Program-made: the position numbers and the translations under genes
The notes under the pieces: generated by a model
What the model was told of the DNA's origin: nothing
Databases searched by the model: none
What the model saw: the letters and a program-made list of their open reading frames with translations, nothing else
Part shown: one piece after another, positions 1 to 64,000 of the stretch
Numbering within the stretch: the stretch's first letter is position 1
Layout of the letters: each line of letters begins with the position of its first letter
NCBI GenBank assembly: GCA_013298025.1
Contig: JAAFJE010000002.1
Coordinates: 186,001-250,000, forward strand
Reading direction: 5' to 3'
Origin: Cytophagales bacterium
Lineage (GTDB): Bacteria; Bacteroidota; Bacteroidia; Cytophagales; Spirosomataceae
Length of the DNA: 64,000 bases

Positions 1-2233
1 AGCCCGTTTCGTTAAACCACGCTTTTTCTTCTTCATGCTTCAACAACTCATGTTTGAGCTTGATATTGGTATTTTTACTTTCTCGTTTACGTAAAACAAG
101 GCTCTTAAATTTACGTCTGAACCAAGAGCGAACTTTAGGAATTTCGCCGATGATACCCTCCAAGAAATCATGTTTTACTTTGTTCAACAGCAAGCCAATC
201 GGGCGGCTAGTGCTTTCGGTATAAGTCTGAAACATATACTTATCGGCCACATCCCACACACGAGTAGCATCGGCAAGTAATAAAGTAAAAGCAGCTTTAC
301 GCACCAAATTCACAGGAATGGGGTGGCTAATCAGCGGAGGTAATTCTAAGAAAATGTATTCACAATCTGAAAAATCTTCGTTTTCCACCAAATCTTCTAC
401 AAGACTGGCACTCACAAAACTAGGTTTGAGTTGATAGGTAAAAGCAAAATCTTCTGAAAAATCATGAGGGTTTAACCACACAGCTCTCGAACCACCATCG
501 TTTATTCTGGCACAAAGTTTACTGATAAAATAGCTCTTTCCTTCGGAACGACGAGTGCTACAAACAATCACCAACTGCGGATGCTCGGCAATATCACTGC
601 TGAGTTTTTTGATACGAGAAATCGCTTGGTTGAGCGTATAGGTTTCGATAACATTGAATAAGATTTCATGTTGCTGTGGGTCAACCAAGGGCAAAGCTCC
701 TACAAATGGAATACCAATTTGTTTTTCTGCCAACGTTGGCATTTTCAACGATTTATCCGCAAATTCTTTTCCTACAATAAAGCCCAACGACAAAATGAAG
801 CCTGCCATAAAGCCCGCTACAATAAGCGAATTACGCTTAGAAGGCTCAGGTTTTGTGGGCATTTTTACCTCATCTATTACACGCAAATTGGTGGACATCA
901 TGAGGTTTTGCTCACGAATTCGGCTCGTATTTAAACTACCTAAGATAGTCAAATACTCCTTTTCAATAACCCCAATTTCACGCTCATAGCGGCTTACTGT
1001 AGAGCCTAATGGGGCGAGTCGGTCATATTTTTCATCAAAACTTCGCTTAACATCTTTCAAAATCAGCAATCGTGCTTGGGTTTTATCAATATTGATTACT
1101 GCCGCAATCCACTCGCCAAAATACATTTTGTTCGGAATGCCATTTTTAGAATTATTCACATAATAATAATCCAGCATTCCTTGTTTAAGCTTTTCTTCTA
1201 ATTCCGTTAGTTTACGCTTGATTTGTTCGATAGCTTGCTCACGAGGCGTGCTATCAAACTCCATCAAAGTAAGACGAGTAGTATAAAGGTTAATGGAATC
1301 ACGAAGGGCTGAAAAACGTCGGCTTTTGGCAATAAGGTCTTCACGAAGTCCTAGTTTGGTATCTAAATCACGCAAAACAGCACGGCTCGATTCGATGTCA
1401 GACACGAGTGCGTTGATGCGTTCTTCGAGGTCGGCTTCTTTTACCGCAACAATTTTGGTTTGCTCGTAGTAGTTAATAATTTTATTGCGGCTCGAAAAAT
1501 CGGTAAGATTATCCTCCGAATTTTTGAGTTTATCCCCTACTCTTCTGAGTTGTTCTTCAAAATATGCTACTACATTGCCCGTTTCATTTACTTTTAGGCT
1601 TTTGTAGCGGTCGGTTACTACTTTGATAATAATTTCGAGGGTTTGTTTTACTACGGCAGGGTCGTTGGCCGAGTAAGAGATTGTCACCATATCACTACTA
1701 TTCTGGCGTGCTACCCCGAACCTACTCAAAATTCCCATACCCGAATAAATACCTTTTTCGGAGGTCATCAAGTAGTTATAGATTTTACTATCATCTCGTT
1801 TGATGTCCTCTTGTACATTTTTGAGGGTTTTATCAAAAGATGAATAATCCACCAATTTTTTTATATCACTGTCTGTTAAAACCTCTTTCAATTTGCCCAA
1901 TGTGTAGGCGTTGGCCACATTCGGATTAGGCTCTTTCAATATCAAGTGGTTGGCTAGTAGGCGAAGCCCGACTTCATCCATGGTGCTTTTCGACTTCATG
2001 GTGTTGAAGAGGTTATCGAAGGCATTACCTACGGTTACGTTATCGACCTTGATAGGACCACCAGACTCGATGTTATACCCCGAAGCCAACCCTGTGTAAA
2101 GCAGGGCATTAGAAGTGTATTCTCGTATTTCATTTCTCGTCAAACGATAAATCGTAGCCGCAAGTGTTATTGGTAGCAAAATTACCAACCACTTGTATTC
2201 GATTATCAATCTAACAAACCTGATTAAACTCAT
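1..2233 (-). CDS. Wzc-like polysaccharide chain-length/co-polymerase protein, 3' end cut by the window
   Basis: This is an inner-membrane Wzz/Wzc-type protein that would control the length or export of an exopolysaccharide. About 744 codons are visible. An N-terminal membrane segment (LIIEYKWLVILLPITLAATI, residues about 9-28) precedes a Wzz-like periplasmic region with long coiled coil (about 200-430). A second membrane segment (SLIVAGFMAGFILSLGFIVG, about 460) leads into a cytoplasmic P-loop domain with a Walker A-like STRRSEGKS near residue 560. The later BY-kinase motifs look eroded: the Walker A' position reads LNPHDFSED instead of the usual IDADxR, and the Walker B position reads FLELPP instead of a D-containing motif. 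A C-terminal tyrosine cluster, if any, lies outside the window. The start is 4 bp from the TolC-like stop codon, so the genes are co-transcribed. Family assignment is firm; kinase activity is doubtful. Confidence 0.85.
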   Translation of the reverse strand, partial: MSLIRFVRLIIEYKWLVILLPITLAATIYRLTRNEIREYTSNALLYTGLASGYNIESGGPIKVDNVTVGNAFDNLFNTMKSKSTMDEVGLRLLANHLILKEPNPNVANAYTLGKLKEVLTDSDIKKLVDYSSFDKTLKNVQEDIKRDDSKIYNYLMTSEKGIYSGMGILSRFGVARQNSSDMVTISYSANDPAVVKQTLEIIIKVVTDRYKSLKVNETGNVVAYFEEQLRRVGDKLKNSEDNLTDFSSRNKIINYYEQTKIVAVKEADLEERINALVSDIESSRAVLRDLDTKLGLREDLIAKSRRFSALRDSINLYTTRLTLMEFDSTPREQAIEQIKRKLTELEEKLKQGMLDYYYVNNSKNGIPNKMYFGEWIAAVINIDKTQARLLILKDVKRSFDEKYDRLAPLGSTVSRYEREIGVIEKEYLTILGSLNTSRIREQNLMMSTNLRVIDEVKMPTKPEPSKRNSLIVAGFMAGFILSLGFIVGKEFADKSLKMPTLAEKQIGIPFVGALPLVDPQQHEILFNVIETYTLNQAISRIKKLSSDIAEHPQLVIVCSTRRSEGKSYFISKLCARINDGGSRAVWLNPHDFSEDFAFTYQLKPSFVSASLVEDLVENEDFSDCEYIFLELPPLISHPIPVNLVRKAAFTLLLADATRVWDVADKYMFQTYTESTSRPIGLLLNKVKHDFLEGIIGEIPKVRSWFRRKFKSLVLRKRESKNTNIKLKHELLKHEEEKAWFNETG

Positions 2234-2237
2234 AATT

Positions 2238-3056
2238 TTAATATAATCGTTGACCAACTAATAACTCCAAATAACGGATGCTTGTCATAAAATTTTGCTT
2301 GGCATTTTCAAATGCCATCAGTGCAGTAGCGTGAGCAGAAATGACTTGCGACATATCGGTGACAGCAATTTGCCCCTCGGCAAAGTCTTTTTCTGCCATC
2401 TGTTTATTGATTTCGCTCGTAATTTTATTCTGAATAGCTACTTTCAGTACATCTCTGGCATTGATAACGCCGTAGTATTGAGAAATAACCGAGCGTTTTA
2501 TATCATCGATGGTCATGGTTTTCGATAATTCGGCATTTTGCTTATCATATTCCAACATTTTGCCCGTATTTCTACGGGTTAAAACATTGTACAAAGAAAC
2601 GTTTGCCCCTAGCGAAAAACGATAACCATTACTAATATTGCTCGACAAATCAGACCCTGTGGACTGCTGTACCAATACACTTTGATTACCTGCCGAAAAA
2701 CTTGTCCCCATACTAATGATATTCAGCCACGATTTTTTGTGCATCGCTCTTTGTTCATCGATGGTTTTCAACTGTAAATCTTTCTGTTTTAATACCTCCG
2801 ATTTTTGGATTGCCAATTCAGTCAATTGTTCCAGTGTAGGCAATTTTATATCTACATCAACAATATCCGAAGTATTATCATTTGGTACAGTTTTCGTATT
2901 GGCGTAGTTGGGGTAGGTTGTATTAGGCAATACTGGTTTAGCCTGTTGTGGCTTGGTGTTTTGTGCTACACTCACCTGTGCCAACAAGCCCAGTGCTGTA
3001 ATTCCTACGCAACGTTGTAATTGTATCCATGAATTTATGCTACTAAGACGTATCAT
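2238..3056 (-). CDS. TolC-family outer-membrane protein (short)
   Basis: This is an outer-membrane efflux-type protein, probably the export partner of the neighbouring chain-length protein. A signal peptide ends at AQVSVAQ (about residue 32). The mature part has the helical/strand pattern of TolC repeats, with long amphipathic segments such as LTELAIQKSEVLKQKDLQLKTI and the typical ISQYYGVINARDVLKVA. At 272 residues it is much shorter than classical TolC (over 420), as is common for polysaccharide-export members in Bacteroidota. It sits 34 bp after the sugar transferase and 4 bp before the Wzc-like gene in a tight operon. The fold assignment is fairly safe; the substrate is inferred from context. 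Confidence 0.8.
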   Translation of the reverse strand: MIRLSSINSWIQLQRCVGITALGLLAQVSVAQNTKPQQAKPVLPNTTYPNYANTKTVPNDNTSDIVDVDIKLPTLEQLTELAIQKSEVLKQKDLQLKTIDEQRAMHKKSWLNIISMGTSFSAGNQSVLVQQSTGSDLSSNISNGYRFSLGANVSLYNVLTRRNTGKMLEYDKQNAELSKTMTIDDIKRSVISQYYGVINARDVLKVAIQNKITSEINKQMAEKDFAEGQIAVTDMSQVISAHATALMAFENAKQNFMTSIRYLELLVGQRLY

Positions 3057-3090
3057 TAAGCTATTGATTTTATGCGGTAAAAACTAAGCA

Positions 3091-4278
3091 TTATACATTT
3101 TCTGATTGCAATAACGCAGGGAAAGTTTTCAGAATAATCATCATATCCATTTTGAAAGAGAAATTTTTGGCATACTCAATATCAAGTTGAATACGTTCTT
3201 CTTCGGTCATATCTTTTTTCCCTTTGCCTCGTTTGGTTACTTGCCACAAACCCGTAAGCCCACCTGGCCCAGCAAAACGATAGATATAGTCGTCGGTGGT
3301 AAGCTTTTCGGCTTCGTACAAAGGAAGCGGTCTGTTGCCAACCAAGGAAATATCGCCCATAAAAATATTGAATAATTGCGGTAGCTCGTCGATACTGGTG
3401 TTTCTCAAAAACTTCCCTAGGCGTGTAATACGAGGGTCATTTTGAAATTTCATGAAAGCTACTTTATTATTTTTTTCGTGAAGATACTGCTTTTCGCAGA
3501 CAACTTTGCCATCTAAATACATGGGTTGTTGGCAATCTGTACCCGCAGCTTTACAACTATCGCAGTAGCCAGCTCCCGCTTGGCGAGAAGTAGGTGCGTC
3601 TTTTTTGGCATACATATTGAGCGATTCCATGTTTTTGATAAGCTGGTCAGCATCGGTACGCATGGTGCGAAACTTGTACAAATCGAAGATTCTATAACCA
3701 GCACCCACCCTTTTCGACTTATACACGATAGGCCCTTTTGAGTCGAGTTTTATCAAAATTGCCACCAAAATCAGCAAAGGCGACAACAAAAAGATGGCTG
3801 TACCCGTAGAAAGCACATCGAAAGTTCGTTTCCACCAAGGAATTTTTACATCTAAAGTAGCCGATTTAGTTTGCTGCATGGCTACGTAATGTCGCCGCTT
3901 GATAAAATAGTCGAGTCGCACCAGCAAATCGCCATTGCTAAAATCGCTTGGGAAAACATCATCGCCCTTTTGCGAAACTACTTCACGAATAAGCCCACTT
4001 GTAATTTCCTGTGCTGTAATAATAACAGGCAAAGTTTTGGTCCAGGCGTTGCTACGCACTTGTTCCAAAAACTTGAGTCCACCCATATATTTACTGATGA
4101 TTACAGCATCGGGAGAATAGCTGGTTTTGAGCAATTCTAAAGCTTCCTCACTTGAGTTAACGACTTTCACCTGTAGGTCTTCTCCAAATTTTTTGAGAAA
4201 ATCAACAACCCGTTCAGGAGAGTTCTCAACTAAGAATATCTTTTTCTTGTAAGTATTCGGGTATTCATAGTTCATCAT
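3091..4278 (-). CDS. Undecaprenyl-phosphate sugar phosphotransferase fused to a degenerate receiver domain
   Basis: The C-terminal part (about residues 147-395) is a bacterial sugar transferase of the WcaJ/WbaP/PglC type, which starts repeat-unit assembly on undecaprenyl phosphate. It has the family motifs WWKRTFDVL, a hydrophobic hairpin (LLSPLLILVAILIKLDSKGP), YKFRTMR, SIDELPQLFNIFMGDISLVG and GLTGLWQV. Residues 12-125 have a receiver-like pattern. However, the acidic pair is EN, the phospho-acceptor position is S (VIISKYMGG), and the conserved lysine region reads VFPSDF, so it is probably a pseudo-receiver. An insertion between the membrane part and the catalytic core carries four cysteines (C239, C242, C249, C261) that could bind zinc. 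It lies 20 bp after a canonical stand-alone response regulator. The enzyme call is strong; regulation by the fused domain is inference. Confidence 0.9.
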   Translation of the reverse strand: MMNYEYPNTYKKKIFLVENSPERVVDFLKKFGEDLQVKVVNSSEEALELLKTSYSPDAVIISKYMGGLKFLEQVRSNAWTKTLPVIITAQEITSGLIREVVSQKGDDVFPSDFSNGDLLVRLDYFIKRRHYVAMQQTKSATLDVKIPWWKRTFDVLSTGTAIFLLSPLLILVAILIKLDSKGPIVYKSKRVGAGYRIFDLYKFRTMRTDADQLIKNMESLNMYAKKDAPTSRQAGAGYCDSCKAAGTDCQQPMYLDGKVVCEKQYLHEKNNKVAFMKFQNDPRITRLGKFLRNTSIDELPQLFNIFMGDISLVGNRPLPLYEAEKLTTDDYIYRFAGPGGLTGLWQVTKRGKGKKDMTEEERIQLDIEYAKNFSFKMDMMIILKTFPALLQSENV

Positions 4279-4298
4279 CGCAAAATATAATATTTTAG

Positions 4299-4682
4299 TT
4301 AGTTTTTGATTCTTCTTAGGATAGCTCTAATTTTTGCTTGTACCTCCATCGGGTTGAATGGTTTCAACATAAAGTCGTCGGCGCCTACGTTCAAGCAATC
4401 TATTCGTTCCTTACTTTCATCGGTACCAGACAGAATAATGACAGGTAAATTTCCGTATAAGTTACTAGCTCTCAGTATTTTCAAGAACTCTTTACCATTC
4501 AAATTGGGCATATTCAAATCGGCAATGATAAAGTCAACGTCATGGCCACCTTCCAAAAATGAAAGCCCGTCCATGCCGTCGTTTTTTACAATTACATTAA
4601 AATCTTTCTTTAAAAAATGTTCAAGTACAATACGGGTACTGGGTTCATCGTCAATTATCAACAAGGTCAGTTTTTGTTCCAT
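4299..4682 (-). CDS. Single-domain response regulator (CheY-like)
   Basis: This is a stand-alone receiver domain of 127 residues with all catalytic positions present: acidic pair D11/D12, phospho-acceptor D55 in IIADLNMP, a Ser in VIILSG and the lysine in DDFMLKPF. It has no output domain, so it must act by protein contact. The next gene encodes a sugar transferase with a degenerate receiver, which makes that protein or another exopolysaccharide enzyme a plausible partner. Its first 32 bp overlap the end of the O-antigen ligase-like gene, showing translational coupling. No histidine kinase is in the window. Confidence 0.92.
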   Translation of the reverse strand: MEQKLTLLIIDDEPSTRIVLEHFLKKDFNVIVKNDGMDGLSFLEGGHDVDFIIADLNMPNLNGKEFLKILRASNLYGNLPVIILSGTDESKERIDCLNVGADDFMLKPFNPMEVQAKIRAILRRIKN

Positions 4683-6087
4683 GATAATATTCTTCTTTGG
4701 TAAAGACGTATAAAAATGAAATACTCATAAAAAATACAATATTGGTTGGCAATTGTCCTAATACTTGGTTTCCATAGCACGCCACTAATATACCAAACAA
4801 TCCACTGTAAAGGGCCACCAGTTTATCACGCATCAGGCAGGGCGGTATGTACCAAAGTCGAAAGCCGAAATACGCCATAATCGACAGCAGTACGGCCAAA
4901 TACAAATATAAACCTATCACACCGCATTCAGCCCAAATTTTTACGTACCAACTATCCAAAGCTGTTACCGCCAAAAATGTACCTGGCGAAAAACGAATCC
5001 CCCAAAAGCCTGCCGAACCAATGCCTCCGCCAATCGGCCGTGACGATAAGTACGACCGCAACTTGGCTTGATTCATCAAACGCAATTGTAACGACGGGTC
5101 GTTGGGGTCGAAGGCTGTGCGCATTCGGTTGATTTGATAATTGCTTTGTCCGATTTTGGTATATTTCAACATTACGAAAAAAGACCCTGCTATCAAACCT
5201 CCAATCATCAACATTTTATAGTTTTTGTACATAAAAAGGTACATCATAAACCCTCCTATGACAACAAATATCGCTCCACGTGTACCCGAAATCGCCATAC
5301 CCCACACGGTAAATAGCCCGCAGCAGAGGTAAAATATTTTTTTCTCTCTGGGGTATCTTGCCAAAGAAAATAGGATACAAATCAAGCCAATATGACCCAT
5401 TGCAGCCCCGTATTGCCCAGCATCTGAATAGAACGAAAACACCCGTAACTTTCCAAACAACAGGTGAGTGACATAATAACCAGAGTCCATCCATGCTTGT
5501 TCGTAACTATCTAGCCCAATAAAGAGCTGTCTAGCCCCCCACAGTGTAGCAAAGCAGGAAAACAAAGCCCATATTTTCATGACTCGCTCGAAATGCTCTT
5601 CTGTACGCATGAGTATAACCCCTAGAAAAACAAGCAAATAGGGATATAATAACACGGCTCTCATGGCATAAAACCACGCTATTTTACTTTTGGCTTCAGG
5701 GTTGAACAACTCCATCAAACAATACGCCCCCCACACATAAATGGCCAACAATACTGGATTTCCCTTGATGTCGGGCCAAGGACCATCGTCAAAGCTTTTA
5801 AAGAACTCCGACAGCAGCCCCAATGTGAGAAAAATATCAATTGATAAGCCCAAAGGCCCTGCATCGAAATAGCGTCCTACCCCATTGACAAAGAACGAAA
5901 AAAACAAAGTTGAGTACAAACTCAGTACGGGCGTTCTGAAAATGGCTATTAAATAGCCTATCGCAAAAGGTAAACCCATAAGTAGCCCAGCACCCGCAAT
6001 TTTGGCTTTGGAAACATACATTCCAAGCAAAATTCCAGCAACAATGGCAGAGAGCGCTATAACTATTTGTTTATACTTTATTCTCAT
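4651..6087 (-). CDS. O-antigen ligase/polymerase-like (Wzy/WaaL-type) membrane protein
   Basis: This is a polytopic inner-membrane protein of 478 residues with roughly ten to twelve hydrophobic segments and a large extracytoplasmic loop near residues 320-365. That loop ends in the family-typical RLMNQAKLRSYLSSRPIGGGIGSAG stretch of O-antigen ligase-fold proteins (the serine/arginine-rich part is about residues 334-358). It would polymerise or ligate polysaccharide repeat units in the periplasm. It is the first gene of the minus-strand operon that includes the sugar transferase and chain-length protein. The promoter should therefore lie in the 6088-6300 region. Substrate is unknown. The distinction between polymerase and ligase cannot be made from sequence by eye. 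Confidence 0.82.
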   Translation of the reverse strand: MRIKYKQIVIALSAIVAGILLGMYVSKAKIAGAGLLMGLPFAIGYLIAIFRTPVLSLYSTLFFSFFVNGVGRYFDAGPLGLSIDIFLTLGLLSEFFKSFDDGPWPDIKGNPVLLAIYVWGAYCLMELFNPEAKSKIAWFYAMRAVLLYPYLLVFLGVILMRTEEHFERVMKIWALFSCFATLWGARQLFIGLDSYEQAWMDSGYYVTHLLFGKLRVFSFYSDAGQYGAAMGHIGLICILFSLARYPREKKIFYLCCGLFTVWGMAISGTRGAIFVVIGGFMMYLFMYKNYKMLMIGGLIAGSFFVMLKYTKIGQSNYQINRMRTAFDPNDPSLQLRLMNQAKLRSYLSSRPIGGGIGSAGFWGIRFSPGTFLAVTALDSWYVKIWAECGVIGLYLYLAVLLSIMAYFGFRLWYIPPCLMRDKLVALYSGLFGILVACYGNQVLGQLPTNIVFFMSISFLYVFTKEEYYHGTKTDLVDN

Positions 6088-6961
6088 TTGTTTTATGCGC
6101 CAAAACCAAAAGATGGCGTTGCATAAAAAGCTTTTATTATTTTTCTAATAAAACTTATGGCAAACCGTAGCTACTCTTTAGTATGAGCTATAGGCAATCG
6201 GATAGTATTGGGCTTCTTTTAACAATCTATTGTAATTTACACGGACAAACGCATTTACCAAAACAATTTATGTATATTTCTTCACTACTTTAGTAACTTT
6301 TTTTGGTTGTCTATGTCTTTATTTACTTCGTTTATCTATATCTAATATTACTGTATGACCCTATAAATTAATGAATATGTCTCAAAAAAAGATTGTCGTC
6401 ATATAAAGTTTGCGTTATGAATGGTGCGTGCAATTGGCTTATAAAACCTTATTTACAGCTCAAAACTCATAATTCTTCATTAGTACATTTGCTTTGTATT
6501 ACTCAGGCAGTGATTAGGAATAGTACCAAGCCAGCCAACGCAATACCAGTGTTTTTGCATAGCATTTCTATCAAAAACACACAATTGTATCATTTTTATT
6601 ACTACTTAGTACCAATTATATTCGGAAGCTACTTTACGGGAGTTGTCCCCTAAGCGTTATATGGTTTCAATTTTTAGTGGCAATATTCTGTTGCAATGTA
6701 CAAAAAATACTATGTACAAACGATAATCTATCTAAAATAAACAAATCGATAGCACAAAAAAAATAACAGCTCTTAAAAAAACGCTATTTTCTATCAATTT
6801 TGCAAAATTACCCTTCGTTGCATCATTATCTAAGCATTTCCCTCGACTAATGCTGCCTATCTAGGGTTGAGAGCAATGTACAATACCTTGCTCTTTTGTC
6901 GTTTTTAATGTATATTTTTGCAGAAAAATAAAGCCAAAAATTGGCTTTAATATAGCTCAAC
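6088..6961. other. Long intergenic region between divergent exopolysaccharide operon and queE
   Basis: This AT-rich region of about 870 bp must contain both divergent promoters. A short open frame at 6393-6653 has no recognisable protein character and I do not call it a gene. A possible Bacteroidota -7 element (TAnnTTTG form, TATTTTTG) lies at 6913-6920 in front of queE, but I do not see a well-spaced -33 partner. No tRNA or repeat was recognised. Confidence 0.5.
6929..6949 (+). promoter_or_regulatory. Short hairpin just upstream of queE
   Basis: TAAAGCCAA and TTGGCTTTA form a perfect 9-bp stem with an AAA loop, ending 12 bp before the queE start. If the candidate -7 box at 6913-6920 is used, the hairpin would be at the very 5' end of the mRNA, where it could stabilise it or modulate initiation. 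It does not look like a preQ1 aptamer, which would need a C-rich loop and an A-rich tail. Confidence 0.4.
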
Positions 6962-7597
6962 ATGAAAAACTTAGCTGATAATAGCATGACAAATACGCTT
7001 ACATTACCTGTCATGGAAGCCTTTTATACGCTTCAAGGAGAGGGATTTTACCAAGGAAAAGCAGCTTATTTTATACGCCTTGGCGGATGCGACGTTGGCT
7101 GTCATTGGTGCGATGTGAAAGAATCGTGGGACGAAAACGCACACCCTCGCTTGGCCATTGAGAGCATTGTGGCAGCAGCGGCACAGCATGAAGGCAAGTT
7201 GGCGGTTGTTACTGGTGGCGAACCGCTCATGCACAACCTCACAGCCCTTACGCAGGCTTTGAAAGCGGCAGGTATCCAAACCAATATCGAAACCTCTGGG
7301 GTTTGTGAAGCGGTCACTGGCGACTGGGATTGGATTTGTTTTTCACCCAAAAAATTCAAAAAGCCTAACCCCGATATATTTGCTTTGGCACATGAGCTGA
7401 AAGTGGTCATTTACCATCCCAGCGACTTGGAATGGGCAGAAGGCTACGCCGCCCAAATGTCGCCTACGTGCCAGCTCTACCTACAGCCCGAATGGAGCAA
7501 AATGGACACCATATTACCGCTCATTATCAAATACATTAAAAAGCATCCGCAATGGCGTATTTCCTTGCAAGTGCATAAATTTATGAATATTCCTTAA
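6962..7597 (+). CDS. queE: 7-carboxy-7-deazaguanine synthase (QueE)
   Basis: This is a radical-SAM enzyme that converts 6-carboxy-tetrahydropterin to 7-carboxy-7-deazaguanine in queuosine biosynthesis. The substrate-entry motif MEAFYTLQGEGFYQGKAAYF (residues about 18-37) is followed by the iron-sulfur signature C-x3-C-x2-C in GCDVGCHWC. VTGGEPLMH is the SAM-binding GGEP motif, and SPKKFKKPN and QPEW are family motifs. At 211 residues it has normal length for a compact QueE. The annotated ATG is used, although a second in-frame ATG at 6986 also precedes all conserved motifs. The next gene follows after 8 bp, so both may be co-transcribed despite unrelated functions. Confidence 0.93.
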   Translation: MKNLADNSMTNTLTLPVMEAFYTLQGEGFYQGKAAYFIRLGGCDVGCHWCDVKESWDENAHPRLAIESIVAAAAQHEGKLAVVTGGEPLMHNLTALTQALKAAGIQTNIETSGVCEAVTGDWDWICFSPKKFKKPNPDIFALAHELKVVIYHPSDLEWAEGYAAQMSPTCQLYLQPEWSKMDTILPLIIKYIKKHPQWRISLQVHKFMNIP

Positions 7598-7605
7598 AAA
7601 TCCTT

Positions 7606-9522
7606 ATGCTCGGTCGCATCGGTATATCTTTCTTCTTGTTTGTGGCTTTTGTTTGCTTTTCGGCAAAAGCCCAACAACCTTTGTCTAGCAAACATAAAAA
7701 GGCTATTCAGCAATACCAAAATGGTATTCAAGCGCTTCAACAACGTAAAAATACAGATGCCTCGCTCTTGTTTGGCGAAGCCATCAATACCGATTCGCTT
7801 TTTGCAGAAGCCTATTACCAATTGGCTCGCCTAAGCGAACAGGCAGGGCAAAAAGAAAAAGCTTTGTATTTTTATGAGAAAACTTTTCAGGTACAAGATT
7901 CATCGTTGTATAGGAATAATGCCATACAAAGCCTTGCCTATTTGTACCAACAATTAGGCAAATACGAACCTGCTCAACGGTATTTTACCTTGTCGCTCAA
8001 AAGCCTTGCCAGCCATACGCTTGCCTATAAAAGAGCACAAAAAGGATTAGCCTCGACCAACTTTGCACTAGAAGCTACCAAACATCCACTTGCCATTACG
8101 CCCAACATACTCGACGCTCCGTTCAATACATTCGATGCCCAATACTTCCCTGTGCTAACAGCCGACCAAGAAAGCTTCATTTTTACAGCCCAACAACAAG
8201 CCGATAGAAACGAAAATATCTATATTTCTTATTACAAAAATGGGCAATGGACTACCCCCTTGGGCATTTCGGAACAAATCAATTCGGCCGACAACGAAGG
8301 AACAACCAGTATTTCGGCCGATGGCCGCACCTTGGTTTTTACGATTTGCAACGCACCTAAAGGCTTGGGAAGTTGTGATTTGTATATTAGTTATAAACAA
8401 GGCGAAACATGGACAAAACCCATCAACATGGGAAATGCCATCAATAGCATCGACTGGGACGCACAGCCAGCACTTTCAGCCGATGGAACACTCCTATATT
8501 TCGCCTCCGACCGCCGAGGAGGTCAGGGGAACAAAGATATTTGGATGAGTAGAAAAGACTCGTTGGGCCATTGGCAAAAAGCCATCAACCTGGGCAATGT
8601 TATCAATACACCCGACGACGACGTATCGCCTTTTATTCATGCCAATAGTAGCACCTTATTTTTTTCTTCGGCTGGGCATATTGGCATGGGCGGATTAGAT
8701 ATTTTTATGAGTGAAAAAATAAATAACATTTGGCAAAAGCCTGAAAATTTGGGCTTTCCTCTCAACGACGCTTACGACCAAGTTGGCTTTTTTGTGACGG
8801 CAGATAGGCAAAAAGCGTATTATTCGTCGGATGTAGCCGAGCAACGCCAACACAAAATCAAGCTTATTTCCATTGATTTACCAGCCCCTTTACAAGCCAA
8901 AATTACGCCTACTACCTATCTCAAAGGTATCGTGCGTAATGCCCTTACGCAACAACCACTCGAAGCCTCCATCGAATTGGTTTCCTTGCAAAACCCTAAT
9001 ACCATACAACATTTTAGCTCAGACCCCATCACTGGGTCGTACACCGCCGTATTGAACCAACAAGGAGCGTATGCCCTTTTTGTACAGAAACCGAATTATT
9101 TTTTCAAAAGCTTACATTTCGACCTAACGCCCCAAACAAGCCTCAATACCAAGCTAAACATTAGTCTTTCACCCATACAAAAAAATGCCCAAGAAATACT
9201 CAATAATATCTTTTTTGATAAAGGGCAATGGGAATTACAACCTACGTCTATCACCGAACTAGAAAAACTCATCGTGCTACTCGAACAAAATCCACAACTC
9301 AGCCTGACCATTGCAGGACATACCGACGACATTGGCAAAGACAGTGACAATTTGGTTTTGTCACAAAAAAGAGCCAAAGCTGTACTTGATTTTTTGGTAC
9401 AAAAAGGCATCTCACCACAACGGCTCAAGGCCGAAGGCTACGGCGAAACACGCCCTTTGGTAGAAAATACAAACGAAGAAAACAGGCAACGAAACCGAAG
9501 AATTGAAATTAAATGGCAGTAG
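7606..9522 (+). CDS. PorE-like periplasmic/outer-membrane protein: TPR, PD40 propeller, carboxypeptidase-like and OmpA domains
   Basis: The domain order is a signal peptide (cleavage after SAKA, residue about 22), TPR helices (about 25-150), and a PD40/WD40-like beta-propeller (about 175-430) with repeated LSADGTLLYFASDRRGG-type blades. A carboxypeptidase-regulatory-like beta domain (about 440-515, LKGIVRNALTQQPLEASIEL) and a C-terminal OmpA peptidoglycan-binding domain (about 530-638, HTDDIGKDSDNLVLSQKRA and NRRIEIKW) follow. This arrangement matches PorE of the type IX secretion system, which links the outer-membrane machinery to peptidoglycan. The family has several paralogues per genome, so the exact role is uncertain. 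There is no clear lipobox. The gene follows queE by 8 bp and ends at a strong bidirectional terminator. Confidence 0.85.
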   Translation: MLGRIGISFFLFVAFVCFSAKAQQPLSSKHKKAIQQYQNGIQALQQRKNTDASLLFGEAINTDSLFAEAYYQLARLSEQAGQKEKALYFYEKTFQVQDSSLYRNNAIQSLAYLYQQLGKYEPAQRYFTLSLKSLASHTLAYKRAQKGLASTNFALEATKHPLAITPNILDAPFNTFDAQYFPVLTADQESFIFTAQQQADRNENIYISYYKNGQWTTPLGISEQINSADNEGTTSISADGRTLVFTICNAPKGLGSCDLYISYKQGETWTKPINMGNAINSIDWDAQPALSADGTLLYFASDRRGGQGNKDIWMSRKDSLGHWQKAINLGNVINTPDDDVSPFIHANSSTLFFSSAGHIGMGGLDIFMSEKINNIWQKPENLGFPLNDAYDQVGFFVTADRQKAYYSSDVAEQRQHKIKLISIDLPAPLQAKITPTTYLKGIVRNALTQQPLEASIELVSLQNPNTIQHFSSDPITGSYTAVLNQQGAYALFVQKPNYFFKSLHFDLTPQTSLNTKLNISLSPIQKNAQEILNNIFFDKGQWELQPTSITELEKLIVLLEQNPQLSLTIAGHTDDIGKDSDNLVLSQKRAKAVLDFLVQKGISPQRLKAEGYGETRPLVENTNEENRQRNRRIEIKWQ

Positions 9523-9541
9523 CACGATAGTAGAGGCGGAG

Positions 9542-9588
9542 TTTCTGCGGTATAAAATACTTTTAAATGCTGTTTTATACCGCAGAAA
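9542..9588. terminator. Bidirectional terminator hairpin between convergent genes
   Basis: A perfect 16-bp inverted repeat (TTTCTGCGGTATAAAA at 9542-9557 and its complement at 9573-9588) has a 15-nt AT-rich loop. It sits between the convergent PorE-like and SDR genes. Confidence 0.75.
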
Positions 9589-9697
9589 GCCCACATTCCA
9601 AATCCTTGAAATATATCATGCTTATGCCTATTTTTAGGATTTATTTTAACAAAAAAACTATATTTTTTTCAAAACGCTCTAATTTTTAATCCCTACA

Positions 9698-10408
9698 TTA
9701 CTTAGGATTACTCGGCCTTACTTCAATTTTACTTGGTAAGGTACGAGCTGGTAACTTGATTAAATCGGCTACCATTTGTCCAATATCTTCGGGCTGAATC
9801 TTCCAAGCATCGGCTTCACTAGGCGTATGATTATTGAAATACGTGGCAACCGAGCCGGGCATAATGGTTGTGACTTTGATACCCTCTTTACGCAAATCCA
9901 TCATTAAAGCTTGGGTAAAACCAACCAAGCCAAATTTACTCGCATTGTAAGCTGTGCCATTGGCAAAGAAATTCGCCCCTGCCAAACTCGCAATACTGAT
10001 AAAATACCCCTGCGAAGCCTGCAATGCCGACAAACTAGCCTTTGCGGTAAAAAACACGCCCGTCAGGTTGATGTCGATGGTTTCTTGCCATTGCTCGTTA
10101 CTCAATTGTTGAATGGGTGCAAAATGCCCTACGCCAGCGTTGGCAATCACATAATCGATGCGTCCCCAAGTAGCCAGCACTTCGGCAATTGCCTGTGCTT
10201 GCGAAGCAAAATCTCTTACATCCGATACCAAGCCCAAGGCACTTCCCTCTCGAATAGCATTTAAGCGAGCGGCGGCTTCGGTGGCACTATCAGCCGAGCG
10301 ACTGGTGATGGCTACTTGTATGCCTTCTTGAATCAAAACTTCGGCAATACCATAACCGATGCCTTTAGAACCTCCCGTAATAAAGGCTACTTTGCTAATT
10401 TGTGTCAT
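9698..10408 (-). CDS. Short-chain dehydrogenase/reductase
   Basis: This is a classical SDR of 236 residues using NAD(P)H. The Rossmann motif TGGSKGIG is at about residues 11-18, the NAG motif (ANAGVG) at about 89, the catalytic Ser lies in SIASLAG, and the YNASK motif supplies Tyr and Lys. An N-terminal TSRS after the second strand suggests NADP(H) preference. The substrate is not predictable. It lies 4 bp downstream of a small ABM-domain gene and both are on the minus strand, so they likely act together on a quinone- or aldehyde-like compound. Confidence 0.9.
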   Translation of the reverse strand: MTQISKVAFITGGSKGIGYGIAEVLIQEGIQVAITSRSADSATEAAARLNAIREGSALGLVSDVRDFASQAQAIAEVLATWGRIDYVIANAGVGHFAPIQQLSNEQWQETIDINLTGVFFTAKASLSALQASQGYFISIASLAGANFFANGTAYNASKFGLVGFTQALMMDLRKEGIKVTTIMPGSVATYFNNHTPSEADAWKIQPEDIGQMVADLIKLPARTLPSKIEVRPSNPK

Positions 10409-10412
10409 GACC

Positions 10413-10697
10413 TTAGAGTTTTGTCAAAAAATGTAATTCGGCAGGCCCAGCCAAGAGCGTAGCGGCTTTTTCACCAAAAGCTACAATATGCGTATTAGCC
10501 AAATGCTGGTCTAATAGCTCTTTGCTTGTCCAGTTTTCATAAAAATAAAAAACACAAGGGTCTTCGTTTGATTGATGCAATACATAATCGATACATCCTT
10601 CCTCCACTAAAGTAGGGGCAACCAATGCCTCTAATGCCTCTTTGGCGGCGGCTTCTTTGCCAGCTTGTGCGGTAATTTTTGCGAGTACAGTTAACAT
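10413..10697 (-). CDS. Antibiotic biosynthesis monooxygenase (ABM/YgiN-like) domain protein
   Basis: This 94-residue protein has a single dimeric alpha+beta barrel domain. It shows the family pattern MLTVLAKITAQAGKEAAAKEALEALV, then EEGCIDYVLHQSNEDPCVFYFYENWTS, and a C-terminal HLANTHIVAF helix. Members include quinol monooxygenases and heme-degrading enzymes; most are uncharacterised. It is the upstream gene of a two-gene minus-strand unit with the SDR. Cofactor and substrate cannot be read from the sequence. Confidence 0.85.
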   Translation of the reverse strand: MLTVLAKITAQAGKEAAAKEALEALVAPTLVEEGCIDYVLHQSNEDPCVFYFYENWTSKELLDQHLANTHIVAFGEKAATLLAGPAELHFLTKL

Positions 10698-10851
10698 ATA
10701 AATAGAGAAATGTTGTGTTTGGAATAGTTGTTGATGGAAAGGGTTCTGACGGCATTCCGTGTTAGGTTTGCTCGATTTTTTTGCTTACAAAAAACCGAAA
10801 ATGCTATTGAATATCAATTTTCAATAACACTACCAAACATTTGCATCATCA

Positions 10852-11316
10852 TTACTCACACTTCCTTCGGGTATCGGCTATGCTGATGATTTTCCAACCG
10901 TTTTCGGTTTTGTATAATTGAAAAGCATCCACGCCGCAGTGTTGGCGTTTGCCGTTTACATACAATTCGTAAGGACACCAAGCCGTAGCCAACGCACCAT
11001 CGAGGCGAATTTCATAGCTTAAAATCCTTTCTTCTAGTTGTAGATTGGCTGGTAATGAACCGATTTGCTTCACAAATCCATCAATCGTCGCTTCTGTGTT
11101 AAGGGTTAACTGCTGACTTTGGCGGTTGATAGCCACCGATTGCATCCGAGCCGTGGGGTGAAAAGCTGCCCGTATCATCGTCGAATCATGCTTTTGCATA
11201 CCTGTAAATAATTGTTCGATAACGGCTTGAACCGCTTTTTCCTCAGTATTTTGAGCGGAAAGGGCGAAACTAATGCCTAAGAAAAGAAGCAAAAGGGAAA
11301 TATTTTTTTTAAACAT
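10852..11316 (-). CDS. Secreted NTF2-like (SnoaL/DUF4440-type) protein
   Basis: A signal peptide (LLLLFLGISFALSAQ, residues about 7-21) is followed by a compact cone-shaped NTF2-like domain. Recognisable parts are AVQAVIEQLFTGMQKHDSTMIRAAFHPTARMQSV and a C-terminal GVDAFQLYKTENGWKIISIADTRR. Related proteins are annotated as putative lumazine-binding or nuclear transport factor 2 family. No catalytic role can be assigned. It appears as a single minus-strand gene, separated from asnS by a small inverted repeat. Confidence 0.8.
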   Translation of the reverse strand: MFKKNISLLLLFLGISFALSAQNTEEKAVQAVIEQLFTGMQKHDSTMIRAAFHPTARMQSVAINRQSQQLTLNTEATIDGFVKQIGSLPANLQLEERILSYEIRLDGALATAWCPYELYVNGKRQHCGVDAFQLYKTENGWKIISIADTRRKCE

Positions 11317-11336
11317 TGTAGTATCGTTTAGTACTG

Positions 11337-11399
11337 AAGTGAATGAGTAATTTAGGGATTAATTTACTGAAAAATAATCACTAAATCACTCATTCACTT
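11337..11399. repeat. Small GTGAATGAG-type inverted repeat after asnS
   Basis: AAGTGAATGAGTAATTTAG (11337-11355) pairs with CTAAATCACTCATTCACTT (11381-11399) over 19 bp with one mismatch and a 25-nt loop. It sits just beyond the asnS stop codon and may terminate its transcript. The unit resembles the longer repeats found in the arabinose locus. Confidence 0.6.
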
Positions 11400-11410
11400 A
11401 CGCACAACTA

Positions 11411-12841
11411 TTAAAACTCTGCCGATTTTGGCGTGCGAGGGAAAGGAATTACGTCACGGATATTGGTCATACCTGTTACAAACATCACCAAACGCTCGAA
11501 ACCGATACCGAAACCAGCGTGTGGTGCTGTACCAAACTGGCGAGTTTCTAAGTACCACCAAATGGTATCTTCGTGAATGCCCACCTCTTTGGTACGTTGC
11601 AACAATTTTGCATAATCGTCTTCACGCTGCGAACCACCGATGATTTCGCCAATGCCCGGGAATAATACGTCCATGGCACGAACAGTCTTCCCATCCTCAT
11701 CCAATTTCATATAAAATGCTTTGATGTCTTTTGGATAGTTGGTCAAAATCACTGGTTTTTTGAAATGTTTTTCTACCAAATAACGCTCATGTTCCGATTG
11801 TAAATCAATGCCCCATTGTACTGGATATTGGAATTTACCTTCTTTGTGGCGTTTCGATGACAACAAAATCTGAATCGCTTCGGTGTAAGTTAATTTTACG
11901 TATTCGTTATCAACCACAAAACGCAATTTTTCAATCAAAGCCAGTTCTGAACGTTCGTCGGCTTTTTTCGTTTTTTCTTCGTCTTTCAAACGATTTTCAA
12001 GGAAAGCCAAATCGTCGGCACAGTTTTCTAAAGCATAGTTGATTACATACTTGGTAAAATCTTCTGCCAAACGCATATTGTCTTCTAATTCATAGAAAGC
12101 CACTTCTGGCTCAATCATCCAGAACTCAGCCAAGTGGCGAGCCGTGTTTGAGTTTTCAGCACGGAAAGTAGGGCCAAAAGTATAAATTTTCGATAAAGCC
12201 ATTGCTCCCAATTCGCCTTCCAACTGTCCAGAAACGGTTAAATTCGTTTCTTTTCCGAAGAAATCTTCTTTGAAGTTTACAGAACCATCTTCATTTAATG
12301 GTGGATTTTTCGGGTCTAAAGTACTTACACGAAACATTTCGCCTGCACCTTCGGCATCCGAACCCGTAATGATGGGCGTATGTAAATAGAAAAAGCCATT
12401 ATCGTTGAAATATTTATGAATGGCATAAGCCAAGGCATGACGAATGCGAAGAATGGCTGAAAAAGTATTGGTACGAGGACGCAAGTGTGCAATTTCACGC
12501 AAAAACTCCAACGAGTGTTTTTTGGGTTGTAAAGGATATTTCTCTGGGTCGGCAGTGCCATACACCAAAGCCGAACTCACCTGCAATTCAACGCTCTGCC
12601 CCGAACCCTTCGACTCAATCAATGTACCCGTTACAGCCACACAAGCACCAGTTGTAATAAGCTTTAGCGTTTCTTCATTCAACACTCCTGCTTCTGCTAC
12701 AGCCTGAATATTATGAATCACCGAGCCATCATTGATATTAATGAAGGTTACATTTTTCGATTCACGTTTGGTTCTTACCCACCCTTTTACTGTAATTTCT
12801 GAGCCAATGGCTGCTTCCGCTAAGATTTGTTTGATTTGCAT
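11411..12841 (-). CDS. asnS: Asparagine-tRNA ligase
   Basis: This class II aminoacyl-tRNA synthetase (476 residues) charges tRNA-Asn. The N-terminal OB-fold anticodon-binding domain ([23 protein letters not shown], about 18-40) is followed by the catalytic core. Class II motif 2 is [21 protein letters not shown], and motif 3 is [18 protein letters not shown]. The C-terminus ends in [16 protein letters not shown], typical of AsnRS. GatC is encoded elsewhere in the window, so the amidotransferase is presumably used mainly for Gln-tRNA(Gln) in this organism. Confidence 0.97.
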
Positions 12842-13223
12842 TGCTTATTGTACAAAATTTTCCGAATGATGTATTAAAAAATGGCTGACGCTTCTCATAT
12901 AGCCCTCAAAACAAGGTATTGCCTTTATGCTAAGGGCTTTACACGATAAAATCAGATTCAAAATTACTCACATTTCTTACAATAACCGCATAAGCCTGCA
13001 TTTTTCCTCTTTTTTTTAGAATTTAATAAAAAAACTTATTTTGTTAAATTATTGAATTTCAGTAAATTGCATTATTTGAGAAAAGTTTTTTGGCTTTTTG
13101 AAAGAAAGTAATTATTTTTAACAGTGGATTTTGGCAAGATTATTGATAAAACCGAACATTCCTTTTGAAATACTGATACCACTTTTGTAAAAACAACTTG
13201 CAAATCCTTACACACCGTCAACT
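12842..13223. other. Intergenic region between divergent asnS and rpoN
   Basis: This AT-rich region of 382 bp must hold the promoters of asnS (minus) and rpoN (plus). I recognise no hairpin, repeat or RNA gene in it. Confidence 0.4.
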
Positions 13224-14693
13224 ATGCAAAAATTAACACTGAATCAGACACTTCAGCAGCGCTTATCGCCTCAACAGATACAGTTTATCAAACTGTTGCA
13301 GATACCGACGTTCGAGCTGGCGGCACGCATTGAAGAAGAACTTGAAATCAATCCTGCCTTAGAAGAAGGGATGGAATGGAATACTGAACAACAAGAAGAA
13401 AAACATGACTCGGACGATACGTATGACGATTTCGACAAAGACGAATTTGCCGAATATGGCGATAGAGATTTAGATATTGATACCTATTTGCATGACGACT
13501 ACAGTGGGTACAAAATGCAAGGCGATGGAAATATGCTCGACGATGACGAAAAAGATTTTCCGATTCCGACCTCCGAAACCCTTGCAGACCACCTGACAAT
13601 GCAACTGGGCTTTTTGAAATTGGATGAAACGCAGGCCATCATCGGGCAGCAAATTATTGGTTCGATAGAAGAAGATGGCTATATCAGAAGACCCATACAG
13701 GCGATTGTCAACGATTTGGCCTTTACGCAAGGGGTTTATACCAACAGCGAAGAGATAGAAAAAATCTTAAAATTGGTGCAAACCTTCGACCCGCCGGGCA
13801 TTGCCGCCAGAGATTTGCAGGAATGCTTACTTTTGCAACTCGACCGCAAAAGCCATGCCGACCCCGTCATTCAGAATGCCATTCGGATTATCGACGAAAA
13901 TTTTGAAGAGTTTTCTAAAAAACATTATGATAAAATTCAGAAGAAACTCAATTTAGACGACGAAGCCCTAAAAGAAGCTATCGCTATCATTACCAAATTA
14001 AATCCCAAACCCGGCGGCATGGGCGAAGACGGTGGTGTGACGCAATACCTCATTCCCGATTTTATTTTGACCAATATCAATGGCAAACTCGAATTGTCGC
14101 TCAATGCTAAAAATGCACCAGAGCTACGCATCAGCCACTCGTTTCAGGAAATGCTCGAAACGTATGATAAAAGTGATAAAAATAATCGGATTATCAAGGA
14201 TACCGTAACGTTTATCAAACAGAAATTAGACTCGGCCAAATGGTTTATCGATGCCATCAAGCAACGCCAGCAAACCTTGCTCAAAACCATGCGTGCTATT
14301 GTAGAATTTCAACGAGATTTCTTCCTTACAGGCGATGAGTCAAAACTTAAACCCATGATTTTGAAAGACATAGCTACGGCTATCGACATGGACATTTCTA
14401 CCGTTTCGAGGGTGGCAAGTAGCAAATCGGTGCAAACAGAGTTTGGGCTGTATTTGCTCAAATACTTTTTCTCCGAAGGTATCGCTACCGATTCGGGCGA
14501 GGATGCGTCGAGCCGAGAAGTGAAGAATATCTTACGAGAATTGATAGAAAACGAGCCTAAAAAGAATCCACTTTCAGACGATAAATTAGAAAAATACCTC
14601 AACGAACGAGGCTATAATATTGCTCGTCGTACCGTGGCAAAATACAGAGAACAACTGAATATTCCGGTAGCAAGGCTACGGAAACAGCTATAA
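13224..14693 (+). CDS. rpoN: RNA polymerase sigma-54 factor
   Basis: This 489-residue sigma-54 has the three expected regions. The glutamine-rich activator-interacting region I (TLNQTLQQRLSPQQIQFIKLLQIP, residues about 4-27) is followed by an unusually acidic region II (about 50-110, many Asp/Glu). The core-binding and DNA-binding region III then includes a helix-turn-helix (AIDMDISTVSRVASSK) and the RpoN box ARRTVAKYRE near the C-terminus. It directs transcription at -24/-12 promoters with an enhancer-binding protein. No such activator gene lies in the window. A membrane-protein gene follows after a palindrome. Confidence 0.96.
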   Translation: MQKLTLNQTLQQRLSPQQIQFIKLLQIPTFELAARIEEELEINPALEEGMEWNTEQQEEKHDSDDTYDDFDKDEFAEYGDRDLDIDTYLHDDYSGYKMQGDGNMLDDDEKDFPIPTSETLADHLTMQLGFLKLDETQAIIGQQIIGSIEEDGYIRRPIQAIVNDLAFTQGVYTNSEEIEKILKLVQTFDPPGIAARDLQECLLLQLDRKSHADPVIQNAIRIIDENFEEFSKKHYDKIQKKLNLDDEALKEAIAIITKLNPKPGGMGEDGGVTQYLIPDFILTNINGKLELSLNAKNAPELRISHSFQEMLETYDKSDKNNRIIKDTVTFIKQKLDSAKWFIDAIKQRQQTLLKTMRAIVEFQRDFFLTGDESKLKPMILKDIATAIDMDISTVSRVASSKSVQTEFGLYLLKYFFSEGIATDSGEDASSREVKNILRELIENEPKKNPLSDDKLEKYLNERGYNIARRTVAKYREQLNIPVARLRKQL

Positions 14694-14699
14694 AATTTT

Positions 14700-14723
14700 G
14701 CGTGCATGAGCATTCATGCACGC
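14700..14723. terminator. Palindrome between rpoN and the PAP2-like gene
   Basis: GCGTGCATGA and TCATGCACGC form a perfect 10-bp stem with a GCAT loop. The first ATG of the downstream reading frame (14706) lies inside the stem. It may be a weak terminator for rpoN or a translation-controlling hairpin. Confidence 0.5.
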
Positions 14724-15404
14724 CTATTTTCAACAATTTTCCTCATCAATACCTTGAATACAAAATTTGCTTCAATCCTATCCATCGCTTTACACCCCTT
14801 ATTGATGCCAACGTTGGTATTGGCGATTGTATTTTACGTAGCACCACATACCATTCACGACCTCGAAAGCTTCAATCTGACCGCAAGAGTTGGACTCATG
14901 AGCCTCAAAATGGGACTTTTATTGCTGATTTTCCTACAAACTTTTGTTGTGCCTTTGCTGGTCATTTATATACTGTATCGGATGGGGCATATCAGCAGCC
15001 TACAGATGGAAACGCTCCAAGAACGCCGCTTGCCCTATCTGGCAACCATGATTATTTACACTTTTATTGCCGCTTTTTATACCAAAAATATCAAACAATT
15101 GCCCGAAGTAGCCCTATTGATGAGTATCAGTACGTTTTCAATAGCCATCGTATCATTTATTAGTCTGTACTGGAAAATCTCCGCTCATGCCGTTGGTATT
15201 TGCGGTGCGATAGGTGCTTTGTTGGGCTTGGCGGTCAGATTTAAAGAAAACCAGTTGTTTTTTCCCTTGTTACTTTTGGTCTTGCTGGCAGGTTGGCTCA
15301 ATTCGGCACGCTTACACCTCAACGCCCATACGCTTGCCCAAGTCATTGCGGGCGATGCCCTAGGCTTTGGCATTGGCTTCGGTATTGTATGGCTGTTTTT
15401 TTAG
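14706..15404 (+). CDS. PAP2-superfamily-like integral membrane protein
   Basis: This polytopic protein of 232 residues has about six hydrophobic segments. The C-terminal SARLHLNAHTLAQVIAGDALG (about residues 199-219) matches motif 3 of PAP2 phosphatases in spacing (SR-x5-H-x3-D/Q-V-x2-G). The expected motif 2 PSGH is reduced to SAH, and motif 1 is only loosely represented by ERRLPY. It may be a catalytically altered member, as often seen in Bacteroidota. The start is uncertain because the first ATG lies inside a palindrome; a TTG near 14754 (LNTKFAS) would begin just before the first conserved stretch. The role is unknown, although lipid-phosphate handling is possible. Confidence 0.7.
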   Translation: MSIHARLFSTIFLINTLNTKFASILSIALHPLLMPTLVLAIVFYVAPHTIHDLESFNLTARVGLMSLKMGLLLLIFLQTFVVPLLVIYILYRMGHISSLQMETLQERRLPYLATMIIYTFIAAFYTKNIKQLPEVALLMSISTFSIAIVSFISLYWKISAHAVGICGAIGALLGLAVRFKENQLFFPLLLLVLLAGWLNSARLHLNAHTLAQVIAGDALGFGIGFGIVWLFF

Positions 15405-15454
15405 TGATACGTTCGCTATTTCACAAAACAACTTATCCATTAAGTATCAATGCG

Positions 15455-15540
15455 AAATTGTGAGTTGTGAATTGTGAATTAGTGTAACTACTTAATTATC
15501 AGATTTTTTTAAAAAAACACAAATTACAATCCACTCAATA
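15455..15540. repeat. GTGAATT-type intergenic inverted repeat
   Basis: A left arm rich in TTGTGAGTTGTGAATTGTGA (15458-15484) faces a right arm with CACAAATTACAATCCACTCAAT (the last 24 bp). Its 5' flank (AAGTATCAATGCGAAATTGTGA) closely resembles that of the copy near 30605. This marks a dispersed family. It lies between two convergent genes. Confidence 0.55.
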
Positions 15541-15542
15541 AC

Positions 15543-16151
15543 CTAACTTCCAATTCGTTCACCCAGTATCAGCCACAAGCAAAGCAATTCTACAATATGG
15601 GCAGGTACACCCAGCGACTCTGACAACGATTCTAAGGCACGATACACCAACGCTCTTGCCGATTTCACCTTGGTCATCGCCATCAATTTGGCAATTTCTT
15701 CATAGCTCATGCCTTCAAAAAAGTAGAGAGCTATGGCCTCTCGTTGTTTTTGTGGCAATTTGGCACAAGCATCGGCAATCAGTTTATTGGTATCATCAGA
15801 AAACAACTGCGTAAATAAATCGCCTTCCTGCGGAATATCAAGAGCAAACGCTTCGGTATCGGTCGTAACAGAAACAAATTTTGCTTGCTTTTCAGCATAC
15901 CTAGCCAGTTTTCGTTTCAGGCTTGCATACAAATAAAACTTCACCGAAGTGGTTTCGCTCAAACGCTCACGAGCGACAATCATTTCACAAAACAAATCCT
16001 GAATAGCATCTTTTACCACATCTGTTTCTGGTACAAACTGTCGGCCATAATTGTACAACTTATGCACATAGCTATGATAAATATAGCTGAGGGCTTCGTC
16101 AGAACCCGCCTTAAATGCTGCCCAAATTTGTTCTTCTGAAAATTGCTCCAT
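15543..16151 (-). CDS. ECF-type RNA polymerase sigma factor
   Basis: This 202-residue sigma-70-family factor has region 2 (ALSYIYHSYVHKLYNYGRQFV through VKDAIQDLFCEMIV, about residues 20-70) and region 4 (LPQKQREAIALYFFEGMSYEEIAKLMAMTKVKSARALVYRAL, about 130-171). An upstream in-frame ATG at 16208 would add 19 residues. I choose 16151 because MEQFSEEQIW starts at the conserved helix and because the longer frame runs through a palindromic operator-like site (16192-16206). It is divergent from a FecR-type anti-sigma gene that precedes an STN-bearing SusC. That is the usual three-part surface-sensing circuit, so it should switch on the arabinan genes. Confidence 0.9.
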   Translation of the reverse strand: MEQFSEEQIWAAFKAGSDEALSYIYHSYVHKLYNYGRQFVPETDVVKDAIQDLFCEMIVARERLSETTSVKFYLYASLKRKLARYAEKQAKFVSVTTDTEAFALDIPQEGDLFTQLFSDDTNKLIADACAKLPQKQREAIALYFFEGMSYEEIAKLMAMTKVKSARALVYRALESLSESLGVPAHIVELLCLWLILGERIGS

Positions 16152-16191
16152 ACCTAATTTTATGCTAAACATGACCGTAAAAACACAAATA

Positions 16192-16206
16192 GTGTCATTT
16201 TTACAC
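16192..16206 (-). promoter_or_regulatory. Candidate AraR operator upstream of the ECF sigma gene
   Basis: Read toward the sigma gene, the site is AAATTGTGTAAAAATGACAC. It matches the sites before the GH51 gene, araR and araB at most positions, in the same orientation relative to the downstream gene. It ends about 40 bp before the chosen start. Apart from this, the 329-bp gap to fecR (16152-16480) is AT-rich with long A tracts. Operator function is inferred. Confidence 0.5.
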
Positions 16207-16480
16207 AATTTTTAAATAAAAACTGATGCTATTTACATTCTTTGCTCAAATGTAGAATATTTTATGATTCACTACTAAATAAAATGCAAAAAAAAATTTA
16301 TATAATTAAGTTTAACGCTTATTATCAGCTTATTTATGTACTATTTCATCTGAGAAAACAACCATAAAACTGGCTAAAAATAGGTTCTGTTATTTTTTTT
16401 CAAAAAAAAATAAAATTTTTTCCTTTTTGCTATGGTCATTTGGCGAAGTTATGTCTTTTATGATTAGAAACCCTTAAACT

Positions 16481-17539
16481 ATGCACACAAATAAACATAC
16501 GATAGAAGATTTTTTAAGCAACCCTTCGTTTGTTAAGTGGGTAAAAGACCCCGATGCCGAAACGGAAAGGCATTGGGAACAATGGCTCAAGCAGCATCCT
16601 GAAAAACAACAAGAAATGATGCTTGCACGCCAGCTTTTGCTCTCGTTGGCTTATAGAAATCAATATACTTTACCTCAAACCGATGTTGATGAAATTTTTG
16701 CCAAAATACAAGAAACACAAGCCTATACAGCCCAACAACCGCAACGCATGGTTGAGAAAGTCATCCCTTTTTTGGGACGTTTTTGGTGGGCAGCCGCTTC
16801 GGTAGCAGTAGTAGGTTTTTTCTTGGGCATGGGCAAGGGTACCCAACGCAACTTATTGACCAAAGTTATTTCGTTAGGCAAAACCGAATACCAAGAAACA
16901 GCCAAAGGCGAACGCCGCAAAGTAGTACTGCCCGATGGCACAATTGTTACGTTACAAGCCCAAAGTTCGTTGGAATTTCCTAGTGCTTTTACAGGTAATA
17001 TCAGAGAAGTAAAACTGGAAGGAGAAGCTTTTTTTGAGGTAGTAAAAAACCCAAATAAGCCTTTTGTCGTAAAATCTAAACACCTCGAAACAAAAGTATT
17101 AGGCACGTCTTTCGACGTAATAGACCGAGCCAATCAAGCACAAGGAAAGGTAGCAGTAGTAACGGGCAAGGTACAAATGAGTGTTCCTAAGCAAGGAATC
17201 AAGCAAATGTTAACCCCCAATTTGATGGGCGTATGGCAAGCAAAGCAACAAGCCATTGAGGCACAGCCATTTGACCCTAAAGAAATGATTAGTTGGAAAA
17301 GTAATATTTTATATTTTTCAAAAACACCGCTCAAAGCAGTATTCGAGCAACTTGAAATGTGGTATGGTGTTAGCATAGAAATTGCCCCCAACACCGCATT
17401 GAAAGGCCGATACAGCGGCGAGTTTTATGACGAAACTCTAGAAAATGTACTTACTGGCATTGCTTTTACTTCGGGCTTTAGCTATGAAATAGACGGCGAC
17501 CACGTGCGTATTATAAACTCAAGCAACACACAACCCTAA
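16481..17539 (+). CDS. FecR-family anti-sigma factor
   Basis: This inner-membrane regulator has 352 residues. A cytoplasmic N-terminus (about 1-95) would bind the ECF sigma factor. A single membrane segment (WWAAASVAVVGFFLGM, about residues 105-120) is followed by a periplasmic FecR domain (KGERRKVVLPDGTIVTLQAQSSLEF, then REVKLEGEAFFEVVKNPNKPFVV and LGTSFDVI). The C-terminal DUF4974-like part (TPLKAVFEQLEMWYGVSIEI, about 285-345) probably contacts the STN domain of SusC. It is divergent from the sigma gene rather than in the more common same-strand order, and is directly upstream of susC. Confidence 0.93.
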   Translation: MHTNKHTIEDFLSNPSFVKWVKDPDAETERHWEQWLKQHPEKQQEMMLARQLLLSLAYRNQYTLPQTDVDEIFAKIQETQAYTAQQPQRMVEKVIPFLGRFWWAAASVAVVGFFLGMGKGTQRNLLTKVISLGKTEYQETAKGERRKVVLPDGTIVTLQAQSSLEFPSAFTGNIREVKLEGEAFFEVVKNPNKPFVVKSKHLETKVLGTSFDVIDRANQAQGKVAVVTGKVQMSVPKQGIKQMLTPNLMGVWQAKQQAIEAQPFDPKEMISWKSNILYFSKTPLKAVFEQLEMWYGVSIEIAPNTALKGRYSGEFYDETLENVLTGIAFTSGFSYEIDGDHVRIINSSNTQP

Positions 17540-17693
17540 ATATATTTTTAACAAAAATCTACACAAAAACAACAGCAAAATTACTATTGACCCATACTTT
17601 AAAACCTAAAAATCAACACTTTATATTTTAAATTCACAATTCAGTACCATACTTAACTATGTATTCCTCGAAAACAAACAGCAGTTAAAAAGC

Positions 17694-17779
17694 AAGAGCC
17701 GACAGGAAGTCAGCTCTTTGCACTAGAGTCCAGAACTATCGATGTGGATTGGCGTCTGAGCGATAGCGTTGGACTCTGG
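17694..17779 (+). ncRNA. Structured leader or small RNA upstream of susC
   Basis: Two consecutive hairpins can be drawn. The first pairs AAGAGC-C-GAC (17694-17703) with GTC-A-GCTCTT (17709-17718). The second is a compound stem: AGAGTCCA (17725-17732) with TGGACTCT (17770-17777), and inside it CTATCG (17736-17741) with CGATAG (17761-17766). They lie in an otherwise AT-rich 285-bp gap and end about 45 bp before the susC start. The sequence is richer in G and C than its surroundings. A cis-acting leader or a small RNA is inferred; no known family is recognised. Confidence 0.45.
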
Positions 17780-17824
17780 GGAAATCTTGTATTGTCCAAA
17801 TAATTCAAAATCCCAACCAAATAT

Positions 17825-20800
17825 ATGAAAAACCTTCGACTCAAGTCGCTATTTAAGGCAAAAAAACGATTTATTACTATGTTGATGCTCCTCATGAGTA
17901 TTTTACAAATCAATATACTAGGCATCTTTTCGGCACAAGCCAAAAGTGTAGAAGATACACGTCTAACGCTCAGTGTAGAAAAAGTGACCTTAGTAGAAGT
18001 TTTCAAGGAAATTGAAAAGAAAACCAATTATCGTTTTTCTTACAACGATGCGTATTTGAATGAAAATGTACGTGTTACAGTAAAAATCCACGACAAAAAA
18101 TTAGGCGATGTACTCGGCTATTTGTCGAAAGAAGTAAACCTTCAATTCAAGCAAGTAAGAGGCAATATCCACGTGCTGAACACAAACCCGGCTACTGCCA
18201 GAAGCATGACCACCCCAAAAGAAATCCTGATAAGCGAAGTGGTGGCTTCTGGAGCAGTCTTGCACATTTCTGGGAAAATTGTAAGCCGTGAAGACAACCT
18301 TCCCATTGCTGGGGCAACCATCCACATCAAAGGCACCAACAAAGGTACGGTAGCCGATGCAGCAGGAAATTTTAAAATAGACGTTGACGACAACAACGCC
18401 GTATTGGAAATTTCTTCTATCGGTTTTATCAAACAAGAAATCAGAGTAGCAGGCAAAACTACGCTCTTGATAGAACTTACACCCGATGTTGCCAAACTTG
18501 ATGAGGTTGTAGTAGTGGGTTATGGTACACAAAAAGTAAAAGATTTGACAGGTTCAGTTGGGGTTGTTAAAGTAGAAGATGCCAAAAAAACAGCCACGTA
18601 TGACGTAGCCAAAATGCTACAAGGACAAGTAGCTGGCGTGACAGTACATGGTTCTGGAGAGCCTGGAGGCTTTGTGAGCATCAAGATTCGTGGGATTTCA
18701 TCATTCAACAACAACAGTCCTTTGTTTGTCATTGACGGTGTGCCAGTAGATGCCCCTTTCGATTTTTCACCAAACGATATTGAAAGTGTACAAGTATTGA
18801 AAGATGCCTCGGCTGGTGCTATTTATGGTTCGAGAGCAGCGACAGGGGTTGTAATTATCACTACTAAAAAAGGCAAAGCAGGCCCATTGAAAGTGGATTA
18901 TACAGGCTATGCTGGGGTACAGGATATTGCTAGAAGAATACCCGTAACCAACCGTGTAGGCTATCAAAAAATTACCAGTGCTGCCGAATTGAATGCAGGT
19001 ATGGCTGTCGCTCCCGGCAACGACCCCAATAGTCCGCAATACATCAGCAATGTGGATACAGATTGGCAAAAAGAAGGGTTCAAAACAGGACGAATCACCG
19101 ACCACAGTTTGAGTCTTTCGGGCGGTAGCGAAGCCATCAGAGGAAGCGTATCTTTTGGTTATTTCGACCAAAGCAGTACTTATACAGGGCCACAAAACTA
19201 TACACGTTATACTTTGAATGGCAACTTGAGTGGCAAAAAAGGCATTTTCTCGTTCGGAGCGAAATTTGCCTACACACAATCGCACAAAGTAAACAATGCC
19301 AATACAAGAGAACACGCCGTATTTGGTGGTAGCGTAACAAGTTTATTGACAGCTATTCCTACCATGCCCGTATATGACCCCAACCGCCTTGGTGGCTATG
19401 GAGGTAGCGACAACAATACCCAACGAGCGATTACGCTTAACGTAGTAGGGATGAACGCCTTGTTGAAAAGTACAAGCGACCGTAACCGTATTCTTGGCAA
19501 TGCTTGGGCTGAACTTGAATTTGTAAAAAACTTAAAATACCGCCTAAGCGTAAGTTATGACCGTACCGACTGGGAAGATTTCTTCTTTGAACCCAAATAT
19601 GACCTTGGTTTCTACTATCTTACTCCACAAGCATTTTTATCAAGAACACGTGGCGGTGCCAATACTTTCCTTGTTGAAAACACCTTGTCTTATGTAAAAG
19701 AATTTGGTAAGCATAAAGTGGATGCCTTGATTGGAGCAACACACCAAAAAGACCAATGGGCTTCGATGACAGGAACTGTATTGGGTCTTACAGAACCCTA
19801 TTTTTATACATTAAGTGCTGGTATTGAAGCAACTGGAGGTAGAGGAGTAAACGAATACCAATGGAATGCCGCTTTGCAATCATTCTTAGGTCGTTTGAAT
19901 TATAATTACGATGATAAATTTTTGTTGACTTACAACTTCCGTCGTGATGGTTCTTCAAGATTTAGTCCTGCCAACCGCTATGGTAACTTTATGTCGCTTG
20001 CTGGTGCAGTAAACGTACATAACTTGATTAAACTTCCTGAATTTATCAACTCTTTGAAAGTAAGAGGTGGTTACGGAGAGCTAGGAAACCAATCTATCGG
20101 CCAGTATTTGTATGATACTTATATCAACACCAATGCCAACTACGTATTCAATAATGTTTTGGCTACTGGTGCAACTCGTACACAAGTCGTGGACCCTTCT
20201 ATCAAATGGGAAGCCAAGAAAACAACCAATGTTGCCTTAGACTTTGGTTTCTTGAACGACAGGGTTTCATTGACGGCTGAATATTTCGATAACCGTGCGT
20301 ATGATATGCTTGTAGGTATTCCGATTCCTGCTTCTGTAGGTTCTACCAATGCAACGGTTGTTACCAATATTGGTTCTGTAAGTAACTCAGGGATTGAATT
20401 TACGGCTACTTATCGTCAAAAAACAGGCGATTTTAAATATGAAATTTCTGCCAATGCACACACATTAAAAAATAAAGTATTGGCACTCGGTGGCAACAAC
20501 GAGCCAATTTATGGTGCAGCCAGTAAAACGGAAGTAGGTCATTCGGTAGGTGAAATTTATGGTTATGTAACAGAAGGTATCTTCCAAAACCTTGACGATG
20601 TAAAAAATCATGCCACACAATTGAATGCTGCCCCTGGCGATATTAAGTTTAAAGACCTCAACGGCGATGGTAAAATCACAGCCGACGGCGACCGCACTTA
20701 CTTAGGTTCTGCCATTCCAAATTTCTATTATGGTGTAAACTTCGGTGCCTCGTATAAAAACTTTGACCTCTCTTTCTTCATCCAAGGACAAATGGGTAGC

Positions 20801-21211
20801 AAAGTGTATAATGGTGTGTATCGTGACTTGATGGGCGAGCAATACAGCAACCACCACGTAGATGCCTTAAATTACTGGACTCCAACCAATACCAATACCA
20901 ATGTACCACGTCCTGTAATTGGTGACCCCAACTCAAACACACGTGATTCTGATAGATTTATCGAAAGCGGGAACTATTTACGTATGCAAAATGCCCAAAT
21001 TGGCTACAATGTACCTAGTAGTATTTTGAGCAAATGGAAAGGTATCAGTAAAGTGAGAATTTATGCTTCTGGTCAAAATGTATTCTTACTTTCTGGCTAC
21101 CGTGGCTACGACCCCGATTTTGCTAGTGATGGTTTGTTGAGCAGAGGCTATGACTATGGCTCGTATCCAAACCCTCGCACGGTATTGCTTGGTTTACAAG
21201 TAAGTTTCTAA
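17825..21211 (+). CDS. susC: SusC-family TonB-dependent outer-membrane transporter with STN domain
   Basis: This 1128-residue outer-membrane importer would take up arabino-oligosaccharides with SusD as its lid. After a signal sequence (to about residue 40) comes an STN domain (TRLTLSVEKVTLVEVFKEIE onward, about 45-115), which signals to FecR. Then follow a carboxypeptidase-regulatory-like domain (SGKIVSREDNLPIAGATIHI, about 149-220), the plug (LDEVVVVGYGTQ from about 227, IKIRGISSFNNNSPLFVIDG) and the beta-barrel. The barrel ends in the aromatic strand RTVLLGLQVSF. The long positively charged N-terminus (KNLRLKSLFKAKKR) is unusual but common in this group. Substrate comes from context: all following genes concern arabinan. 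Confidence 0.95.
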   Translation: MKNLRLKSLFKAKKRFITMLMLLMSILQINILGIFSAQAKSVEDTRLTLSVEKVTLVEVFKEIEKKTNYRFSYNDAYLNENVRVTVKIHDKKLGDVLGYLSKEVNLQFKQVRGNIHVLNTNPATARSMTTPKEILISEVVASGAVLHISGKIVSREDNLPIAGATIHIKGTNKGTVADAAGNFKIDVDDNNAVLEISSIGFIKQEIRVAGKTTLLIELTPDVAKLDEVVVVGYGTQKVKDLTGSVGVVKVEDAKKTATYDVAKMLQGQVAGVTVHGSGEPGGFVSIKIRGISSFNNNSPLFVIDGVPVDAPFDFSPNDIESVQVLKDASAGAIYGSRAATGVVIITTKKGKAGPLKVDYTGYAGVQDIARRIPVTNRVGYQKITSAAELNAGMAVAPGNDPNSPQYISNVDTDWQKEGFKTGRITDHSLSLSGGSEAIRGSVSFGYFDQSSTYTGPQNYTRYTLNGNLSGKKGIFSFGAKFAYTQSHKVNNANTREHAVFGGSVTSLLTAIPTMPVYDPNRLGGYGGSDNNTQRAITLNVVGMNALLKSTSDRNRILGNAWAELEFVKNLKYRLSVSYDRTDWEDFFFEPKYDLGFYYLTPQAFLSRTRGGANTFLVENTLSYVKEFGKHKVDALIGATHQKDQWASMTGTVLGLTEPYFYTLSAGIEATGGRGVNEYQWNAALQSFLGRLNYNYDDKFLLTYNFRRDGSSRFSPANRYGNFMSLAGAVNVHNLIKLPEFINSLKVRGGYGELGNQSIGQYLYDTYINTNANYVFNNVLATGATRTQVVDPSIKWEAKKTTNVALDFGFLNDRVSLTAEYFDNRAYDMLVGIPIPASVGSTNATVVTNIGSVSNSGIEFTATYRQKTGDFKYEISANAHTLKNKVLALGGNNEPIYGAASKTEVGHSVGEIYGYVTEGIFQNLDDVKNHATQLNAAPGDIKFKDLNGDGKITADGDRTYLGSAIPNFYYGVNFGASYKNFDLSFFIQGQMGSKVYNGVYRDLMGEQYSNHHVDALNYWTPTNTNTNVPRPVIGDPNSNTRDSDRFIESGNYLRMQNAQIGYNVPSSILSKWKGISKVRIYASGQNVFLLSGYRGYDPDFASDGLLSRGYDYGSYPNPRTVLLGLQVSF

Positions 21212-21233
21212 GCATAAACCAACCCAATCATGC

Positions 21234-21275
21234 GTAAAATTGAGCTTTAGCATAAGGACTAAAGTTCAATTTTAC
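21234..21275 (+). promoter_or_regulatory. Intercistronic hairpin between susC and susD
   Basis: GTAAAATTGAGCTTTAG and CTAAAGTTCAATTTTAC form a 17-bp stem (one G-U pair) with an 8-nt loop. It sits in the 106-bp gap between susC and susD. It may protect or process the transcript and so set the SusC:SusD ratio. It also argues against a susD start at 21240, which would lie within the stem. Confidence 0.6.
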
Positions 21276-21317
21276 CCCAAAACGTACTTACAGTTTTCAA
21301 TTCTAATGACATTAGTA

Positions 21318-22871
21318 ATGAACAAAAGATATATTTTAGCTATTGCGGCTGCATTCTTGGTGACAACCTCATGCGACAAAGACTTGACCCAAAGCAACCC
21401 CAACCAACAAACGTCTGCTACTTTTTGGCAAAGTCAAGACGATGCCATTAAAGGCATCAATGCAGCCTATCAAACGCTTATCATTGATGGCGGTTATATG
21501 CGTAGCACACCCTTGTTACTCGATACCCGTGGCGACGATATCAAAAGTAATAGCCCTTGGGACCAAATGTATAACTCAGGAAAGTTTGCCTTGAATACAG
21601 GAAACGATGCTATTTATGGCTGGGCATTCGGAGCGTACTACGAAGGTATTTCTAAAGCTAATCAAGTGATTGATTATGTGCCTAAAATTAGCATGAGTAA
21701 TGATGTAAAAAATAGGGTGTTGGGACAAGCCTACTTCTTGAGAGGGCTATATTTCTTTCACCTTGTCAACCTCTTTGGCAATGTGGCTCTCCCAACACAC
21801 TCGGTGCAATCTACAGCCGACTTTTATATTAAGCAATCAACCGAAGCAGAAGGCTGGGCTCAGGTAGTTGATGATTTCAAAAAAGCGGCTGAGTTATTGC
21901 CAGTTACTTACGACAACGTAACTGGTCCAGACAAAGGACAAACAGGCCGTGCTACCAAAGGAGCAGCCTTGGGATATTTAGGAAAAACGTATTTGTTTAC
22001 TAAAAAATATGCAGAAGCAGCTACGCAATTTAAGGCTGTGATTGACTTGGGCATATACGACTTGGTGAGCAATTACAGAGATAACTTTATTGAAGCAACC
22101 GAAAACAACAAAGAATCACTCTTTGAGGTACAGTTTTCGAGAGATGCAGGAGGCAAAGATATGAACTGGGGCGGCGAACCTGCACCAGGCTGGGGCACAG
22201 TTTCAGGTCGTGCTATTACTTATGCACCAAGAGGTTTTGGCTGGACAGACATCCAACCTACACGCTCGGTTTATAATGAATTTTTGGTAGAAAAAACCCA
22301 AGCAGGTACAACAGACCCCCGTTTAGATGCAACGATATTTTATAACAAACCGGGAGGCATGAAAATTTACGGAAAAGACTTTGCCACAATTTACACCAAC
22401 GTAAACGATTTGAACGACTTGTTTTGCCGTAAGTACCAAAACGACGATACCAAAGCAGATGAATACGACTGGCGTTCGGGTATCAACGAAAGATTGTTGC
22501 GTTATGCTGATATTTTGTTGATGTATGCCGAATGTTTGAACGAAACAGGACAAACCGCCCAAGCGTATCAATACATCCAAAAAGTACGTTCACGGGTAAA
22601 TCTTCCTAATTTGGCTACAACCAAACCAAACATGACGGCAGCACAAATGCGTGAGCAAATTGCCCATGAGCGTTTATTGGAGTTTTGCCTAGAAGGACAC
22701 CGTTTCGACGATATTCGCCGTTGGGGTTGGTTGCAAGATGCTACCAAATTAGCAGAGTTGAAACAACGTGACCCAGAGTTTAATACTTACCAAACTGGTC
22801 GTGAGTTTTATCCAATTCCACAAAGAGAAATTAACACCAATCCAGGGTTTAAGCAAAATACTGGTTATTAA
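21318..22871 (+). CDS. susD: SusD/RagB-family surface glycan-binding lipoprotein
   Basis: This outer-membrane lipoprotein of 517 residues caps the SusC channel. The start at 21318 gives a clean lipoprotein signal (MNKRYILAIAAAFLVTTSC, cysteine at residue 19). SusD features are TSATFWQSQDDAIKGINAAYQTL near the N-terminus, the TPR-like helices RVLGQAYFLRGLYFFHLVNLFG and KGAALGYLGKTYLFTKKYAEAATQFKAVID. The C-terminal signature is INERLLRYADILLMYAECLNE, with ERLLEFCLEGHRFDDIRRWG and FYPIPQREI. It is in the same transcript as susC. A 10-bp inverted repeat (22899-22930) follows it. Confidence 0.95.
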   Translation: MNKRYILAIAAAFLVTTSCDKDLTQSNPNQQTSATFWQSQDDAIKGINAAYQTLIIDGGYMRSTPLLLDTRGDDIKSNSPWDQMYNSGKFALNTGNDAIYGWAFGAYYEGISKANQVIDYVPKISMSNDVKNRVLGQAYFLRGLYFFHLVNLFGNVALPTHSVQSTADFYIKQSTEAEGWAQVVDDFKKAAELLPVTYDNVTGPDKGQTGRATKGAALGYLGKTYLFTKKYAEAATQFKAVIDLGIYDLVSNYRDNFIEATENNKESLFEVQFSRDAGGKDMNWGGEPAPGWGTVSGRAITYAPRGFGWTDIQPTRSVYNEFLVEKTQAGTTDPRLDATIFYNKPGGMKIYGKDFATIYTNVNDLNDLFCRKYQNDDTKADEYDWRSGINERLLRYADILLMYAECLNETGQTAQAYQYIQKVRSRVNLPNLATTKPNMTAAQMREQIAHERLLEFCLEGHRFDDIRRWGWLQDATKLAELKQRDPEFNTYQTGREFYPIPQREINTNPGFKQNTGY

Positions 22872-22981
22872 TTAACGCTCCTAATGTAAAGCCTCTATCA
22901 TTGAATGGTGCAATCTTGTGCCATTCAATGGTATTCAATTGAATCTCTCACTTCATTATTCAAACTATTTTTTTGAGTAAC

Positions 22982-25900
22982 ATGTACAATTGCAATACTT
23001 CTTCAAAGCTGATACTTATTTTACTTCTAGGGATAATCGCTTGCCTGTGGCAGGCTTGTGCTACCGATGAACAAAAAAACGATTGGCAGTTTGAAAGCAT
23101 TGCGAGCAGTCATTCTCAAATTACTTTCCAAAATCGTATCGAAGAAAGCGATAGCGTCAATTTTTATACCAACGAATATATGTACATCGGCTCGGGGGTA
23201 GGCATCGGCGATTTTAATAACGATGGACTTCAAGACATCTTTTTTGCGGGCAGTCAGTCGCCTTGCCGTTTGTATATCAACTTAGGCGATTTTCGATTCG
23301 ACGACATCACCCAAGAGGCGGGCTTTCCTCCTACCTCGTGGTGTACAGGCGTGAGCGTAATCGACATCAATGCCGACGGGCTACAAGATATTTATGTATG
23401 TGTTTCGCACCACAGCGACCCCTTGAAACGTAAAAATCTCCTTTTTGTCAACCAAGGCAATTTACGCTTCAAAGAACAAGCCGAAGCGTATGGCTTGGCT
23501 GATACTGGATTTTCGACGCAAGCGACATTTTTGGACTACGACCACGATGGCGACCTCGATATGTATTTGCTCAACCATCAATTGTTTAACCCGCAACCCA
23601 ATAAATTGATTCCGCCCGATTCTTCGGGAAATGCCCCTGCGGCTGATAAACTGTATCGAAATGAAGGGCTTGTCCACAATCACCCTTTTTTCAAAGATGT
23701 GTCTAAAGAAGCGGGCATTCTCGAAGATGGCTACGGGCTTGGCGTAGTCGTGACCGATGTCAACAAAGACACCTATCCCGATATTTACGTAGCAAACGAC
23801 TATTTGAGCAACGATAAACTGTGGCTTAACCAACAAAATGGTACATTCAAAAACGTTGCCGATTTGGCCACTCGCCACCAAAGCTACAATAGTATGGGGG
23901 TTGATGCAGGCGATTTAAACAACGATTTGCTACCCGACTTGATGGTGTTAGATATGCTTCCAGCAGTAAACAAAAGAAAAAAAATGATGGCACTGGGTTT
24001 CAGTCCAGAAAAATATGACTTGCAAAGAAGACTGGGCTATCAACCCGAATTTTCCAGAAATATGCTACAACTACACCAAGGTATTGAAAAAATCGGGGTA
24101 CAGCCCATTCCGATTTATAGCGAAATTGGCAACTACGCTGGCGTTGCTGAAACCGATTGGAGTTGGAGCGTACTCATGGCCGATTTCGACAACGATACTT
24201 ACAAAGATTTACATATTACCAACGGTTTGGCAAAAGATTTGACCAACAACGACTTCCTTTTCTTTACCCAAGAAGCCCAACAAAGTAATTACGCTTTTGG
24301 GGGCGGTAGTAATAGCCTCAACCGCTTCGATGCTTCGGCTATCAAAGCTCTACGAGAAAAACTAGATAGCTATGGAGTCGTTAGTCTAAATAATGTATGT
24401 TACCGAAATCAAGGAAATATGCAATTTGAAGACATTTCTACCTCAGTTGGTATAACAGAAAAAAGTATTTCACATGGGGCGGCATACGCCGATTTTGACA
24501 ACGATGGCGACCTCGATTTAGTAGTAAACAATGTAAATCAAGAAGCTTTCTTACTAAAAAATACTCTTCGTCAACATATCAGCGATAGTACTCACCACTT
24601 TTTGACACTTCAACTCAAAGGTACAGCTCAAAACCCCAATGCCTTGGGCACACAAGTGTATGTTTATACCCAAGGAAAAGTACAATTAGTAGAACAAAAC
24701 CCTGTACGTGGCTATGCGTCTAGCGTAGATATACGCCTGCACATTGGTCTAGGCAATGCTTCTGTTATCGACTCGTTGTTGATTGTGTGGCCCAACGGCA
24801 CAGTACAGCGGTTAGCTCAATTGCCTTGTAACCAATACCTAACGGTCAATTATCAGCCAAACGCCAAATACCTCGCTCCTACTTTTGCTTCATTTACCAC
24901 ACAAAACCGTAGCGATATTCCAGCTTTTACACACCAAGAAATACCATTTTTTGATTACTATAATCGTCGCTTACAACCACAAAAGTATTCGCAATTAGGC
25001 CCTTGTATCGCTGTTGCCGACGTAAATGCCGATGGCTTAGAAGATTATTTTGTCGGCGGAGCAGCAGGACAAACCAGTAAAATATACTTACAAAAAGCCA
25101 ACGGACAATGGCAAGAACGCTCGCTGAATAGCCGATTTTCGGGCGATAATTTGGCGGCTTCTTTCCTCGATGCCGACCAAGACCACGACCTCGACCTCGT
25201 TGTAGTAGGCGGTAGCACCGAATACGCTCAAGGTACAGCATCGCCTGTGCAGTTTTTTACCAACGACGGACAAGGAAATTTTACGCAAAACATTACTACT
25301 ATGCCCAATGTATCGGTTTGTGCAGCAACACTCGCCACCGCCGATTACGATGGAGATGGAGATACCGATATTTTTGTTGGAGGAAGATTCCATCCCGAAC
25401 AGTTTCCGAGCAATCCGCCGAGTTTTTTATTTATCAATGAAAAAGGTAAATTTATAAACAAAACCGCCTTACTTGCACCACAATTACAAAAAGTAGGCAT
25501 GGTTACGGCAGCCCAATGGCTCGATTTCGACAACGACCAACAGCTCGATTTGGTGCTTTGTGGCGAATGGATGCCTATTCAATTCTTCAAAAATCAAAAC
25601 GGACGTTTGCAGGTCGTCCAACAAGCCAGCGAGCTAAGTACCCAAAATGGTCTTTGGCGTAGCCTCACAAGTGCCGACATCGACCACGATGGCGACCTAG
25701 ATTTGCTTGCAGGGAATATCGGACAAAACCAAAAATACCATATTTCGGCAGAAAAGCCCTTGCATCTTTTTGCCAAAGACATCGACAAAAACGGCTCTAT
25801 CGAACTGCTACCAGCCTATTTTATCCGCAACGAAACAGGCGAATACCAATTATTTCCTGATTTCGACCGCAACCAATTTGCCGAACAAACCCCTACCATC

Positions 25901-26365
25901 AAGAAAAAATACGTATCGCACGAGGAATTTGCCGAATCGTCAATGAATACCATTTTAACACATATAGAAAAGGATAATCTTTTCGATTTAACTTGCCAAT
26001 TTGCAGCAAGCGTCTGGCTCGAAAACCAAGGCAATGGCACATTCAAAACACATCTTTTGCCTTGGCAAGCACAACTTGCTCCCATCAACGCAATCCTGTG
26101 CTATGATTGGCAACAAGATGGTTTTCCCGAAATATTCATCGCAGGCAACGAATACCAAACCGAAATTACCACCGGACGTTACGATGCCCTCTACGGACAA
26201 ATCTTAGCCAATGAGCAAGGCAAACTTAGAGCTTATCCTCTTGGTTATCAGGGCTTCTTCTTTAGAGGCGATACAAAAGCAATGGCGCTGCTCAAACAGC
26301 CCAAGCATACAAGCCTGCTCGTAGGCAACAACAACTTGCCCTTAAAGGCATTTACTTTACCATAA
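22982..26365 (+). CDS. Large FG-GAP/VCBS-repeat and ASPIC/UnbV-domain surface lipoprotein (CRTAC1-like)
   Basis: This protein of 1127 residues has a lipoprotein-like signal (ILILLLGIIACLWQAC, cysteine at about 29). It carries at least a dozen calcium-binding FG-GAP motifs of the form D-x-[DN]-x-D-G-x-x-D, for example DFNNDGLQD, DINADGLQD, DYDHDGDLD, DFDNDGDLD, DVNADGLED, DYDGDGDTD and DIDHDGDLD. They form two propeller-like halves. Between them lies an ASPIC/UnbV domain (ALGTQVYVYTQGKVQLVEQN and HIGLGNASVIDSLLIVWPNG, about 550-640). A TTG start at 22973 is possible, but the ATG at 22982 is preferred. Such proteins often follow susCD in Cytophagales, where SusE/SusF are missing. A role as an extra surface glycan binder is inference. 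Confidence 0.85.
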   Translation: MYNCNTSSKLILILLLGIIACLWQACATDEQKNDWQFESIASSHSQITFQNRIEESDSVNFYTNEYMYIGSGVGIGDFNNDGLQDIFFAGSQSPCRLYINLGDFRFDDITQEAGFPPTSWCTGVSVIDINADGLQDIYVCVSHHSDPLKRKNLLFVNQGNLRFKEQAEAYGLADTGFSTQATFLDYDHDGDLDMYLLNHQLFNPQPNKLIPPDSSGNAPAADKLYRNEGLVHNHPFFKDVSKEAGILEDGYGLGVVVTDVNKDTYPDIYVANDYLSNDKLWLNQQNGTFKNVADLATRHQSYNSMGVDAGDLNNDLLPDLMVLDMLPAVNKRKKMMALGFSPEKYDLQRRLGYQPEFSRNMLQLHQGIEKIGVQPIPIYSEIGNYAGVAETDWSWSVLMADFDNDTYKDLHITNGLAKDLTNNDFLFFTQEAQQSNYAFGGGSNSLNRFDASAIKALREKLDSYGVVSLNNVCYRNQGNMQFEDISTSVGITEKSISHGAAYADFDNDGDLDLVVNNVNQEAFLLKNTLRQHISDSTHHFLTLQLKGTAQNPNALGTQVYVYTQGKVQLVEQNPVRGYASSVDIRLHIGLGNASVIDSLLIVWPNGTVQRLAQLPCNQYLTVNYQPNAKYLAPTFASFTTQNRSDIPAFTHQEIPFFDYYNRRLQPQKYSQLGPCIAVADVNADGLEDYFVGGAAGQTSKIYLQKANGQWQERSLNSRFSGDNLAASFLDADQDHDLDLVVVGGSTEYAQGTASPVQFFTNDGQGNFTQNITTMPNVSVCAATLATADYDGDGDTDIFVGGRFHPEQFPSNPPSFLFINEKGKFINKTALLAPQLQKVGMVTAAQWLDFDNDQQLDLVLCGEWMPIQFFKNQNGRLQVVQQASELSTQNGLWRSLTSADIDHDGDLDLLAGNIGQNQKYHISAEKPLHLFAKDIDKNGSIELLPAYFIRNETGEYQLFPDFDRNQFAEQTPTIKKKYVSHEEFAESSMNTILTHIEKDNLFDLTCQFAASVWLENQGNGTFKTHLLPWQAQLAPINAILCYDWQQDGFPEIFIAGNEYQTEITTGRYDALYGQILANEQGKLRAYPLGYQGFFFRGDTKAMALLKQPKHTSLLVGNNNLPLKAFTLP

Positions 26366-26435
26366 AAATCATTTAAAACAATTTTTTCTTAATTTATTCC
26401 TAAAATTTGCAAAAATTGATTTTTCTTATAAAATT

Positions 26436-26450
26436 GTGTCAAAATAACAC
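26436..26450 (+). promoter_or_regulatory. Candidate AraR operator upstream of the first GH51 gene
   Basis: The palindromic GTGTCAAAATAACAC, preceded by AAATT, is identical over 20 bp to the site in front of araR. It lies about 100 bp before the start codon. Regulator identity is inferred from the adjacent araR gene. Confidence 0.6.
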
Positions 26451-26551
26451 TTTATACAAAACGAGTAAATAACCTTGTTCAATGAGGTTATTTCTGAAAC
26501 TAAGCGGTCATTTTTTCAATCAACGTATTTCGTATTTAATTATCAACTTTT

Positions 26552-28540
26552 ATGAATCGTATAATAAAAACCGTTAGCTTAATTTTAGCTACATCGTGGT
26601 GTTCGTATGCCCAAGCACCCACGCCAATCAAGGTCAATGCGGCCCAACCTGTTGCTGATATTCAGCCAACTATGTGGGGGATTTTTTTTGAAGACATCAA
26701 CCTTGGGGCAGATGGGGGCATTTACGCCGAACTTATTAAAAACCGTTCTTTTGAATTTGCCAAACCCATGATGGGCTGGAAAATAGAACGCAAAACTTTT
26801 CATGAAGGAGAAATTTTAATCCAAAATCGCCAAGAAAAACAAAGTAGCAACCCTCGCTTTGTCACGGTAACACTCAACAATACAGCCAAAGGCGACCTAG
26901 GGCTCACCAACGAAGGATTTAGAGGAATGGGCTTGAAAAAAGACCTCCGCTACGACTTTTCGGTAATGTATCGCACTGCCAACAAAGGCATTAAACTTCA
27001 CCTCGAACTCCTCGATGCCAACAATGCCGTTATTGGCTCGGGCATAGTAGCCCCAAGCGAAAGCGATAACCAATGGCATAAAGCTACGGCGAGTTTTCAA
27101 GCAACTGCTACCGAAGCCAAAGGTAAATTCAGGGTATGGTTTGAAGGCTCGGGCAACATCGACTTAGATATGATTTCGCTTTTCCCAACCGATACTTGGA
27201 AAGGTCGTCAGGGCGGAATGCGTGCCGATATGATTCAGAAATTAGCCGATTTGAAACCGGGCTTTATCCGTTTTCCGGGTGGTTGTATTGTAGAAGGAAT
27301 CGACCTCAACAACCGTTACCAATGGAAAAAAACCCTGGGAACATTGGAAGAACGCCAGTTGATTATGAATCGCTGGAACGTAGAATTTGCTCACCGTCCA
27401 GCACCAGATTACTTTCAAACTTTTGGCTTAGGATTTTTTGAATATTTCCAATTGGCGGAAGACATCGGTGCCGAACCGCTGCCTATTCTCAACTGTGGTA
27501 TGGCCTGCCAATTCAATACCGCCGAGGTTGTGCCATTAGACCAACTCGACCCCTACATTCAAGATGCCATCGACCTCATCGAATTTGCCAATGGCGATGC
27601 CACAACACCTTGGGGTAAAATACGTGCTTCGATGGGACACCCTGCCCCATTCAACTTGAAAATGATGGGCATTGGTAACGAAAACTGGGGACCACAATAC
27701 GTAGAACGCCTCAAAGCTTTTACGAAGGCTATCAAAGCTAAATATCCCAACATCCGTTTGGTCAATAGCTCTGGAACAGACCCCAACGGTGAGCGTTTCG
27801 ATTACCTCAATAAAGAATTACGTGCCATGAATGCCGACTTTATTGATGAACATTATTACAGAACACCCGATTGGTTCTTGAAAAATGCCGCTCGTTACGA
27901 TAGCTACGACCGCAATGGCTCGAAAATATTTGCAGGCGAATACGCTGCCCAAAGCGATAAAACCGTAAGCGTTGACAACCGCAACAACTGGAAATGTGCT
28001 TTGTCAGAAGCCGCCTTTATGACAGGGCTAGAACGCAATGCCGCCGTAGTACAAATGGCTTCGTATGCACCACTTTTTGCCCACGCCGAAGGTTGGCAAT
28101 GGACACCAGACTTGATTTGGGTGGATAACCTTCGTTCGTATGGTACGCCTAACTATTATGTACAAAAATTGTACTCAACCAACCGTGGCTCTAGTGTACT
28201 ACCGATGTTGCAAAATGAACAGCCTCTTACAGGACAAGACAGTCTTTACGCCTCGGCAAGTTGGGATAACGCCAGCAACGAGATTATTCTGAAAATAGCC
28301 AATACCTCTGCCCAAAGTATCAGCCGTGAAGTGGCTTTGGAAGGAGTGAAAAAATTAGACCCAACAGGCAAATGGATTATCTTGAAAAACGATAATCTTG
28401 GGGCAGTCAATACCTTTGAAAACGCCATTGCGGTCAGTCCTGTAGAACAAAGCATTGCAGTAGATACCAAAAAGAAAAAAGTAGCCCTCAATTTAGCACC
28501 GTATTCTTTCTCGGTTATCCGCATTAAAGCAGTAAAATAA
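26552..28540 (+). CDS. GH51 alpha-L-arabinofuranosidase with N-terminal carbohydrate-binding-like domain
   Basis: This secreted or periplasmic enzyme of 662 residues removes alpha-L-arabinofuranosyl groups from arabinan or arabinoxylan side chains. The signal peptide ends near SYAQA (residue about 21). The N-terminal QPTMWGIFFEDINLGADGG is the start of the GH51 fold, interrupted by a CBM4/9-like beta domain (about 75-210). The catalytic acid/base is E377 in GIGNENWG and the nucleophile E463 in FAGEYAAQ. The C-terminal beta domain ends in LNLAPYSFSVIRIKA. It is preceded by a candidate AraR site and followed by a terminator hairpin. Confidence 0.94.
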   Translation: MNRIIKTVSLILATSWCSYAQAPTPIKVNAAQPVADIQPTMWGIFFEDINLGADGGIYAELIKNRSFEFAKPMMGWKIERKTFHEGEILIQNRQEKQSSNPRFVTVTLNNTAKGDLGLTNEGFRGMGLKKDLRYDFSVMYRTANKGIKLHLELLDANNAVIGSGIVAPSESDNQWHKATASFQATATEAKGKFRVWFEGSGNIDLDMISLFPTDTWKGRQGGMRADMIQKLADLKPGFIRFPGGCIVEGIDLNNRYQWKKTLGTLEERQLIMNRWNVEFAHRPAPDYFQTFGLGFFEYFQLAEDIGAEPLPILNCGMACQFNTAEVVPLDQLDPYIQDAIDLIEFANGDATTPWGKIRASMGHPAPFNLKMMGIGNENWGPQYVERLKAFTKAIKAKYPNIRLVNSSGTDPNGERFDYLNKELRAMNADFIDEHYYRTPDWFLKNAARYDSYDRNGSKIFAGEYAAQSDKTVSVDNRNNWKCALSEAAFMTGLERNAAVVQMASYAPLFAHAEGWQWTPDLIWVDNLRSYGTPNYYVQKLYSTNRGSSVLPMLQNEQPLTGQDSLYASASWDNASNEIILKIANTSAQSISREVALEGVKKLDPTGKWIILKNDNLGAVNTFENAIAVSPVEQSIAVDTKKKKVALNLAPYSFSVIRIKAVK

Positions 28541-28569
28541 CGAATTCTATCTTACTTACTCCACGTATT

Positions 28570-28596
28570 GAGCTACCTCCACTTGGTAGGTAGCTC
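28570..28596 (+). terminator. Rho-independent terminator after the GH51 gene
   Basis: GAGCTACCT (28570-28578) pairs with AGGTAGCTC (28588-28596) with a 9-nt loop, followed by CTTTTTTCC. The next GH43 start is only about 20 bp further, so partial read-through is likely. Confidence 0.75.
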
Positions 28597-28616
28597 CTTT
28601 TTTCCGACACTACAAT

Positions 28617-29579
28617 ATGTTTTCATGTAAAAAATATGTTGCACTATTGGCATTGCAATGGTGCTGTTATGGCATATTTGCCCAACAAGAAATGCCCAAG
28701 CTACACGACCCCAGCACCATCATCAAAGCAAATAACCAGTATTACCTTTATGCCACAGGCATGGGTATTGGTGGGTTTCGGTCGAGCGACAAAATACACT
28801 GGCAAGCCCTCCCTCCTATTTTTAAACCTAACCAACACCCTGCGTGGATTGATTCGACGGTAAAGGGCTTTAAAGGGCATTTTTGGGCACCCGACGTAAT
28901 ATATATGAATGGCAAATATCATGTTTATTACTCCTGCTCTACTTTCGGTGCGGCGGTGTCGGCTATTGGGCTTGTCACCACTCCTACCCTCGACCCACAA
29001 GCACCCAATTATCAATGGACAGACCAAGGCGTTGTGATACAATCGAAAGAGAAAAAAGATTTCAACGCCATCGACCCAAGCATTTTGAAAGATAGTCAGG
29101 GTAAAATTTATATGACCTACGGCTCTTTTCATGGCGGCATTGCAGGGCTTGAACTAGACTCGCTCACAGGCAAACAAAAAGCCAATACCGAGCTAGTGAA
29201 ATTGGCAGGCGGAAGAGAAGCCGATTGGGAAGCGTCTTGTTTGATGCAAGAAGGAAAATATTATTACCTGTTTGTCAATAATGGCCTGTGTTGCAAAGGA
29301 TTAAACAGCACTTATTACATTGTAGTAGGTCGTTCCGAAAATCCACTTGGGCCATTTCTCGACAAAGAAGGCAAAGACCTGAAAGCAGGTGGTGGCACGG
29401 TGCTTTTACGCAGTCAAGGACGTTTCTTGGGACCCGGACACCTAGGACTTTTACGAGAAAACCACCAAAGCACAACCAGTATTCACTATTATGATGCCAA
29501 CGACGAAGGCAAATCGAAACTAGGCTTTATCAAGCTTACGTTCAAAAAAGGCTGGCCTGTAGCCACCATTCTCGAATAA
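28617..29579 (+). CDS. GH43 arabinanase/arabinosidase
   Basis: This secreted enzyme of 320 residues has a five-bladed propeller fold that hydrolyses alpha-1,5-arabinan. The signal peptide ends in YGIFAQQ. The catalytic base Asp is in LHDPSTI (about residue 31), the pKa-modulating Asp in FNAIDPSIL, and the acid Glu in EADWEASCLM. The later LFVNNGLCCKGLNSTYYIVVG and FLGPGHLG stretches are typical of endo-arabinanase-like GH43 (subfamily 4/5). An endo versus exo mode cannot be decided by eye. It lacks the C-terminal domain found in the second arabinanase of this locus (36432-38054). Confidence 0.9.
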   Translation: MFSCKKYVALLALQWCCYGIFAQQEMPKLHDPSTIIKANNQYYLYATGMGIGGFRSSDKIHWQALPPIFKPNQHPAWIDSTVKGFKGHFWAPDVIYMNGKYHVYYSCSTFGAAVSAIGLVTTPTLDPQAPNYQWTDQGVVIQSKEKKDFNAIDPSILKDSQGKIYMTYGSFHGGIAGLELDSLTGKQKANTELVKLAGGREADWEASCLMQEGKYYYLFVNNGLCCKGLNSTYYIVVGRSENPLGPFLDKEGKDLKAGGGTVLLRSQGRFLGPGHLGLLRENHQSTTSIHYYDANDEGKSKLGFIKLTFKKGWPVATILE

Positions 29580-29683
29580 GTGCCAATGCAAAAGAGCTAA
29601 AAGTCTTTTACACCTCTGAAGTTTGAAATCCAATAATATTTTTGCACGAAAATTTTGCACTTTAAAAAAAATATTGTAAAATT

Positions 29684-29698
29684 GTGTCAAAATAACAC
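29684..29698 (+). promoter_or_regulatory. Candidate AraR operator upstream of araR
   Basis: The sequence is the same 15-bp palindrome as at 26436, with the same AAATT flank, about 140 bp before the araR start. This would make AraR autoregulated. Confidence 0.6.
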
Positions 29699-29836
29699 AT
29701 TTAGAAAATCAGTGATTTGTATTTCATATAATTGTACGAAGCTAGTGGGGGAATTTTTAATTCCCCATCACTTATGCTATGGTAGTTTTAAGGGAATTGC
29801 TTAATTTTATTAGAAATTAAAAAGACCATTAGTTGA

Positions 29837-30538
29837 ATGTTGGAAAAATACAATCACAGTGCCCGAATTTTAGTTGCCCTCGACTGCATCGTATTTGGAT
29901 TTGATGGAGAAGAATTGAAACTACTTTTAATCAAACGAAACTTTGAACCCCAATTGGGCAAGTGGTCGTTGATGGGAGGTTTCTTGAATGAAACAGAAGA
30001 TTTAGAAGTAGCGGCAAACCGCATTTTATATGACTTGACAGGCTTGCAAGATGTTTATTTTGAGGAGCTTAAAACCTTTGGGCGTGTTGACCGTGACCCC
30101 GTAGAACGTACCGTTTCGGTATGTTTTTTTGCGTTGATTAATATCCATGCCCATAGCCAAGACGCAGCCAAAGCCCAAAATGCCTTTTGGATTAACCTCA
30201 AGAATCGGCCAGAAATGATTTTTGACCACAACGAAATGGTAAATTTGGCACTCGAACGTTTGCGTTATCGTGCAGCCTTGCATCCTATTGGTTTTGAGTT
30301 GTTGCCCGAAAAATTTACAATTCCGCAACTACAAAAATTGTACGAGGCTATTTATGATACACCGCTCGACCGCCGTAATTTTAGTCGTAAAATTTTATCG
30401 ACGAAACTCTTAATCGACACGGGCGAGAAAAACGAAAATTCGGCTACAAAAAAAGCCATTCTCTACCGACTAGACCAACAAAAATACCAACAGCAATTTA
30501 ATGCTTTTCATTATTTTGTATCAGATATTCGAGTATAA
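29837..30538 (+). CDS. araR: Nudix-type transcriptional regulator of arabinose utilisation (AraR)
   Basis: This 233-residue cytoplasmic regulator has a Nudix-fold sensor (about 10-150) and a C-terminal winged helix (about 160-225, EKFTIPQLQKLYEAIYDTPLDRRNFSRKIL). The family includes NrtR and the arabinose repressor AraR described in Bacteroides. The Nudix box GGFLNETEDLEVAANRILYD keeps the glycine, first glutamate and arginine. The catalytic REUxEE acidic residues are replaced (R-I-L-Y-D-L), so hydrolysis is probably lost and the domain senses a ligand. Position before araBAD and shared palindromes at four promoters support the arabinose role. In Bacteroides the repressor is released by L-arabinose; here this is inference. 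Confidence 0.88.
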   Translation: MLEKYNHSARILVALDCIVFGFDGEELKLLLIKRNFEPQLGKWSLMGGFLNETEDLEVAANRILYDLTGLQDVYFEELKTFGRVDRDPVERTVSVCFFALINIHAHSQDAAKAQNAFWINLKNRPEMIFDHNEMVNLALERLRYRAALHPIGFELLPEKFTIPQLQKLYEAIYDTPLDRRNFSRKILSTKLLIDTGEKNENSATKKAILYRLDQQKYQQQFNAFHYFVSDIRV

Positions 30539-30604
30539 AACCTTTTTGATAGTAGAGGTGAATGAGTTTTTCATTTATCAGATATTTATATAAGTACTAA
30601 TGCA

Positions 30605-30678
30605 AAATTGTGAATGAGTGAATTGTGAATTAATACTTTAAGTTATCAAAATTTAAAACAACAATTTCCAATTCAGCC
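30605..30678. repeat. GTGAATGAG/GTGAATT intergenic repeat between araR and araB
   Basis: The left arm is ATTGTGAATGAGTGAATTGT onward (30607-30632), and a degenerate right arm (CAATTTCCAATTCA) ends near 30675. Its upstream flank AAGTACTAATGCAAAATTGTGA mirrors the copy at 15455. It is the weakest inverted repeat in the series. Confidence 0.5.
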
Positions 30679-30731
30679 TTGTTACTTAATTACTAAAAAT
30701 ACTTGTTTTTATACAAAAAATAATACAAATT

Positions 30732-30746
30732 GTGTCAATTTAACGC
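30732..30746 (+). promoter_or_regulatory. Candidate AraR operator upstream of araB
   Basis: AAATTGTGTCAATTTAACGC differs at only a few positions from the sites at 26436 and 29684 and keeps the palindromic halves. It lies about 75 bp before the araB start. Confidence 0.55.
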
Positions 30747-30818
30747 ATTCGTTAGACAAGCGGCACATTTATCATACTGGCACAGTTAGCAAAGCAAGAC
30801 AGATTATCTCATAGCACT

Positions 30819-32456
30819 ATGAAAAACACGTATGTAATCGGTGTAGATTACGGAACAGATTCGGTAAGAGCCTTGGTGGTTGATACACAAACAGGCGAAA
30901 CATTAGGTACGGCCGTTCATTATTATGCCCGTTGGAAACAAGGATTATACTGTGAACCAGCCATTTCGCAATTCAGACAACACCCTTTAGATTACCTCGA
31001 AGGCTTAGAAAATGCCATCACGGGTGCTTTAGCAGGATTAGGCGATGACGTTCGCCAAAACATTGCGGGTATTTCGGTTGATACCACTGGCTCTACGCCT
31101 GTAGCCGTGGACGAGCAAGGCACGCCTTTGGCTTTATTACCCGAATTTGCCGAGAATCCGAACGGGATGTTTATTCTTTGGAAAGACCATACCGCCAATG
31201 CAGAAGCCGACGAAATCAATCATTTGGCACATCATTGGGACACCGACTTTACCAAATATGTAGGCGGTATTTATTCATCGGAATGGTTTTGGGCAAAAAT
31301 TTTGCGTACCCTTCGGGTCGATGAACAAATTCGTGAGAAAGCATTTTCGTGGGTAGAACACTGCGATTGGATTTCGGCGGTATTGACAGGCGACACCAAT
31401 CCTTTGACCATGAAGCGAAGCCGTTGTGCGGCTGGCCACAAAGCCCTTTGGCACGAAGAATTTGAAGGCTTACCTTCTGAAGAATTTTTGAGTAAACTCG
31501 ACCCTCTTTTGAGTGGCATTCGTGGACGTTTGTTTAGCCAAACATACACCGCCGACAATACCATGGGTAAAATTTCGGCTGCATGGGCAAGCAAATTGAA
31601 TATTTCGTCTGAAGCCGTGATTGGCGTAGGGGCATTCGACTGCCACATGGGAGCAGTTGGGGCCGATATTCAATCTTATAGCCTTTGTAAAGTAATTGGT
31701 ACTTCTACTTGCGATATGCTTGTAGCTCCTAACGAAGAAATCGGACATTTATTGATTCGTGGTATTTGTGGACAAGTCGATGGCTCTATTCTGCCCGGTA
31801 TGTTGGGGATGGAAGCTGGGCAATCGGCCTTTGGCGATATTTATGCTTGGTTTCAGAAAATGATTGTTGGGCCAGTAAAAGCCCTCTTAGGCGACGAAGC
31901 AGCCGATAAATTAAGCCAAGAATTGATTCCGTATTTGTCGGAAAAAGCTATGGCATTGCCTGTTACCAACAACGACCTAGTAGCTCTCGACTGGATGAAC
32001 GGCCGCCGCACGCCAGATGCCAACCATACGCTCAAAGGCACTATTGCAGGACTTAACCTAGGCAGCGATGCCGTGCGTATTTTCAAAGCTTTGGTAGAAG
32101 CCACAGCCTTTGGTGCAAGAGCCATTTCAGACCGCTTCCAGTCGGAAGGCGTACCCATCAAAGAAGTGATTGCCATTGGTGGAGTAGCGAAAAAATCGGC
32201 ATTTGTGATGCAAACCCTTGCCGACGTACTCAATATGCCTATCAAGGTAGCAAGTTCAGACCAAGCCTGTGCTTTGGGTGCAGCGATATGTGCTTCGGTA
32301 GCCGCCGGTGTACATCCCGATTTCCCTACGGCACAAAAAGCGATGGCTTCGGGCTTCGATGCCACTTACACGCCACGCCCAGCGCTAGTGCCTGTGTATG
32401 AAGAACTTTACCAAAAATATACCAGCTTGGGTAATTTTATCGAAAACAATTTTTAG
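30819..32456 (+). CDS. araB: Ribulokinase
   Basis: This FGGY-family sugar kinase of 545 residues phosphorylates L-ribulose to L-ribulose 5-phosphate. The N-terminal ATPase motif is VIGVDYGTDSVRALVVDTQTG. A second set (IAGISVDTTGSTPVAVDEQG) and the C-terminal GVAKKSAFVMQTLADVLNMP with LGAAICASVAAG are typical of AraB rather than xylulokinase. Other AraB-like motifs are WKDHTA and MKRSRCAAGHKALW. It is the first of the catabolic araB-araA genes, preceded by a candidate AraR site. Confidence 0.95.
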   Translation: MKNTYVIGVDYGTDSVRALVVDTQTGETLGTAVHYYARWKQGLYCEPAISQFRQHPLDYLEGLENAITGALAGLGDDVRQNIAGISVDTTGSTPVAVDEQGTPLALLPEFAENPNGMFILWKDHTANAEADEINHLAHHWDTDFTKYVGGIYSSEWFWAKILRTLRVDEQIREKAFSWVEHCDWISAVLTGDTNPLTMKRSRCAAGHKALWHEEFEGLPSEEFLSKLDPLLSGIRGRLFSQTYTADNTMGKISAAWASKLNISSEAVIGVGAFDCHMGAVGADIQSYSLCKVIGTSTCDMLVAPNEEIGHLLIRGICGQVDGSILPGMLGMEAGQSAFGDIYAWFQKMIVGPVKALLGDEAADKLSQELIPYLSEKAMALPVTNNDLVALDWMNGRRTPDANHTLKGTIAGLNLGSDAVRIFKALVEATAFGARAISDRFQSEGVPIKEVIAIGGVAKKSAFVMQTLADVLNMPIKVASSDQACALGAAICASVAAGVHPDFPTAQKAMASGFDATYTPRPALVPVYEELYQKYTSLGNFIENNF

Positions 32457-32464
32457 GTCTATAT

Positions 32465-32810
32465 TGAGTGAATTGTGAGTTAGTGAATGAGTGAGTTAAG
32501 TTTTTTATTTTTAGATATTTACAATTTGTTGTGAATTGTAAATTAATACTGTACGAAGGTTTAAGTATTGTTTTTAAAATAAAATTACAGTAGCGGCAAC
32601 CCTTGCGGTTGCCATGTTGAGTTGGGCAACCGCAAGGGTTGCCGCTACTGCAAAAATGCTAACAATAAGAACGCATTTGAATAACATAAAATCCTTCGTA
32701 AAGTCCTATATTGTAAATTGTTAATTAATATTTTGTTGTCATTTAACATCCTGAAAACTAACGCACAACTCACTCATTCACAACGCACTAACCCACAATT
32801 TCACACAAGT
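32465..32810. repeat. Long GTGAGTTAGTGAA-type inverted repeat filling the araB-araA gap
   Basis: The left arm 32465-32500 (GAGTGAATTGTGAGTTAGTG and following) is answered by a right arm 32758-32810 rich in CTCACTCATTCACAA and CACTAAC. The space between them holds a separate 26-bp hairpin. The gap between the genes is 422 bp. A weak AraR-like half match (TTGTCATTTAACA) lies at 32736-32748. Confidence 0.65.
32588..32650. repeat. Perfect 26-bp GC-rich inverted repeat (REP-like hairpin)
   Basis: The 26 bases at 32588-32613 (beginning CAGTAGCGGCAACCC) are exactly complementary to 32625-32650, with an 11-nt loop. It is far more GC-rich than its surroundings and has no T-run after it. That fits a REP-like palindromic element better than a simple terminator. 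Confidence 0.8.
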
Positions 32811-32878
32811 TACCTCTTCGGGATGGTTTTAAACCTACCCGAAGGCAAAACAATTATCTGGAAAATCAAATCATAATC

Positions 32879-34384
32879 ATGAGTAACGTAAAAACCTTTG
32901 GCGGTTCGCCTTTAGAAGTATGGTTCGTAACGGGTAGCCAACACCTATACGGTGAAGAAACCCTTCGTCAAGTAGATGAGCATTCTAAAATCATTGCCGA
33001 TTTCTTTCAAGCATCGCCTCTCATTCCTGTGAATGTGGTATTTAAGCCTGTGGTGAAAACCCCCGATGAAATCTACAACATTTGCCAAGAAGCCAACTTT
33101 GCCTCCAACTGTATTGGTATCATTGCATGGATGCACACCTTCTCGCCAGCTAAAATGTGGATTCGTGGGTTGAGTGTTTTGAAAAAACCATTGTTGCATT
33201 TGCATACGCAGTTCAACCGTGATATACCTTGGAATAGCATCGACATGGACTTTATGAACCTGAATCAATCGGCCCATGGCGACCGTGAATTTGGTTTCAT
33301 TATGTCACGTATGCGTTTAAACCGCAAAATTGTAGTTGGTTTTTGGCAACAAACAGACGTACTCGAAAAAATCAACGTTTGGGCTCGTGTAGCCGCAGGT
33401 AAGCACGAAATGCAACGCATGAAAGTGGTGCGTTTCGGCGACAATATGCGTCAGGTAGCCGTAACCGATGGCGATAAAGTAGCAGCAGAAATGACCTTTG
33501 GTTTTTCTGTCAATACACACGGCGTAGGCGATTTGGTCAAAGTAATCAACCAATTCTCTGAGGCCGAAATCAACAAACTCATCGAAGAATACGAAGATAC
33601 GTACAAATTGATGGATTCGTTGAAAGCAGGGGGGGCCATGCGTAGTTCCTTGGTTGAAGCCGCTCGTATCGAACTTGGCTTAAAAGCATTCTTAGAAGAC
33701 GGAGGCTTTACGGCTTATACCAACTCATTTGAAGACCTACACGGAATGCGTCAATTGCCAGGCATTGGCTCGCAACGCATGATGGCGGCTGGCTATGGCT
33801 ACGGTGGCGAAGGCGACTGGAAAACCTCTGCGATGGTGCGCATCATGAAATACATGGCAAGTGGCCTAGAAGGCGGTAACTCTTTCATGGAAGATTATAC
33901 TTACCACTTCGACCCTGCCAACCAATTGGTATTAGGCTCGCACATGCTCGAAATTTGTCCGTCTATTGCCCAAGGCGATGTGGCTTGCGAGGTACATCCA
34001 TTAGGTATCGGTGGCAAAGAAGACCCTGTACGTTTGGTATTCAACGGCGGAACAGGCCCAGCCCTCAACGTTTCGTTGATTGACATGGGCAACCGTTTCA
34101 GAATTTTGGTGAATGAAGTAGATGCCGTAGAAGTAACCGAAGCCCTTCCTAAACTTCCTGTAGCACGTGTATTGTGGAAACCACAACCCGATATGCAAAC
34201 AGGCTGTGCCGCTTGGATTTTGGCTGGTGGTGCACACCATACCGTATTTAGCCAAAACCTTACAACCGAATACATCGAGGATTTTGCCGATATGTTTGGC
34301 GTTGAATTAGTGGTTATTAACAAAAACACAGAGCTTCGCCAGTTGAAAAACGAATTGCGTTGGAGCGAAGTGTATTACAAATAA
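32879..34384 (+). CDS. araA: L-arabinose isomerase
   Basis: This 501-residue cytosolic, manganese-dependent enzyme converts L-arabinose to L-ribulose. The start [21 protein letters not shown] (about residues 12-32) and the later [42 protein letters not shown] and [11 protein letters not shown] stretches are AraA hallmarks and include the metal ligands (two Glu, two His). Length equals the Escherichia coli enzyme. It is preceded by a repeat-filled gap and followed by another. Confidence 0.97.
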
Positions 34385-34390
34385 ATCCAA

Positions 34391-34565
34391 GATTGAGTGA
34401 ATTGTGATTGAGTGAGTTAGTGAGTTAGTGATTTTAGTTTTTCGTTTGCAAATACTTATAAGCTCGATTGATTAAATATAATTTTGACCAAAGCAAATTG
34501 TAAGTTTCTGAAAGTCAAACCACTAACTCACTAACTCACAACTCTCTCATTCACAACTTACTCAA
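34391..34565. repeat. GTGAGTTA/CACTAACT inverted repeat between araA and GH51
   Basis: The left arm 34391-34432 (GATTGAGTGAATTGTGATTG, then two GTGAGTTA-like units) pairs with a right arm 34521-34565 (CACTAACTCACTAACTCACA and following). An AT-rich loop of about 90 nt separates them. Confidence 0.7.
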
Positions 34566-34633
34566 ACTAAGCATACTCACCTTTCCACTTCCTATTTAAC
34601 AAGTTACCCCAAACTATTCTCAAATTATACAGC

Positions 34634-36178
34634 ATGAAAAAAATTACATCCATCATTGCACTTGTAGCAATGGCTCTTTCGTTTGGTGCTGAAGCTCAAA
34701 ACGAGATTACAGTAAATGCCGATAAACCCGGCAGCGTTATCAACAAACACATTTACGGTCATTTTGCCGAACATTTGGGTCATTGCATCTACGATGGTAT
34801 GTATGTAGGTGAAAGCAATACCAAAATACCGCACATCAATGGTGTACGTAAAGATGTGATTGAAGCCCTCAAAAAACTTAAAATCCCTAATTTGCGTTGG
34901 CCCGGCGGATGCTTTGCCGATACCTACCACTGGAAAGACGGCATTGGTCCCAAAAAACAACGTCCTTCTATTGTAAACGCTTGGTGGGGAGGCGTAACCG
35001 AAGATAACAGTTTTGGTACACACGACTTTTTGAACCTTTGTAAAGAACTTGGCACTGAGCCGTATCTTGCTGGAAATGTGGGCAGTGGCACAGTAAAAGA
35101 ACTATCAGACTGGGTACAATACGTAAACCACAACGGCGTAAGTCCGATGGCCGATTTGCGTAAAACCAACGGACAAGAAAAAGCGTGGGGTGTAAAATTT
35201 TGGGGCGTAGGCAACGAAGCTTGGGGCTGCGGTGGCAATATGCGTCCAGAATATTATGCCAATATCTACCGCCAATACGCCACTTTTATGACCGATTGGG
35301 ACAATGGTTCTAAGCTTTTTAGAATTGCATCGGGTGCTAATTCAAAAGATTATAATTGGACAGAAGTATTGATGCGTGACATTCCGCACCACATGCTCGA
35401 AGGTATCGCTTTGCACCATTATTCGGTGATTAATTGGGATAAAAAAGGCCCAGCGGTAGGCTTTACCGAAGCCCAATATTTCAAAACCATGCAAGAGGCG
35501 TTGTTTATGGACGAGTTGATTCAGAAACATACCGCCATCATGGACAAATACGACCCTAAGAAAAAAGTAGCCCTCGTCGTGGACGAATGGGGAGGCTGGT
35601 ACGAAGTTGAACCCAATACCAATCCGGGCTTTTTGTTCCAACAAAATACCATGCGTGATGCCGTATTGGCAGGTGCAACCTTGAACATTTTCCACAAACA
35701 CTCGGAACGTGTACGCATGGCAAACTTGGCTCAAATTGTGAATGTGCTACAATCAGTTGTGTTGACAAGCGGCGAGAAAATGTTGCTTACGCCAACCTAT
35801 CATGTCATGGAAATGTACAACGTACACCAAGATGCCACCAATTTGCCTATCGAAATCAAAACCAATGATTACTCGTTTGAAGACAAAAAATTGCCTGCGG
35901 TTTCGGCATCGGCATCGAAAGACAAAGCTGGACTTGTACACATTTCTTTGACGAACATCGACATTCGTAATGCACAAGAAATAAGTATCAATTTGCAAGG
36001 ACTTACCGCCAAGACTGTTACAGGACGTGTTTTAACGGCGAGTAGCGTACAAGACCACAACACATTCGACCAGCCCAATAAGGTAACGCCAACCGAATTT
36101 AAAGGAGCTACACTTTCAGGCAACGTATTGAAAGTAAAATTACCTGCAACGTCGGTAGTTGTATTGGAAGTAAAATAA
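34634..36178 (+). CDS. GH51 alpha-L-arabinofuranosidase (short form)
   Basis: This classical GH51 enzyme of 514 residues has a signal peptide (ALVAMALSFGAEAQ, cleaved near residue 22). It shows the full motif series: HIYGHFAEHLGHCIYDGMYV, LRWPGGCFADTYHWKDGIGP, acid/base E195 in GVGNEAWGCGG and nucleophile E318 in VVDEWGGWY. It would act on arabino-oligosaccharides in the periplasm. It differs strongly from the 662-residue GH51 upstream, which carries an inserted binding domain. The two likely divide work between polymer and oligomer. A hairpin terminator follows. Confidence 0.95.
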   Translation: MKKITSIIALVAMALSFGAEAQNEITVNADKPGSVINKHIYGHFAEHLGHCIYDGMYVGESNTKIPHINGVRKDVIEALKKLKIPNLRWPGGCFADTYHWKDGIGPKKQRPSIVNAWWGGVTEDNSFGTHDFLNLCKELGTEPYLAGNVGSGTVKELSDWVQYVNHNGVSPMADLRKTNGQEKAWGVKFWGVGNEAWGCGGNMRPEYYANIYRQYATFMTDWDNGSKLFRIASGANSKDYNWTEVLMRDIPHHMLEGIALHHYSVINWDKKGPAVGFTEAQYFKTMQEALFMDELIQKHTAIMDKYDPKKKVALVVDEWGGWYEVEPNTNPGFLFQQNTMRDAVLAGATLNIFHKHSERVRMANLAQIVNVLQSVVLTSGEKMLLTPTYHVMEMYNVHQDATNLPIEIKTNDYSFEDKKLPAVSASASKDKAGLVHISLTNIDIRNAQEISINLQGLTAKTVTGRVLTASSVQDHNTFDQPNKVTPTEFKGATLSGNVLKVKLPATSVVVLEVK

Positions 36179-36198
36179 CATTACCAAACTTACCATTG

Positions 36199-36230
36199 CT
36201 GTATTGCCGTCACACACGACGGCAATACAG
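36199..36230 (+). terminator. Terminator-like hairpin after the second GH51 gene
   Basis: CTGTATTGCCGTC (36199-36211) pairs perfectly with GACGGCAATACAG (36218-36230), with a 6-nt ACACAC loop, followed by ATTTC. A following T-tract is weak. Confidence 0.6.
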
Positions 36231-36431
36231 ATTTCAACCTCTTAATCTGATATTGAATATGAAATACATCCGTACAAATTGAGTACAAACACAAGGTTTC
36301 GACCATACTTTTTCAACTATACACCTGACTATCAAATATATAAATAAAAGATTGGTCGATTTACTTTTGTACTTACACGTAACTCATTGATTGGTTTATT
36401 CTCAAAGTATTGTTCGGTTGTTTAAAAAAAT

Positions 36432-38054
36432 ATGCTAATGAAATCTTTTATCTTAAAATCAAGTATTTATTTACTGGCACTTCTTTTTTTAACGAATTGT
36501 TCTAAAAAAGAAGATACGCCAACTCCTACCCCAACACCTACCGAAGACCCCATTGTGATGCCTTCTTACAATGGACCAACGTACTTCGATAGCTATGTAT
36601 CGTTGGCGGCGTGGTCGAGTCGTTCGCAATGGAATTTGGCAAATATACACGACCCTACCGTTGAAAAATGTGGCGACTATTACTATATGAGCCAAACCGA
36701 TGCCTCTTATGGCAATTCATTGGATGGCAACGGACATTTTTTCCTTAGACGCTCAAAAGACTTAGTCAATTGGGAATTTATGGGACCAACCATGCAAACA
36801 GCCCCTGCTTGGGTAAAAGACTCGCTCAACAACAAACGAGCCAGAATAGGACTGCCGCCCATTGCCAATCCGACCTATGGCTATTGGGCACCTTGTATCA
36901 GAAAGGCAGGCAATAAATACCGTATGTACTATTCAATAGTGGTAATTGAACCAATTGTAGGTACATCTACCAGTACATCTTGGTCGGAAAGAGCCTTTAT
37001 TGGCTTGGCAGAAACCGACGATTTGGCAACGAACACGTGGACAGACAAAGGCATGGTGGTGTGTTCTGAACCCGATGGCGTAAGAAGTTATACAAGAAAT
37101 GGCGATTCAGACTGGTCGGCGTATTTCAAATTCAATGCCATCGACCCTAGTTTTATTACAACTCCCGAAGGCGAGCAATGGCTCATTTACGGCTCTTGGC
37201 ATACAGGCATCGCAGCCTTGAAGCTCAACCCCGCTACAGGCAAGCCCGATAAGCTGGAAACCGTTGCCGATTATGGTGTACGCATCGCTGGCCGTGGCAA
37301 TATTGCAAGTAACCGTTGGCAAGCCTTAGAAGGCCCTGAAATTATTTATAATCCAGAAACGGGTTATTACTATTTATTTGTAGCCTACGATGGCCTCGAT
37401 GTACCTTACAATACCCGTGTAGCACGCTCGAAGAGCATTACAGGCCCTTATGTGGGTATCGACGGACAAAACGTAAGCAATGGTGCTGAAGCTTGGCCCA
37501 TGCTTACGCATCCTTATGCGTTTGCCAACCATTCGGGGTGGGTAGGCATCTCGCACTGTGCAGTGTTTCAGAATCCTGATACCAAAGAGTGGTTCTATTC
37601 GTCGCAAGGTCGTTTACCCGAAAATTACGGCGGAAATCCTTACTCAAATGCCATCATGATGGGACACGTGCGTAGCATTCATTGGACAGAAGACGGCTGG
37701 CCTGTGGTTTCGCCAGAGCGTTATGCGGGCGTTCCGAACACGGCTGTACCCGAAAAATCCTTGATAGGTTCTTGGGAACAAATTACGCTTGAGTACCAAT
37801 ACCGAGTACAACAAAAACCCATCACCATCAAGCTCACCAGCGATTACAAAGCGGTAGGCAGCAATGGCAGTACCTACGGCACATGGAGTTACGATAGTAC
37901 CAAAGGAATATTGACCATCAGTACAACCATTGCTAGTACCAAATTGAAGGTAAAATACGATTGGGATTGGGAAGCTTCCCCACGGAAAGTAACAATCACT
38001 TTTGCAGGCATCAATTCGTCTGGACGAGTAATATGGGGCAAAAAAATTCAATAA
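36432..38054 (+). CDS. GH43 endo-arabinanase-like lipoprotein with C-terminal beta domain
   Basis: This surface lipoprotein of 540 residues has a signal ending in LLFLTNC (cysteine about residue 23), followed by a Pro/Thr linker (DTPTPTPTPTEDP). The GH43 propeller (about 50-430) shows catalytic Asp in NIHDPTVEKC, modulating Asp in FNAIDPSF and acid Glu in ALEGPEIIY. The C-terminal 100 residues (LIGSWEQITLEYQYRVQQKP onward) form the beta domain that is typical of extracellular arabinanases. An alternative start at 36438 changes only two residues. A surface position suggests it makes the first cuts in arabinan before SusC/SusD uptake. Confidence 0.92.
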   Translation: MLMKSFILKSSIYLLALLFLTNCSKKEDTPTPTPTPTEDPIVMPSYNGPTYFDSYVSLAAWSSRSQWNLANIHDPTVEKCGDYYYMSQTDASYGNSLDGNGHFFLRRSKDLVNWEFMGPTMQTAPAWVKDSLNNKRARIGLPPIANPTYGYWAPCIRKAGNKYRMYYSIVVIEPIVGTSTSTSWSERAFIGLAETDDLATNTWTDKGMVVCSEPDGVRSYTRNGDSDWSAYFKFNAIDPSFITTPEGEQWLIYGSWHTGIAALKLNPATGKPDKLETVADYGVRIAGRGNIASNRWQALEGPEIIYNPETGYYYLFVAYDGLDVPYNTRVARSKSITGPYVGIDGQNVSNGAEAWPMLTHPYAFANHSGWVGISHCAVFQNPDTKEWFYSSQGRLPENYGGNPYSNAIMMGHVRSIHWTEDGWPVVSPERYAGVPNTAVPEKSLIGSWEQITLEYQYRVQQKPITIKLTSDYKAVGSNGSTYGTWSYDSTKGILTISTTIASTKLKVKYDWDWEASPRKVTITFAGINSSGRVIWGKKIQ

Positions 38055-38134
38055 CCATCAATACGTCAGGTGTTGATTTTTCCTTAGAAAAAACGAAGAA
38101 ATTCATTTTACTTTATTTTTAACCATACAAATCT

Positions 38135-38833
38135 ATGTACAAATCGCTAAGAGAGGAATGTTATGAAGCCAATATGCAATTGCCTAAACTAGGTTTAGTG
38201 CTGTTTACTTTTGGCAACGTAAGTGCTGTGGACAGGGCCGCAGGTGTATTTGCCATCAAACCTAGTGGTGTTCCTTACGACTTGCTCAAACCCGAAGACA
38301 TTGTAATTATGGACTACGATGCCATCGTTGTAGATGGAAAAATGCGTCCTTCGTCTGATACCAAAACGCACGCTTTATTGTATAAAACGTGGGAAGACAT
38401 CGGAGGAATCACTCATACGCACAGCACTTATGCGGTGTCGTGGGCACAAGCAGGCTTGGACATTCCGATTTTTGGAACAACCCACGCCGACCATACCCAC
38501 CAAGACATCCCATGTGCACCTGTGTTGACAGATGCCATGATTGAAGGAGATTATGAATACGAAACGGGCAACCAGATTTTCGATGTATTCAGTAGCAAAG
38601 GGCTGTCGCACAAAGAAATGGAAATGGTTTTATTACAAAATCATGGCCCATTTACTTGGGGAAAAACCGCCGAAAAATCGGTGTATAATGCAGCAGTATT
38701 GGAAGAAGTGGCACGCATGGCTTACCTTACGCTGCAAATCAATCCAGATACGCCACGCATCAAAGATACCCTTAGAATGAAGCATTACGAAAGAAAGCAT
38801 GGCAAAAATGCCTATTACGGACAAGGATGCTAA
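38135..38833 (+). CDS. araD: L-ribulose-5-phosphate 4-epimerase
   Basis: This class II aldolase-fold, zinc-dependent enzyme of 232 residues forms D-xylulose 5-phosphate. Recognisable parts are LVLFTFGNVSAVDRAAGVFA, IKPSGVPYDLL, PSSDTKTHALLYK, the zinc-binding HTHSTYAVSWAQAG and THADH, and LLQNHGPFTWG. All match AraD. It begins 80 bp after the endo-arabinanase gene and completes the araA/B/D set. Confidence 0.96.
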   Translation: MYKSLREECYEANMQLPKLGLVLFTFGNVSAVDRAAGVFAIKPSGVPYDLLKPEDIVIMDYDAIVVDGKMRPSSDTKTHALLYKTWEDIGGITHTHSTYAVSWAQAGLDIPIFGTTHADHTHQDIPCAPVLTDAMIEGDYEYETGNQIFDVFSSKGLSHKEMEMVLLQNHGPFTWGKTAEKSVYNAAVLEEVARMAYLTLQINPDTPRIKDTLRMKHYERKHGKNAYYGQGC

Positions 38834-38840
38834 GGGTTAT

Positions 38841-39066
38841 TTAGTTAGTGAATTGTGAATGAGTGAGTTAGTGAGTTAGTGAGTTAGTGAGTTAGTGAGT
38901 TAGTGAGTTAGTGAGTTAATGGTTGACAGAACTACAGATAATTGAGTTCTAAAAATTGTACATTTATTTGCAGATTTTCATTACAAACCATTCACTAAAT
39001 CACTCACTCACAATTCACTAACTAAATCACTCACTCACAATTCACTAACTAACAATTCACTCAATA
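38841..39066. repeat. Seven-copy GTGAGTTA tandem repeat with complementary right arm, araD-symporter gap
   Basis: The left arm includes seven perfect GTGAGTTA units (38863-38918) after a GTGAATTGTGAATGA start. The right arm (38989-39066) contains TCACTCACTCACAATTCACT repeated with CACTAACTAA. The arms could form a long imperfect stem around a loop of about 70 nt. It fills most of the 274-bp gap. Confidence 0.8.
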
Positions 39067-39107
39067 GTTATACAACATTTTTCCATCTTACACGATAAAT
39101 CTAACAC

Positions 39108-40763
39108 ATGAAATTAGGTCTTGAAAAGCTCGATTACATCATTTTCTTTGTGTATTTCGTAATTGTAGCCTCGTATGGTTATTGGGTCTTCAAAAACAAA
39201 GGCAAGCAAACTGCCGACTCGAAAGACTTCTTTTTGGCAGAAGGTTCGCTTACTTGGTGGGCCATTGGCTCGTCTATTATTGCCTCCAATATCTCTGCCG
39301 AGCAATTCATTGGGATGAGCGGACAAGCCTTTCAGTTGGGCATTGCCATTTCTGTTTATGAATTAGTTGGGGCGTTTTCGCTTATTCTGATTGCGGTTTT
39401 CTTTTTACCCATGTATATCCGCAACAACATTTACACCATGCCACAATTTTTGGCACGCCGCTACGACAACCGTATCAGTACCATCATGGCGGTGTTTTGG
39501 TTGTTTTTGTACATTCTTGTCAACCTTACCTCTATCATTTATCTTGGAGCATTGAGTCTTGAAACCATGACAGGCTTTAGCTTCATGGCTTGTGCCTCAT
39601 TCCTTACCATTTTTGCGATTTTCATTACCCTGGGTGGCATGAAAGTAATTGGTTATACCGACGTAATTCAGGTGGTTTGTTTGGTGGTAGGCGGCTTGGC
39701 TACAACCTATTTAGCCCTTGATTTATTATCGGATAAAGTTGGCTCAGGTGCAGGCGTATGGGAAGGTCTTTCCTTGATTAAAGAAAAAGCCGATAGCCAT
39801 TTGCACATGATTTTTGCCAAAGGACAATACCAAGTACATGACGGACAAGGCGGTATGATTGATGCTTACAACCAATTGCCAGGCTTGTTGATGTTTATTG
39901 TAGGTGGCCAATGGATTGTAAACCTCAACTACTTTGGTTGCAACCAGTACATTACACAACGTGCCTTGGGAGCAGACCTTGGAACGGCACGCTCAGGCTT
40001 GTTGTTTGCCTCTTTCTTAAAAATGCTCATGCCAATTATCGTTGTTTTACCGGGCTTGGCAGCGTATGTACTTTTCCAAGAAAATGCCGATTTGGCGATT
40101 GTAGAAGGCATCAAAGAGGGCGGTATTGTGAAACCCGACAACGCCTATCCTGTATTGTTAAACATCCTTCCTACAGGCTTGAAAGGCATGGCATTTGCAG
40201 CACTTACCGCAGCAATCGTAGCCTCATTGGCAGGTAAAGCCAACAGTATTTCAACGATTTATGTATTAGATATTCATAAAAAATTCTTCGCACCCGACCT
40301 TAGCGAAAAGAAAATGGTATGGCTCGGTCGTGTGTCGATTGTCGTTTCGTTTGTAATTGCACTCGCTATTAGTCCATTGTTGAAAAATTTAGGACAAGGC
40401 TTTCAGTATATTCAGGAATACACAGGCTTTATTTCTCCGGGCATTTTGGCGATTTTCTTATTAGGATTCTTCTGGAAAAAAGCCACAGCCAACGGAGCTT
40501 TAGCCGCTACGATACTCAGTATTCCGTTGTCGGCTTTGTTGAAGGTGCAAGCCCCAGAAATGCCATTCCTCAACCGTATGGGCACAGTTTTCTGGATTTG
40601 TGCCTTGGTAACAATTGTCATTAGCTTGATAGAAGGCAAGGGAAAAGACAGCGAAAAGGCGTTTTTAGTAGATAGCTCTTGGTTCAAATCGGAAGGGGCA
40701 TTCCGTTTAGGGGCTTTAATCGTGACAGGGGTTGTAGTGATGATATATACCATTTTCTGGTAA
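39108..40763 (+). CDS. Sodium:solute symporter (SGLT-type), probable L-arabinose transporter
   Basis: This SSS-family inner-membrane protein of 551 residues has about fourteen hydrophobic segments. The first segments read IIFFVYFVIVASYGYWVF, followed by the family motif DFFLAEGSLTWWAIGSSIIASNISAEQFIGMSG. The sugar/sodium site region (GLKGMAFAALTAAIVASLAGKANSIST) is typical of SGLT-like transporters. It would import L-arabinose with sodium. Specificity comes from the neighbours: araD just upstream, arabinan hydrolases around it. Confidence 0.92.
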   Translation: MKLGLEKLDYIIFFVYFVIVASYGYWVFKNKGKQTADSKDFFLAEGSLTWWAIGSSIIASNISAEQFIGMSGQAFQLGIAISVYELVGAFSLILIAVFFLPMYIRNNIYTMPQFLARRYDNRISTIMAVFWLFLYILVNLTSIIYLGALSLETMTGFSFMACASFLTIFAIFITLGGMKVIGYTDVIQVVCLVVGGLATTYLALDLLSDKVGSGAGVWEGLSLIKEKADSHLHMIFAKGQYQVHDGQGGMIDAYNQLPGLLMFIVGGQWIVNLNYFGCNQYITQRALGADLGTARSGLLFASFLKMLMPIIVVLPGLAAYVLFQENADLAIVEGIKEGGIVKPDNAYPVLLNILPTGLKGMAFAALTAAIVASLAGKANSISTIYVLDIHKKFFAPDLSEKKMVWLGRVSIVVSFVIALAISPLLKNLGQGFQYIQEYTGFISPGILAIFLLGFFWKKATANGALAATILSIPLSALLKVQAPEMPFLNRMGTVFWICALVTIVISLIEGKGKDSEKAFLVDSSWFKSEGAFRLGALIVTGVVVMIYTIFW

Positions 40764-40881
40764 TTTTTCGGAACTTTGGTGCATGGCATCGGTCAATAGA
40801 TTTAGGCTATCAAAAACCTACAAAGCTATGAACCGATGCTGTATCAAACGACCTAAATTTTTCACAAAACTCGCATTATTT

Positions 40882-41829
40882 ATGAAATTTGCGTTCACTG
40901 TTGGCTTGTGGTGTAGCCTTATTTGTATTACCTCCACCCTTTTTGCCCAAAAAAATGTATATCTTTTTTCTTACTTTAAAGGAAACGGCGAAGACGGGTT
41001 GCATTTGGCTTACAGCTACGACGGGCTGCAATTCAAAGCCCTGAAGGGCGATAGCTCTTTTCTTACCCCAACCGTAAGCAAAGATAAGCTCATGCGTGAC
41101 CCTTGCATTTTGAAAGGCCCAGATGGCTATTTTCACATGGTTTGGACGGTATCGTGGAACGACCGAGGCATTGGTTATGCACGCTCGAAAGACTTGGTAC
41201 ATTGGTCGGCACAGCAGTTTCTTCCCGTGATGCAACACGAGCCAACGGCACTCAATTGCTGGGCTCCCGAAATCAACTACGATGCTAAAAGCAAGTCCTA
41301 TATCATTTATTGGGCAACCACCATCCCTGAGCGTTTTCCTGATAAAGAAGACGGAAAATCAGATGGCAACGGCAAATACAACCACCGTATGTATGCCGTC
41401 ACAACGCAAGATTTCAAAACGTTTAGTCCGACCAAACTCTTTTACGACCCCGATTTCAATGTGATTGATGCAACGATTATTGCCAATAAAAAATCGTACA
41501 TCATGTTTTTGAAAGATGAAACCAAAAATCCCGTTCAAAAGAATTTAAAAATGGCCACCAGCAAATCCTTGCTCGGAGGATTTACAGCAGCCTCCGCTCC
41601 ACTTGTTCCACTGAATTGGATAGAAGGCCCAACCGCCACCAAAATTGGCAAAGATTGGGTAGTATATTTCGACCAATACACCCGTCACAAAATGGGAGCG
41701 GTAAAATCAAGCGATTTGGTGCATTGGACAGACATTTCTGAGCAAATCAGCTTTCCGAAAGGCACTCGACACGGCACGGTTTTTTCGATAAGTAAAAAAG
41801 AATTTGAGGCGTTAAACTTACCGAAATAA
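40882..41829 (+). CDS. GH43 family glycoside hydrolase
   Basis: This secreted propeller hydrolase has 315 residues from the chosen start. The open frame extends upstream to 40783, but MKFAFTVGLWCSLICITSTLF followed by AQ at 40882 is a clean signal peptide. Catalytic Asp sits in LMRDPCILKGPDG, modulating Asp in FNVIDATII and acid Glu in NWIEGPTATK. Repeats of GIGYARSKDLVHWSAQ and VKSSDLVHWTDI type are common in exo-acting GH43 members. It is 2 bp from the HAD gene (40763 to 41831 is one dense stretch). It probably trims arabinose from oligomers. Confidence 0.88.
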   Translation: MKFAFTVGLWCSLICITSTLFAQKNVYLFSYFKGNGEDGLHLAYSYDGLQFKALKGDSSFLTPTVSKDKLMRDPCILKGPDGYFHMVWTVSWNDRGIGYARSKDLVHWSAQQFLPVMQHEPTALNCWAPEINYDAKSKSYIIYWATTIPERFPDKEDGKSDGNGKYNHRMYAVTTQDFKTFSPTKLFYDPDFNVIDATIIANKKSYIMFLKDETKNPVQKNLKMATSKSLLGGFTAASAPLVPLNWIEGPTATKIGKDWVVYFDQYTRHKMGAVKSSDLVHWTDISEQISFPKGTRHGTVFSISKKEFEALNLPK

Positions 41830-41830
41830 T

Positions 41831-42487
41831 ATGAAAAACGCCCTGATATTCGACATGGACGGCACGATGGTCGATAACATGATGACGCATCACCGTGCTT
41901 GGCAGCAAAAATTAGCCGAAATTGGACTAAGTCTGACTTTAGACGAAGTAATTACCACGTGTCACGGCAAAAACGATGAGATTTTGCAACGCCTTTTTGG
42001 CGACAAATATTCTTTTGAAGAAAGAGACCAAATCTCAGCCGAAAAAGAAGCCATTTACCGAGAAGTTTTTTTACCCGAATTAAAACTCATCGAAGGCTTA
42101 CCAGCCTTGTTGGCCGAAGCCAAGCAAGCGGGCATTCCGATGGGCATTGGCACGGCGGCACGCTACGAAAACGTGGACTATGTTTTAGATAACCTTGGCA
42201 TCAGGCATTATTTTCAAAGCATTGTATGCGACCGAGATGTAACGCTTGGCAAGCCCGACCCCAGTGTTTTTTTCAAAGTAGCCGACCAATTGGGCGTAGC
42301 TTACCACGATTGTTTGGTTTTTGAAGATTCGCCAACAGGTGCAAAAACCGCCCTGAACGCAGGCATGAAAGCCATTATATTGACAACAACGCACCAAGCA
42401 GAGGAGTTTACCAACTTTGCAAGCGTGCTTTTTTGTACCCCGAATTATTTATCCCTTAATCTGTTTTCCATTTTAAAATCCTTGTAA
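41831..42487 (+). CDS. HAD-superfamily sugar-phosphate phosphatase/phosphoglucomutase-like
   Basis: This 218-residue enzyme has the HAD motifs: nucleophile in IFDMDGTMVDN (motif I), a helical cap (about 15-80), GIGTAA (motif II), the lysine in GKPDPSVFF (motif III) and FEDSPTGAKTA (motif IV). It belongs to the beta-phosphoglucomutase-like group, which includes sugar-phosphate phosphatases. It probably detoxifies excess sugar phosphates from the pathway. It lies between GH43 and transaldolase genes with gaps of 1 and 3 bp, so it is translationally coupled. Confidence 0.88.
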   Translation: MKNALIFDMDGTMVDNMMTHHRAWQQKLAEIGLSLTLDEVITTCHGKNDEILQRLFGDKYSFEERDQISAEKEAIYREVFLPELKLIEGLPALLAEAKQAGIPMGIGTAARYENVDYVLDNLGIRHYFQSIVCDRDVTLGKPDPSVFFKVADQLGVAYHDCLVFEDSPTGAKTALNAGMKAIILTTTHQAEEFTNFASVLFCTPNYLSLNLFSILKSL

Positions 42488-42490
42488 AAC

Positions 42491-43144
42491 ATGAAATTTT
42501 TCATTGACACAGCCAACCTCAAAGAAATCCAAGAAGCCCAAGATTTAGGCGTTTTGGACGGCGTAACTACCAACCCTTCGCTTATGGCAAAAGAAGGCAT
42601 CAGTGGTAAAGAAAACATCATCAATCACTACAAAGCCATTTGCAATATTGTGGACGGCGACGTAAGTGCCGAAGTAATTGCCACAGACCTCGAAGGCATG
42701 ATTGCCGAAGGCGAAATATTGGCAGCCCTCGACCCCAAAATCGTGGTGAAAATCCCGATGATTAAAGACGGTATCAAGGCTGTAAAATACTTTTCTAACA
42801 AAGGTATCAAAACCAACTGTACGCTTATTTTCTCGGCTGGACAAGCCCTTTTGGCTGCCAAAGCTGGGGCTACCTACATCTCTCCATTCGTAGGTCGCCT
42901 AGACGATATTTCGTATGACGGCACACAATTGATTGAGCAAATCCGCACGATTTTTGATAATTATGGTTTCGATACAGAAATCCTAGCAGCTTCTATCCGT
43001 CACCCTGTGCATATTCTGAAATGTGCTGAAATCGGTGCAGACGTAATGACTGGCCCACTTTCGGCAATTACGGCTTTGTTGAAACACCCCTTGACAGACA
43101 TCGGTTTGGAGAAATTCATGAAAGACATGGCAGGGAAATGGTAA
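42491..43144 (+). CDS. Transaldolase/fructose-6-phosphate aldolase family (TalC/FSA-like)
   Basis: This small class I aldolase has 217 residues. [20 protein letters not shown] and [14 protein letters not shown] open the family. The Schiff-base lysine is in [10 protein letters not shown], and [31 protein letters not shown] is the typical core. Short FSA/TalC proteins often act as true transaldolases. In this operon it would return pentose phosphate carbon to glycolysis. Gap to the HAD gene is 3 bp. Confidence 0.92.
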
Positions 43145-43147
43145 AAG

Positions 43148-43425
43148 AATTGAGTGAGTTGTGAGTTGTGAGTTAGTGAGTTGTGAGTTAGTGAGTTGTG
43201 AGTTGTGAGTTAGTGAGTTGTGAGCTAGTAAATTGATTTTCAGGAATTTACATTTTTAATTAAGATTTGATTTAGTGATGAGTTAATTGAATTTATATGT
43301 ATTTGAAAATAAAAACTTTAACTCACAACTAACTCATTCACAATTCACTAACTAACAACTAACTCACAACTAGCTAATTCACAATTCACTAACTAACAAC
43401 TCACTAACTAACAACTAACTAATTA
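43148..43425. repeat. Long GTTGTGA/GTTAGTGA inverted repeat between transaldolase and galM genes
   Basis: The left arm 43148-43233 alternates GAGTTGTGA and GTTAGTGA units about ten times. The right arm 43319-43425 contains their complements (TCACAACTAACTCATTCACA, CACTAACTAACAACT). An AT-rich loop of about 85 nt separates them. It occupies almost the whole 324-bp gap and is the longest of the series. Confidence 0.8.
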
Positions 43426-43468
43426 TTACTTACACAAGTATTTTATTCTATTTAAAAAACAACCAACT

Positions 43469-44635
43469 ATGAAAAAAAGATATTGGCTCGTTGCCAGTTT
43501 TTGGGCTGGCATGACGCTTTTGGTAGCCTGTGAATCTAAAAAAGCGGAAAGTACACAAGCAAGTAGCGACTCGCTAAAAATTGAGCAAACTGCTTTTGGT
43601 AAAATAAGCGATAGCACCCAAGCTACCCTTTATACCTTGAAAAATGCCAACGGTATGGAGGTGAAAATTTCTGACTTTGGTGGCACGATTGTGTCGTGGA
43701 CAGCCCCCAACAAAGACGGCAAATACGAAGACATTACCCTTGGCTGCGACTCGCTGGCAGGCTACCAAAAAGGCGTACCTTATTTCGGTGCCTTGATTGG
43801 TCGCTATGGCAACCGCATTGCTAAAGGACAGTTTACTTTAGAAGGTAAAACTTATACTTTGGCCAAAAACAACGGAGCAAACGCCTTGCACGGTGGCTTG
43901 AAAGGCTTCGACAAAGTATTGTGGACAGCCACGCCAATAGCAGGAGAAGAGCCAGCCTTGAAGCTTACTTATACCGCCAAAGACGGCGAAGAGGGCTATC
44001 CAGGCAGTCTTTCGATTGAAGTAACTTATACTTTAACGAAAGATAATTCGCTTAAAATCGACTACAAGGCTACAACCGATAAAGCTACCGTAGTAAACCT
44101 TACCAACCACGCCTATTTCAACCTAAAAGGCGGACTCAACAGCGACATCCTCGACCATGAAGTGACGTTGAATGCAGATAAATTCTTGCCCGTTGACAAT
44201 ACCTTGATTCCAACAGGCGAGCTACGTCCTGTGGCTGGCACGCCATTCGACTTTACGAAACCCTTTAAAATTGGAGCAAGAATCAACGATACCAAAGACG
44301 AGCAAATCAAATTTGGCTTAGGCTACGACCATTGCTGGGTATTGAGCGATTCGAGCAGCAATTTGAAATTGGCAGCAACCGTTACCGAACCAAGCAGCGG
44401 TCGGGTATTGGAAGTGTTCACAACCGAGCCAGCCATCCAGTTTTATACAGGCAACTTCCTTGATGGCACGATTACGGGTAAAGGCGGCACCATTTACAAA
44501 CACCGTTTTGGGTTATGTTTAGAAACACAGCACTATCCAGATTCGCCGAACCAAGCGAAATTCCCGACAACCGTTTTGAAACCAGGGCAAACGTACCAAA
44601 CCAGTACAGTTTATAAGTTTTCGGTGAAAAAATAA
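43469..44635 (+). CDS. galM: Aldose 1-epimerase (mutarotase) lipoprotein
   Basis: This 388-residue protein has a lipoprotein signal ending in MTLLVAC (cysteine about residue 21) and a GalM fold. Catalytic residues lie in LTNHAYFNLKG (His) and CLETQHYPDSPN (Glu). Further motifs are LIGRYGNRIAKGQF and LHGGLKGFDK. It interconverts anomers of free sugars in the periplasm, here most likely L-arabinose released by the hydrolases before symport. It is the last gene of the arabinose locus and ends at a terminator. Confidence 0.93.
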   Translation: MKKRYWLVASFWAGMTLLVACESKKAESTQASSDSLKIEQTAFGKISDSTQATLYTLKNANGMEVKISDFGGTIVSWTAPNKDGKYEDITLGCDSLAGYQKGVPYFGALIGRYGNRIAKGQFTLEGKTYTLAKNNGANALHGGLKGFDKVLWTATPIAGEEPALKLTYTAKDGEEGYPGSLSIEVTYTLTKDNSLKIDYKATTDKATVVNLTNHAYFNLKGGLNSDILDHEVTLNADKFLPVDNTLIPTGELRPVAGTPFDFTKPFKIGARINDTKDEQIKFGLGYDHCWVLSDSSSNLKLAATVTEPSSGRVLEVFTTEPAIQFYTGNFLDGTITGKGGTIYKHRFGLCLETQHYPDSPNQAKFPTTVLKPGQTYQTSTVYKFSVKK

Positions 44636-44657
44636 AGTTAGACAACGCATCTTTACG

Positions 44658-44686
44658 AGGCACGGGCATTTTACACGCCTGTGCCT
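44658..44686 (+). terminator. Terminator after galM
   Basis: AGGCACGGGC (44658-44667) pairs with GCCTGTGCCT (44677-44686, one G-U pair), 9-nt loop, followed by TTGTTG. It closes the arabinose locus. Confidence 0.7.
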
Positions 44687-44840
44687 TTGTTGTAATAGCC
44701 CCTACAGGCTTAAAAACAGCCCAGCAAACATATAAAATATAATTTTTTCTATATAAAACAAAATATATTTTATAATAAAAAAGGTTTTAATCTAAATATG
44801 TAGGCAACTTATCGAAACTACATTAATTTTGTAGTTGTTG

Positions 44841-45173
44841 ATGCGTAGCCCACAATCTTACATATTAGCCTTTTGTAGCATATTTTTGATGTATGCCTTG
44901 CTACAGTGCGTGGTAAGCAATGCTGTTGTATTTTTTAAAGAATCTTCTTCTATTGTAGTCGAGCCATCGACCAAGCATTTCGACCACACAACCCTCGTTT
45001 TACAGGAAGTCAACCAATTGGTATTTCAATTTTTGGCAGGCTTAGGCATTATCAGCCTTCATGCCATCAGGCATATCATGCGTTGGGTCGACTGTTCGTT
45101 TCGTTGCAAAAACGCTTTATTTTACTTTCAAACAGGTCATTGCAAATATTCTATTTCAATCAATGCACCCTGA
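44841..45173 (+). CDS. Small hypothetical membrane protein
   Basis: This short protein of 110 residues has an N-terminal hydrophobic segment (YILAFCSIFLMYALLQCVVSNAVVFF, about residues 7-32) and a second weakly hydrophobic stretch (LVFQFLAGLGIISLHAI, about 62-78). I recognise no family. The ATG at 44841 is chosen over two upstream TTG codons. A TAATTTTG box at 44824-44831 resembles the Bacteroidota -7 element but is very close to the start. It lies 58 bp before the MMPL-type exporter gene on the same strand and may be co-transcribed. It could be a non-coding stretch, so confidence is moderate. Confidence 0.5.
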   Translation: MRSPQSYILAFCSIFLMYALLQCVVSNAVVFFKESSSIVVEPSTKHFDHTTLVLQEVNQLVFQFLAGLGIISLHAIRHIMRWVDCSFRCKNALFYFQTGHCKYSISINAP

Positions 45174-45231
45174 CAAGCATTCATTCAAAACGACATTATT
45201 CATCATTTTTTAATAAAAAATCACAAGACCC

Positions 45232-47556
45232 ATGTGGCATAAACTGGCAAAAAACATTATTCAACATAGATTTATTTGGATTGGAATTATTCTAATTTCA
45301 ACTATTTTTATGGGTTATGAAGGCAGTAAAATTCAATTATCGTATGAAATTGCCCGCATTTTACCCCCCGACGACCCCACCGAAAAAGAATACCAACAGT
45401 TCAGAAAGCTCTTTGGGGAAGATGGAAGTTTGATGGTTATTGGCTGGCAATCAGACAAATTATTCGAGCTACAATCTTTCAATGATTGGTATGACCTTGC
45501 GTACCAAATCAAAAAACACGAAGGCATCAAAAACGTCGTATCTTTTGCCAACTTAATTGACATCAAGCTCAACGAAGAAAAGAAGAAGTTTGAAGCCTTT
45601 CCTTTACTCAAACAAAAACCCCGTTCGCAGGCAGCTTTAGATTCGTTGAAAGACGACATCAAAAGGCTAAAGTTTTATGAAGGCATGGTATTGAACAGCA
45701 AAACCAATACGACGCTCATGGCGATTACCTTCAACGACAAAACCCTCCACACCAAACGCCGATTGGCCATTGTTGGCGAAATCAGAGAGTTGGCCCGACA
45801 GTTTGAAATCAAGCATAACGTCAATTTACACTTTTCGGGAATGCCTTTTATTCGCACGGCAACCATGAAAAAAGTATCGGGCGAGATGCAACTATTTATG
45901 GGTTTAGCCATTCTCGTAACAGCCATCATTTTGTGGTTCTTTTTCCGTTCCATTCGGTTTACCGCCTTATCCATTTTAGTGGTATTGATTGGCGTAATTT
46001 TCTCCCTTGGTACACTCGAATTATTGGGTTATAAAATCACCATGCTTACGGGGTTGATTCCTCCCCTACTCATCGTTATTGGCGTGCCCAACTGTATTTT
46101 CTTAATCAACCGCTACCAAGCCGAATTATTGGTTCATAACAACAAAGAACTAGCCATCGAAAACATGGTAACAGGCATTGGCTTATCTATCTTTTTGGCC
46201 AACCTCACCACCGCTATTGGCTTTGGCGTGTTTTATTTTACCAATAGTAGTTTGCTCGTAGAATTTGGCGTAGTAGCCTCTATCAACGTTATTACTACGT
46301 ATTTCCTTTGCCTCATCCTCATTCCGATTTCTATTCATTACATGGGCTTACCCAAAGTGAAGCACCTCAAACATTTGGATGGCAAATGGGCCAAAGGGTT
46401 CTTGTCGTGGGTAAACAACCTTGTGCACCACCACCGCTCGGCTATTTATATCAGTACATTGACAGTGGTATTGGTATCGGCGTATGGTATGACCAAAATC
46501 AACGTAATTGGGTACGTAGTAGATGATTTACCCCAAAAAGACCCCATTTACACCGATTTGCGTTTCTTTGAAGCCAATTTCAACGGCGTGCTTCCTTTTG
46601 AAATCATGGTGGACACCAAGCGTAAAAACGGCATTTTCGACAACCAAGCCGAAGCTTTATACAAAATAAAATCGCTTCAAAACAAGCTCAAACAATACCA
46701 AGAATTTTCAAAACCCTTGTCGATTGTAGAAGCCACCCGTTTTATTTACCAAGCCTACAAAGGTGGCGAAGCCCGTTATTTTGTATTGCCAAGCGTATTT
46801 GAGCTATCGAAACTGACTGAATATTTACAAACCACCGATAGTTCTTCGGCAGCATCGAAGCAATTTAAGTCGTTTTTAAATCCAGATAAGAGCATCACTC
46901 GTCTAAGCTTCCAAATGGCAGACGTGGGTTCGGTACGCATCAAAGAACTGATGGGCGAAATTCAACCACAAATAGACGAAATTTTCCCGAAAGACCAATA
47001 CAAAGTAAGTCTTACCGGACACAGCCTAGTATTCTTAAAAAGCAACGATTATTTGCTAGGCAACCTTTACGAAAGTTTACTCATTGCCATTATTTTGATT
47101 GCTTTGGTAGGGATGATTTTGTTCCGTTCGATACCCATTATTATTTTATCGAAATTGCCTTGTTTGATACCCTTGGCATTAACGGCAGGCATTATGGGCT
47201 TTTTCGACATTCATTTCAAGCCATCGACCATCCTGATATTTAGCATCACCTTTGGCATTGCCTCCGACGGAACGGTTTACTTCTTGACACGCTACCGTAC
47301 CGAGTTGGAAGAACGCAAAAAGAGCGTTTCGGAAGCCATTACCAACACCATTTTTGGCACAGGTTTGAGCATGATTTACACGGCAGTTATTTTATTCTGC
47401 GGTTTCTCCATTTTTGCCGCCTCTAGTTTTGGAGGCACAGCAGCCATGGGCGTAATGGTTTCGATTACCCTTTTGATAGCCATGTGTACCAATCTCATTT
47501 TACTTCCAGCGTTACTTTTGACCATCAATCGGAACAAATTGAATGCAACGAAGTAA
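45232..47556 (+). CDS. MMPL/RND-superfamily exporter (SSD-containing)
   Basis: This 774-residue inner-membrane protein has the RND duplication. Each half has one membrane segment, a large periplasmic domain (about 35-210 and 425-605) and a bundle of five segments. The first half shows MQLFMGLAILVTAIILWFFF and LTGLIPPLLIVIGVPNCIFLINRY, the second SLLIAIILIALVGMILF and SITFGIASDGTVYFLTRYRTELEE. These are typical of predicted hydrophobe/lipid exporters of the MMPL type. The substrate is unknown. A strong bidirectional terminator follows. Confidence 0.9.
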   Translation: MWHKLAKNIIQHRFIWIGIILISTIFMGYEGSKIQLSYEIARILPPDDPTEKEYQQFRKLFGEDGSLMVIGWQSDKLFELQSFNDWYDLAYQIKKHEGIKNVVSFANLIDIKLNEEKKKFEAFPLLKQKPRSQAALDSLKDDIKRLKFYEGMVLNSKTNTTLMAITFNDKTLHTKRRLAIVGEIRELARQFEIKHNVNLHFSGMPFIRTATMKKVSGEMQLFMGLAILVTAIILWFFFRSIRFTALSILVVLIGVIFSLGTLELLGYKITMLTGLIPPLLIVIGVPNCIFLINRYQAELLVHNNKELAIENMVTGIGLSIFLANLTTAIGFGVFYFTNSSLLVEFGVVASINVITTYFLCLILIPISIHYMGLPKVKHLKHLDGKWAKGFLSWVNNLVHHHRSAIYISTLTVVLVSAYGMTKINVIGYVVDDLPQKDPIYTDLRFFEANFNGVLPFEIMVDTKRKNGIFDNQAEALYKIKSLQNKLKQYQEFSKPLSIVEATRFIYQAYKGGEARYFVLPSVFELSKLTEYLQTTDSSSAASKQFKSFLNPDKSITRLSFQMADVGSVRIKELMGEIQPQIDEIFPKDQYKVSLTGHSLVFLKSNDYLLGNLYESLLIAIILIALVGMILFRSIPIIILSKLPCLIPLALTAGIMGFFDIHFKPSTILIFSITFGIASDGTVYFLTRYRTELEERKKSVSEAITNTIFGTGLSMIYTAVILFCGFSIFAASSFGGTAAMGVMVSITLLIAMCTNLILLPALLLTINRNKLNATK

Positions 47557-47572
47557 GAAATAATAGAATACC

Positions 47573-47624
47573 TACAAAACGCACAGCCCAACCGAAAGTT
47601 TTCGGTTGGGCTGTGCGTTTTGTA
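47573..47624. terminator. Very strong hairpin terminator after the exporter gene
   Basis: A perfect 25-bp stem (47573-47597 with 47600-47624; core GCACAGCCCAACCGAAA) has a 2-nt loop between the fully paired arms. The arms carry AAAAC and GTTTT at their bases, so it could work on both strands. The remaining 240 bp to the next gene (47625-47863) are AT-rich and contain nothing I recognise. Confidence 0.85.
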
Positions 47625-47863
47625 TATAAAATTAATCGTGTACAAATTTGCTTGTTGGTTTCGGAAATGGGAAAAGACACCTTTATTTTTTGCAAAATAT
47701 TGCTATATTTAGCAAGCAGATTCAAGCAAAACAGGACTATGCAAATAAACTGAAAAATGTAAGAAATGGGAAAAAGTAAAAGCCAAAAAAAATAGATATT
47801 AGGGAAATAACACCTTATTTCTTACTAAGAATAACCTAAGTTATAACGCATTTTTTAAATAAA

Positions 47864-48604
47864 ATGACATATTTTATCATAAAGAAAGATTCAAATCCCA
47901 AAGTCGTGGGAGTCACTCATGGAGCAGGGCAAACTGCTTATAGCGACAAGTTTGTTGACAAAAATCAATGGTATGATGATATATTTTTTGGTGAAAGAGG
48001 TAAAGATGGATGGCGATTATGGGCTGAAATTACCAAATATGCTCAACCTTTGGTTGAAGTTGAAATGGAAAAGAAAGCAAAGTTTACAGATTATATAGGC
48101 TTCTCTATGAGGGGTTTTATTGTAAACAATAAGTTTCGAGAGATTTTAGAGAGCTCTCATTTACCTCAAAAACACAAATTTTTAGAAACGACATTGATAC
48201 AAAAAGATAAAATTATAGATGGCTATTGGTGGTTTGTGTATGACATGGAAACAGGGGAAAACACTGTTGATTTTGCCAAATGTGAATACGATTTATGCTA
48301 TCACAAACAAAAAATGGGTGATGATTTTATGGTTAATATTCATACCTATCAGGATTATCTCAATGTTTTTTACATGACCGGTAGTGCCTTGGATGTTTCT
48401 AAGTTAGTGTTCAATCAAAACTTTGATCAAGAATTAGATATTTTTGGAATGCAGTTTCTTAGTTCAAAAAACTATGTTTCTGATAGGCTATTAAAAAAGA
48501 TGGAAAAAGCTAAGATAACAGGCTATGAAGCAATATCTCCTGAAAGGGCAAGACAAAGAGCAGAAAAATTTAACGATATTTATTGTGAGTTAATATTTCA
48601 ATAA
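47864..48604 (+). CDS. Hypothetical protein, possible Imm11/DUF1629-like immunity protein
   Basis: This soluble 246-residue protein is rich in Lys, Phe and Tyr and more AT-rich than the genes to its left. It has no signal peptide or membrane segment. The layout (MTYFIIKKDSNPKVVGVTHG at the start, and a C-terminal VSDRLLKKMEKAKITGYEAI) resembles Imm11-type immunity proteins, which end in a similar 'found to be ... in the reference' helix-strand pattern. It sits immediately upstream of a truncated RHS tip, which fits a leftover immunity gene of a displaced toxin. I cannot confirm the family by eye. Confidence 0.45.
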   Translation: MTYFIIKKDSNPKVVGVTHGAGQTAYSDKFVDKNQWYDDIFFGERGKDGWRLWAEITKYAQPLVEVEMEKKAKFTDYIGFSMRGFIVNNKFREILESSHLPQKHKFLETTLIQKDKIIDGYWWFVYDMETGENTVDFAKCEYDLCYHKQKMGDDFMVNIHTYQDYLNVFYMTGSALDVSKLVFNQNFDQELDIFGMQFLSSKNYVSDRLLKKMEKAKITGYEAISPERARQRAEKFNDIYCELIFQ

Positions 48605-48651
48605 CTTCATATTCTAAATAAAAAAGACAGTTTCCTCTGGTAGTTGGTTAA

Positions 48652-49743
48652 GCAAAGCGTGTACCAAAAAATAGGTTCGAGGGAGAGTCAAATACAAGCT
48701 ACGTAGCAGGTGCCAGCACAGGTAAGTACCGCTATTACTACAACCTAGCCGACCACCTAGGCAATATACGGGTAGTAGTAGGCGACGATGCCAACGCCAC
48801 CCAAGTACAAACCAACGACTACACCGCTTTTGGCCTAGCCATTAGTAGCGATGTAAGCAAAAACAAGTATCTTTATAACGGCAAAGAGCTACAAGACGGC
48901 ACCAACTGGCTAGACTATGGGGCTAGAATGTATTATCCTGAGTTGGGGAGATGGATGGCGGTGGATCCGTTGGCACATAAAATGCCAGCTTGGAGTCCAT
49001 ATATTTTTAGCTTTAATAATCCTATTCTTTATATTGATCCAGACGGAGCTTTTCCAATTGAGATACACGTAAGAAGTTTTGCACCATTTGATTATTTTGG
49101 TTTGGGTTTGTGGAAAGGTGATGGAAACAACAGAAGGTTCTCAACTATATATGATGGGAATACTTCACGTATTCGTCAAATCACTTCTTACGAAACTACT
49201 ACCATGGTTTCCAACAGTACAGCTTATGGTGGTCAATCTCATTCACGATATGGAGCTAATGCGTTTTCTGATGCGGAAATTGAAGATGACTTTTCATTTG
49301 GAAATAGAATATATACTCACCTTTCAGGCGATAATGATGCATTAGTTCCAGGAGTTGATTATGGTGGCCCAACTCACGATATTGATGTGTGGACGGATGT
49401 ACATATTGGCGTTACTGAAAATAAAGATGGTTCTTCTATTCTAAGTTTAACGGGTGATTTAGCAGGAGACGGATTCCCCAGTTCAGAAGCTTTTGTAACA
49501 GATGGAAGCGGTAAGAATAAAGTTTTTTTAGGTGTTGGTGCAGCAAAAGCAGGACCTGATAAAGGACCATTTTGGACATTAAAAGGAGATAAAAAGGAAA
49601 AACAGTTTGATATAAATGTAAGAATAGCAGTGGATAAGAAAGGGAATTTTACAGGAGTTTATTCTACTGATAGTAAGGGAAAAGAAACCGTTATTCCTAT
49701 TTCAGAATGGAACAAACAATTTGATAATCAAAGTCCTAAATAA
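48652..49743 (+). pseudogene. 5'-truncated RHS-repeat core with C-terminal toxin-like domain
   Basis: An open frame from 48652 lacks a plausible start and begins mid-repeat. It encodes YYYNLADHLGNIRVVVGDDA, then YNGKELQDGTNWLDYGARMY and ELGRWMAVDPLAHKMPAWSP, the RHS-associated core. Only the C-terminal 110 residues of an RHS shell are present, and the repeat array is missing. The tip domain after IDPDGAFPIE (about 230 residues) starts IHVRSFAPFDYFGLGLWKGD and is beta-rich; I do not recognise it. A methionine at 48928 could start a shorter product. It is followed after 7 bp by a small membrane protein, the position of an immunity gene. This is an orphan toxin cassette, possibly a recombination donor. 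Confidence 0.8.
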
Positions 49744-49750
49744 ATTTGCG

Positions 49751-50149
49751 ATGAGTAAAAAAATAAAATTTTCACTCATTACCAGTACAGTATTGGTTTT
49801 GAGTTCTTTTATTCCAATTTTACAAATACTAATAATGTATTTGAATAGTTTTATTGTTCAGCCTATTGGTAAAATTTTCGGAATAAACGATAATATAGCT
49901 ATTTATGGTTTGAATAGTGTTTTTTCAATTGGAATGATAGTTCTTTTTTATTTTTCCTCAAGTTCAGTTCAAAAGATATTTTCAATTATAGGAGTGATTA
50001 TTTTTCTAATGCCATTACTTATGTATTCAACAACAGACATTATTAGTACAGAGAAATATTACTTTATTCAATTCTTAATTATCGGCATTATTACAGGTCT
50101 TATACTTATTGGATTAGAATATCTAAGAAGCAAAAAAGCCGCTCAATGA
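49751..50149 (+). CDS. Small four-helix membrane protein, candidate immunity protein
   Basis: This protein of 132 residues has four hydrophobic segments: LITSTVLVLSSFIPILQILI, NSVFSIGMIVLFYFSSSS, IFSIIGVIIFLMPLLMY and FIQFLIIGIITGLILIGLEY. The open frame reaches 49721, but the ATG at 49751 follows the RHS stop codon by 7 bp and gives a natural start (MSKKIKFS). Small membrane proteins right after an RHS tip commonly protect against membrane-acting or periplasm-delivered toxins. That role is inference from position only. Confidence 0.65.
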   Translation: MSKKIKFSLITSTVLVLSSFIPILQILIMYLNSFIVQPIGKIFGINDNIAIYGLNSVFSIGMIVLFYFSSSSVQKIFSIIGVIIFLMPLLMYSTTDIISTEKYYFIQFLIIGIITGLILIGLEYLRSKKAAQ

Positions 50150-50246
50150 GTGTTTTTCGCCATTGTTGGTGTTTTTCGCCGTTGTTGGTGTTTTTTCACC
50201 AACAACTCATGCGTCGGCAACACAACAAGTATAAAGTACGTCATAA

Positions 50247-50272
50247 ACAAGCGGTACAGCAGGGCTTGCGTC
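50247..50272 (+). repeat. Dispersed repeat shared with the right end of the window
   Basis: AACAAGCGGTACAGCAGGGC and the following TTGCGTCT occur here. The reverse complement (with one extra base) is found at 63563-63588. The surrounding 50150-50290 also holds three GTTGTTGGTGTTTTT-like units and a short hairpin but no gene. Confidence 0.55.
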
Positions 50273-50290
50273 TAGTCGCAGTCGGAGACT

Positions 50291-50439
50291 GCTTTTTATT
50301 GGGCGTTCCAAGTTGTTAAACTTGAAACAGCAGGGGAATGCTTTTTATTGGGCGTTCCAAGTTGTTAAATTTGAGACAGCAAGGGGAATGCTTTTTATTG
50401 GGCGTTCCAAGTTGTTAAATTTGAGACAGCAAGGGGCAA
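50291..50439. repeat. Three tandem copies of a 50-bp repeat
   Basis: Units start at 50291, 50340 and 50390 with GCTTTTTATTGGGCGTTCCA and continue to GACAGCAAGGGGAA. The first has a 1-bp deletion and a few substitutions; the last two are nearly identical. The third runs directly into the ISAs1 fragment. Confidence 0.85.
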
Positions 50440-50661
50440 CATTGGTCTATTGAAAATGACCTTCACTGGCATTTAGATTTGACTTTTAACGAAGATAGTT
50501 CCAGAATAAGAACTGGTAATGCACCCCAAAATATGAATATTGTTAGAAAATTGGCTCTTTTTATTTTAAACAAAAACCAAGATAAGATAAGCCTTAAACG
50601 AAAAAGAAAAAAGGCTGCAAGAGATAATGAGTTCTTAAGCAACCTTTTATCGAATGTATAA
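50435..50661 (+). pseudogene. C-terminal remnant of an ISAs1-family transposase
   Basis: In frame from about 50435 the sequence encodes QHWSIENDLHWHLDLTFNED and then NAPQNMNIVRKLALFILNKN, with RKRKKAARDNEFLSNLL near the end. This is the conserved C-terminus of ISAs1 (H-repeat associated) transposases. About 75 residues remain of roughly 370; the catalytic DDE part is gone. The left boundary coincides with the third 50-bp repeat. H-repeat transposases are classic companions of RHS loci, which matches the neighbouring RHS tip. Confidence 0.85.
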
Positions 50662-50743
50662 ATTTTGGTGCGGAAGCCCTAATAATTTGAGTCATTAAAC
50701 AAATGTGATTATAATTTATATAGTTGAGATAATCTTTAATAAT

Positions 50744-51193
50744 ATGAACTTAAAAAATAATTTAAGGCAAATACTTTTATTTATCATACTAGGAAGTCCA
50801 GTATTAATATATGGTATTTATGAGATATTTTATGGAATTGATAATAGAACAGAAATATATTTTAAAAAGGCAAACTTGAACTTTATAGGAAGAGTGTCGT
50901 ATGTAAAAAGTATTTCTCATGGAGCTGGCTATATATGTTTAGATTTAGCTACTACTACTATAAAATATTATAACCCTTCAGATAGTTTATCGAAGTATTT
51001 TTGCATAATTCGTGATAATAAGGCTGTTATAGTTATTGATGGAGTTTCAACATTCAAGATGGGAGATGTTTTTGTGGTCAAAAAAGATAGTGGTTTTCAA
51101 TATAATGGAGATATGGATAATCTTAAATGGAAAAGTAAGCTTATTTTAGTGGATTGGATTGATTCACCCAAATCGTTAGATTTATGTCAGTAG
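50744..51193 (+). CDS. Hypothetical membrane-anchored protein
   Basis: This 149-residue protein has one N-terminal hydrophobic segment (ILLFIILGSPVLIYGIYEIF, about residues 9-28) and an extracytoplasmic remainder. A GTG at 50705 could extend it, but the ATG at 50744 is preferred (MNLKNNLRQ). The soluble part (FIGRVSYVKSISHGAGYICL, KMGDVFVVKKDSGFQYNGD) suggests a small beta-barrel fold. I recognise no family. It lies in the AT-rich accessory island between an IS remnant and LRR genes, and could be another immunity-type protein. Confidence 0.65.
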   Translation: MNLKNNLRQILLFIILGSPVLIYGIYEIFYGIDNRTEIYFKKANLNFIGRVSYVKSISHGAGYICLDLATTTIKYYNPSDSLSKYFCIIRDNKAVIVIDGVSTFKMGDVFVVKKDSGFQYNGDMDNLKWKSKLILVDWIDSPKSLDLCQ

Positions 51194-51196
51194 TTC

Positions 51197-51268
51197 CCCC
51201 TCGCTGGTCTAAGTATTTTTTCTCTTAGACACACAAATAAATGCAGTCTTTGACTGCCCTGCTAGTGC
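51197..51268 (+). repeat. Double-hairpin repeat element, copy 1 (direct)
   Basis: The element consists of a CCTCGCTGGTCTAAGT...TTAGAC hairpin, an ACAAATAAA spacer, a second GCAGTC-TTT-GACTGC hairpin and a CTGCTAGTGC tail. The first stem is imperfect in this copy. It lies between the hypothetical gene and the first LRR gene. Confidence 0.8.
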
Positions 51269-51327
51269 AAGAATGTACTACCTTTGATTTTCTACTAAAC
51301 TCATCTAAATTTCAACGATTCATCTCT

Positions 51328-52077
51328 ATGAAAAATGTAATGCTATTGCTATCCCTCATGTTCCTTTCTAGTTTGGAATTGTATAGCCAAAAACAAACTA
51401 GATATTTAAATTCTGTTGATTTTAAAAACGAAGATTTTGATTTTCAGTTTACTTCTCTGAAAGAAGCTTTAAAATACCCCAATCCCAATAAGGTTTATGA
51501 ATTATATTTCAAAGGTGGTTTATACGGTGTGAAATCGTTACCCAAAGAAATTTTTAAATTTAAAAACTTGCAAGTTTTAATCATTGAAGGGTCTGATATT
51601 CAAACAATACCAAGTGAAATAAGTGAACTAAAGAATTTGGAAGTGCTAACCTTAAATCACACAAATATAGTAGCTCTCCCAGCAACTATTGGAGAATTGC
51701 AAAAGTTGAAAAACCTTGACTTGTCTGCTAATAAGTTAGAATCATTGCCCAATAGTATAGGACAACTAAAAAAATTAGAGATCTTGGATTTAGCAAATAA
51801 TAAACTTAAATCATTACCAACAACCCAATGGAGTTGTGATAAATTAGAGGATATATATTTACGTGATAATCCGCTTTCTTACTTTCCAGTCGAATTACTG
51901 AATTTACCAAAGTTGCGTACATTGGATTGGGAAGGCAATAGTTGTGCTCTTATTCCTAAAAATATTGGTCTTGATATACTCAAAGTATCATCAGATTGTG
52001 ATGCGTATCCTTTTTTAGAACCCCATTTTAAAAGTAAGTCAAAGCCTAGTCAAAGCAAAGATAAAAAAGGGAATTAG
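51328..52077 (+). CDS. Secreted leucine-rich-repeat protein, copy 1
   Basis: This exported protein of 249 residues has a signal peptide MKNVMLLLSLMFLSSLELYS. The frame extends upstream to 51241, but that extension lies in the repeat element, so I start at 51328. About five to six LRRs of 23 residues follow (LKNLEVLTLNHTNIVALPAT, LQKLKNLDLSANKLESLPNS, LKKLEILDLANNKLKSLPTT). The C-terminus is Lys/Ser-rich (KSKSKPSQSKDKKGN). It has one LRR more than copies 2 and 3. A role in protein or surface contact is generic for LRRs; the actual partner is unknown. Confidence 0.8.
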   Translation: MKNVMLLLSLMFLSSLELYSQKQTRYLNSVDFKNEDFDFQFTSLKEALKYPNPNKVYELYFKGGLYGVKSLPKEIFKFKNLQVLIIEGSDIQTIPSEISELKNLEVLTLNHTNIVALPATIGELQKLKNLDLSANKLESLPNSIGQLKKLEILDLANNKLKSLPTTQWSCDKLEDIYLRDNPLSYFPVELLNLPKLRTLDWEGNSCALIPKNIGLDILKVSSDCDAYPFLEPHFKSKSKPSQSKDKKGN

Positions 52078-52080
52078 CTA

Positions 52081-52151
52081 CCCTCGCTTGCCTAAGTATT
52101 TTTTCTCTTAGACACACAAATAAATGCAGTCTTTGACTGCACTGCTAGTGC
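52081..52151 (+). repeat. Double-hairpin repeat element, copy 2 (direct)
   Basis: This copy has the same layout as copy 1, with the first stem degenerate (GCTTGCCTAAGTATTTT) and the second intact, and reads ACTGCTAGTGC at the end, matching the inverted copy at 62128 exactly there. It lies between LRR copies 1 and 2. Confidence 0.8.
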
Positions 52152-52210
52152 AAGAATGTACTACCTTTGATTTTCTACTAAACTCATCTAAATTTCAACG
52201 ATTCATCTCT

Positions 52211-52897
52211 ATGAAAAATGTAATGCTATTGCTATCCCTTATGCTCTTTTTTAGTTTGGAATTGTATAGCCAAAAGAAAATTTCAAAGGAGTATTTCGAA
52301 TCTATTCATTTTAAACAAGAAATGTACGATTTCCAGTTTACTTCTTTGACAGAAGCCTTAAAATACCCCAATCCTAATAAGGTTTATGAATTATATATCA
52401 AAGGTGAGTTATACGGTTTAAAATCGTTACCCAAAGAAATTTTTAAATTTAAAAACTTACAAGTTTTAATTATTGAAGGGGCTGATATTCAAACGGTACA
52501 AAATGAAATAAGTGAACTGAAGAATTTGGAAGTGCTAATCTTAGAGGTTGCAAATATCGTAGCTCTCCCTGCAACTATTGGAGAATTACAAAAGTTGAAA
52601 TACCTTGACTTATCTGATAATAAGCTAGAATCATTGCCCAACAGTATAACACAATTGAAAGAATTAGAGGATATATATTTACGTGATAATCCGCTTTCTT
52701 ACTTTCCAGTCGAATTACTGAATTTACCAAAGTTGCGTACATTGAGTTGGAATGGCAATAGTTGTGCTCTTATTCCTCTAAGTATTGGTCTTGATATACT
52801 CAAAGTATCATCAGATTGTGATGCGTATCCTTTTTTAGAACCCCATTTTAAAAGTAAGTCAAAGCCTAGTCAAAGCAAAGATAAAAAAGGGAATTAG
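52211..52897 (+). CDS. Secreted leucine-rich-repeat protein, copy 2
   Basis: This 228-residue paralogue of the preceding gene has the same signal peptide region (MKNVMLLLSLMLFFSLELYS) and C-terminus. One LRR is missing compared with copy 1: LPNSITQLKELEDIYLRDNP joins two parts that are separated by another repeat in copy 1. It is almost identical to copy 3, with five differences confined to the signal peptide and the first residues of the mature protein. That indicates a very recent duplication or gene conversion. Confidence 0.8.
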   Translation: MKNVMLLLSLMLFFSLELYSQKKISKEYFESIHFKQEMYDFQFTSLTEALKYPNPNKVYELYIKGELYGLKSLPKEIFKFKNLQVLIIEGADIQTVQNEISELKNLEVLILEVANIVALPATIGELQKLKYLDLSDNKLESLPNSITQLKELEDIYLRDNPLSYFPVELLNLPKLRTLSWNGNSCALIPLSIGLDILKVSSDCDAYPFLEPHFKSKSKPSQSKDKKGN

Positions 52898-52900
52898 CTA

Positions 52901-52973
52901 CCCTCGCTGGTCTATGAATGTTTTTTCACTTAGACCCACAAATAAATGCAGTCTTTGACTGCCCTGCTAGTGC
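52901..52973 (+). repeat. Double-hairpin repeat element, copy 3 (direct)
   Basis: The element lies between LRR copies 2 and 3, with the first hairpin reading GGTCTATGAATG...CACTTAGACC and an intact second hairpin. Confidence 0.8.
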
Positions 52974-53032
52974 AAGAATGTACTACCTTTGATTTTCTAC
53001 TAAACTCATCTAAATTTCAACGATTCATCTCT

Positions 53033-53719
53033 ATGAAAAATGTAATGCTATTGCTATCCCTCATGCTCCTTTCTAGTTTGGAATTGTATAGCCAAAAGAA
53101 AATTTCAAAGGAGTATTTACAATCTATTCGTTTTAAACAAGAAATGTACGATTTCCAGTTTACTTCTTTGACAGAAGCCTTAAAATACCCCAATCCTAAT
53201 AAGGTTTATGAATTATATATCAAAGGTGAGTTATACGGTTTAAAATCGTTACCCAAAGAAATTTTTAAATTTAAAAACTTACAAGTTTTAATTATTGAAG
53301 GGGCTGATATTCAAACGGTACAAAATGAAATAAGTGAACTGAAGAATTTGGAAGTGCTAATCTTAGAGGTTGCAAATATCGTAGCTCTCCCTGCAACTAT
53401 TGGAGAATTACAAAAGTTGAAATACCTTGACTTATCTGATAATAAGCTAGAATCATTGCCCAACAGTATAACACAATTGAAAGAATTAGAGGATATATAT
53501 TTACGTGATAATCCGCTTTCTTACTTTCCAGTCGAATTACTGAATTTACCAAAGTTGCGTACATTGAGTTGGAATGGCAATAGTTGTGCTCTTATTCCTC
53601 TAAGTATTGGTCTTGATATACTCAAAGTATCATCAGATTGTGATGCGTATCCTTTTTTAGAACCCCATTTTAAAAGTAAGTCAAAGCCTAGTCAAAGCAA
53701 AGATAAAAAAGGGAATTAG
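53033..53719 (+). CDS. Secreted leucine-rich-repeat protein, copy 3
   Basis: This 228-residue protein differs from copy 2 at only five positions near the N-terminus (LLSS for LFFS-type changes and YLQSIRF for YFESIHF). Signal peptide, four to five LRRs and the basic tail KSKSKPSQSKDKKGN are the same. The low divergence and the shared flanking element suggest that the unit of gene plus element of about 820 bp was duplicated. The functions of the three copies are not known. Confidence 0.8.
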   Translation: MKNVMLLLSLMLLSSLELYSQKKISKEYLQSIRFKQEMYDFQFTSLTEALKYPNPNKVYELYIKGELYGLKSLPKEIFKFKNLQVLIIEGADIQTVQNEISELKNLEVLILEVANIVALPATIGELQKLKYLDLSDNKLESLPNSITQLKELEDIYLRDNPLSYFPVELLNLPKLRTLSWNGNSCALIPLSIGLDILKVSSDCDAYPFLEPHFKSKSKPSQSKDKKGN

Positions 53720-53723
53720 CTAC

Positions 53724-53760
53724 CCTCGCTGGTCTAAGTGTTTTTTCACTTAGACCCACA
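53724..53760 (+). repeat. Double-hairpin element, copy 4 (first hairpin only)
   Basis: Only CCTCGCTGGTCTAAGTG and CACTTAGACCCACA remain, then unrelated sequence starts. The stem GGTCTAAGTG/CACTTAGACC is perfect and may terminate the last LRR gene. Confidence 0.75.
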
Positions 53761-53858
53761 TACCTTTGAAATCCGTCTAAAAAAGGTTAACTTGCCGTTT
53801 CGTTGCCTTTATTGTTGTATCGTAGGGCAACTGTGGTAAAATATTGCTGGTATGAATT

Positions 53859-54146
53859 ATGAATATAGATAAAGAGTCATTACAAAAAATTGCCCATTTG
53901 GCACGTTTAGAGATGCCTGCTTCGGCAGAAGATGAAATGATGCGTTCGCTCAATTCGGTACTCACATGGATGGAAGAACTCAACGAAATAGATACTTCCA
54001 ACGTAAAACCCCTTACGCACATGAGCCTCGAAATGAATGCCCTCAGAGAAGATGTGGTGTTGCCCAATATTAGTAGGGAAGAGGGCTTGAAAAATGCTCC
54101 TAAACAAGACGGGGTGTATTTTAGAGTACCCAAAGTAATAGAATAG
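53859..54146 (+). CDS. gatC: Aspartyl/glutamyl-tRNA amidotransferase subunit C
   Basis: This 95-residue GatC is a belt-like subunit that wraps GatA and GatB in the enzyme that amidates Glu-tRNA(Gln). Recognisable features are KESLQKIAHLARLEM at the start, LNSVLTWMEELNEIDTSNVK in the middle and the C-terminal LREDVVLPNISREEGLKNAP with YFRVPKVIE. gatA and gatB are not in the window, as is usual in Bacteroidota. A terminator follows immediately. Confidence 0.95.
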   Translation: MNIDKESLQKIAHLARLEMPASAEDEMMRSLNSVLTWMEELNEIDTSNVKPLTHMSLEMNALREDVVLPNISREEGLKNAPKQDGVYFRVPKVIE

Positions 54147-54148
54147 TG

Positions 54149-54182
54149 CTAGAGCCGCTTCTGAATCCAGAAGCGGCTCTAG
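54149..54182 (+). terminator. Terminator after gatC
   Basis: CTAGAGCCGCTTCTG (54149-54163) pairs perfectly with CAGAAGCGGCTCTAG (54168-54182), 4-nt loop, followed by TATTTTAT. It starts 2 bp after the stop codon. Confidence 0.9.
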
Positions 54183-54351
54183 TATTTTATACTCATGCTG
54201 AAAATCAGGTTTTTGCCAAGAAAAAAATACTATGACTTGTTTGCAACATGTGTGTTAGTATTTATTAAAGAGATTGTATAATTTTTTGGGAATATCTTGT
54301 AAAGCAATCTAAATTTTTACTTTTTTTACAAAATCATCTAATTCAACTTGT

Positions 54352-57300
54352 ATGTCAATAAAAGTAGCTATTTCCCACAAAACGAAATATAAATTCGATA
54401 GAAGTGTGAATCTATCGCCGCACGTCTTTCGTTTGCGTCCTGCTCCTCATTCACGCACCGCTATTGAGGGCTATTCGTTTAAAATTTCACCTGAAAAACA
54501 TTTTATCAATTGGCAGCAAGACCCTTTCGGGAATTATCAGGCAAGAGTGGTGTTTCCTGAAAAAACAACCGAACTCAGTATTGAAGTAGAGGTGATTGCC
54601 CGAATGCAAGTAATCAACCCTTTCGATTTTTTTGTAGAGGAATATGCCGAAACCTATCCTTTCAAATACGATGCCATGCTACAAAAGGAGTTAGCACCGT
54701 ATTTAGAGGCAAGAGAAGCAGGCCCTTTATTGACTGAGTGGGTTGAAAAATTAGTGATTCCTGAAAAAATCAGCATTGTCGATTTCTTGGTAAGCCTCAA
54801 TCGCCAAGTATATGAATATGTTAATTACAATATTCGTATGGAACCGGGCGTACAAACCTGTGAGGAAACCCTAATCAAGAAAAGCGGTAGCTGTCGTGAT
54901 TCGGCTTGGCTATTGGTGCAAATCTTGCGTCATAAAGGCATTGCTGCACGTTTTGTATCGGGGTATTTGGTGCAACTAACGCCCGATGTAAAATCGTTGG
55001 ATGGCCCGTCGGGACCCGAAGAAGATTTTACCGATTTGCACGCTTGGGTTGAAGCCTATATTCCAGGGGCTGGTTGGATTGGCCTCGACCCTACTTCTGG
55101 GCTTTTTGCCAGTGAAGGACACATTCCTTTGTGCTGTACCCCCGACTACGCCAGTGCTGCTCCTGTAACGGGTGCTACCGACATCTGCGAAGTATCGTTT
55201 GAGTTTGATAATAAAGTGTTTAGAATCCATGAAAATCCACGTGTTACGAAGCCTTATACCGAAGAACAATGGAACAAAATCATGGAAGTGGGCAATACTG
55301 TAGAGCAAGATTTACAAGAAGGCGATGTGCGTATGACGATGGGAGGCGAGCCTACGTTTGTATCAATTGATGATTTTGAAGCTGCCGAATGGAACTCTAC
55401 CGCCGATGGCCCACACAAACGCCGCTTGGCTTATGATTTGGCTTTACGCTTGAAAGACCGTTTTGCTCATGGTGGTTTGTTGCATTTCGGACAAGGAAAG
55501 TGGTATCCGGGCGAATTGTTTCCTCGTTGGCAGTACGCCCTCTATTGGAGAACCGACGGTGTGCCTCTCTGGAAAAACTACGATTGGATTGCCAAAGAAG
55601 GAGAAACTAATTTTACCTTCCACGACGCTGAGTTATTTGCCCAAGAGTTGACCAAACATTTGGGTATTACCACACGCAACTTGACACCCACCTACGAAGA
55701 CCCGATTTATTGGACTTTAGAAGAACTCAAATTACCAGTCAACGTTGACCCGCTGGCGGTTAATTTGAAAGACCCTATCGAGCGTCAAACCTTGGCAAGA
55801 CTACTCGAAAGAGGACTCAACAATCCTGTGGGCTTTGCCCTGCCCTTGCGTTGGAACTGGAACACAGCAAGTTGGACAAGCTGTGCGTGGGAATTTAAGC
55901 GTAAAAATTGCTTCTTGATTCCGGGTAATTCGCCAATTGGCTTGCGTTTGCCATTGGGGTCGTTGCCAGCTATCTCGAAGTTTCAACGAGAACAAGCCAT
56001 CGAGCGTAGTCCTTTTGAAGACTTGCCTTCGTTGGGTACTTTCGATGAGGCGATTCAAAAAAGATACGGCACTGAAGCCCCCGACTATGTAGCTCCAGCC
56101 AAACGCAAACCAGTATTAGACGAAGAGGACATCAAGGCAGGAAAGAAAATAGAAGACGACGAACCCTTGTTATTTGACGTAAATACCATCAATACTGCTA
56201 TTACGGTTGAAGAACGAGATGGAATTATTTATGTATTCTTCCCTCCAACAGAATACCTAGAGCATTACCTCGACCTGATTTCGTCGGTAGAAGCAACAGC
56301 CGAAAAATTGCAAATGCCTGTGCGGATAGAGGGCTATACGCCTCCGTCGGATTATCGTTTGCAAAAGCTAATCGTTTCGCCAGACCCCGGCGTAATTGAA
56401 GTGAATATTCACCCATCGAAAACTTGGCAAGAACTCGTCGATAACGTATCAGCTTTGTACGAAGAGGCATTTTTTGCACGTTTGGGTACTGATAAATTCA
56501 TGGTAGATGGCCGCCATACAGGCACAGGCGGAGGCAACCACGTGACCATCGGTGGGTCAAAGCCTGCCGATAGCCCCTTGTTGCGTCGTCCCGATTTGCT
56601 ACGAAGCCTTGTTACATATTGGCAACATCACCCTGCCTTGAGTTATTTGTTTGCAGGGCCGTTTATTGGCCCCACAAGCCAAGCCCCACGCATCGACGAA
56701 GGCCGTGACGACCGCTTGTATGAGGTAGAAATTGCCTTCGAGCAAATTCCAGAAGGACAAGACATTCCTTTCTGGATGGTTGACCGTATTTTTAGAAATT
56801 TATTGGTCGATATTACGGGCAATACACACCGCACAGAGTTTTGTATTGATAAACTATATTCGCCCGATTCGAGTACGGGTCGTCTTGGTATTTTAGAATT
56901 TAGAGGCTTCGATATGCCACCGCACAAGCACATGAGCTTGGTGCAAAGCTTGCTCATTCGGGCTTTGGTTGCTAAATTCTGGAAACAACCTTACAAAAAG
57001 AAACTCATTCGTTGGGGAACAGAACTACATGATAGATTCTTATTACCACATTTTGTGTATCTCGATATGGTTGACATTGTGAACGATTTGAAAGAAGCTG
57101 GCTACGAATTTGATATTTCGTGGTTCGATTCCTTCTTTGAGTTCCGCTTCCCTTATCATGGTGGCGTAACCGTTGACAACGTGCAGCTTGAACTACGCTT
57201 GGGCATAGAGCCTTGGCACGTATTGGGCGAAGAACTATCGAACGCTGGAACGGCTCGTTTTGTGGACTCCTCGCTAGAGCGTTTGCAAGTGCGTTTAACG

Positions 57301-57777
57301 GGCTTTATACAAGACCGACACATTTTGGTGTGTAATGGCTGTAGAGTGCCGTTGCGGACGACTGGCGTAAAAGGCGAGTATGTAGCTGGTATTCGATATA
57401 AAGCGTGGAATCCGCCTTCGGCATTGCACCCGACCATTGGCGTAGATGCCCCGTTGGTATTTGATATTGTGGATACTTGGAACAACCGTGTGATTGGAGG
57501 CTGTACCTATTTTGTGGCACATCCGGGCGGTAGAAGCTTCGATACGTATCCGATCAATAGCTACGAAGCCGAATCACGTCGAATTAGTCGTTTTTGGGGC
57601 TTCGGGCATACGCCTACACTCGAAAACAGCGTAGCCGAGCCTGTCCGCTTTCCTTCGTCACCATCGAGATTTGTGGCCGAAAACAAAAAAGATTTACGCA
57701 TCGACACGCCTATCGAACTCATCAATCCTGAGTTTCCGAATACGCTAGACTTACGTAAATTCTGGCGGTCGAGATAG
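54352..57777 (+). CDS. Transglutaminase-like protein with DUF2126 (putative amidoligase-type) region
   Basis: This large cytoplasmic protein has 1141 residues. The N-terminal transglutaminase-like part (about 1-275) has the catalytic triad C181 in GSCRDSAW, H230 in DLHAWVEAYIPG and D246 in GLDPTSG. From about 320 follows the DUF2126 region, starting VRMTMGGEPTFVSIDDFEAA and containing HTGTGGGNHVTIGGSKPADS, GNTHRTEFCIDK and LEFRGFDMPPHKHMSL. DUF2126 is linked to COOH-NH2 ligase-like folds and to neighbouring ATP-grasp genes. The operon suggests peptide-bond formation and cleavage on an unknown protein or peptide. There is no signal peptide. A terminator-like hairpin follows. Confidence 0.9.
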   Translation: MSIKVAISHKTKYKFDRSVNLSPHVFRLRPAPHSRTAIEGYSFKISPEKHFINWQQDPFGNYQARVVFPEKTTELSIEVEVIARMQVINPFDFFVEEYAETYPFKYDAMLQKELAPYLEAREAGPLLTEWVEKLVIPEKISIVDFLVSLNRQVYEYVNYNIRMEPGVQTCEETLIKKSGSCRDSAWLLVQILRHKGIAARFVSGYLVQLTPDVKSLDGPSGPEEDFTDLHAWVEAYIPGAGWIGLDPTSGLFASEGHIPLCCTPDYASAAPVTGATDICEVSFEFDNKVFRIHENPRVTKPYTEEQWNKIMEVGNTVEQDLQEGDVRMTMGGEPTFVSIDDFEAAEWNSTADGPHKRRLAYDLALRLKDRFAHGGLLHFGQGKWYPGELFPRWQYALYWRTDGVPLWKNYDWIAKEGETNFTFHDAELFAQELTKHLGITTRNLTPTYEDPIYWTLEELKLPVNVDPLAVNLKDPIERQTLARLLERGLNNPVGFALPLRWNWNTASWTSCAWEFKRKNCFLIPGNSPIGLRLPLGSLPAISKFQREQAIERSPFEDLPSLGTFDEAIQKRYGTEAPDYVAPAKRKPVLDEEDIKAGKKIEDDEPLLFDVNTINTAITVEERDGIIYVFFPPTEYLEHYLDLISSVEATAEKLQMPVRIEGYTPPSDYRLQKLIVSPDPGVIEVNIHPSKTWQELVDNVSALYEEAFFARLGTDKFMVDGRHTGTGGGNHVTIGGSKPADSPLLRRPDLLRSLVTYWQHHPALSYLFAGPFIGPTSQAPRIDEGRDDRLYEVEIAFEQIPEGQDIPFWMVDRIFRNLLVDITGNTHRTEFCIDKLYSPDSSTGRLGILEFRGFDMPPHKHMSLVQSLLIRALVAKFWKQPYKKKLIRWGTELHDRFLLPHFVYLDMVDIVNDLKEAGYEFDISWFDSFFEFRFPYHGGVTVDNVQLELRLGIEPWHVLGEELSNAGTARFVDSSLERLQVRLTGFIQDRHILVCNGCRVPLRTTGVKGEYVAGIRYKAWNPPSALHPTIGVDAPLVFDIVDTWNNRVIGGCTYFVAHPGGRSFDTYPINSYEAESRRISRFWGFGHTPTLENSVAEPVRFPSSPSRFVAENKKDLRIDTPIELINPEFPNTLDLRKFWRSR

Positions 57778-57838
57778 AAAAGAGGTTGGTTTAAATCGTT
57801 GAAACTCGTCATTAGGATAGTCTAATAGTTCATTGCAT

Positions 57839-57881
57839 AGGCTGTGGAATAGCTAATATTTGTTTGGCTACCCCACAGCCT
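57839..57881 (+). terminator. Hairpin between the DUF2126 and ATP-grasp genes
   Basis: AGGCTGTGG (57839-57847) pairs with CCACAGCCT (57873-57881). An inner TAGC/GCTA pair extends it, and TTCGTTGTTTT follows. The gap to the next start is 236 bp, so the next gene may have its own promoter. Confidence 0.65.
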
Positions 57882-58013
57882 TTCGTTGTTTTATGCCAAG
57901 AAATGAGTATATTTCGGAAAGGGAATAAGTGCTTGGGAAGAGTGGCAAAGAAATACCTAGGTTTTTTAGTGCGAAATGCCCAACTGGAATAATCTTTGCG
58001 TTTATCTCCTGAA

Positions 58014-60638
58014 ATGTCAAAGAGTCATCTTTACGATACAAGCAGATTTATCCCAGCCACTGAAAAAATGATTACGGAAGTGAAAAAAAGTTTACTCAAA
58101 CTTTATCAACAGCGTATAAAATCTTATGATGAAATTTTAGATGCTCAAGGACAAGTAAAACCTTACTGGAAAAAGCTATTCGAGAACCTTGAAAAATTAG
58201 GCATAAACGAACTAGAGGTACGCAACCAAGAAGTGATTAATAAACTTCGGGAAAATGGCGTAACTTATAATGTGTATGGTACGCCCGACGAAATGAGCCG
58301 TCCGTGGCGTTTAGACCCTATTCCTTTTTTACTGGAAAAAAAAGAATGGGATGATATTTCCAAAGGACTCAAGCAAAGAGCTACCTTGCTCGATTTGATG
58401 CTCAAAGATATTTATGGCCCCCAACTGCTCATCAAAAATGGCATTATTCCTGCCGAGTTGGTGTATGATAATTCGGGCTTTTTTCGCCCTTGCTTCGATG
58501 TAAAAATTGCCGCCGAAAAACAATTATTGATGTACGCCGCCGACATTGCCCGTGGCCCAGACGGACGTATGTGGATTGTCGATAATCGTACCCAAGCTCC
58601 GTCGGGGTCGGGGTATGCCGTCGAGAATAGAAGCGTCATGAGTAAAATTTTACCCGAACTCACCGACGGGATGTTTGTCAGTCGCTTGTCGCCTTTTTTC
58701 ACGAGCCTACACCAGCAGGTGATTGCGTTGTCGCATAAGCAAAACCCTTGCATTGTGTATTTAACGCCGGGTTCACGCAACGAAACCTATTTTGAACACG
58801 CTTACTTGGCTGCCAGTCTTGGCTATACGTTGGTACAAGGCGACGATTTGATGGTGCGAGATGGCTTTGTTTGGTTGAAATCAATTGAAGGATTAGAAAA
58901 AGTAGATGTAATAATTCGTCGGGTGGACGATGAATGGTGCGACCCTCTCGAACTCCGTGAAGATTCTCGTTTGGGTGTGCCGGGCTTGTTGCAAGCGGCT
59001 CGTTCGGGTAATGTGTGCATTATTAATCCGCCTGGGTCGAGTGTTTTAGAAAACTCGGCGTTGTTGGCATTTATGGCACCTGCGTGTCGGTTTTTACTCA
59101 ACGAAGAACTCTTGCTTCCTTCCATTGCTACATGGTGGTGTGGGCAACCCAACGAGTTGCAGTTTGTGCTTGACAACCTGCCTAAATTGATTGTGAAAAA
59201 AGCCAACCGCAAACAGGTTTTTCGCTCAAAATTTGGCAGTTCTTTGTCGGAGCAAGCATTAGAAGACCTGAAAAAATCTATTTTGCAAGCCCCTCATGAA
59301 TACGTAGCACAAGAAGAAATTAGCTTATCCACTACGCCTTCGTTGGTCAATGGCGAGCTAGAACCTCGCTTGGCGGCTATTCGGGTGTTTTTGGTGGCAC
59401 ACGACAACGACTACCAAGTCATGCAAGGTGGGCTTACCCGCAGTTCGGCTGAAAAAGACCGTTTTGCTGTATCGAATCAGCACGGGGGAGTATCGAAAGA
59501 CACGTGGATTATTTCAGATGCCTTGCCTGCCCAACAAGAGCGGATGGTACTCAATCGGCACGACTTCAACAATCCGCATACTTCTTTGCCAAGTCGCAGT
59601 GCCGAAAGCCTTTTTTGGATAGGACGTTATGGCGAAAGAGTGATGGCGTTGGCCAAACTTTTGCAAATCATCATCAACGTATTGCAAGAAAGAAGGCGTT
59701 TTGCAGGAGCGTTGAAGGTAGAACAATTAGATATTCTATTACAATCGCTTACGCACTTGACCCTTACGTATCCGGGATTTTTGATAGAAGACAAAGAAGA
59801 AATGCTCAAAAATCCTTATCCCGAATTGCAAAGTTTGGTGTATGATAGTTATAAAATGGGTTCGGTGGCATCGAGCCTTACGAGTCTGGTCAATAACCTC
59901 ATAGCCGTGAGCGATAAGTGGAATTATGATACTTGGCGTGTAATTTATCAGATAAAAAATAGCCTCAATAAAATCAAACATCCTGAAAAGTCAGAGCTAA
60001 CCAAGGCAAACAATATGCAGAAAGTCTTGGAAAAACTGAGCAATCGGATTTTTACTTTTTATGGCATCGTCACGGAAACAATGCCCCGTGAAAGTGGGTT
60101 GTATGTATTAGAAACAGGGAAATTGATTGAAAGAATTTTATCGAAAATCAGCGTTTTACGCACGATTTTTACCATTAAAAACGAAACCAATATCGAAAAC
60201 GATTTAATCGAATTGGTACTCATCAACCATCATTTGTTGGTGCAGTATCGACAGATTTATAAATCTCATTTCAGCCTTGACTCCATGCTCGATATGGTGC
60301 TGTTAGGGCAAAACTTACCGTATTCGTTGGCGTATCAGCTTGATACTTTGGGTACTTATGTGAGTAAACTTCCTAAAACTACGCAACCGCACAGGCTCAA
60401 CCAAGCCGAAAAAGCGGTGTTGGAAGCTTCTACCAAAGTCAAATTGGCCGACATCAACGAACTGGTCAGTACTGCTCCCGATAGTACTTTCCGTGCAACG
60501 CTCGATAAATTATTGGCTGATGTTTTTCAGCATATTTCCGATGTAACGAATCATTTGACAGACCTTTATTTTACGCATACCGAAATACAACATGCGTTGC
60601 TAGGTATTATTGAAAACACCGCTACCCATGAAATATAA
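58014..60638 (+). CDS. Circularly permuted ATP-grasp protein fused to an alpha-E domain
   Basis: This protein of 874 residues has two parts. The first (about 70-490) is a circularly permuted type 2 ATP-grasp ligase: TYNVYGTPDEMSRPWRLDPI, RPCFDVKIAAEKQLLMYAAD, VDNRTQAPSGSGYAVENRSV, VFRSKFGSSLSEQALEDL. The second (about 535-870) is the helical alpha-E domain starting LPSRSAESLFWIGRYGERV. In many bacteria the two are encoded separately. The ATG at 58014 is preferred over a TTG at 57996. It overlaps the next gene by 11 bp. Function is presumed ATP-dependent peptide or amide ligation; substrate unknown. Confidence 0.92.
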   Translation: MSKSHLYDTSRFIPATEKMITEVKKSLLKLYQQRIKSYDEILDAQGQVKPYWKKLFENLEKLGINELEVRNQEVINKLRENGVTYNVYGTPDEMSRPWRLDPIPFLLEKKEWDDISKGLKQRATLLDLMLKDIYGPQLLIKNGIIPAELVYDNSGFFRPCFDVKIAAEKQLLMYAADIARGPDGRMWIVDNRTQAPSGSGYAVENRSVMSKILPELTDGMFVSRLSPFFTSLHQQVIALSHKQNPCIVYLTPGSRNETYFEHAYLAASLGYTLVQGDDLMVRDGFVWLKSIEGLEKVDVIIRRVDDEWCDPLELREDSRLGVPGLLQAARSGNVCIINPPGSSVLENSALLAFMAPACRFLLNEELLLPSIATWWCGQPNELQFVLDNLPKLIVKKANRKQVFRSKFGSSLSEQALEDLKKSILQAPHEYVAQEEISLSTTPSLVNGELEPRLAAIRVFLVAHDNDYQVMQGGLTRSSAEKDRFAVSNQHGGVSKDTWIISDALPAQQERMVLNRHDFNNPHTSLPSRSAESLFWIGRYGERVMALAKLLQIIINVLQERRRFAGALKVEQLDILLQSLTHLTLTYPGFLIEDKEEMLKNPYPELQSLVYDSYKMGSVASSLTSLVNNLIAVSDKWNYDTWRVIYQIKNSLNKIKHPEKSELTKANNMQKVLEKLSNRIFTFYGIVTETMPRESGLYVLETGKLIERILSKISVLRTIFTIKNETNIENDLIELVLINHHLLVQYRQIYKSHFSLDSMLDMVLLGQNLPYSLAYQLDTLGTYVSKLPKTTQPHRLNQAEKAVLEASTKVKLADINELVSTAPDSTFRATLDKLLADVFQHISDVTNHLTDLYFTHTEIQHALLGIIENTATHEI

Positions 60639-61521
60639 CCTGATACATACCACAAGCTATACGTACTTTGAAAAAGTACATCATTACCACAGTCTGGTAT
60701 GCCTCCGACCACAGTCGTTGGCTACGCAAATATGCGATGATTTTAGCTTAGAGATTTCGCCTAGACCTGCTCAAATCATTGAGCGTAAAGACTTTTTTGG
60801 GAATATTGTCCATTATTTTTCTGTACATCAGCCTCATCAAGTACTGACCGTTACGGCGAAAAGTACCGTAGAAAGTTTTGCTCAAAAAGCACCCGATTAT
60901 CGCTTCGATATGACGACGCTACAGGCAAGAGTACACTTAGAAAAAATCAAAGAATTGCGAGGCGATTTATTACAATATATGTTGCCTAGTCCATTTATTA
61001 CATGGGACGAAGAAATACGTTTATTTGCCAAAAGTTGTTTTCCCGAAAACCGAAGTTTGTATGAAGGCGTGCGTAATTTATGTCATCGGATTTTCTCCGA
61101 ATTTACGTTTATGTCGAATTACACTACCTTATATACGCCTATCAAAACCGTATTGCGAGAACGCAAAGGCGTGTGTCAGGACTTTTCGCATTTGGCGATT
61201 GCCTGCTTGCGGAGTTTAGGTTTTGCGGCGAGGTATGTGAGTGGGTATATCGAAACCCTGCCACCGCCTGGCAAGGAGAAATTACAAGGAACAGATGCCT
61301 CTCATGCGTGGGTATCGGTATTTATTCCAGAGCATGGTTGGTGCGAATTTGACCCCACCAACGACATGATACCCCAAGAAAGGCATATCATCACCGCCTA
61401 CGGTAGAGATTACAGCGATGTAGCACCCTTGAAAGGCGTTATTTTTAGCTCTGGCCGACACAACCTATCGGTATCGGTAGATGTACTGCCTTTAAAAGAA
61501 GAAATCGTAGCCGACAAGTAA
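60628..61521 (+). CDS. Transglutaminase-like cysteine peptidase/ligase
   Basis: This 297-residue protein has an N-terminal beta domain (KYNLIHTTSYTYFEKVHHYH, typical of bacterial transglutaminase N-domain) and the catalytic core. The triad is Cys in KGVCQDFSHLAI, His in ASHAWVSVFIPEHGW and Asp in FDPTNDMIP. The ATG at 60628 overlaps the upstream stop by 11 bp; a TTG at 60610 is less likely. It ends the cluster of three genes. The Anbu proteasome-like peptidase that often accompanies such clusters is not found downstream within the window. Confidence 0.92.
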   Translation: MKYNLIHTTSYTYFEKVHHYHSLVCLRPQSLATQICDDFSLEISPRPAQIIERKDFFGNIVHYFSVHQPHQVLTVTAKSTVESFAQKAPDYRFDMTTLQARVHLEKIKELRGDLLQYMLPSPFITWDEEIRLFAKSCFPENRSLYEGVRNLCHRIFSEFTFMSNYTTLYTPIKTVLRERKGVCQDFSHLAIACLRSLGFAARYVSGYIETLPPPGKEKLQGTDASHAWVSVFIPEHGWCEFDPTNDMIPQERHIITAYGRDYSDVAPLKGVIFSSGRHNLSVSVDVLPLKEEIVADK

Positions 61522-61596
61522 ATAACAATCCAGCATTGCGAATTAGTGCTTTGGTTTACCTAGGTATTCAATCTTTGCTGTTTCTTATTCTTGCTG

Positions 61597-61658
61597 TGCA
61601 TTCAAAGACTGCATTTATTTGTGGGTCTAAGTGAAAAAACACTTAGACCAGCGAGGGG
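61597..61658 (-). repeat. Double-hairpin repeat element, copy 5 (inverted)
   Basis: The reverse complement of the element between the LRR genes is found here, with a perfect GGTCTAAGTG/CACTTAGACC stem (61624-61633 and 61640-61649) and an imperfect second hairpin (TCAAAGACTGCA). Confidence 0.8.
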
Positions 61659-61782
61659 CTGGTTTTTGTTGATTGCTCCATAGGAGCTTACCGATTGTAG
61701 AAAATAGACGATTGAATTTATTTAAAGCTCCGTAGGAGCGGTCTAAATCATTTCCATATTTACACAAACATTTTTGCAAACA

Positions 61783-62075
61783 GGTCGCTCCTACGGGCTT
61801 TTTATTGGGAATCGTTTTTGTTGATACAAACATTTTGCCCCGATGGGGCTAGACTTTGCCGCTCCGTATTTCTACAAACAGACCGCTCCTACGGAGCTTT
61901 TTTATTGGGAATCGTTTTTGTTGATACAAACATTTTGCCCCGATGGGGCTGGACTTTGCCGCTCCGTATTTCTACAAACAGACCGCTCCTACGGAGCTTT
62001 TTTATTGGGAATCGTTTTTGTTGCTACAAACATTTTGCCCCGATGGGGCTGGACTTTGCCGCTCCGTATTTCTAC
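61783..62075. repeat. Three tandem copies of a 100-bp repeat
   Basis: Units beginning near 61783, 61881 and 61981 share CCGCTCCTACGGAGCTTTTT, then ATTGGGAATCGTTTTTGTTG and TTTGCCCCGATGGGGCT, with 1-2 changes per unit. Each carries small palindromes (GCTCCTACGGAGC, GCCCCGATGGGGC). Inverted single copies of GCTCCGTAGGAGC lie upstream at 61728-61740. Open frames across this block are a by-product of the 100-bp periodicity. Confidence 0.85.
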
Positions 62076-62127
62076 TGCGAGGGTTTGCAACTATTTGTTG
62101 GTGCAAGTGATGCTACGCTTAATACTC

Positions 62128-62198
62128 GCACTAGCAGTGCAGTCAAAGACTGCATTTATTTGTGGGTCTAAGTGAAAAAACACTTAGACCAGCGAGGG
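62128..62198 (-). repeat. Double-hairpin repeat element, copy 6 (inverted, complete)
   Basis: This is the most complete copy: GCACTAGCAGTGCAGTCAAA, then GACTGCATTTATTTGTGGGT and CTAAGTGAAAAAACACTTAG. Both stems are perfect (TGCAGTC/GACTGCA and GGTCTAAGTG/CACTTAGACC). It lies just downstream of the AAA-ATPase gene. Confidence 0.85.
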
Positions 62199-62231
62199 CT
62201 TATAAAAAGTTTCTTAATAGCTACCAGTATT

Positions 62232-63413
62232 TTACTCTTTTAATAATTTTAAGGGTTTTAAATATTCCCATAACGAGTCTAAACTACACACTTGCCAATG
62301 AACGTTGGGTTTATAACTTTTAGCAGATGGTGTTACAATAAAATTATGCTCTGTACTCAAATCCTGAATAGCTTCTGTATTGCCTTTACTGGACGATGGA
62401 TTATTCGATAGTTTAATCTCAAACGAAGCAATCATCTGATTCCCTCGCAAAAGGCATAAATCTATCTCTGCCCCATTTTGAGTACGATAGTAATAAGGTT
62501 GGATATTACCAGATAAACGTCCAATGATTTGCTCTATTACATAACCTTCCCACGAATGCCCTGCTACTATATTTGAAATGAGCGAATCGTAGTCTGTTAG
62601 ATTAACTAAATAATGTAGCATTCCCGCATCTCTGAAATATAATTTTGGACTTTTCACTAATCTTTTCCCTACATTAACAAAGTATGGAGCAAGCCTTCTA
62701 ATAACAAATGAATGTTCTAAATAGTCAATATAACTTTGTAACGTATTGCCAGATACGCCCATTGAATTACCCAGATGAGCATAATTCAAAGTAGAGCCTT
62801 GTACAGTAGAGAGCATTCTTAATAATTTTTGTAGAACAATTGGGGAAGCTTTTAAGCCCAACAACCTTAAATCGCTTTCAATATATGTTTTCATAAAAGC
62901 CTCATGCCAGTCGAACCATAAAGTATTATCTGGTGCTAATAATGCTTTGGGAAAACCACCTCTAAACCAATGCGTTTCTAAATCAATAGATGAAGCTTGC
63001 GCCTCGTCTCTCCTAATTGGTGTCAGTTCTCGATAAACAATACGTCCTGCCAAGGTTTCAGAGCTTTGAGCAAGCAGTGCAGGAGAAGCAGAACCCAATA
63101 AAATAAACCTGCCACCCACAGGATTTTGGTCTATTAATGACCTGAGTAAGGGAAATAACGACAACATTCTTTGAACCTCATCTATCACCACAATTTTATC
63201 TGAATGCTGTTCTAAAAACCATTGAGGGTCGTTTTCCAGAAGCGTATAGTCGTTCAGGTTTTCCAAGTCTAAATACAAGATAGGCTTCGTGAAAGTTTCG
63301 GAAAGAGATTTCACTAAAGTAGTTTTGCCCACTTGTCTTGGCCCAACCAACCCTAATGCTGGAAAATAAGATAGCAGTCTGGGTAATTCAGAAATCAAGG
63401 CTCTTTGTATCAT
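62232..63413 (-). CDS. AAA-family ATPase with DUF4143 domain
   Basis: This protein of 393 residues belongs to a common family of AAA_14/DUF4143 proteins. Walker A is GLVGPRQVGKTT and Walker B is KIVVIDEVQRM, with an arginine-finger-like ETLAGRIVYRELTPI after LLGSASPALL. The C-terminal half carries a winged-helix part (LGNSMGVSGNTLQSYIDYLE) and a PD-(D/E)XK-like end (AEIDLCLLRGNQMIASFEIK). The start at 63413 (MIQRALISELP) is chosen over the longer frame to 63473. These proteins are widespread and mobile and linked to toxin- or defence-like roles, but function is unproven. Confidence 0.85.
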   Translation of the reverse strand: MIQRALISELPRLLSYFPALGLVGPRQVGKTTLVKSLSETFTKPILYLDLENLNDYTLLENDPQWFLEQHSDKIVVIDEVQRMLSLFPLLRSLIDQNPVGGRFILLGSASPALLAQSSETLAGRIVYRELTPIRRDEAQASSIDLETHWFRGGFPKALLAPDNTLWFDWHEAFMKTYIESDLRLLGLKASPIVLQKLLRMLSTVQGSTLNYAHLGNSMGVSGNTLQSYIDYLEHSFVIRRLAPYFVNVGKRLVKSPKLYFRDAGMLHYLVNLTDYDSLISNIVAGHSWEGYVIEQIIGRLSGNIQPYYYRTQNGAEIDLCLLRGNQMIASFEIKLSNNPSSSKGNTEAIQDLSTEHNFIVTPSAKSYKPNVHWQVCSLDSLWEYLKPLKLLKE

Positions 63414-63562
63414 TATCCAAGTAAATATTAAATTATATTTCAAATATACTTGGATAAATAAAAGATTTTTCAAAAATATTATGTTTTTTTCAATGGCAGA
63501 ATAGATTTAGCTTTATAAAAATATTCCACTGTTTTTCCAAGTAGGTCGTTGGTTAAACGACC

Positions 63563-63588
63563 AGACGCAAGCCCTAGCTGTACCGCTT
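63563..63588 (-). repeat. Dispersed repeat, inverted copy of 50247-50272
   Basis: AGACGCAAGCCCTAGCTGTA followed by CCGCTT is the reverse complement of the repeat near the ISAs1 remnant, apart from one inserted base. Confidence 0.55.
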
Positions 63589-63620
63589 ATTTATACGGCG
63601 AAGTAAAGCTTTGTATTTGA

Positions 63621-63682
63621 GTGCAGCCAAAGACTGCATTTATTTGTTGGTCTAAGTGGAAAAACACTTAGACCAGCGGGGG
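63621..63682 (-). repeat. Double-hairpin repeat element, copy 7 (inverted)
   Basis: GCAGCCAAAGACTGCATTTA and GGTCTAAGTGGAAAAACACT are present, so the first stem is almost perfect and the second has one mismatch. It ends in CAGCGGGGG. Confidence 0.75.
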
Positions 63683-63700
63683 TGACAAAAAATATAATAA

Positions 63701-63748
63701 ACACCCCCCTAGATAAGAATCCGATCAGATCTTTATCTAGGGGGGTGT
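63701..63748. repeat. Perfect 16-bp inverted repeat with C6/G6 run
   Basis: ACACCCCCCTAGATAA (63701-63716) and TTATCTAGGGGGGTGT (63733-63748) pair without mismatch around a 16-nt loop. It could be a terminator for flanking genes or the end of a lost mobile element. The stretch from 63414 to 63859 otherwise holds only the two repeats listed above. Confidence 0.75.
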
Positions 63749-63859
63749 ATGAAAATCAAAATAAAGGTCTTATTCAACAGATTTACTTAAAACCTAACGT
63801 CCAAATTAGACCATGCCTTTTTATATGCAGAAATCAAAGGCAATAGACAATTATGTATC

Positions 63860-64000
63860 TCAATAATTTTTAGATACGTGAGTAGATGGATAAGTAAATC
63901 CAGTTTCGGAAAAGTATTTTTTGAATAAATATGCTGTTGGTCGCTTTTCAGTCAAATTATGGTAATATTTACCAACTTTCACATTAATGTATTTTCGATA
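63860..64000 (-). CDS. Possible C-terminal end of a gene running off the right edge
   Basis: Reading the minus strand from the window edge gives 46 residues and a stop at 63860-63862, with sequence YINVKVGKYYHNLTEKRPTA and FKKYFSETGFTYPS. No family is recognised. A second minus-strand frame (stop at 63787-63789, ending AYKKAWSNLDVRF) overlaps it and looks equally plausible. The true frame, or a frameshifted remnant, cannot be decided without sequence beyond the edge. Confidence 0.3.
   Translation of the reverse strand, partial: YRKYINVKVGKYYHNLTEKRPTAYLFKKYFSETGFTYPSTHVSKNY

Follow-up and report, generated by a model that had tools for sequence, protein, structure and literature searches.

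The locus raises the question whether the repressor AraR controls only the genes for arabinose utilization or in addition the surface-sensing circuit which is encoded on the same stretch of DNA. In the window (the whole 64-kb stretch of DNA that was analysed) an ECF sigma gene and fecR diverge from a common gap of ∼330 bp, and fecR is followed by susC and susD (Table 1). Genes for an ECF sigma factor, a FecR anti-sigma factor and a TonB-dependent transporter are found together in one locus, an arrangement by which cell-surface signalling is recognised. Downstream of araB follow araA, GH51b, Abn, araD and an SSS symporter. The original prediction was that one palindromic motif, present at four promoters, links AraR to the sigma gene. 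We suggest that the four sites are operators of the AraR encoded in the same cluster, which would repress araR, araB, GH51 and the ECF sigma gene until L-arabinose is present, the sigma factor then being held by FecR. We assign a probability of about 0.8 to this reading.

Table 1. Genes and predicted regulatory sites of the locus (positions in the window)
Feature	Position	Strand	Basis
ECF sigma gene, 202 aa	15543..16151	-	Pfam Sigma70_r2, r4_2; TIGR02937; orthologues
AraR-type operator core of the sigma gene, GTGTAAAAATGACAC	16192..16206	-	20-mer scan; 40 bp upstream of sigma ATG
Predicted -7 box of the sigma gene, TACATTTG (TAnnTTTG)	16247..16254	-	consensus of PMC9723704
Candidate ECF-dependent promoter, a conserved block upstream of fecR with CTATGGTCATTT at its end	16399..16441	+	largely conserved, 5 aligned genomes
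FecR-type anti-sigma factor	16481..17539	+	Pfam FecR, FecR_C
SusC TonB-dependent transporter, probable N-terminal signalling domain (FecR_C/STN-like)	17825..21211	+	TIGR04056
SusD	21240..22871	+	Pfam SusD_RagB
AraR-type operator before GH51, GTGTCAAAATAACAC	26436..26450	+	20-mer scan, relatives' loci
GH51 alpha-L-arabinofuranosidase	26552..28540	+	Pfam profile
GH43, arabinanase-like	28617..29579	+	Pfam/NCBIfam profiles
AraR-type operator before araR (autoregulation)	29684..29698	+	20-mer scan, relatives' loci
araR, NrtR/Nudix-family repressor	29837..30538	+	Pfam NrtR_WHD, AraR_C, NUDIX
AraR-type operator before araB, GTGTCAATTTAACGC	30732..30746	+	20-mer scan, relatives' loci
araB ribulokinase	30819..32456	+	Pfam profile

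The sigma protein is Sig70_bacteroi1-like, with a score under the cut-off of that NCBIfam model. Its mechanically listed open reading frame starts with a TTG at 16208 and would overlap the operator; the sigma orthologues, however, align from the ATG at 16151, and therefore the operator lies 40 bp upstream of the start. For the N-terminus of SusC the FecR_C profile gives 26.3 bits when this part is scanned alone (cut-off 24.4) and 20.9 bits in the full-length scan, and the STN profile gives 20.5 bits, which is under its cut-off of 28.4.

Four sites of one layout

When the window was scanned with the 20-mer AAATTGTGTCAAAATAACAC, four matches with at most three mismatches were found where 0.02 are expected, and none of 100 shuffled windows reached four matches. 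The sites are located as originally described: the 20-mers before GH51 (26431–26450) and araR (29679–29698) are identical, and close variants are found before the sigma gene (16192–16211, minus strand, two mismatches) and before araB (30727–30746, three mismatches). Reading of the window sequence also confirmed that in each of these sites the AAATT end points away from the gene. The core has the layout GTGT-N7-ACAC. A palindrome exists, as in three sites the outer four bases of one arm all pair with those of the other, but to call it near-perfect was an overstatement: in each of the four sites five of the seven base pairs of the 15-bp core are symmetric. The araB site reads ACGC, and since the same variant is present in the genomes G000–G004 and G008 this arm looks kept and not decayed.

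The orientation of the flank was also followed in a set of 38 operators (37 unique) from relatives and from this genome, which were chosen as sites preceding a named gene. This set leaves out the extra araA sites of G014, the second araR sites in G016 and G021, the sites in G018, G007 and G022 and the site before susC in G021. AATT is gene-distal in 28 of the 37 unique operators and proximal in two, and the 26 discordant cases all go in one direction. The orientation bias of the AATTG flank is real; reading the flank as a −33 element with a −7 box downstream does not account for it, and this candidate was rejected (mean best TAnnTTTG match 3.54 versus 3.53 in shuffled sequences).

The bare half-site pattern occurs 18 times in the window with at most one mismatch, 18.8 matches being expected, and is found even inside susC (17946–17960). 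Because of this lack of enrichment half-sites alone are no proof, and it is position and conservation that count. In the whole genome the bare pattern has 55 places compared to 43 for the reversed control. The flanked pattern WTTGTGT-N7-ACRC yields 22 rows, or 18 distinct places, versus 9 rows for its reversed control. Four of these places are inside open reading frames, two are away from gene starts and 12 lie within ∼250 bp upstream of a gene. Eight of the 12 promoter places belong to arabinose, glycoside hydrolase or sigma genes (araR, araB, GH51, GH43, GH127, GH42 and two ECF sigma genes), the remaining four to NrtR and PRPP synthetase of the NAD regulon, to peptidyl-tRNA hydrolase and to one unclassified gene. 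A motif scattered over the genome without relation to arabinose genes is not what was found for the flanked form, and the result favours the proposed reading. The GH127 gene among those with a flanked site codes for a beta-L-arabinofuranosidase.

The regulator and its putative operators in relatives

The product of araR contains NUDIX, NrtR_WHD and AraR_C domains, all above the cut-off, and its best structure match is AraR of Bacteroides thetaiotaomicron (BtAraR, E = 3.1e-66). In the alignment to BtAraR the three arabinose H-bonding residues R34, R86 and H131 are all kept; the arabinose pocket keeps Y5, R34, F36, G47, G48, F49, R86, F129 and H131, and the hydrophobic pocket is kept except for V92, which is replaced by T. 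The Nudix signature is impaired and reads RILYDLTGL where the signature is REUXEEXGU (by eye from the alignment). As judged from its sequence, it is well supported that the regulator is an AraR by family and that arabinose is its likely ligand.

According to the same alignment, not all of the DNA contacts are the same as in BtAraR. D178, R180 and N181 are kept. From the contacts K179, R180, N181, K184, K204 and R205 two are identical (R180 and N181), the charge is kept in K179R, K184R and R205K, and it is lost in K204T; in the description of BtAraR the residues K179, K184, K204 and R205 are termed absolutely conserved (PMC4666351). Further contact changes are S163 to P, R183 to S and K200 to E. 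The pattern of contact residues is identical in 15 AraR orthologues (L033–L047). The GTGT word is reportedly defined by the contacts in the BtAraR crystal, and the oligonucleotides used for EMSA of this protein have the layout GTGT-N7-ACAC (PMC4666351), which is matched by the window core when both are compared by eye.

The sites recur before the ara genes of relatives. Of 17 loci, namely the araR-flanking stretches from 16 relatives and the window, 13 have a perfect site before araR. In 13 loci araB was found, and in 11 of these it is preceded by a site with no more than one mismatch; GH51 is without a site at this threshold in G001, G002 and G004. The form GTGTA...TGACAC, which is the sigma type, precedes araR itself in G014 and G021. 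Further named AraR loci were examined with flanks of up to 10 kb (best 80 of 545). Here, the site is found before 47 of 70 araB and 30 of 78 araR genes, with 48 araR genes lacking it by that pattern, and, as the control rate, before 13 of the 617 genes near araR that were left unclassified. These 80 loci and the control counts take in strains of G001, G002, G004, G013 and G008. Operators of the layout GTGT-N7-ACAC before ara genes, by which membership in AraR is judged, are present.

The site before the sigma gene

The sigma protein was searched in 222 genomes of the family (E ≤ 1e-30), and six close orthologues with 51–100% identity were found, that of the window included. All six have the site 35–53 bp upstream of the start, one of them with a single arm mismatch; the site in G008 has the ACGC arm, like the araB site. 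AraR is found in all six genomes; G008 has its sigma gene and araR on separate contigs (C18 and C27, respectively). When the sigma–fecR gap of five genomes was aligned, the arms were invariant in 8/8 columns, the spacer in 3/7 and the other intergenic sequence in 35%. The invariance of the arms has P ∼2e-4 if the columns are independent and is alone not extreme. Finding the site in 6/6 orthologues at a rate of 13/617 has a probability of ∼1e-10, or of ∼2e-7 if three close relatives are counted once, since the six sigma genomes include three that are closely related and so amount to about four lineages. The proposal that AraR acts on the sigma circuit as well is partly supported: in its favour are the operator layout, the domains and arabinose residues of AraR, the site in all six sigma orthologues, and the separate contig in G008.

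The housekeeping sigma factor of flavobacteria uses TAnnTTTG as its −7 box at −12 to −5 (PMC9723704). In five of the six sigma orthologues a TAnnTTTG box starts 47–49 bp ahead of the operator; in G008 this distance is 17 bp. From the box position we predict that the sigma transcript starts ∼36 bp before the window operator, so that the operator would extend from about +36 to +50, in keeping with a blocking role. Among the 38 operators there are eight exact matches to TAnnTTTG at −60 to −41 versus 0.77 expected; five belong to sigma sites, two to sigma group 2 and one, the only match at an araR site, to araR of the window. With no match at any araB site and one at araR, a general box at a fixed upstream distance was rejected; the related sequences are not independent and the scan was post hoc. 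A shared ECF promoter before susC was rejected as well: CTATGGTCATTT is without a second exact copy in the window, and with three mismatches there are 94 matches versus 75 expected.

As sigma and fecR are divergent and share ∼330 bp, the site in the gap could serve fecR, or both genes, and not sigma. This is unlikely, because the site is close to sigma (40–51 bp) and 267–275 bp away from fecR, its AATT flank is oriented as at the other targets, and the TAnnTTTG box lies upstream on the sigma strand. In addition, the sigma gene of G008 has the site although no FecR match is found within the 19.5 kb examined there.

It is similarly improbable that another shared sugar regulator, Crp-like or other, binds the sites and that AraR is merely encoded nearby. 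The palindrome of the four sites is loosely similar to a Crp site, and sites are also found at sigma genes of PULs without an evident link to arabinose, namely group 2 and group 3, the latter with a GH29 fucosidase. However, araB and araR are the genes most often preceded by a site, the layout agrees with that of the BtAraR operators tested by EMSA (PMC4666351), and the Crp consensus given for Bacteroides, TATGTTnTAnAACATA, is a different word (PMC3878776).

The genome of the window encodes six NrtR-type proteins, and one of these, C50, is the NAD-type NrtR, a type to which Shewanella NrtR (PDB 3gz5/3gz6, matched in the structure search) also belongs. C50 is of the same family as AraR and has GTGT half-sites; as the recognition helices are near-identical (DRRNFRKK in AraR, DRRNFSRK in C50), cross-binding had to be weighed. 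The sites upstream of C50 itself, GTGTAAAAACAACAC and GTGTAAAAAATACAC, are similar to that of the sigma gene, an identical site precedes PRPP synthetase, and the NAD-type NrtR is present in G000 and G008. Unlike AraR, it adjoins NUDIX and NAMPT genes and is unmatched at E ≤ 1e-60 in G001, G002, G004 and G013, all of which have the sigma site, whereas AraR is present in all six sigma-site genomes. In these four genomes the DRRN helix is limited to AraR among all 19 NrtR-type proteins listed. The arms also differ: GTGTCA is found in five of the six sigma sites (GCGTCA in G008) but is missing from five perfect sites before the four NAD-type homologues L167, L168, L169 and L175. The site before a 47% NAD-type homologue (L181) has the GTGTCA arm, and 14 of 19 NAD-type homologues are without a perfect upstream site. 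That the sigma site belongs to C50 is thus very unlikely; cross-binding by C50 may occur in the window's own genome. For C18, a further NrtR-type paralogue, a separate palindrome was seen, GTATCATTTTGATAC.

Finally, a chance match at the sigma gene can practically be dismissed. Bare half-sites are indeed at chance level in the window and little above the control in the genome (55 versus 43), but all six close orthologues carry the site, with altered spacers, against the control rate of 13/617.

Extent of the proposed wiring and comparison with known systems

A general wiring of AraR to sigma genes was considered and rejected. Among the best 80 of 545 AraR loci, 24 ECF sigma genes lie at most 10 kb from araR and none has the site, and of the other PUL genes near araR it is found at 1/25 SusC, 0/17 FecR and 0/8 SusD genes. 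As the sigma gene of the present lineage is ∼13–16 kb away from araR, the 10-kb flanks are no test of this lineage. At 49 more distant sigma loci, 43 are without a site at a threshold of one mismatch and six have one (L111, L115, L116, L118, L142 of G233 and L143 of G018). The PUL of sigma group 2, with no evident substrate, has the site in G000 and G003. In sigma group 3 the site is perfect in G001, G002 and G004, where a GH29 alpha-L-fucosidase is linked, and has one mismatch in G003. G021 has a PUL with GH43 and GH127 in which it is susC and not the sigma gene that is preceded by a site. We tentatively suggest, with clearly less than even confidence, that in Flectobacillus and its nearest relatives the ECF sigma genes of PULs for surface sensing have come more than once under a repressor which responds to a monosaccharide in the cytosol (three sigma groups). 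The sugar inside the cell would then license new surface sensors in a feed-forward AND gate, opposite in sign to Fur on fecIR, and the regulon would reach the sensing of other glycans.

For the locus in the window, the following order of events can be envisaged from the arrangement of sites and genes. Without L-arabinose, AraR would occupy the sites of araR, araB, GH51 and the ECF sigma gene and keep their expression low, and binding of L-arabinose to its Nudix domain would release it. Since the sigma operator follows the predicted start at a short distance, the block by AraR would act on promoter escape or on elongation. The sigma factor, once made, would still be held by FecR until SusC handles glycan, and might then transcribe fecR, susC and susD. 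With the repressor and FecR as two layers the circuit would therefore need both cytoplasmic arabinose and a surface substrate. In repressing sigma until arabinose arrives, AraR would issue the licence for a circuit resembling those of FecI, FecR and a TonB-dependent transducer. Such a wiring would explain why an ECF-driven PUL stays silent until the first sugar has entered. As the control would sit at the sigma gene, the dependence of sensing on intracellular sugar can be tested with one operator and one gene deletion.

In a search of the open-licence literature in PMC we found no description of AraR at an ECF sigma gene. In B. thetaiotaomicron, PULs are under dual control of AraR (BT0354) and a second, glycan-sensing regulator (PMC4666351), and dual control by AraR and a hybrid two-component system is already known (PMC4666351, PMC3878776). 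Compared with the account in PMC4666351, both AraR systems have in common an NrtR/Nudix repressor encoded beside the ara genes, operators of the layout GTGT-N7-ACAC, and sites before ara operons, GH51, GH43 and PUL genes. The second regulator is the hybrid two-component system in B. thetaiotaomicron (PMC4666351) and the ECF sigma/FecR pair here. In contrast to the B. thetaiotaomicron regulon, a site is found here before the sigma gene itself, and several DNA-contact residues differ. The dual control by a sugar repressor and a glycan sensor thus appears to be written at the sigma gene itself. A two-input control of an ECF-type PUL is likewise given by PUL24 and the global regulator BT4338 of B. 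thetaiotaomicron, for which, in contrast to the candidate site here, we found no repressor operator described at the sigma gene (PMC11501099).

The closest likeness in logic is offered by Fur at fecIR and hasI, where fecIR is transcribed by the housekeeping sigma factor (PMC9249621). In both cases a cytoplasmic repressor reporting the intracellular state acts, or would act, on the ECF sigma gene of a circuit with a TonB-transducer and an anti-sigma factor. The repressor families and the nutrients are different. With ample nutrient Fur turns the sigma gene off and so provides feedback (PMC9249621), whereas the presence of the sugar would make AraR release the gene, a feed-forward control.

AraR-type sites at further sigma loci and at a GH127 gene

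Sites of the AraR type (GTGT-N7-ACAC, the predicted operator of AraR) were also found at sigma loci outside the window. A second locus with genes for an ECF sigma factor, FecR and SusCD is present in the window's own genome (L149, G000:C17:56377) and in that of a relative (L150, G003:C6), and in both genomes such a site lies about 117 bp upstream of the sigma match. A third ECF sigma PUL, to which a GH29 alpha-L-fucosidase is linked, carries an AraR-type site in three other relatives (L153, G001:C35; L154, G002:C129; L151, G004:C21); the G003 version of this site has one mismatch. In addition, an AraR-type site is located 20 bp upstream of a GH127 beta-L-arabinofuranosidase gene (L159, G000:C5:95281), which is likely to be an additional member of the AraR regulon.

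The operator is otherwise symmetric, yet its AATT flank shows an orientation bias, being gene-distal in 28 and proximal in 2 of the 37 unique operators.

Predicted RNA structure in the susC leader

A strong RNA fold is predicted for the susC leader (z -3.24), and similar stems together with an invariant GATTGGCGTC are found across the five genomes compared. A pattern derived from this feature matched the genome solely in the fecR–susC gap itself, and no Rfam family matched the leader at gathering thresholds. RNAalifold supports the fold weakly, with a covariation term of +2.8 and compensation in 2 of 23 pairs; poor alignment of the G013 sequence accounts for part of this weakness.

Repeats and a possible gene family

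Ten copies of AGTGTCAAAATGATAC, spaced by 76–153 bp, apparently form an array at G000:C5:137180-138043. Within the window, the component words of the intergenic repeats include AACTCAC, ACTAACT and GTGAGTT, and the three successive ORFs possibly represent a tandem gene family.

Features located in the window
Feature	Position	Context
Predicted RNA structure, susC leader	17690-17785	fecR–susC gap
Low-complexity intergenic repeats	34391-34564, 38843-39061, 43153-43422	between operons
Three successive ORFs (278, 257 and 257 aa)	51241-53719	one strand
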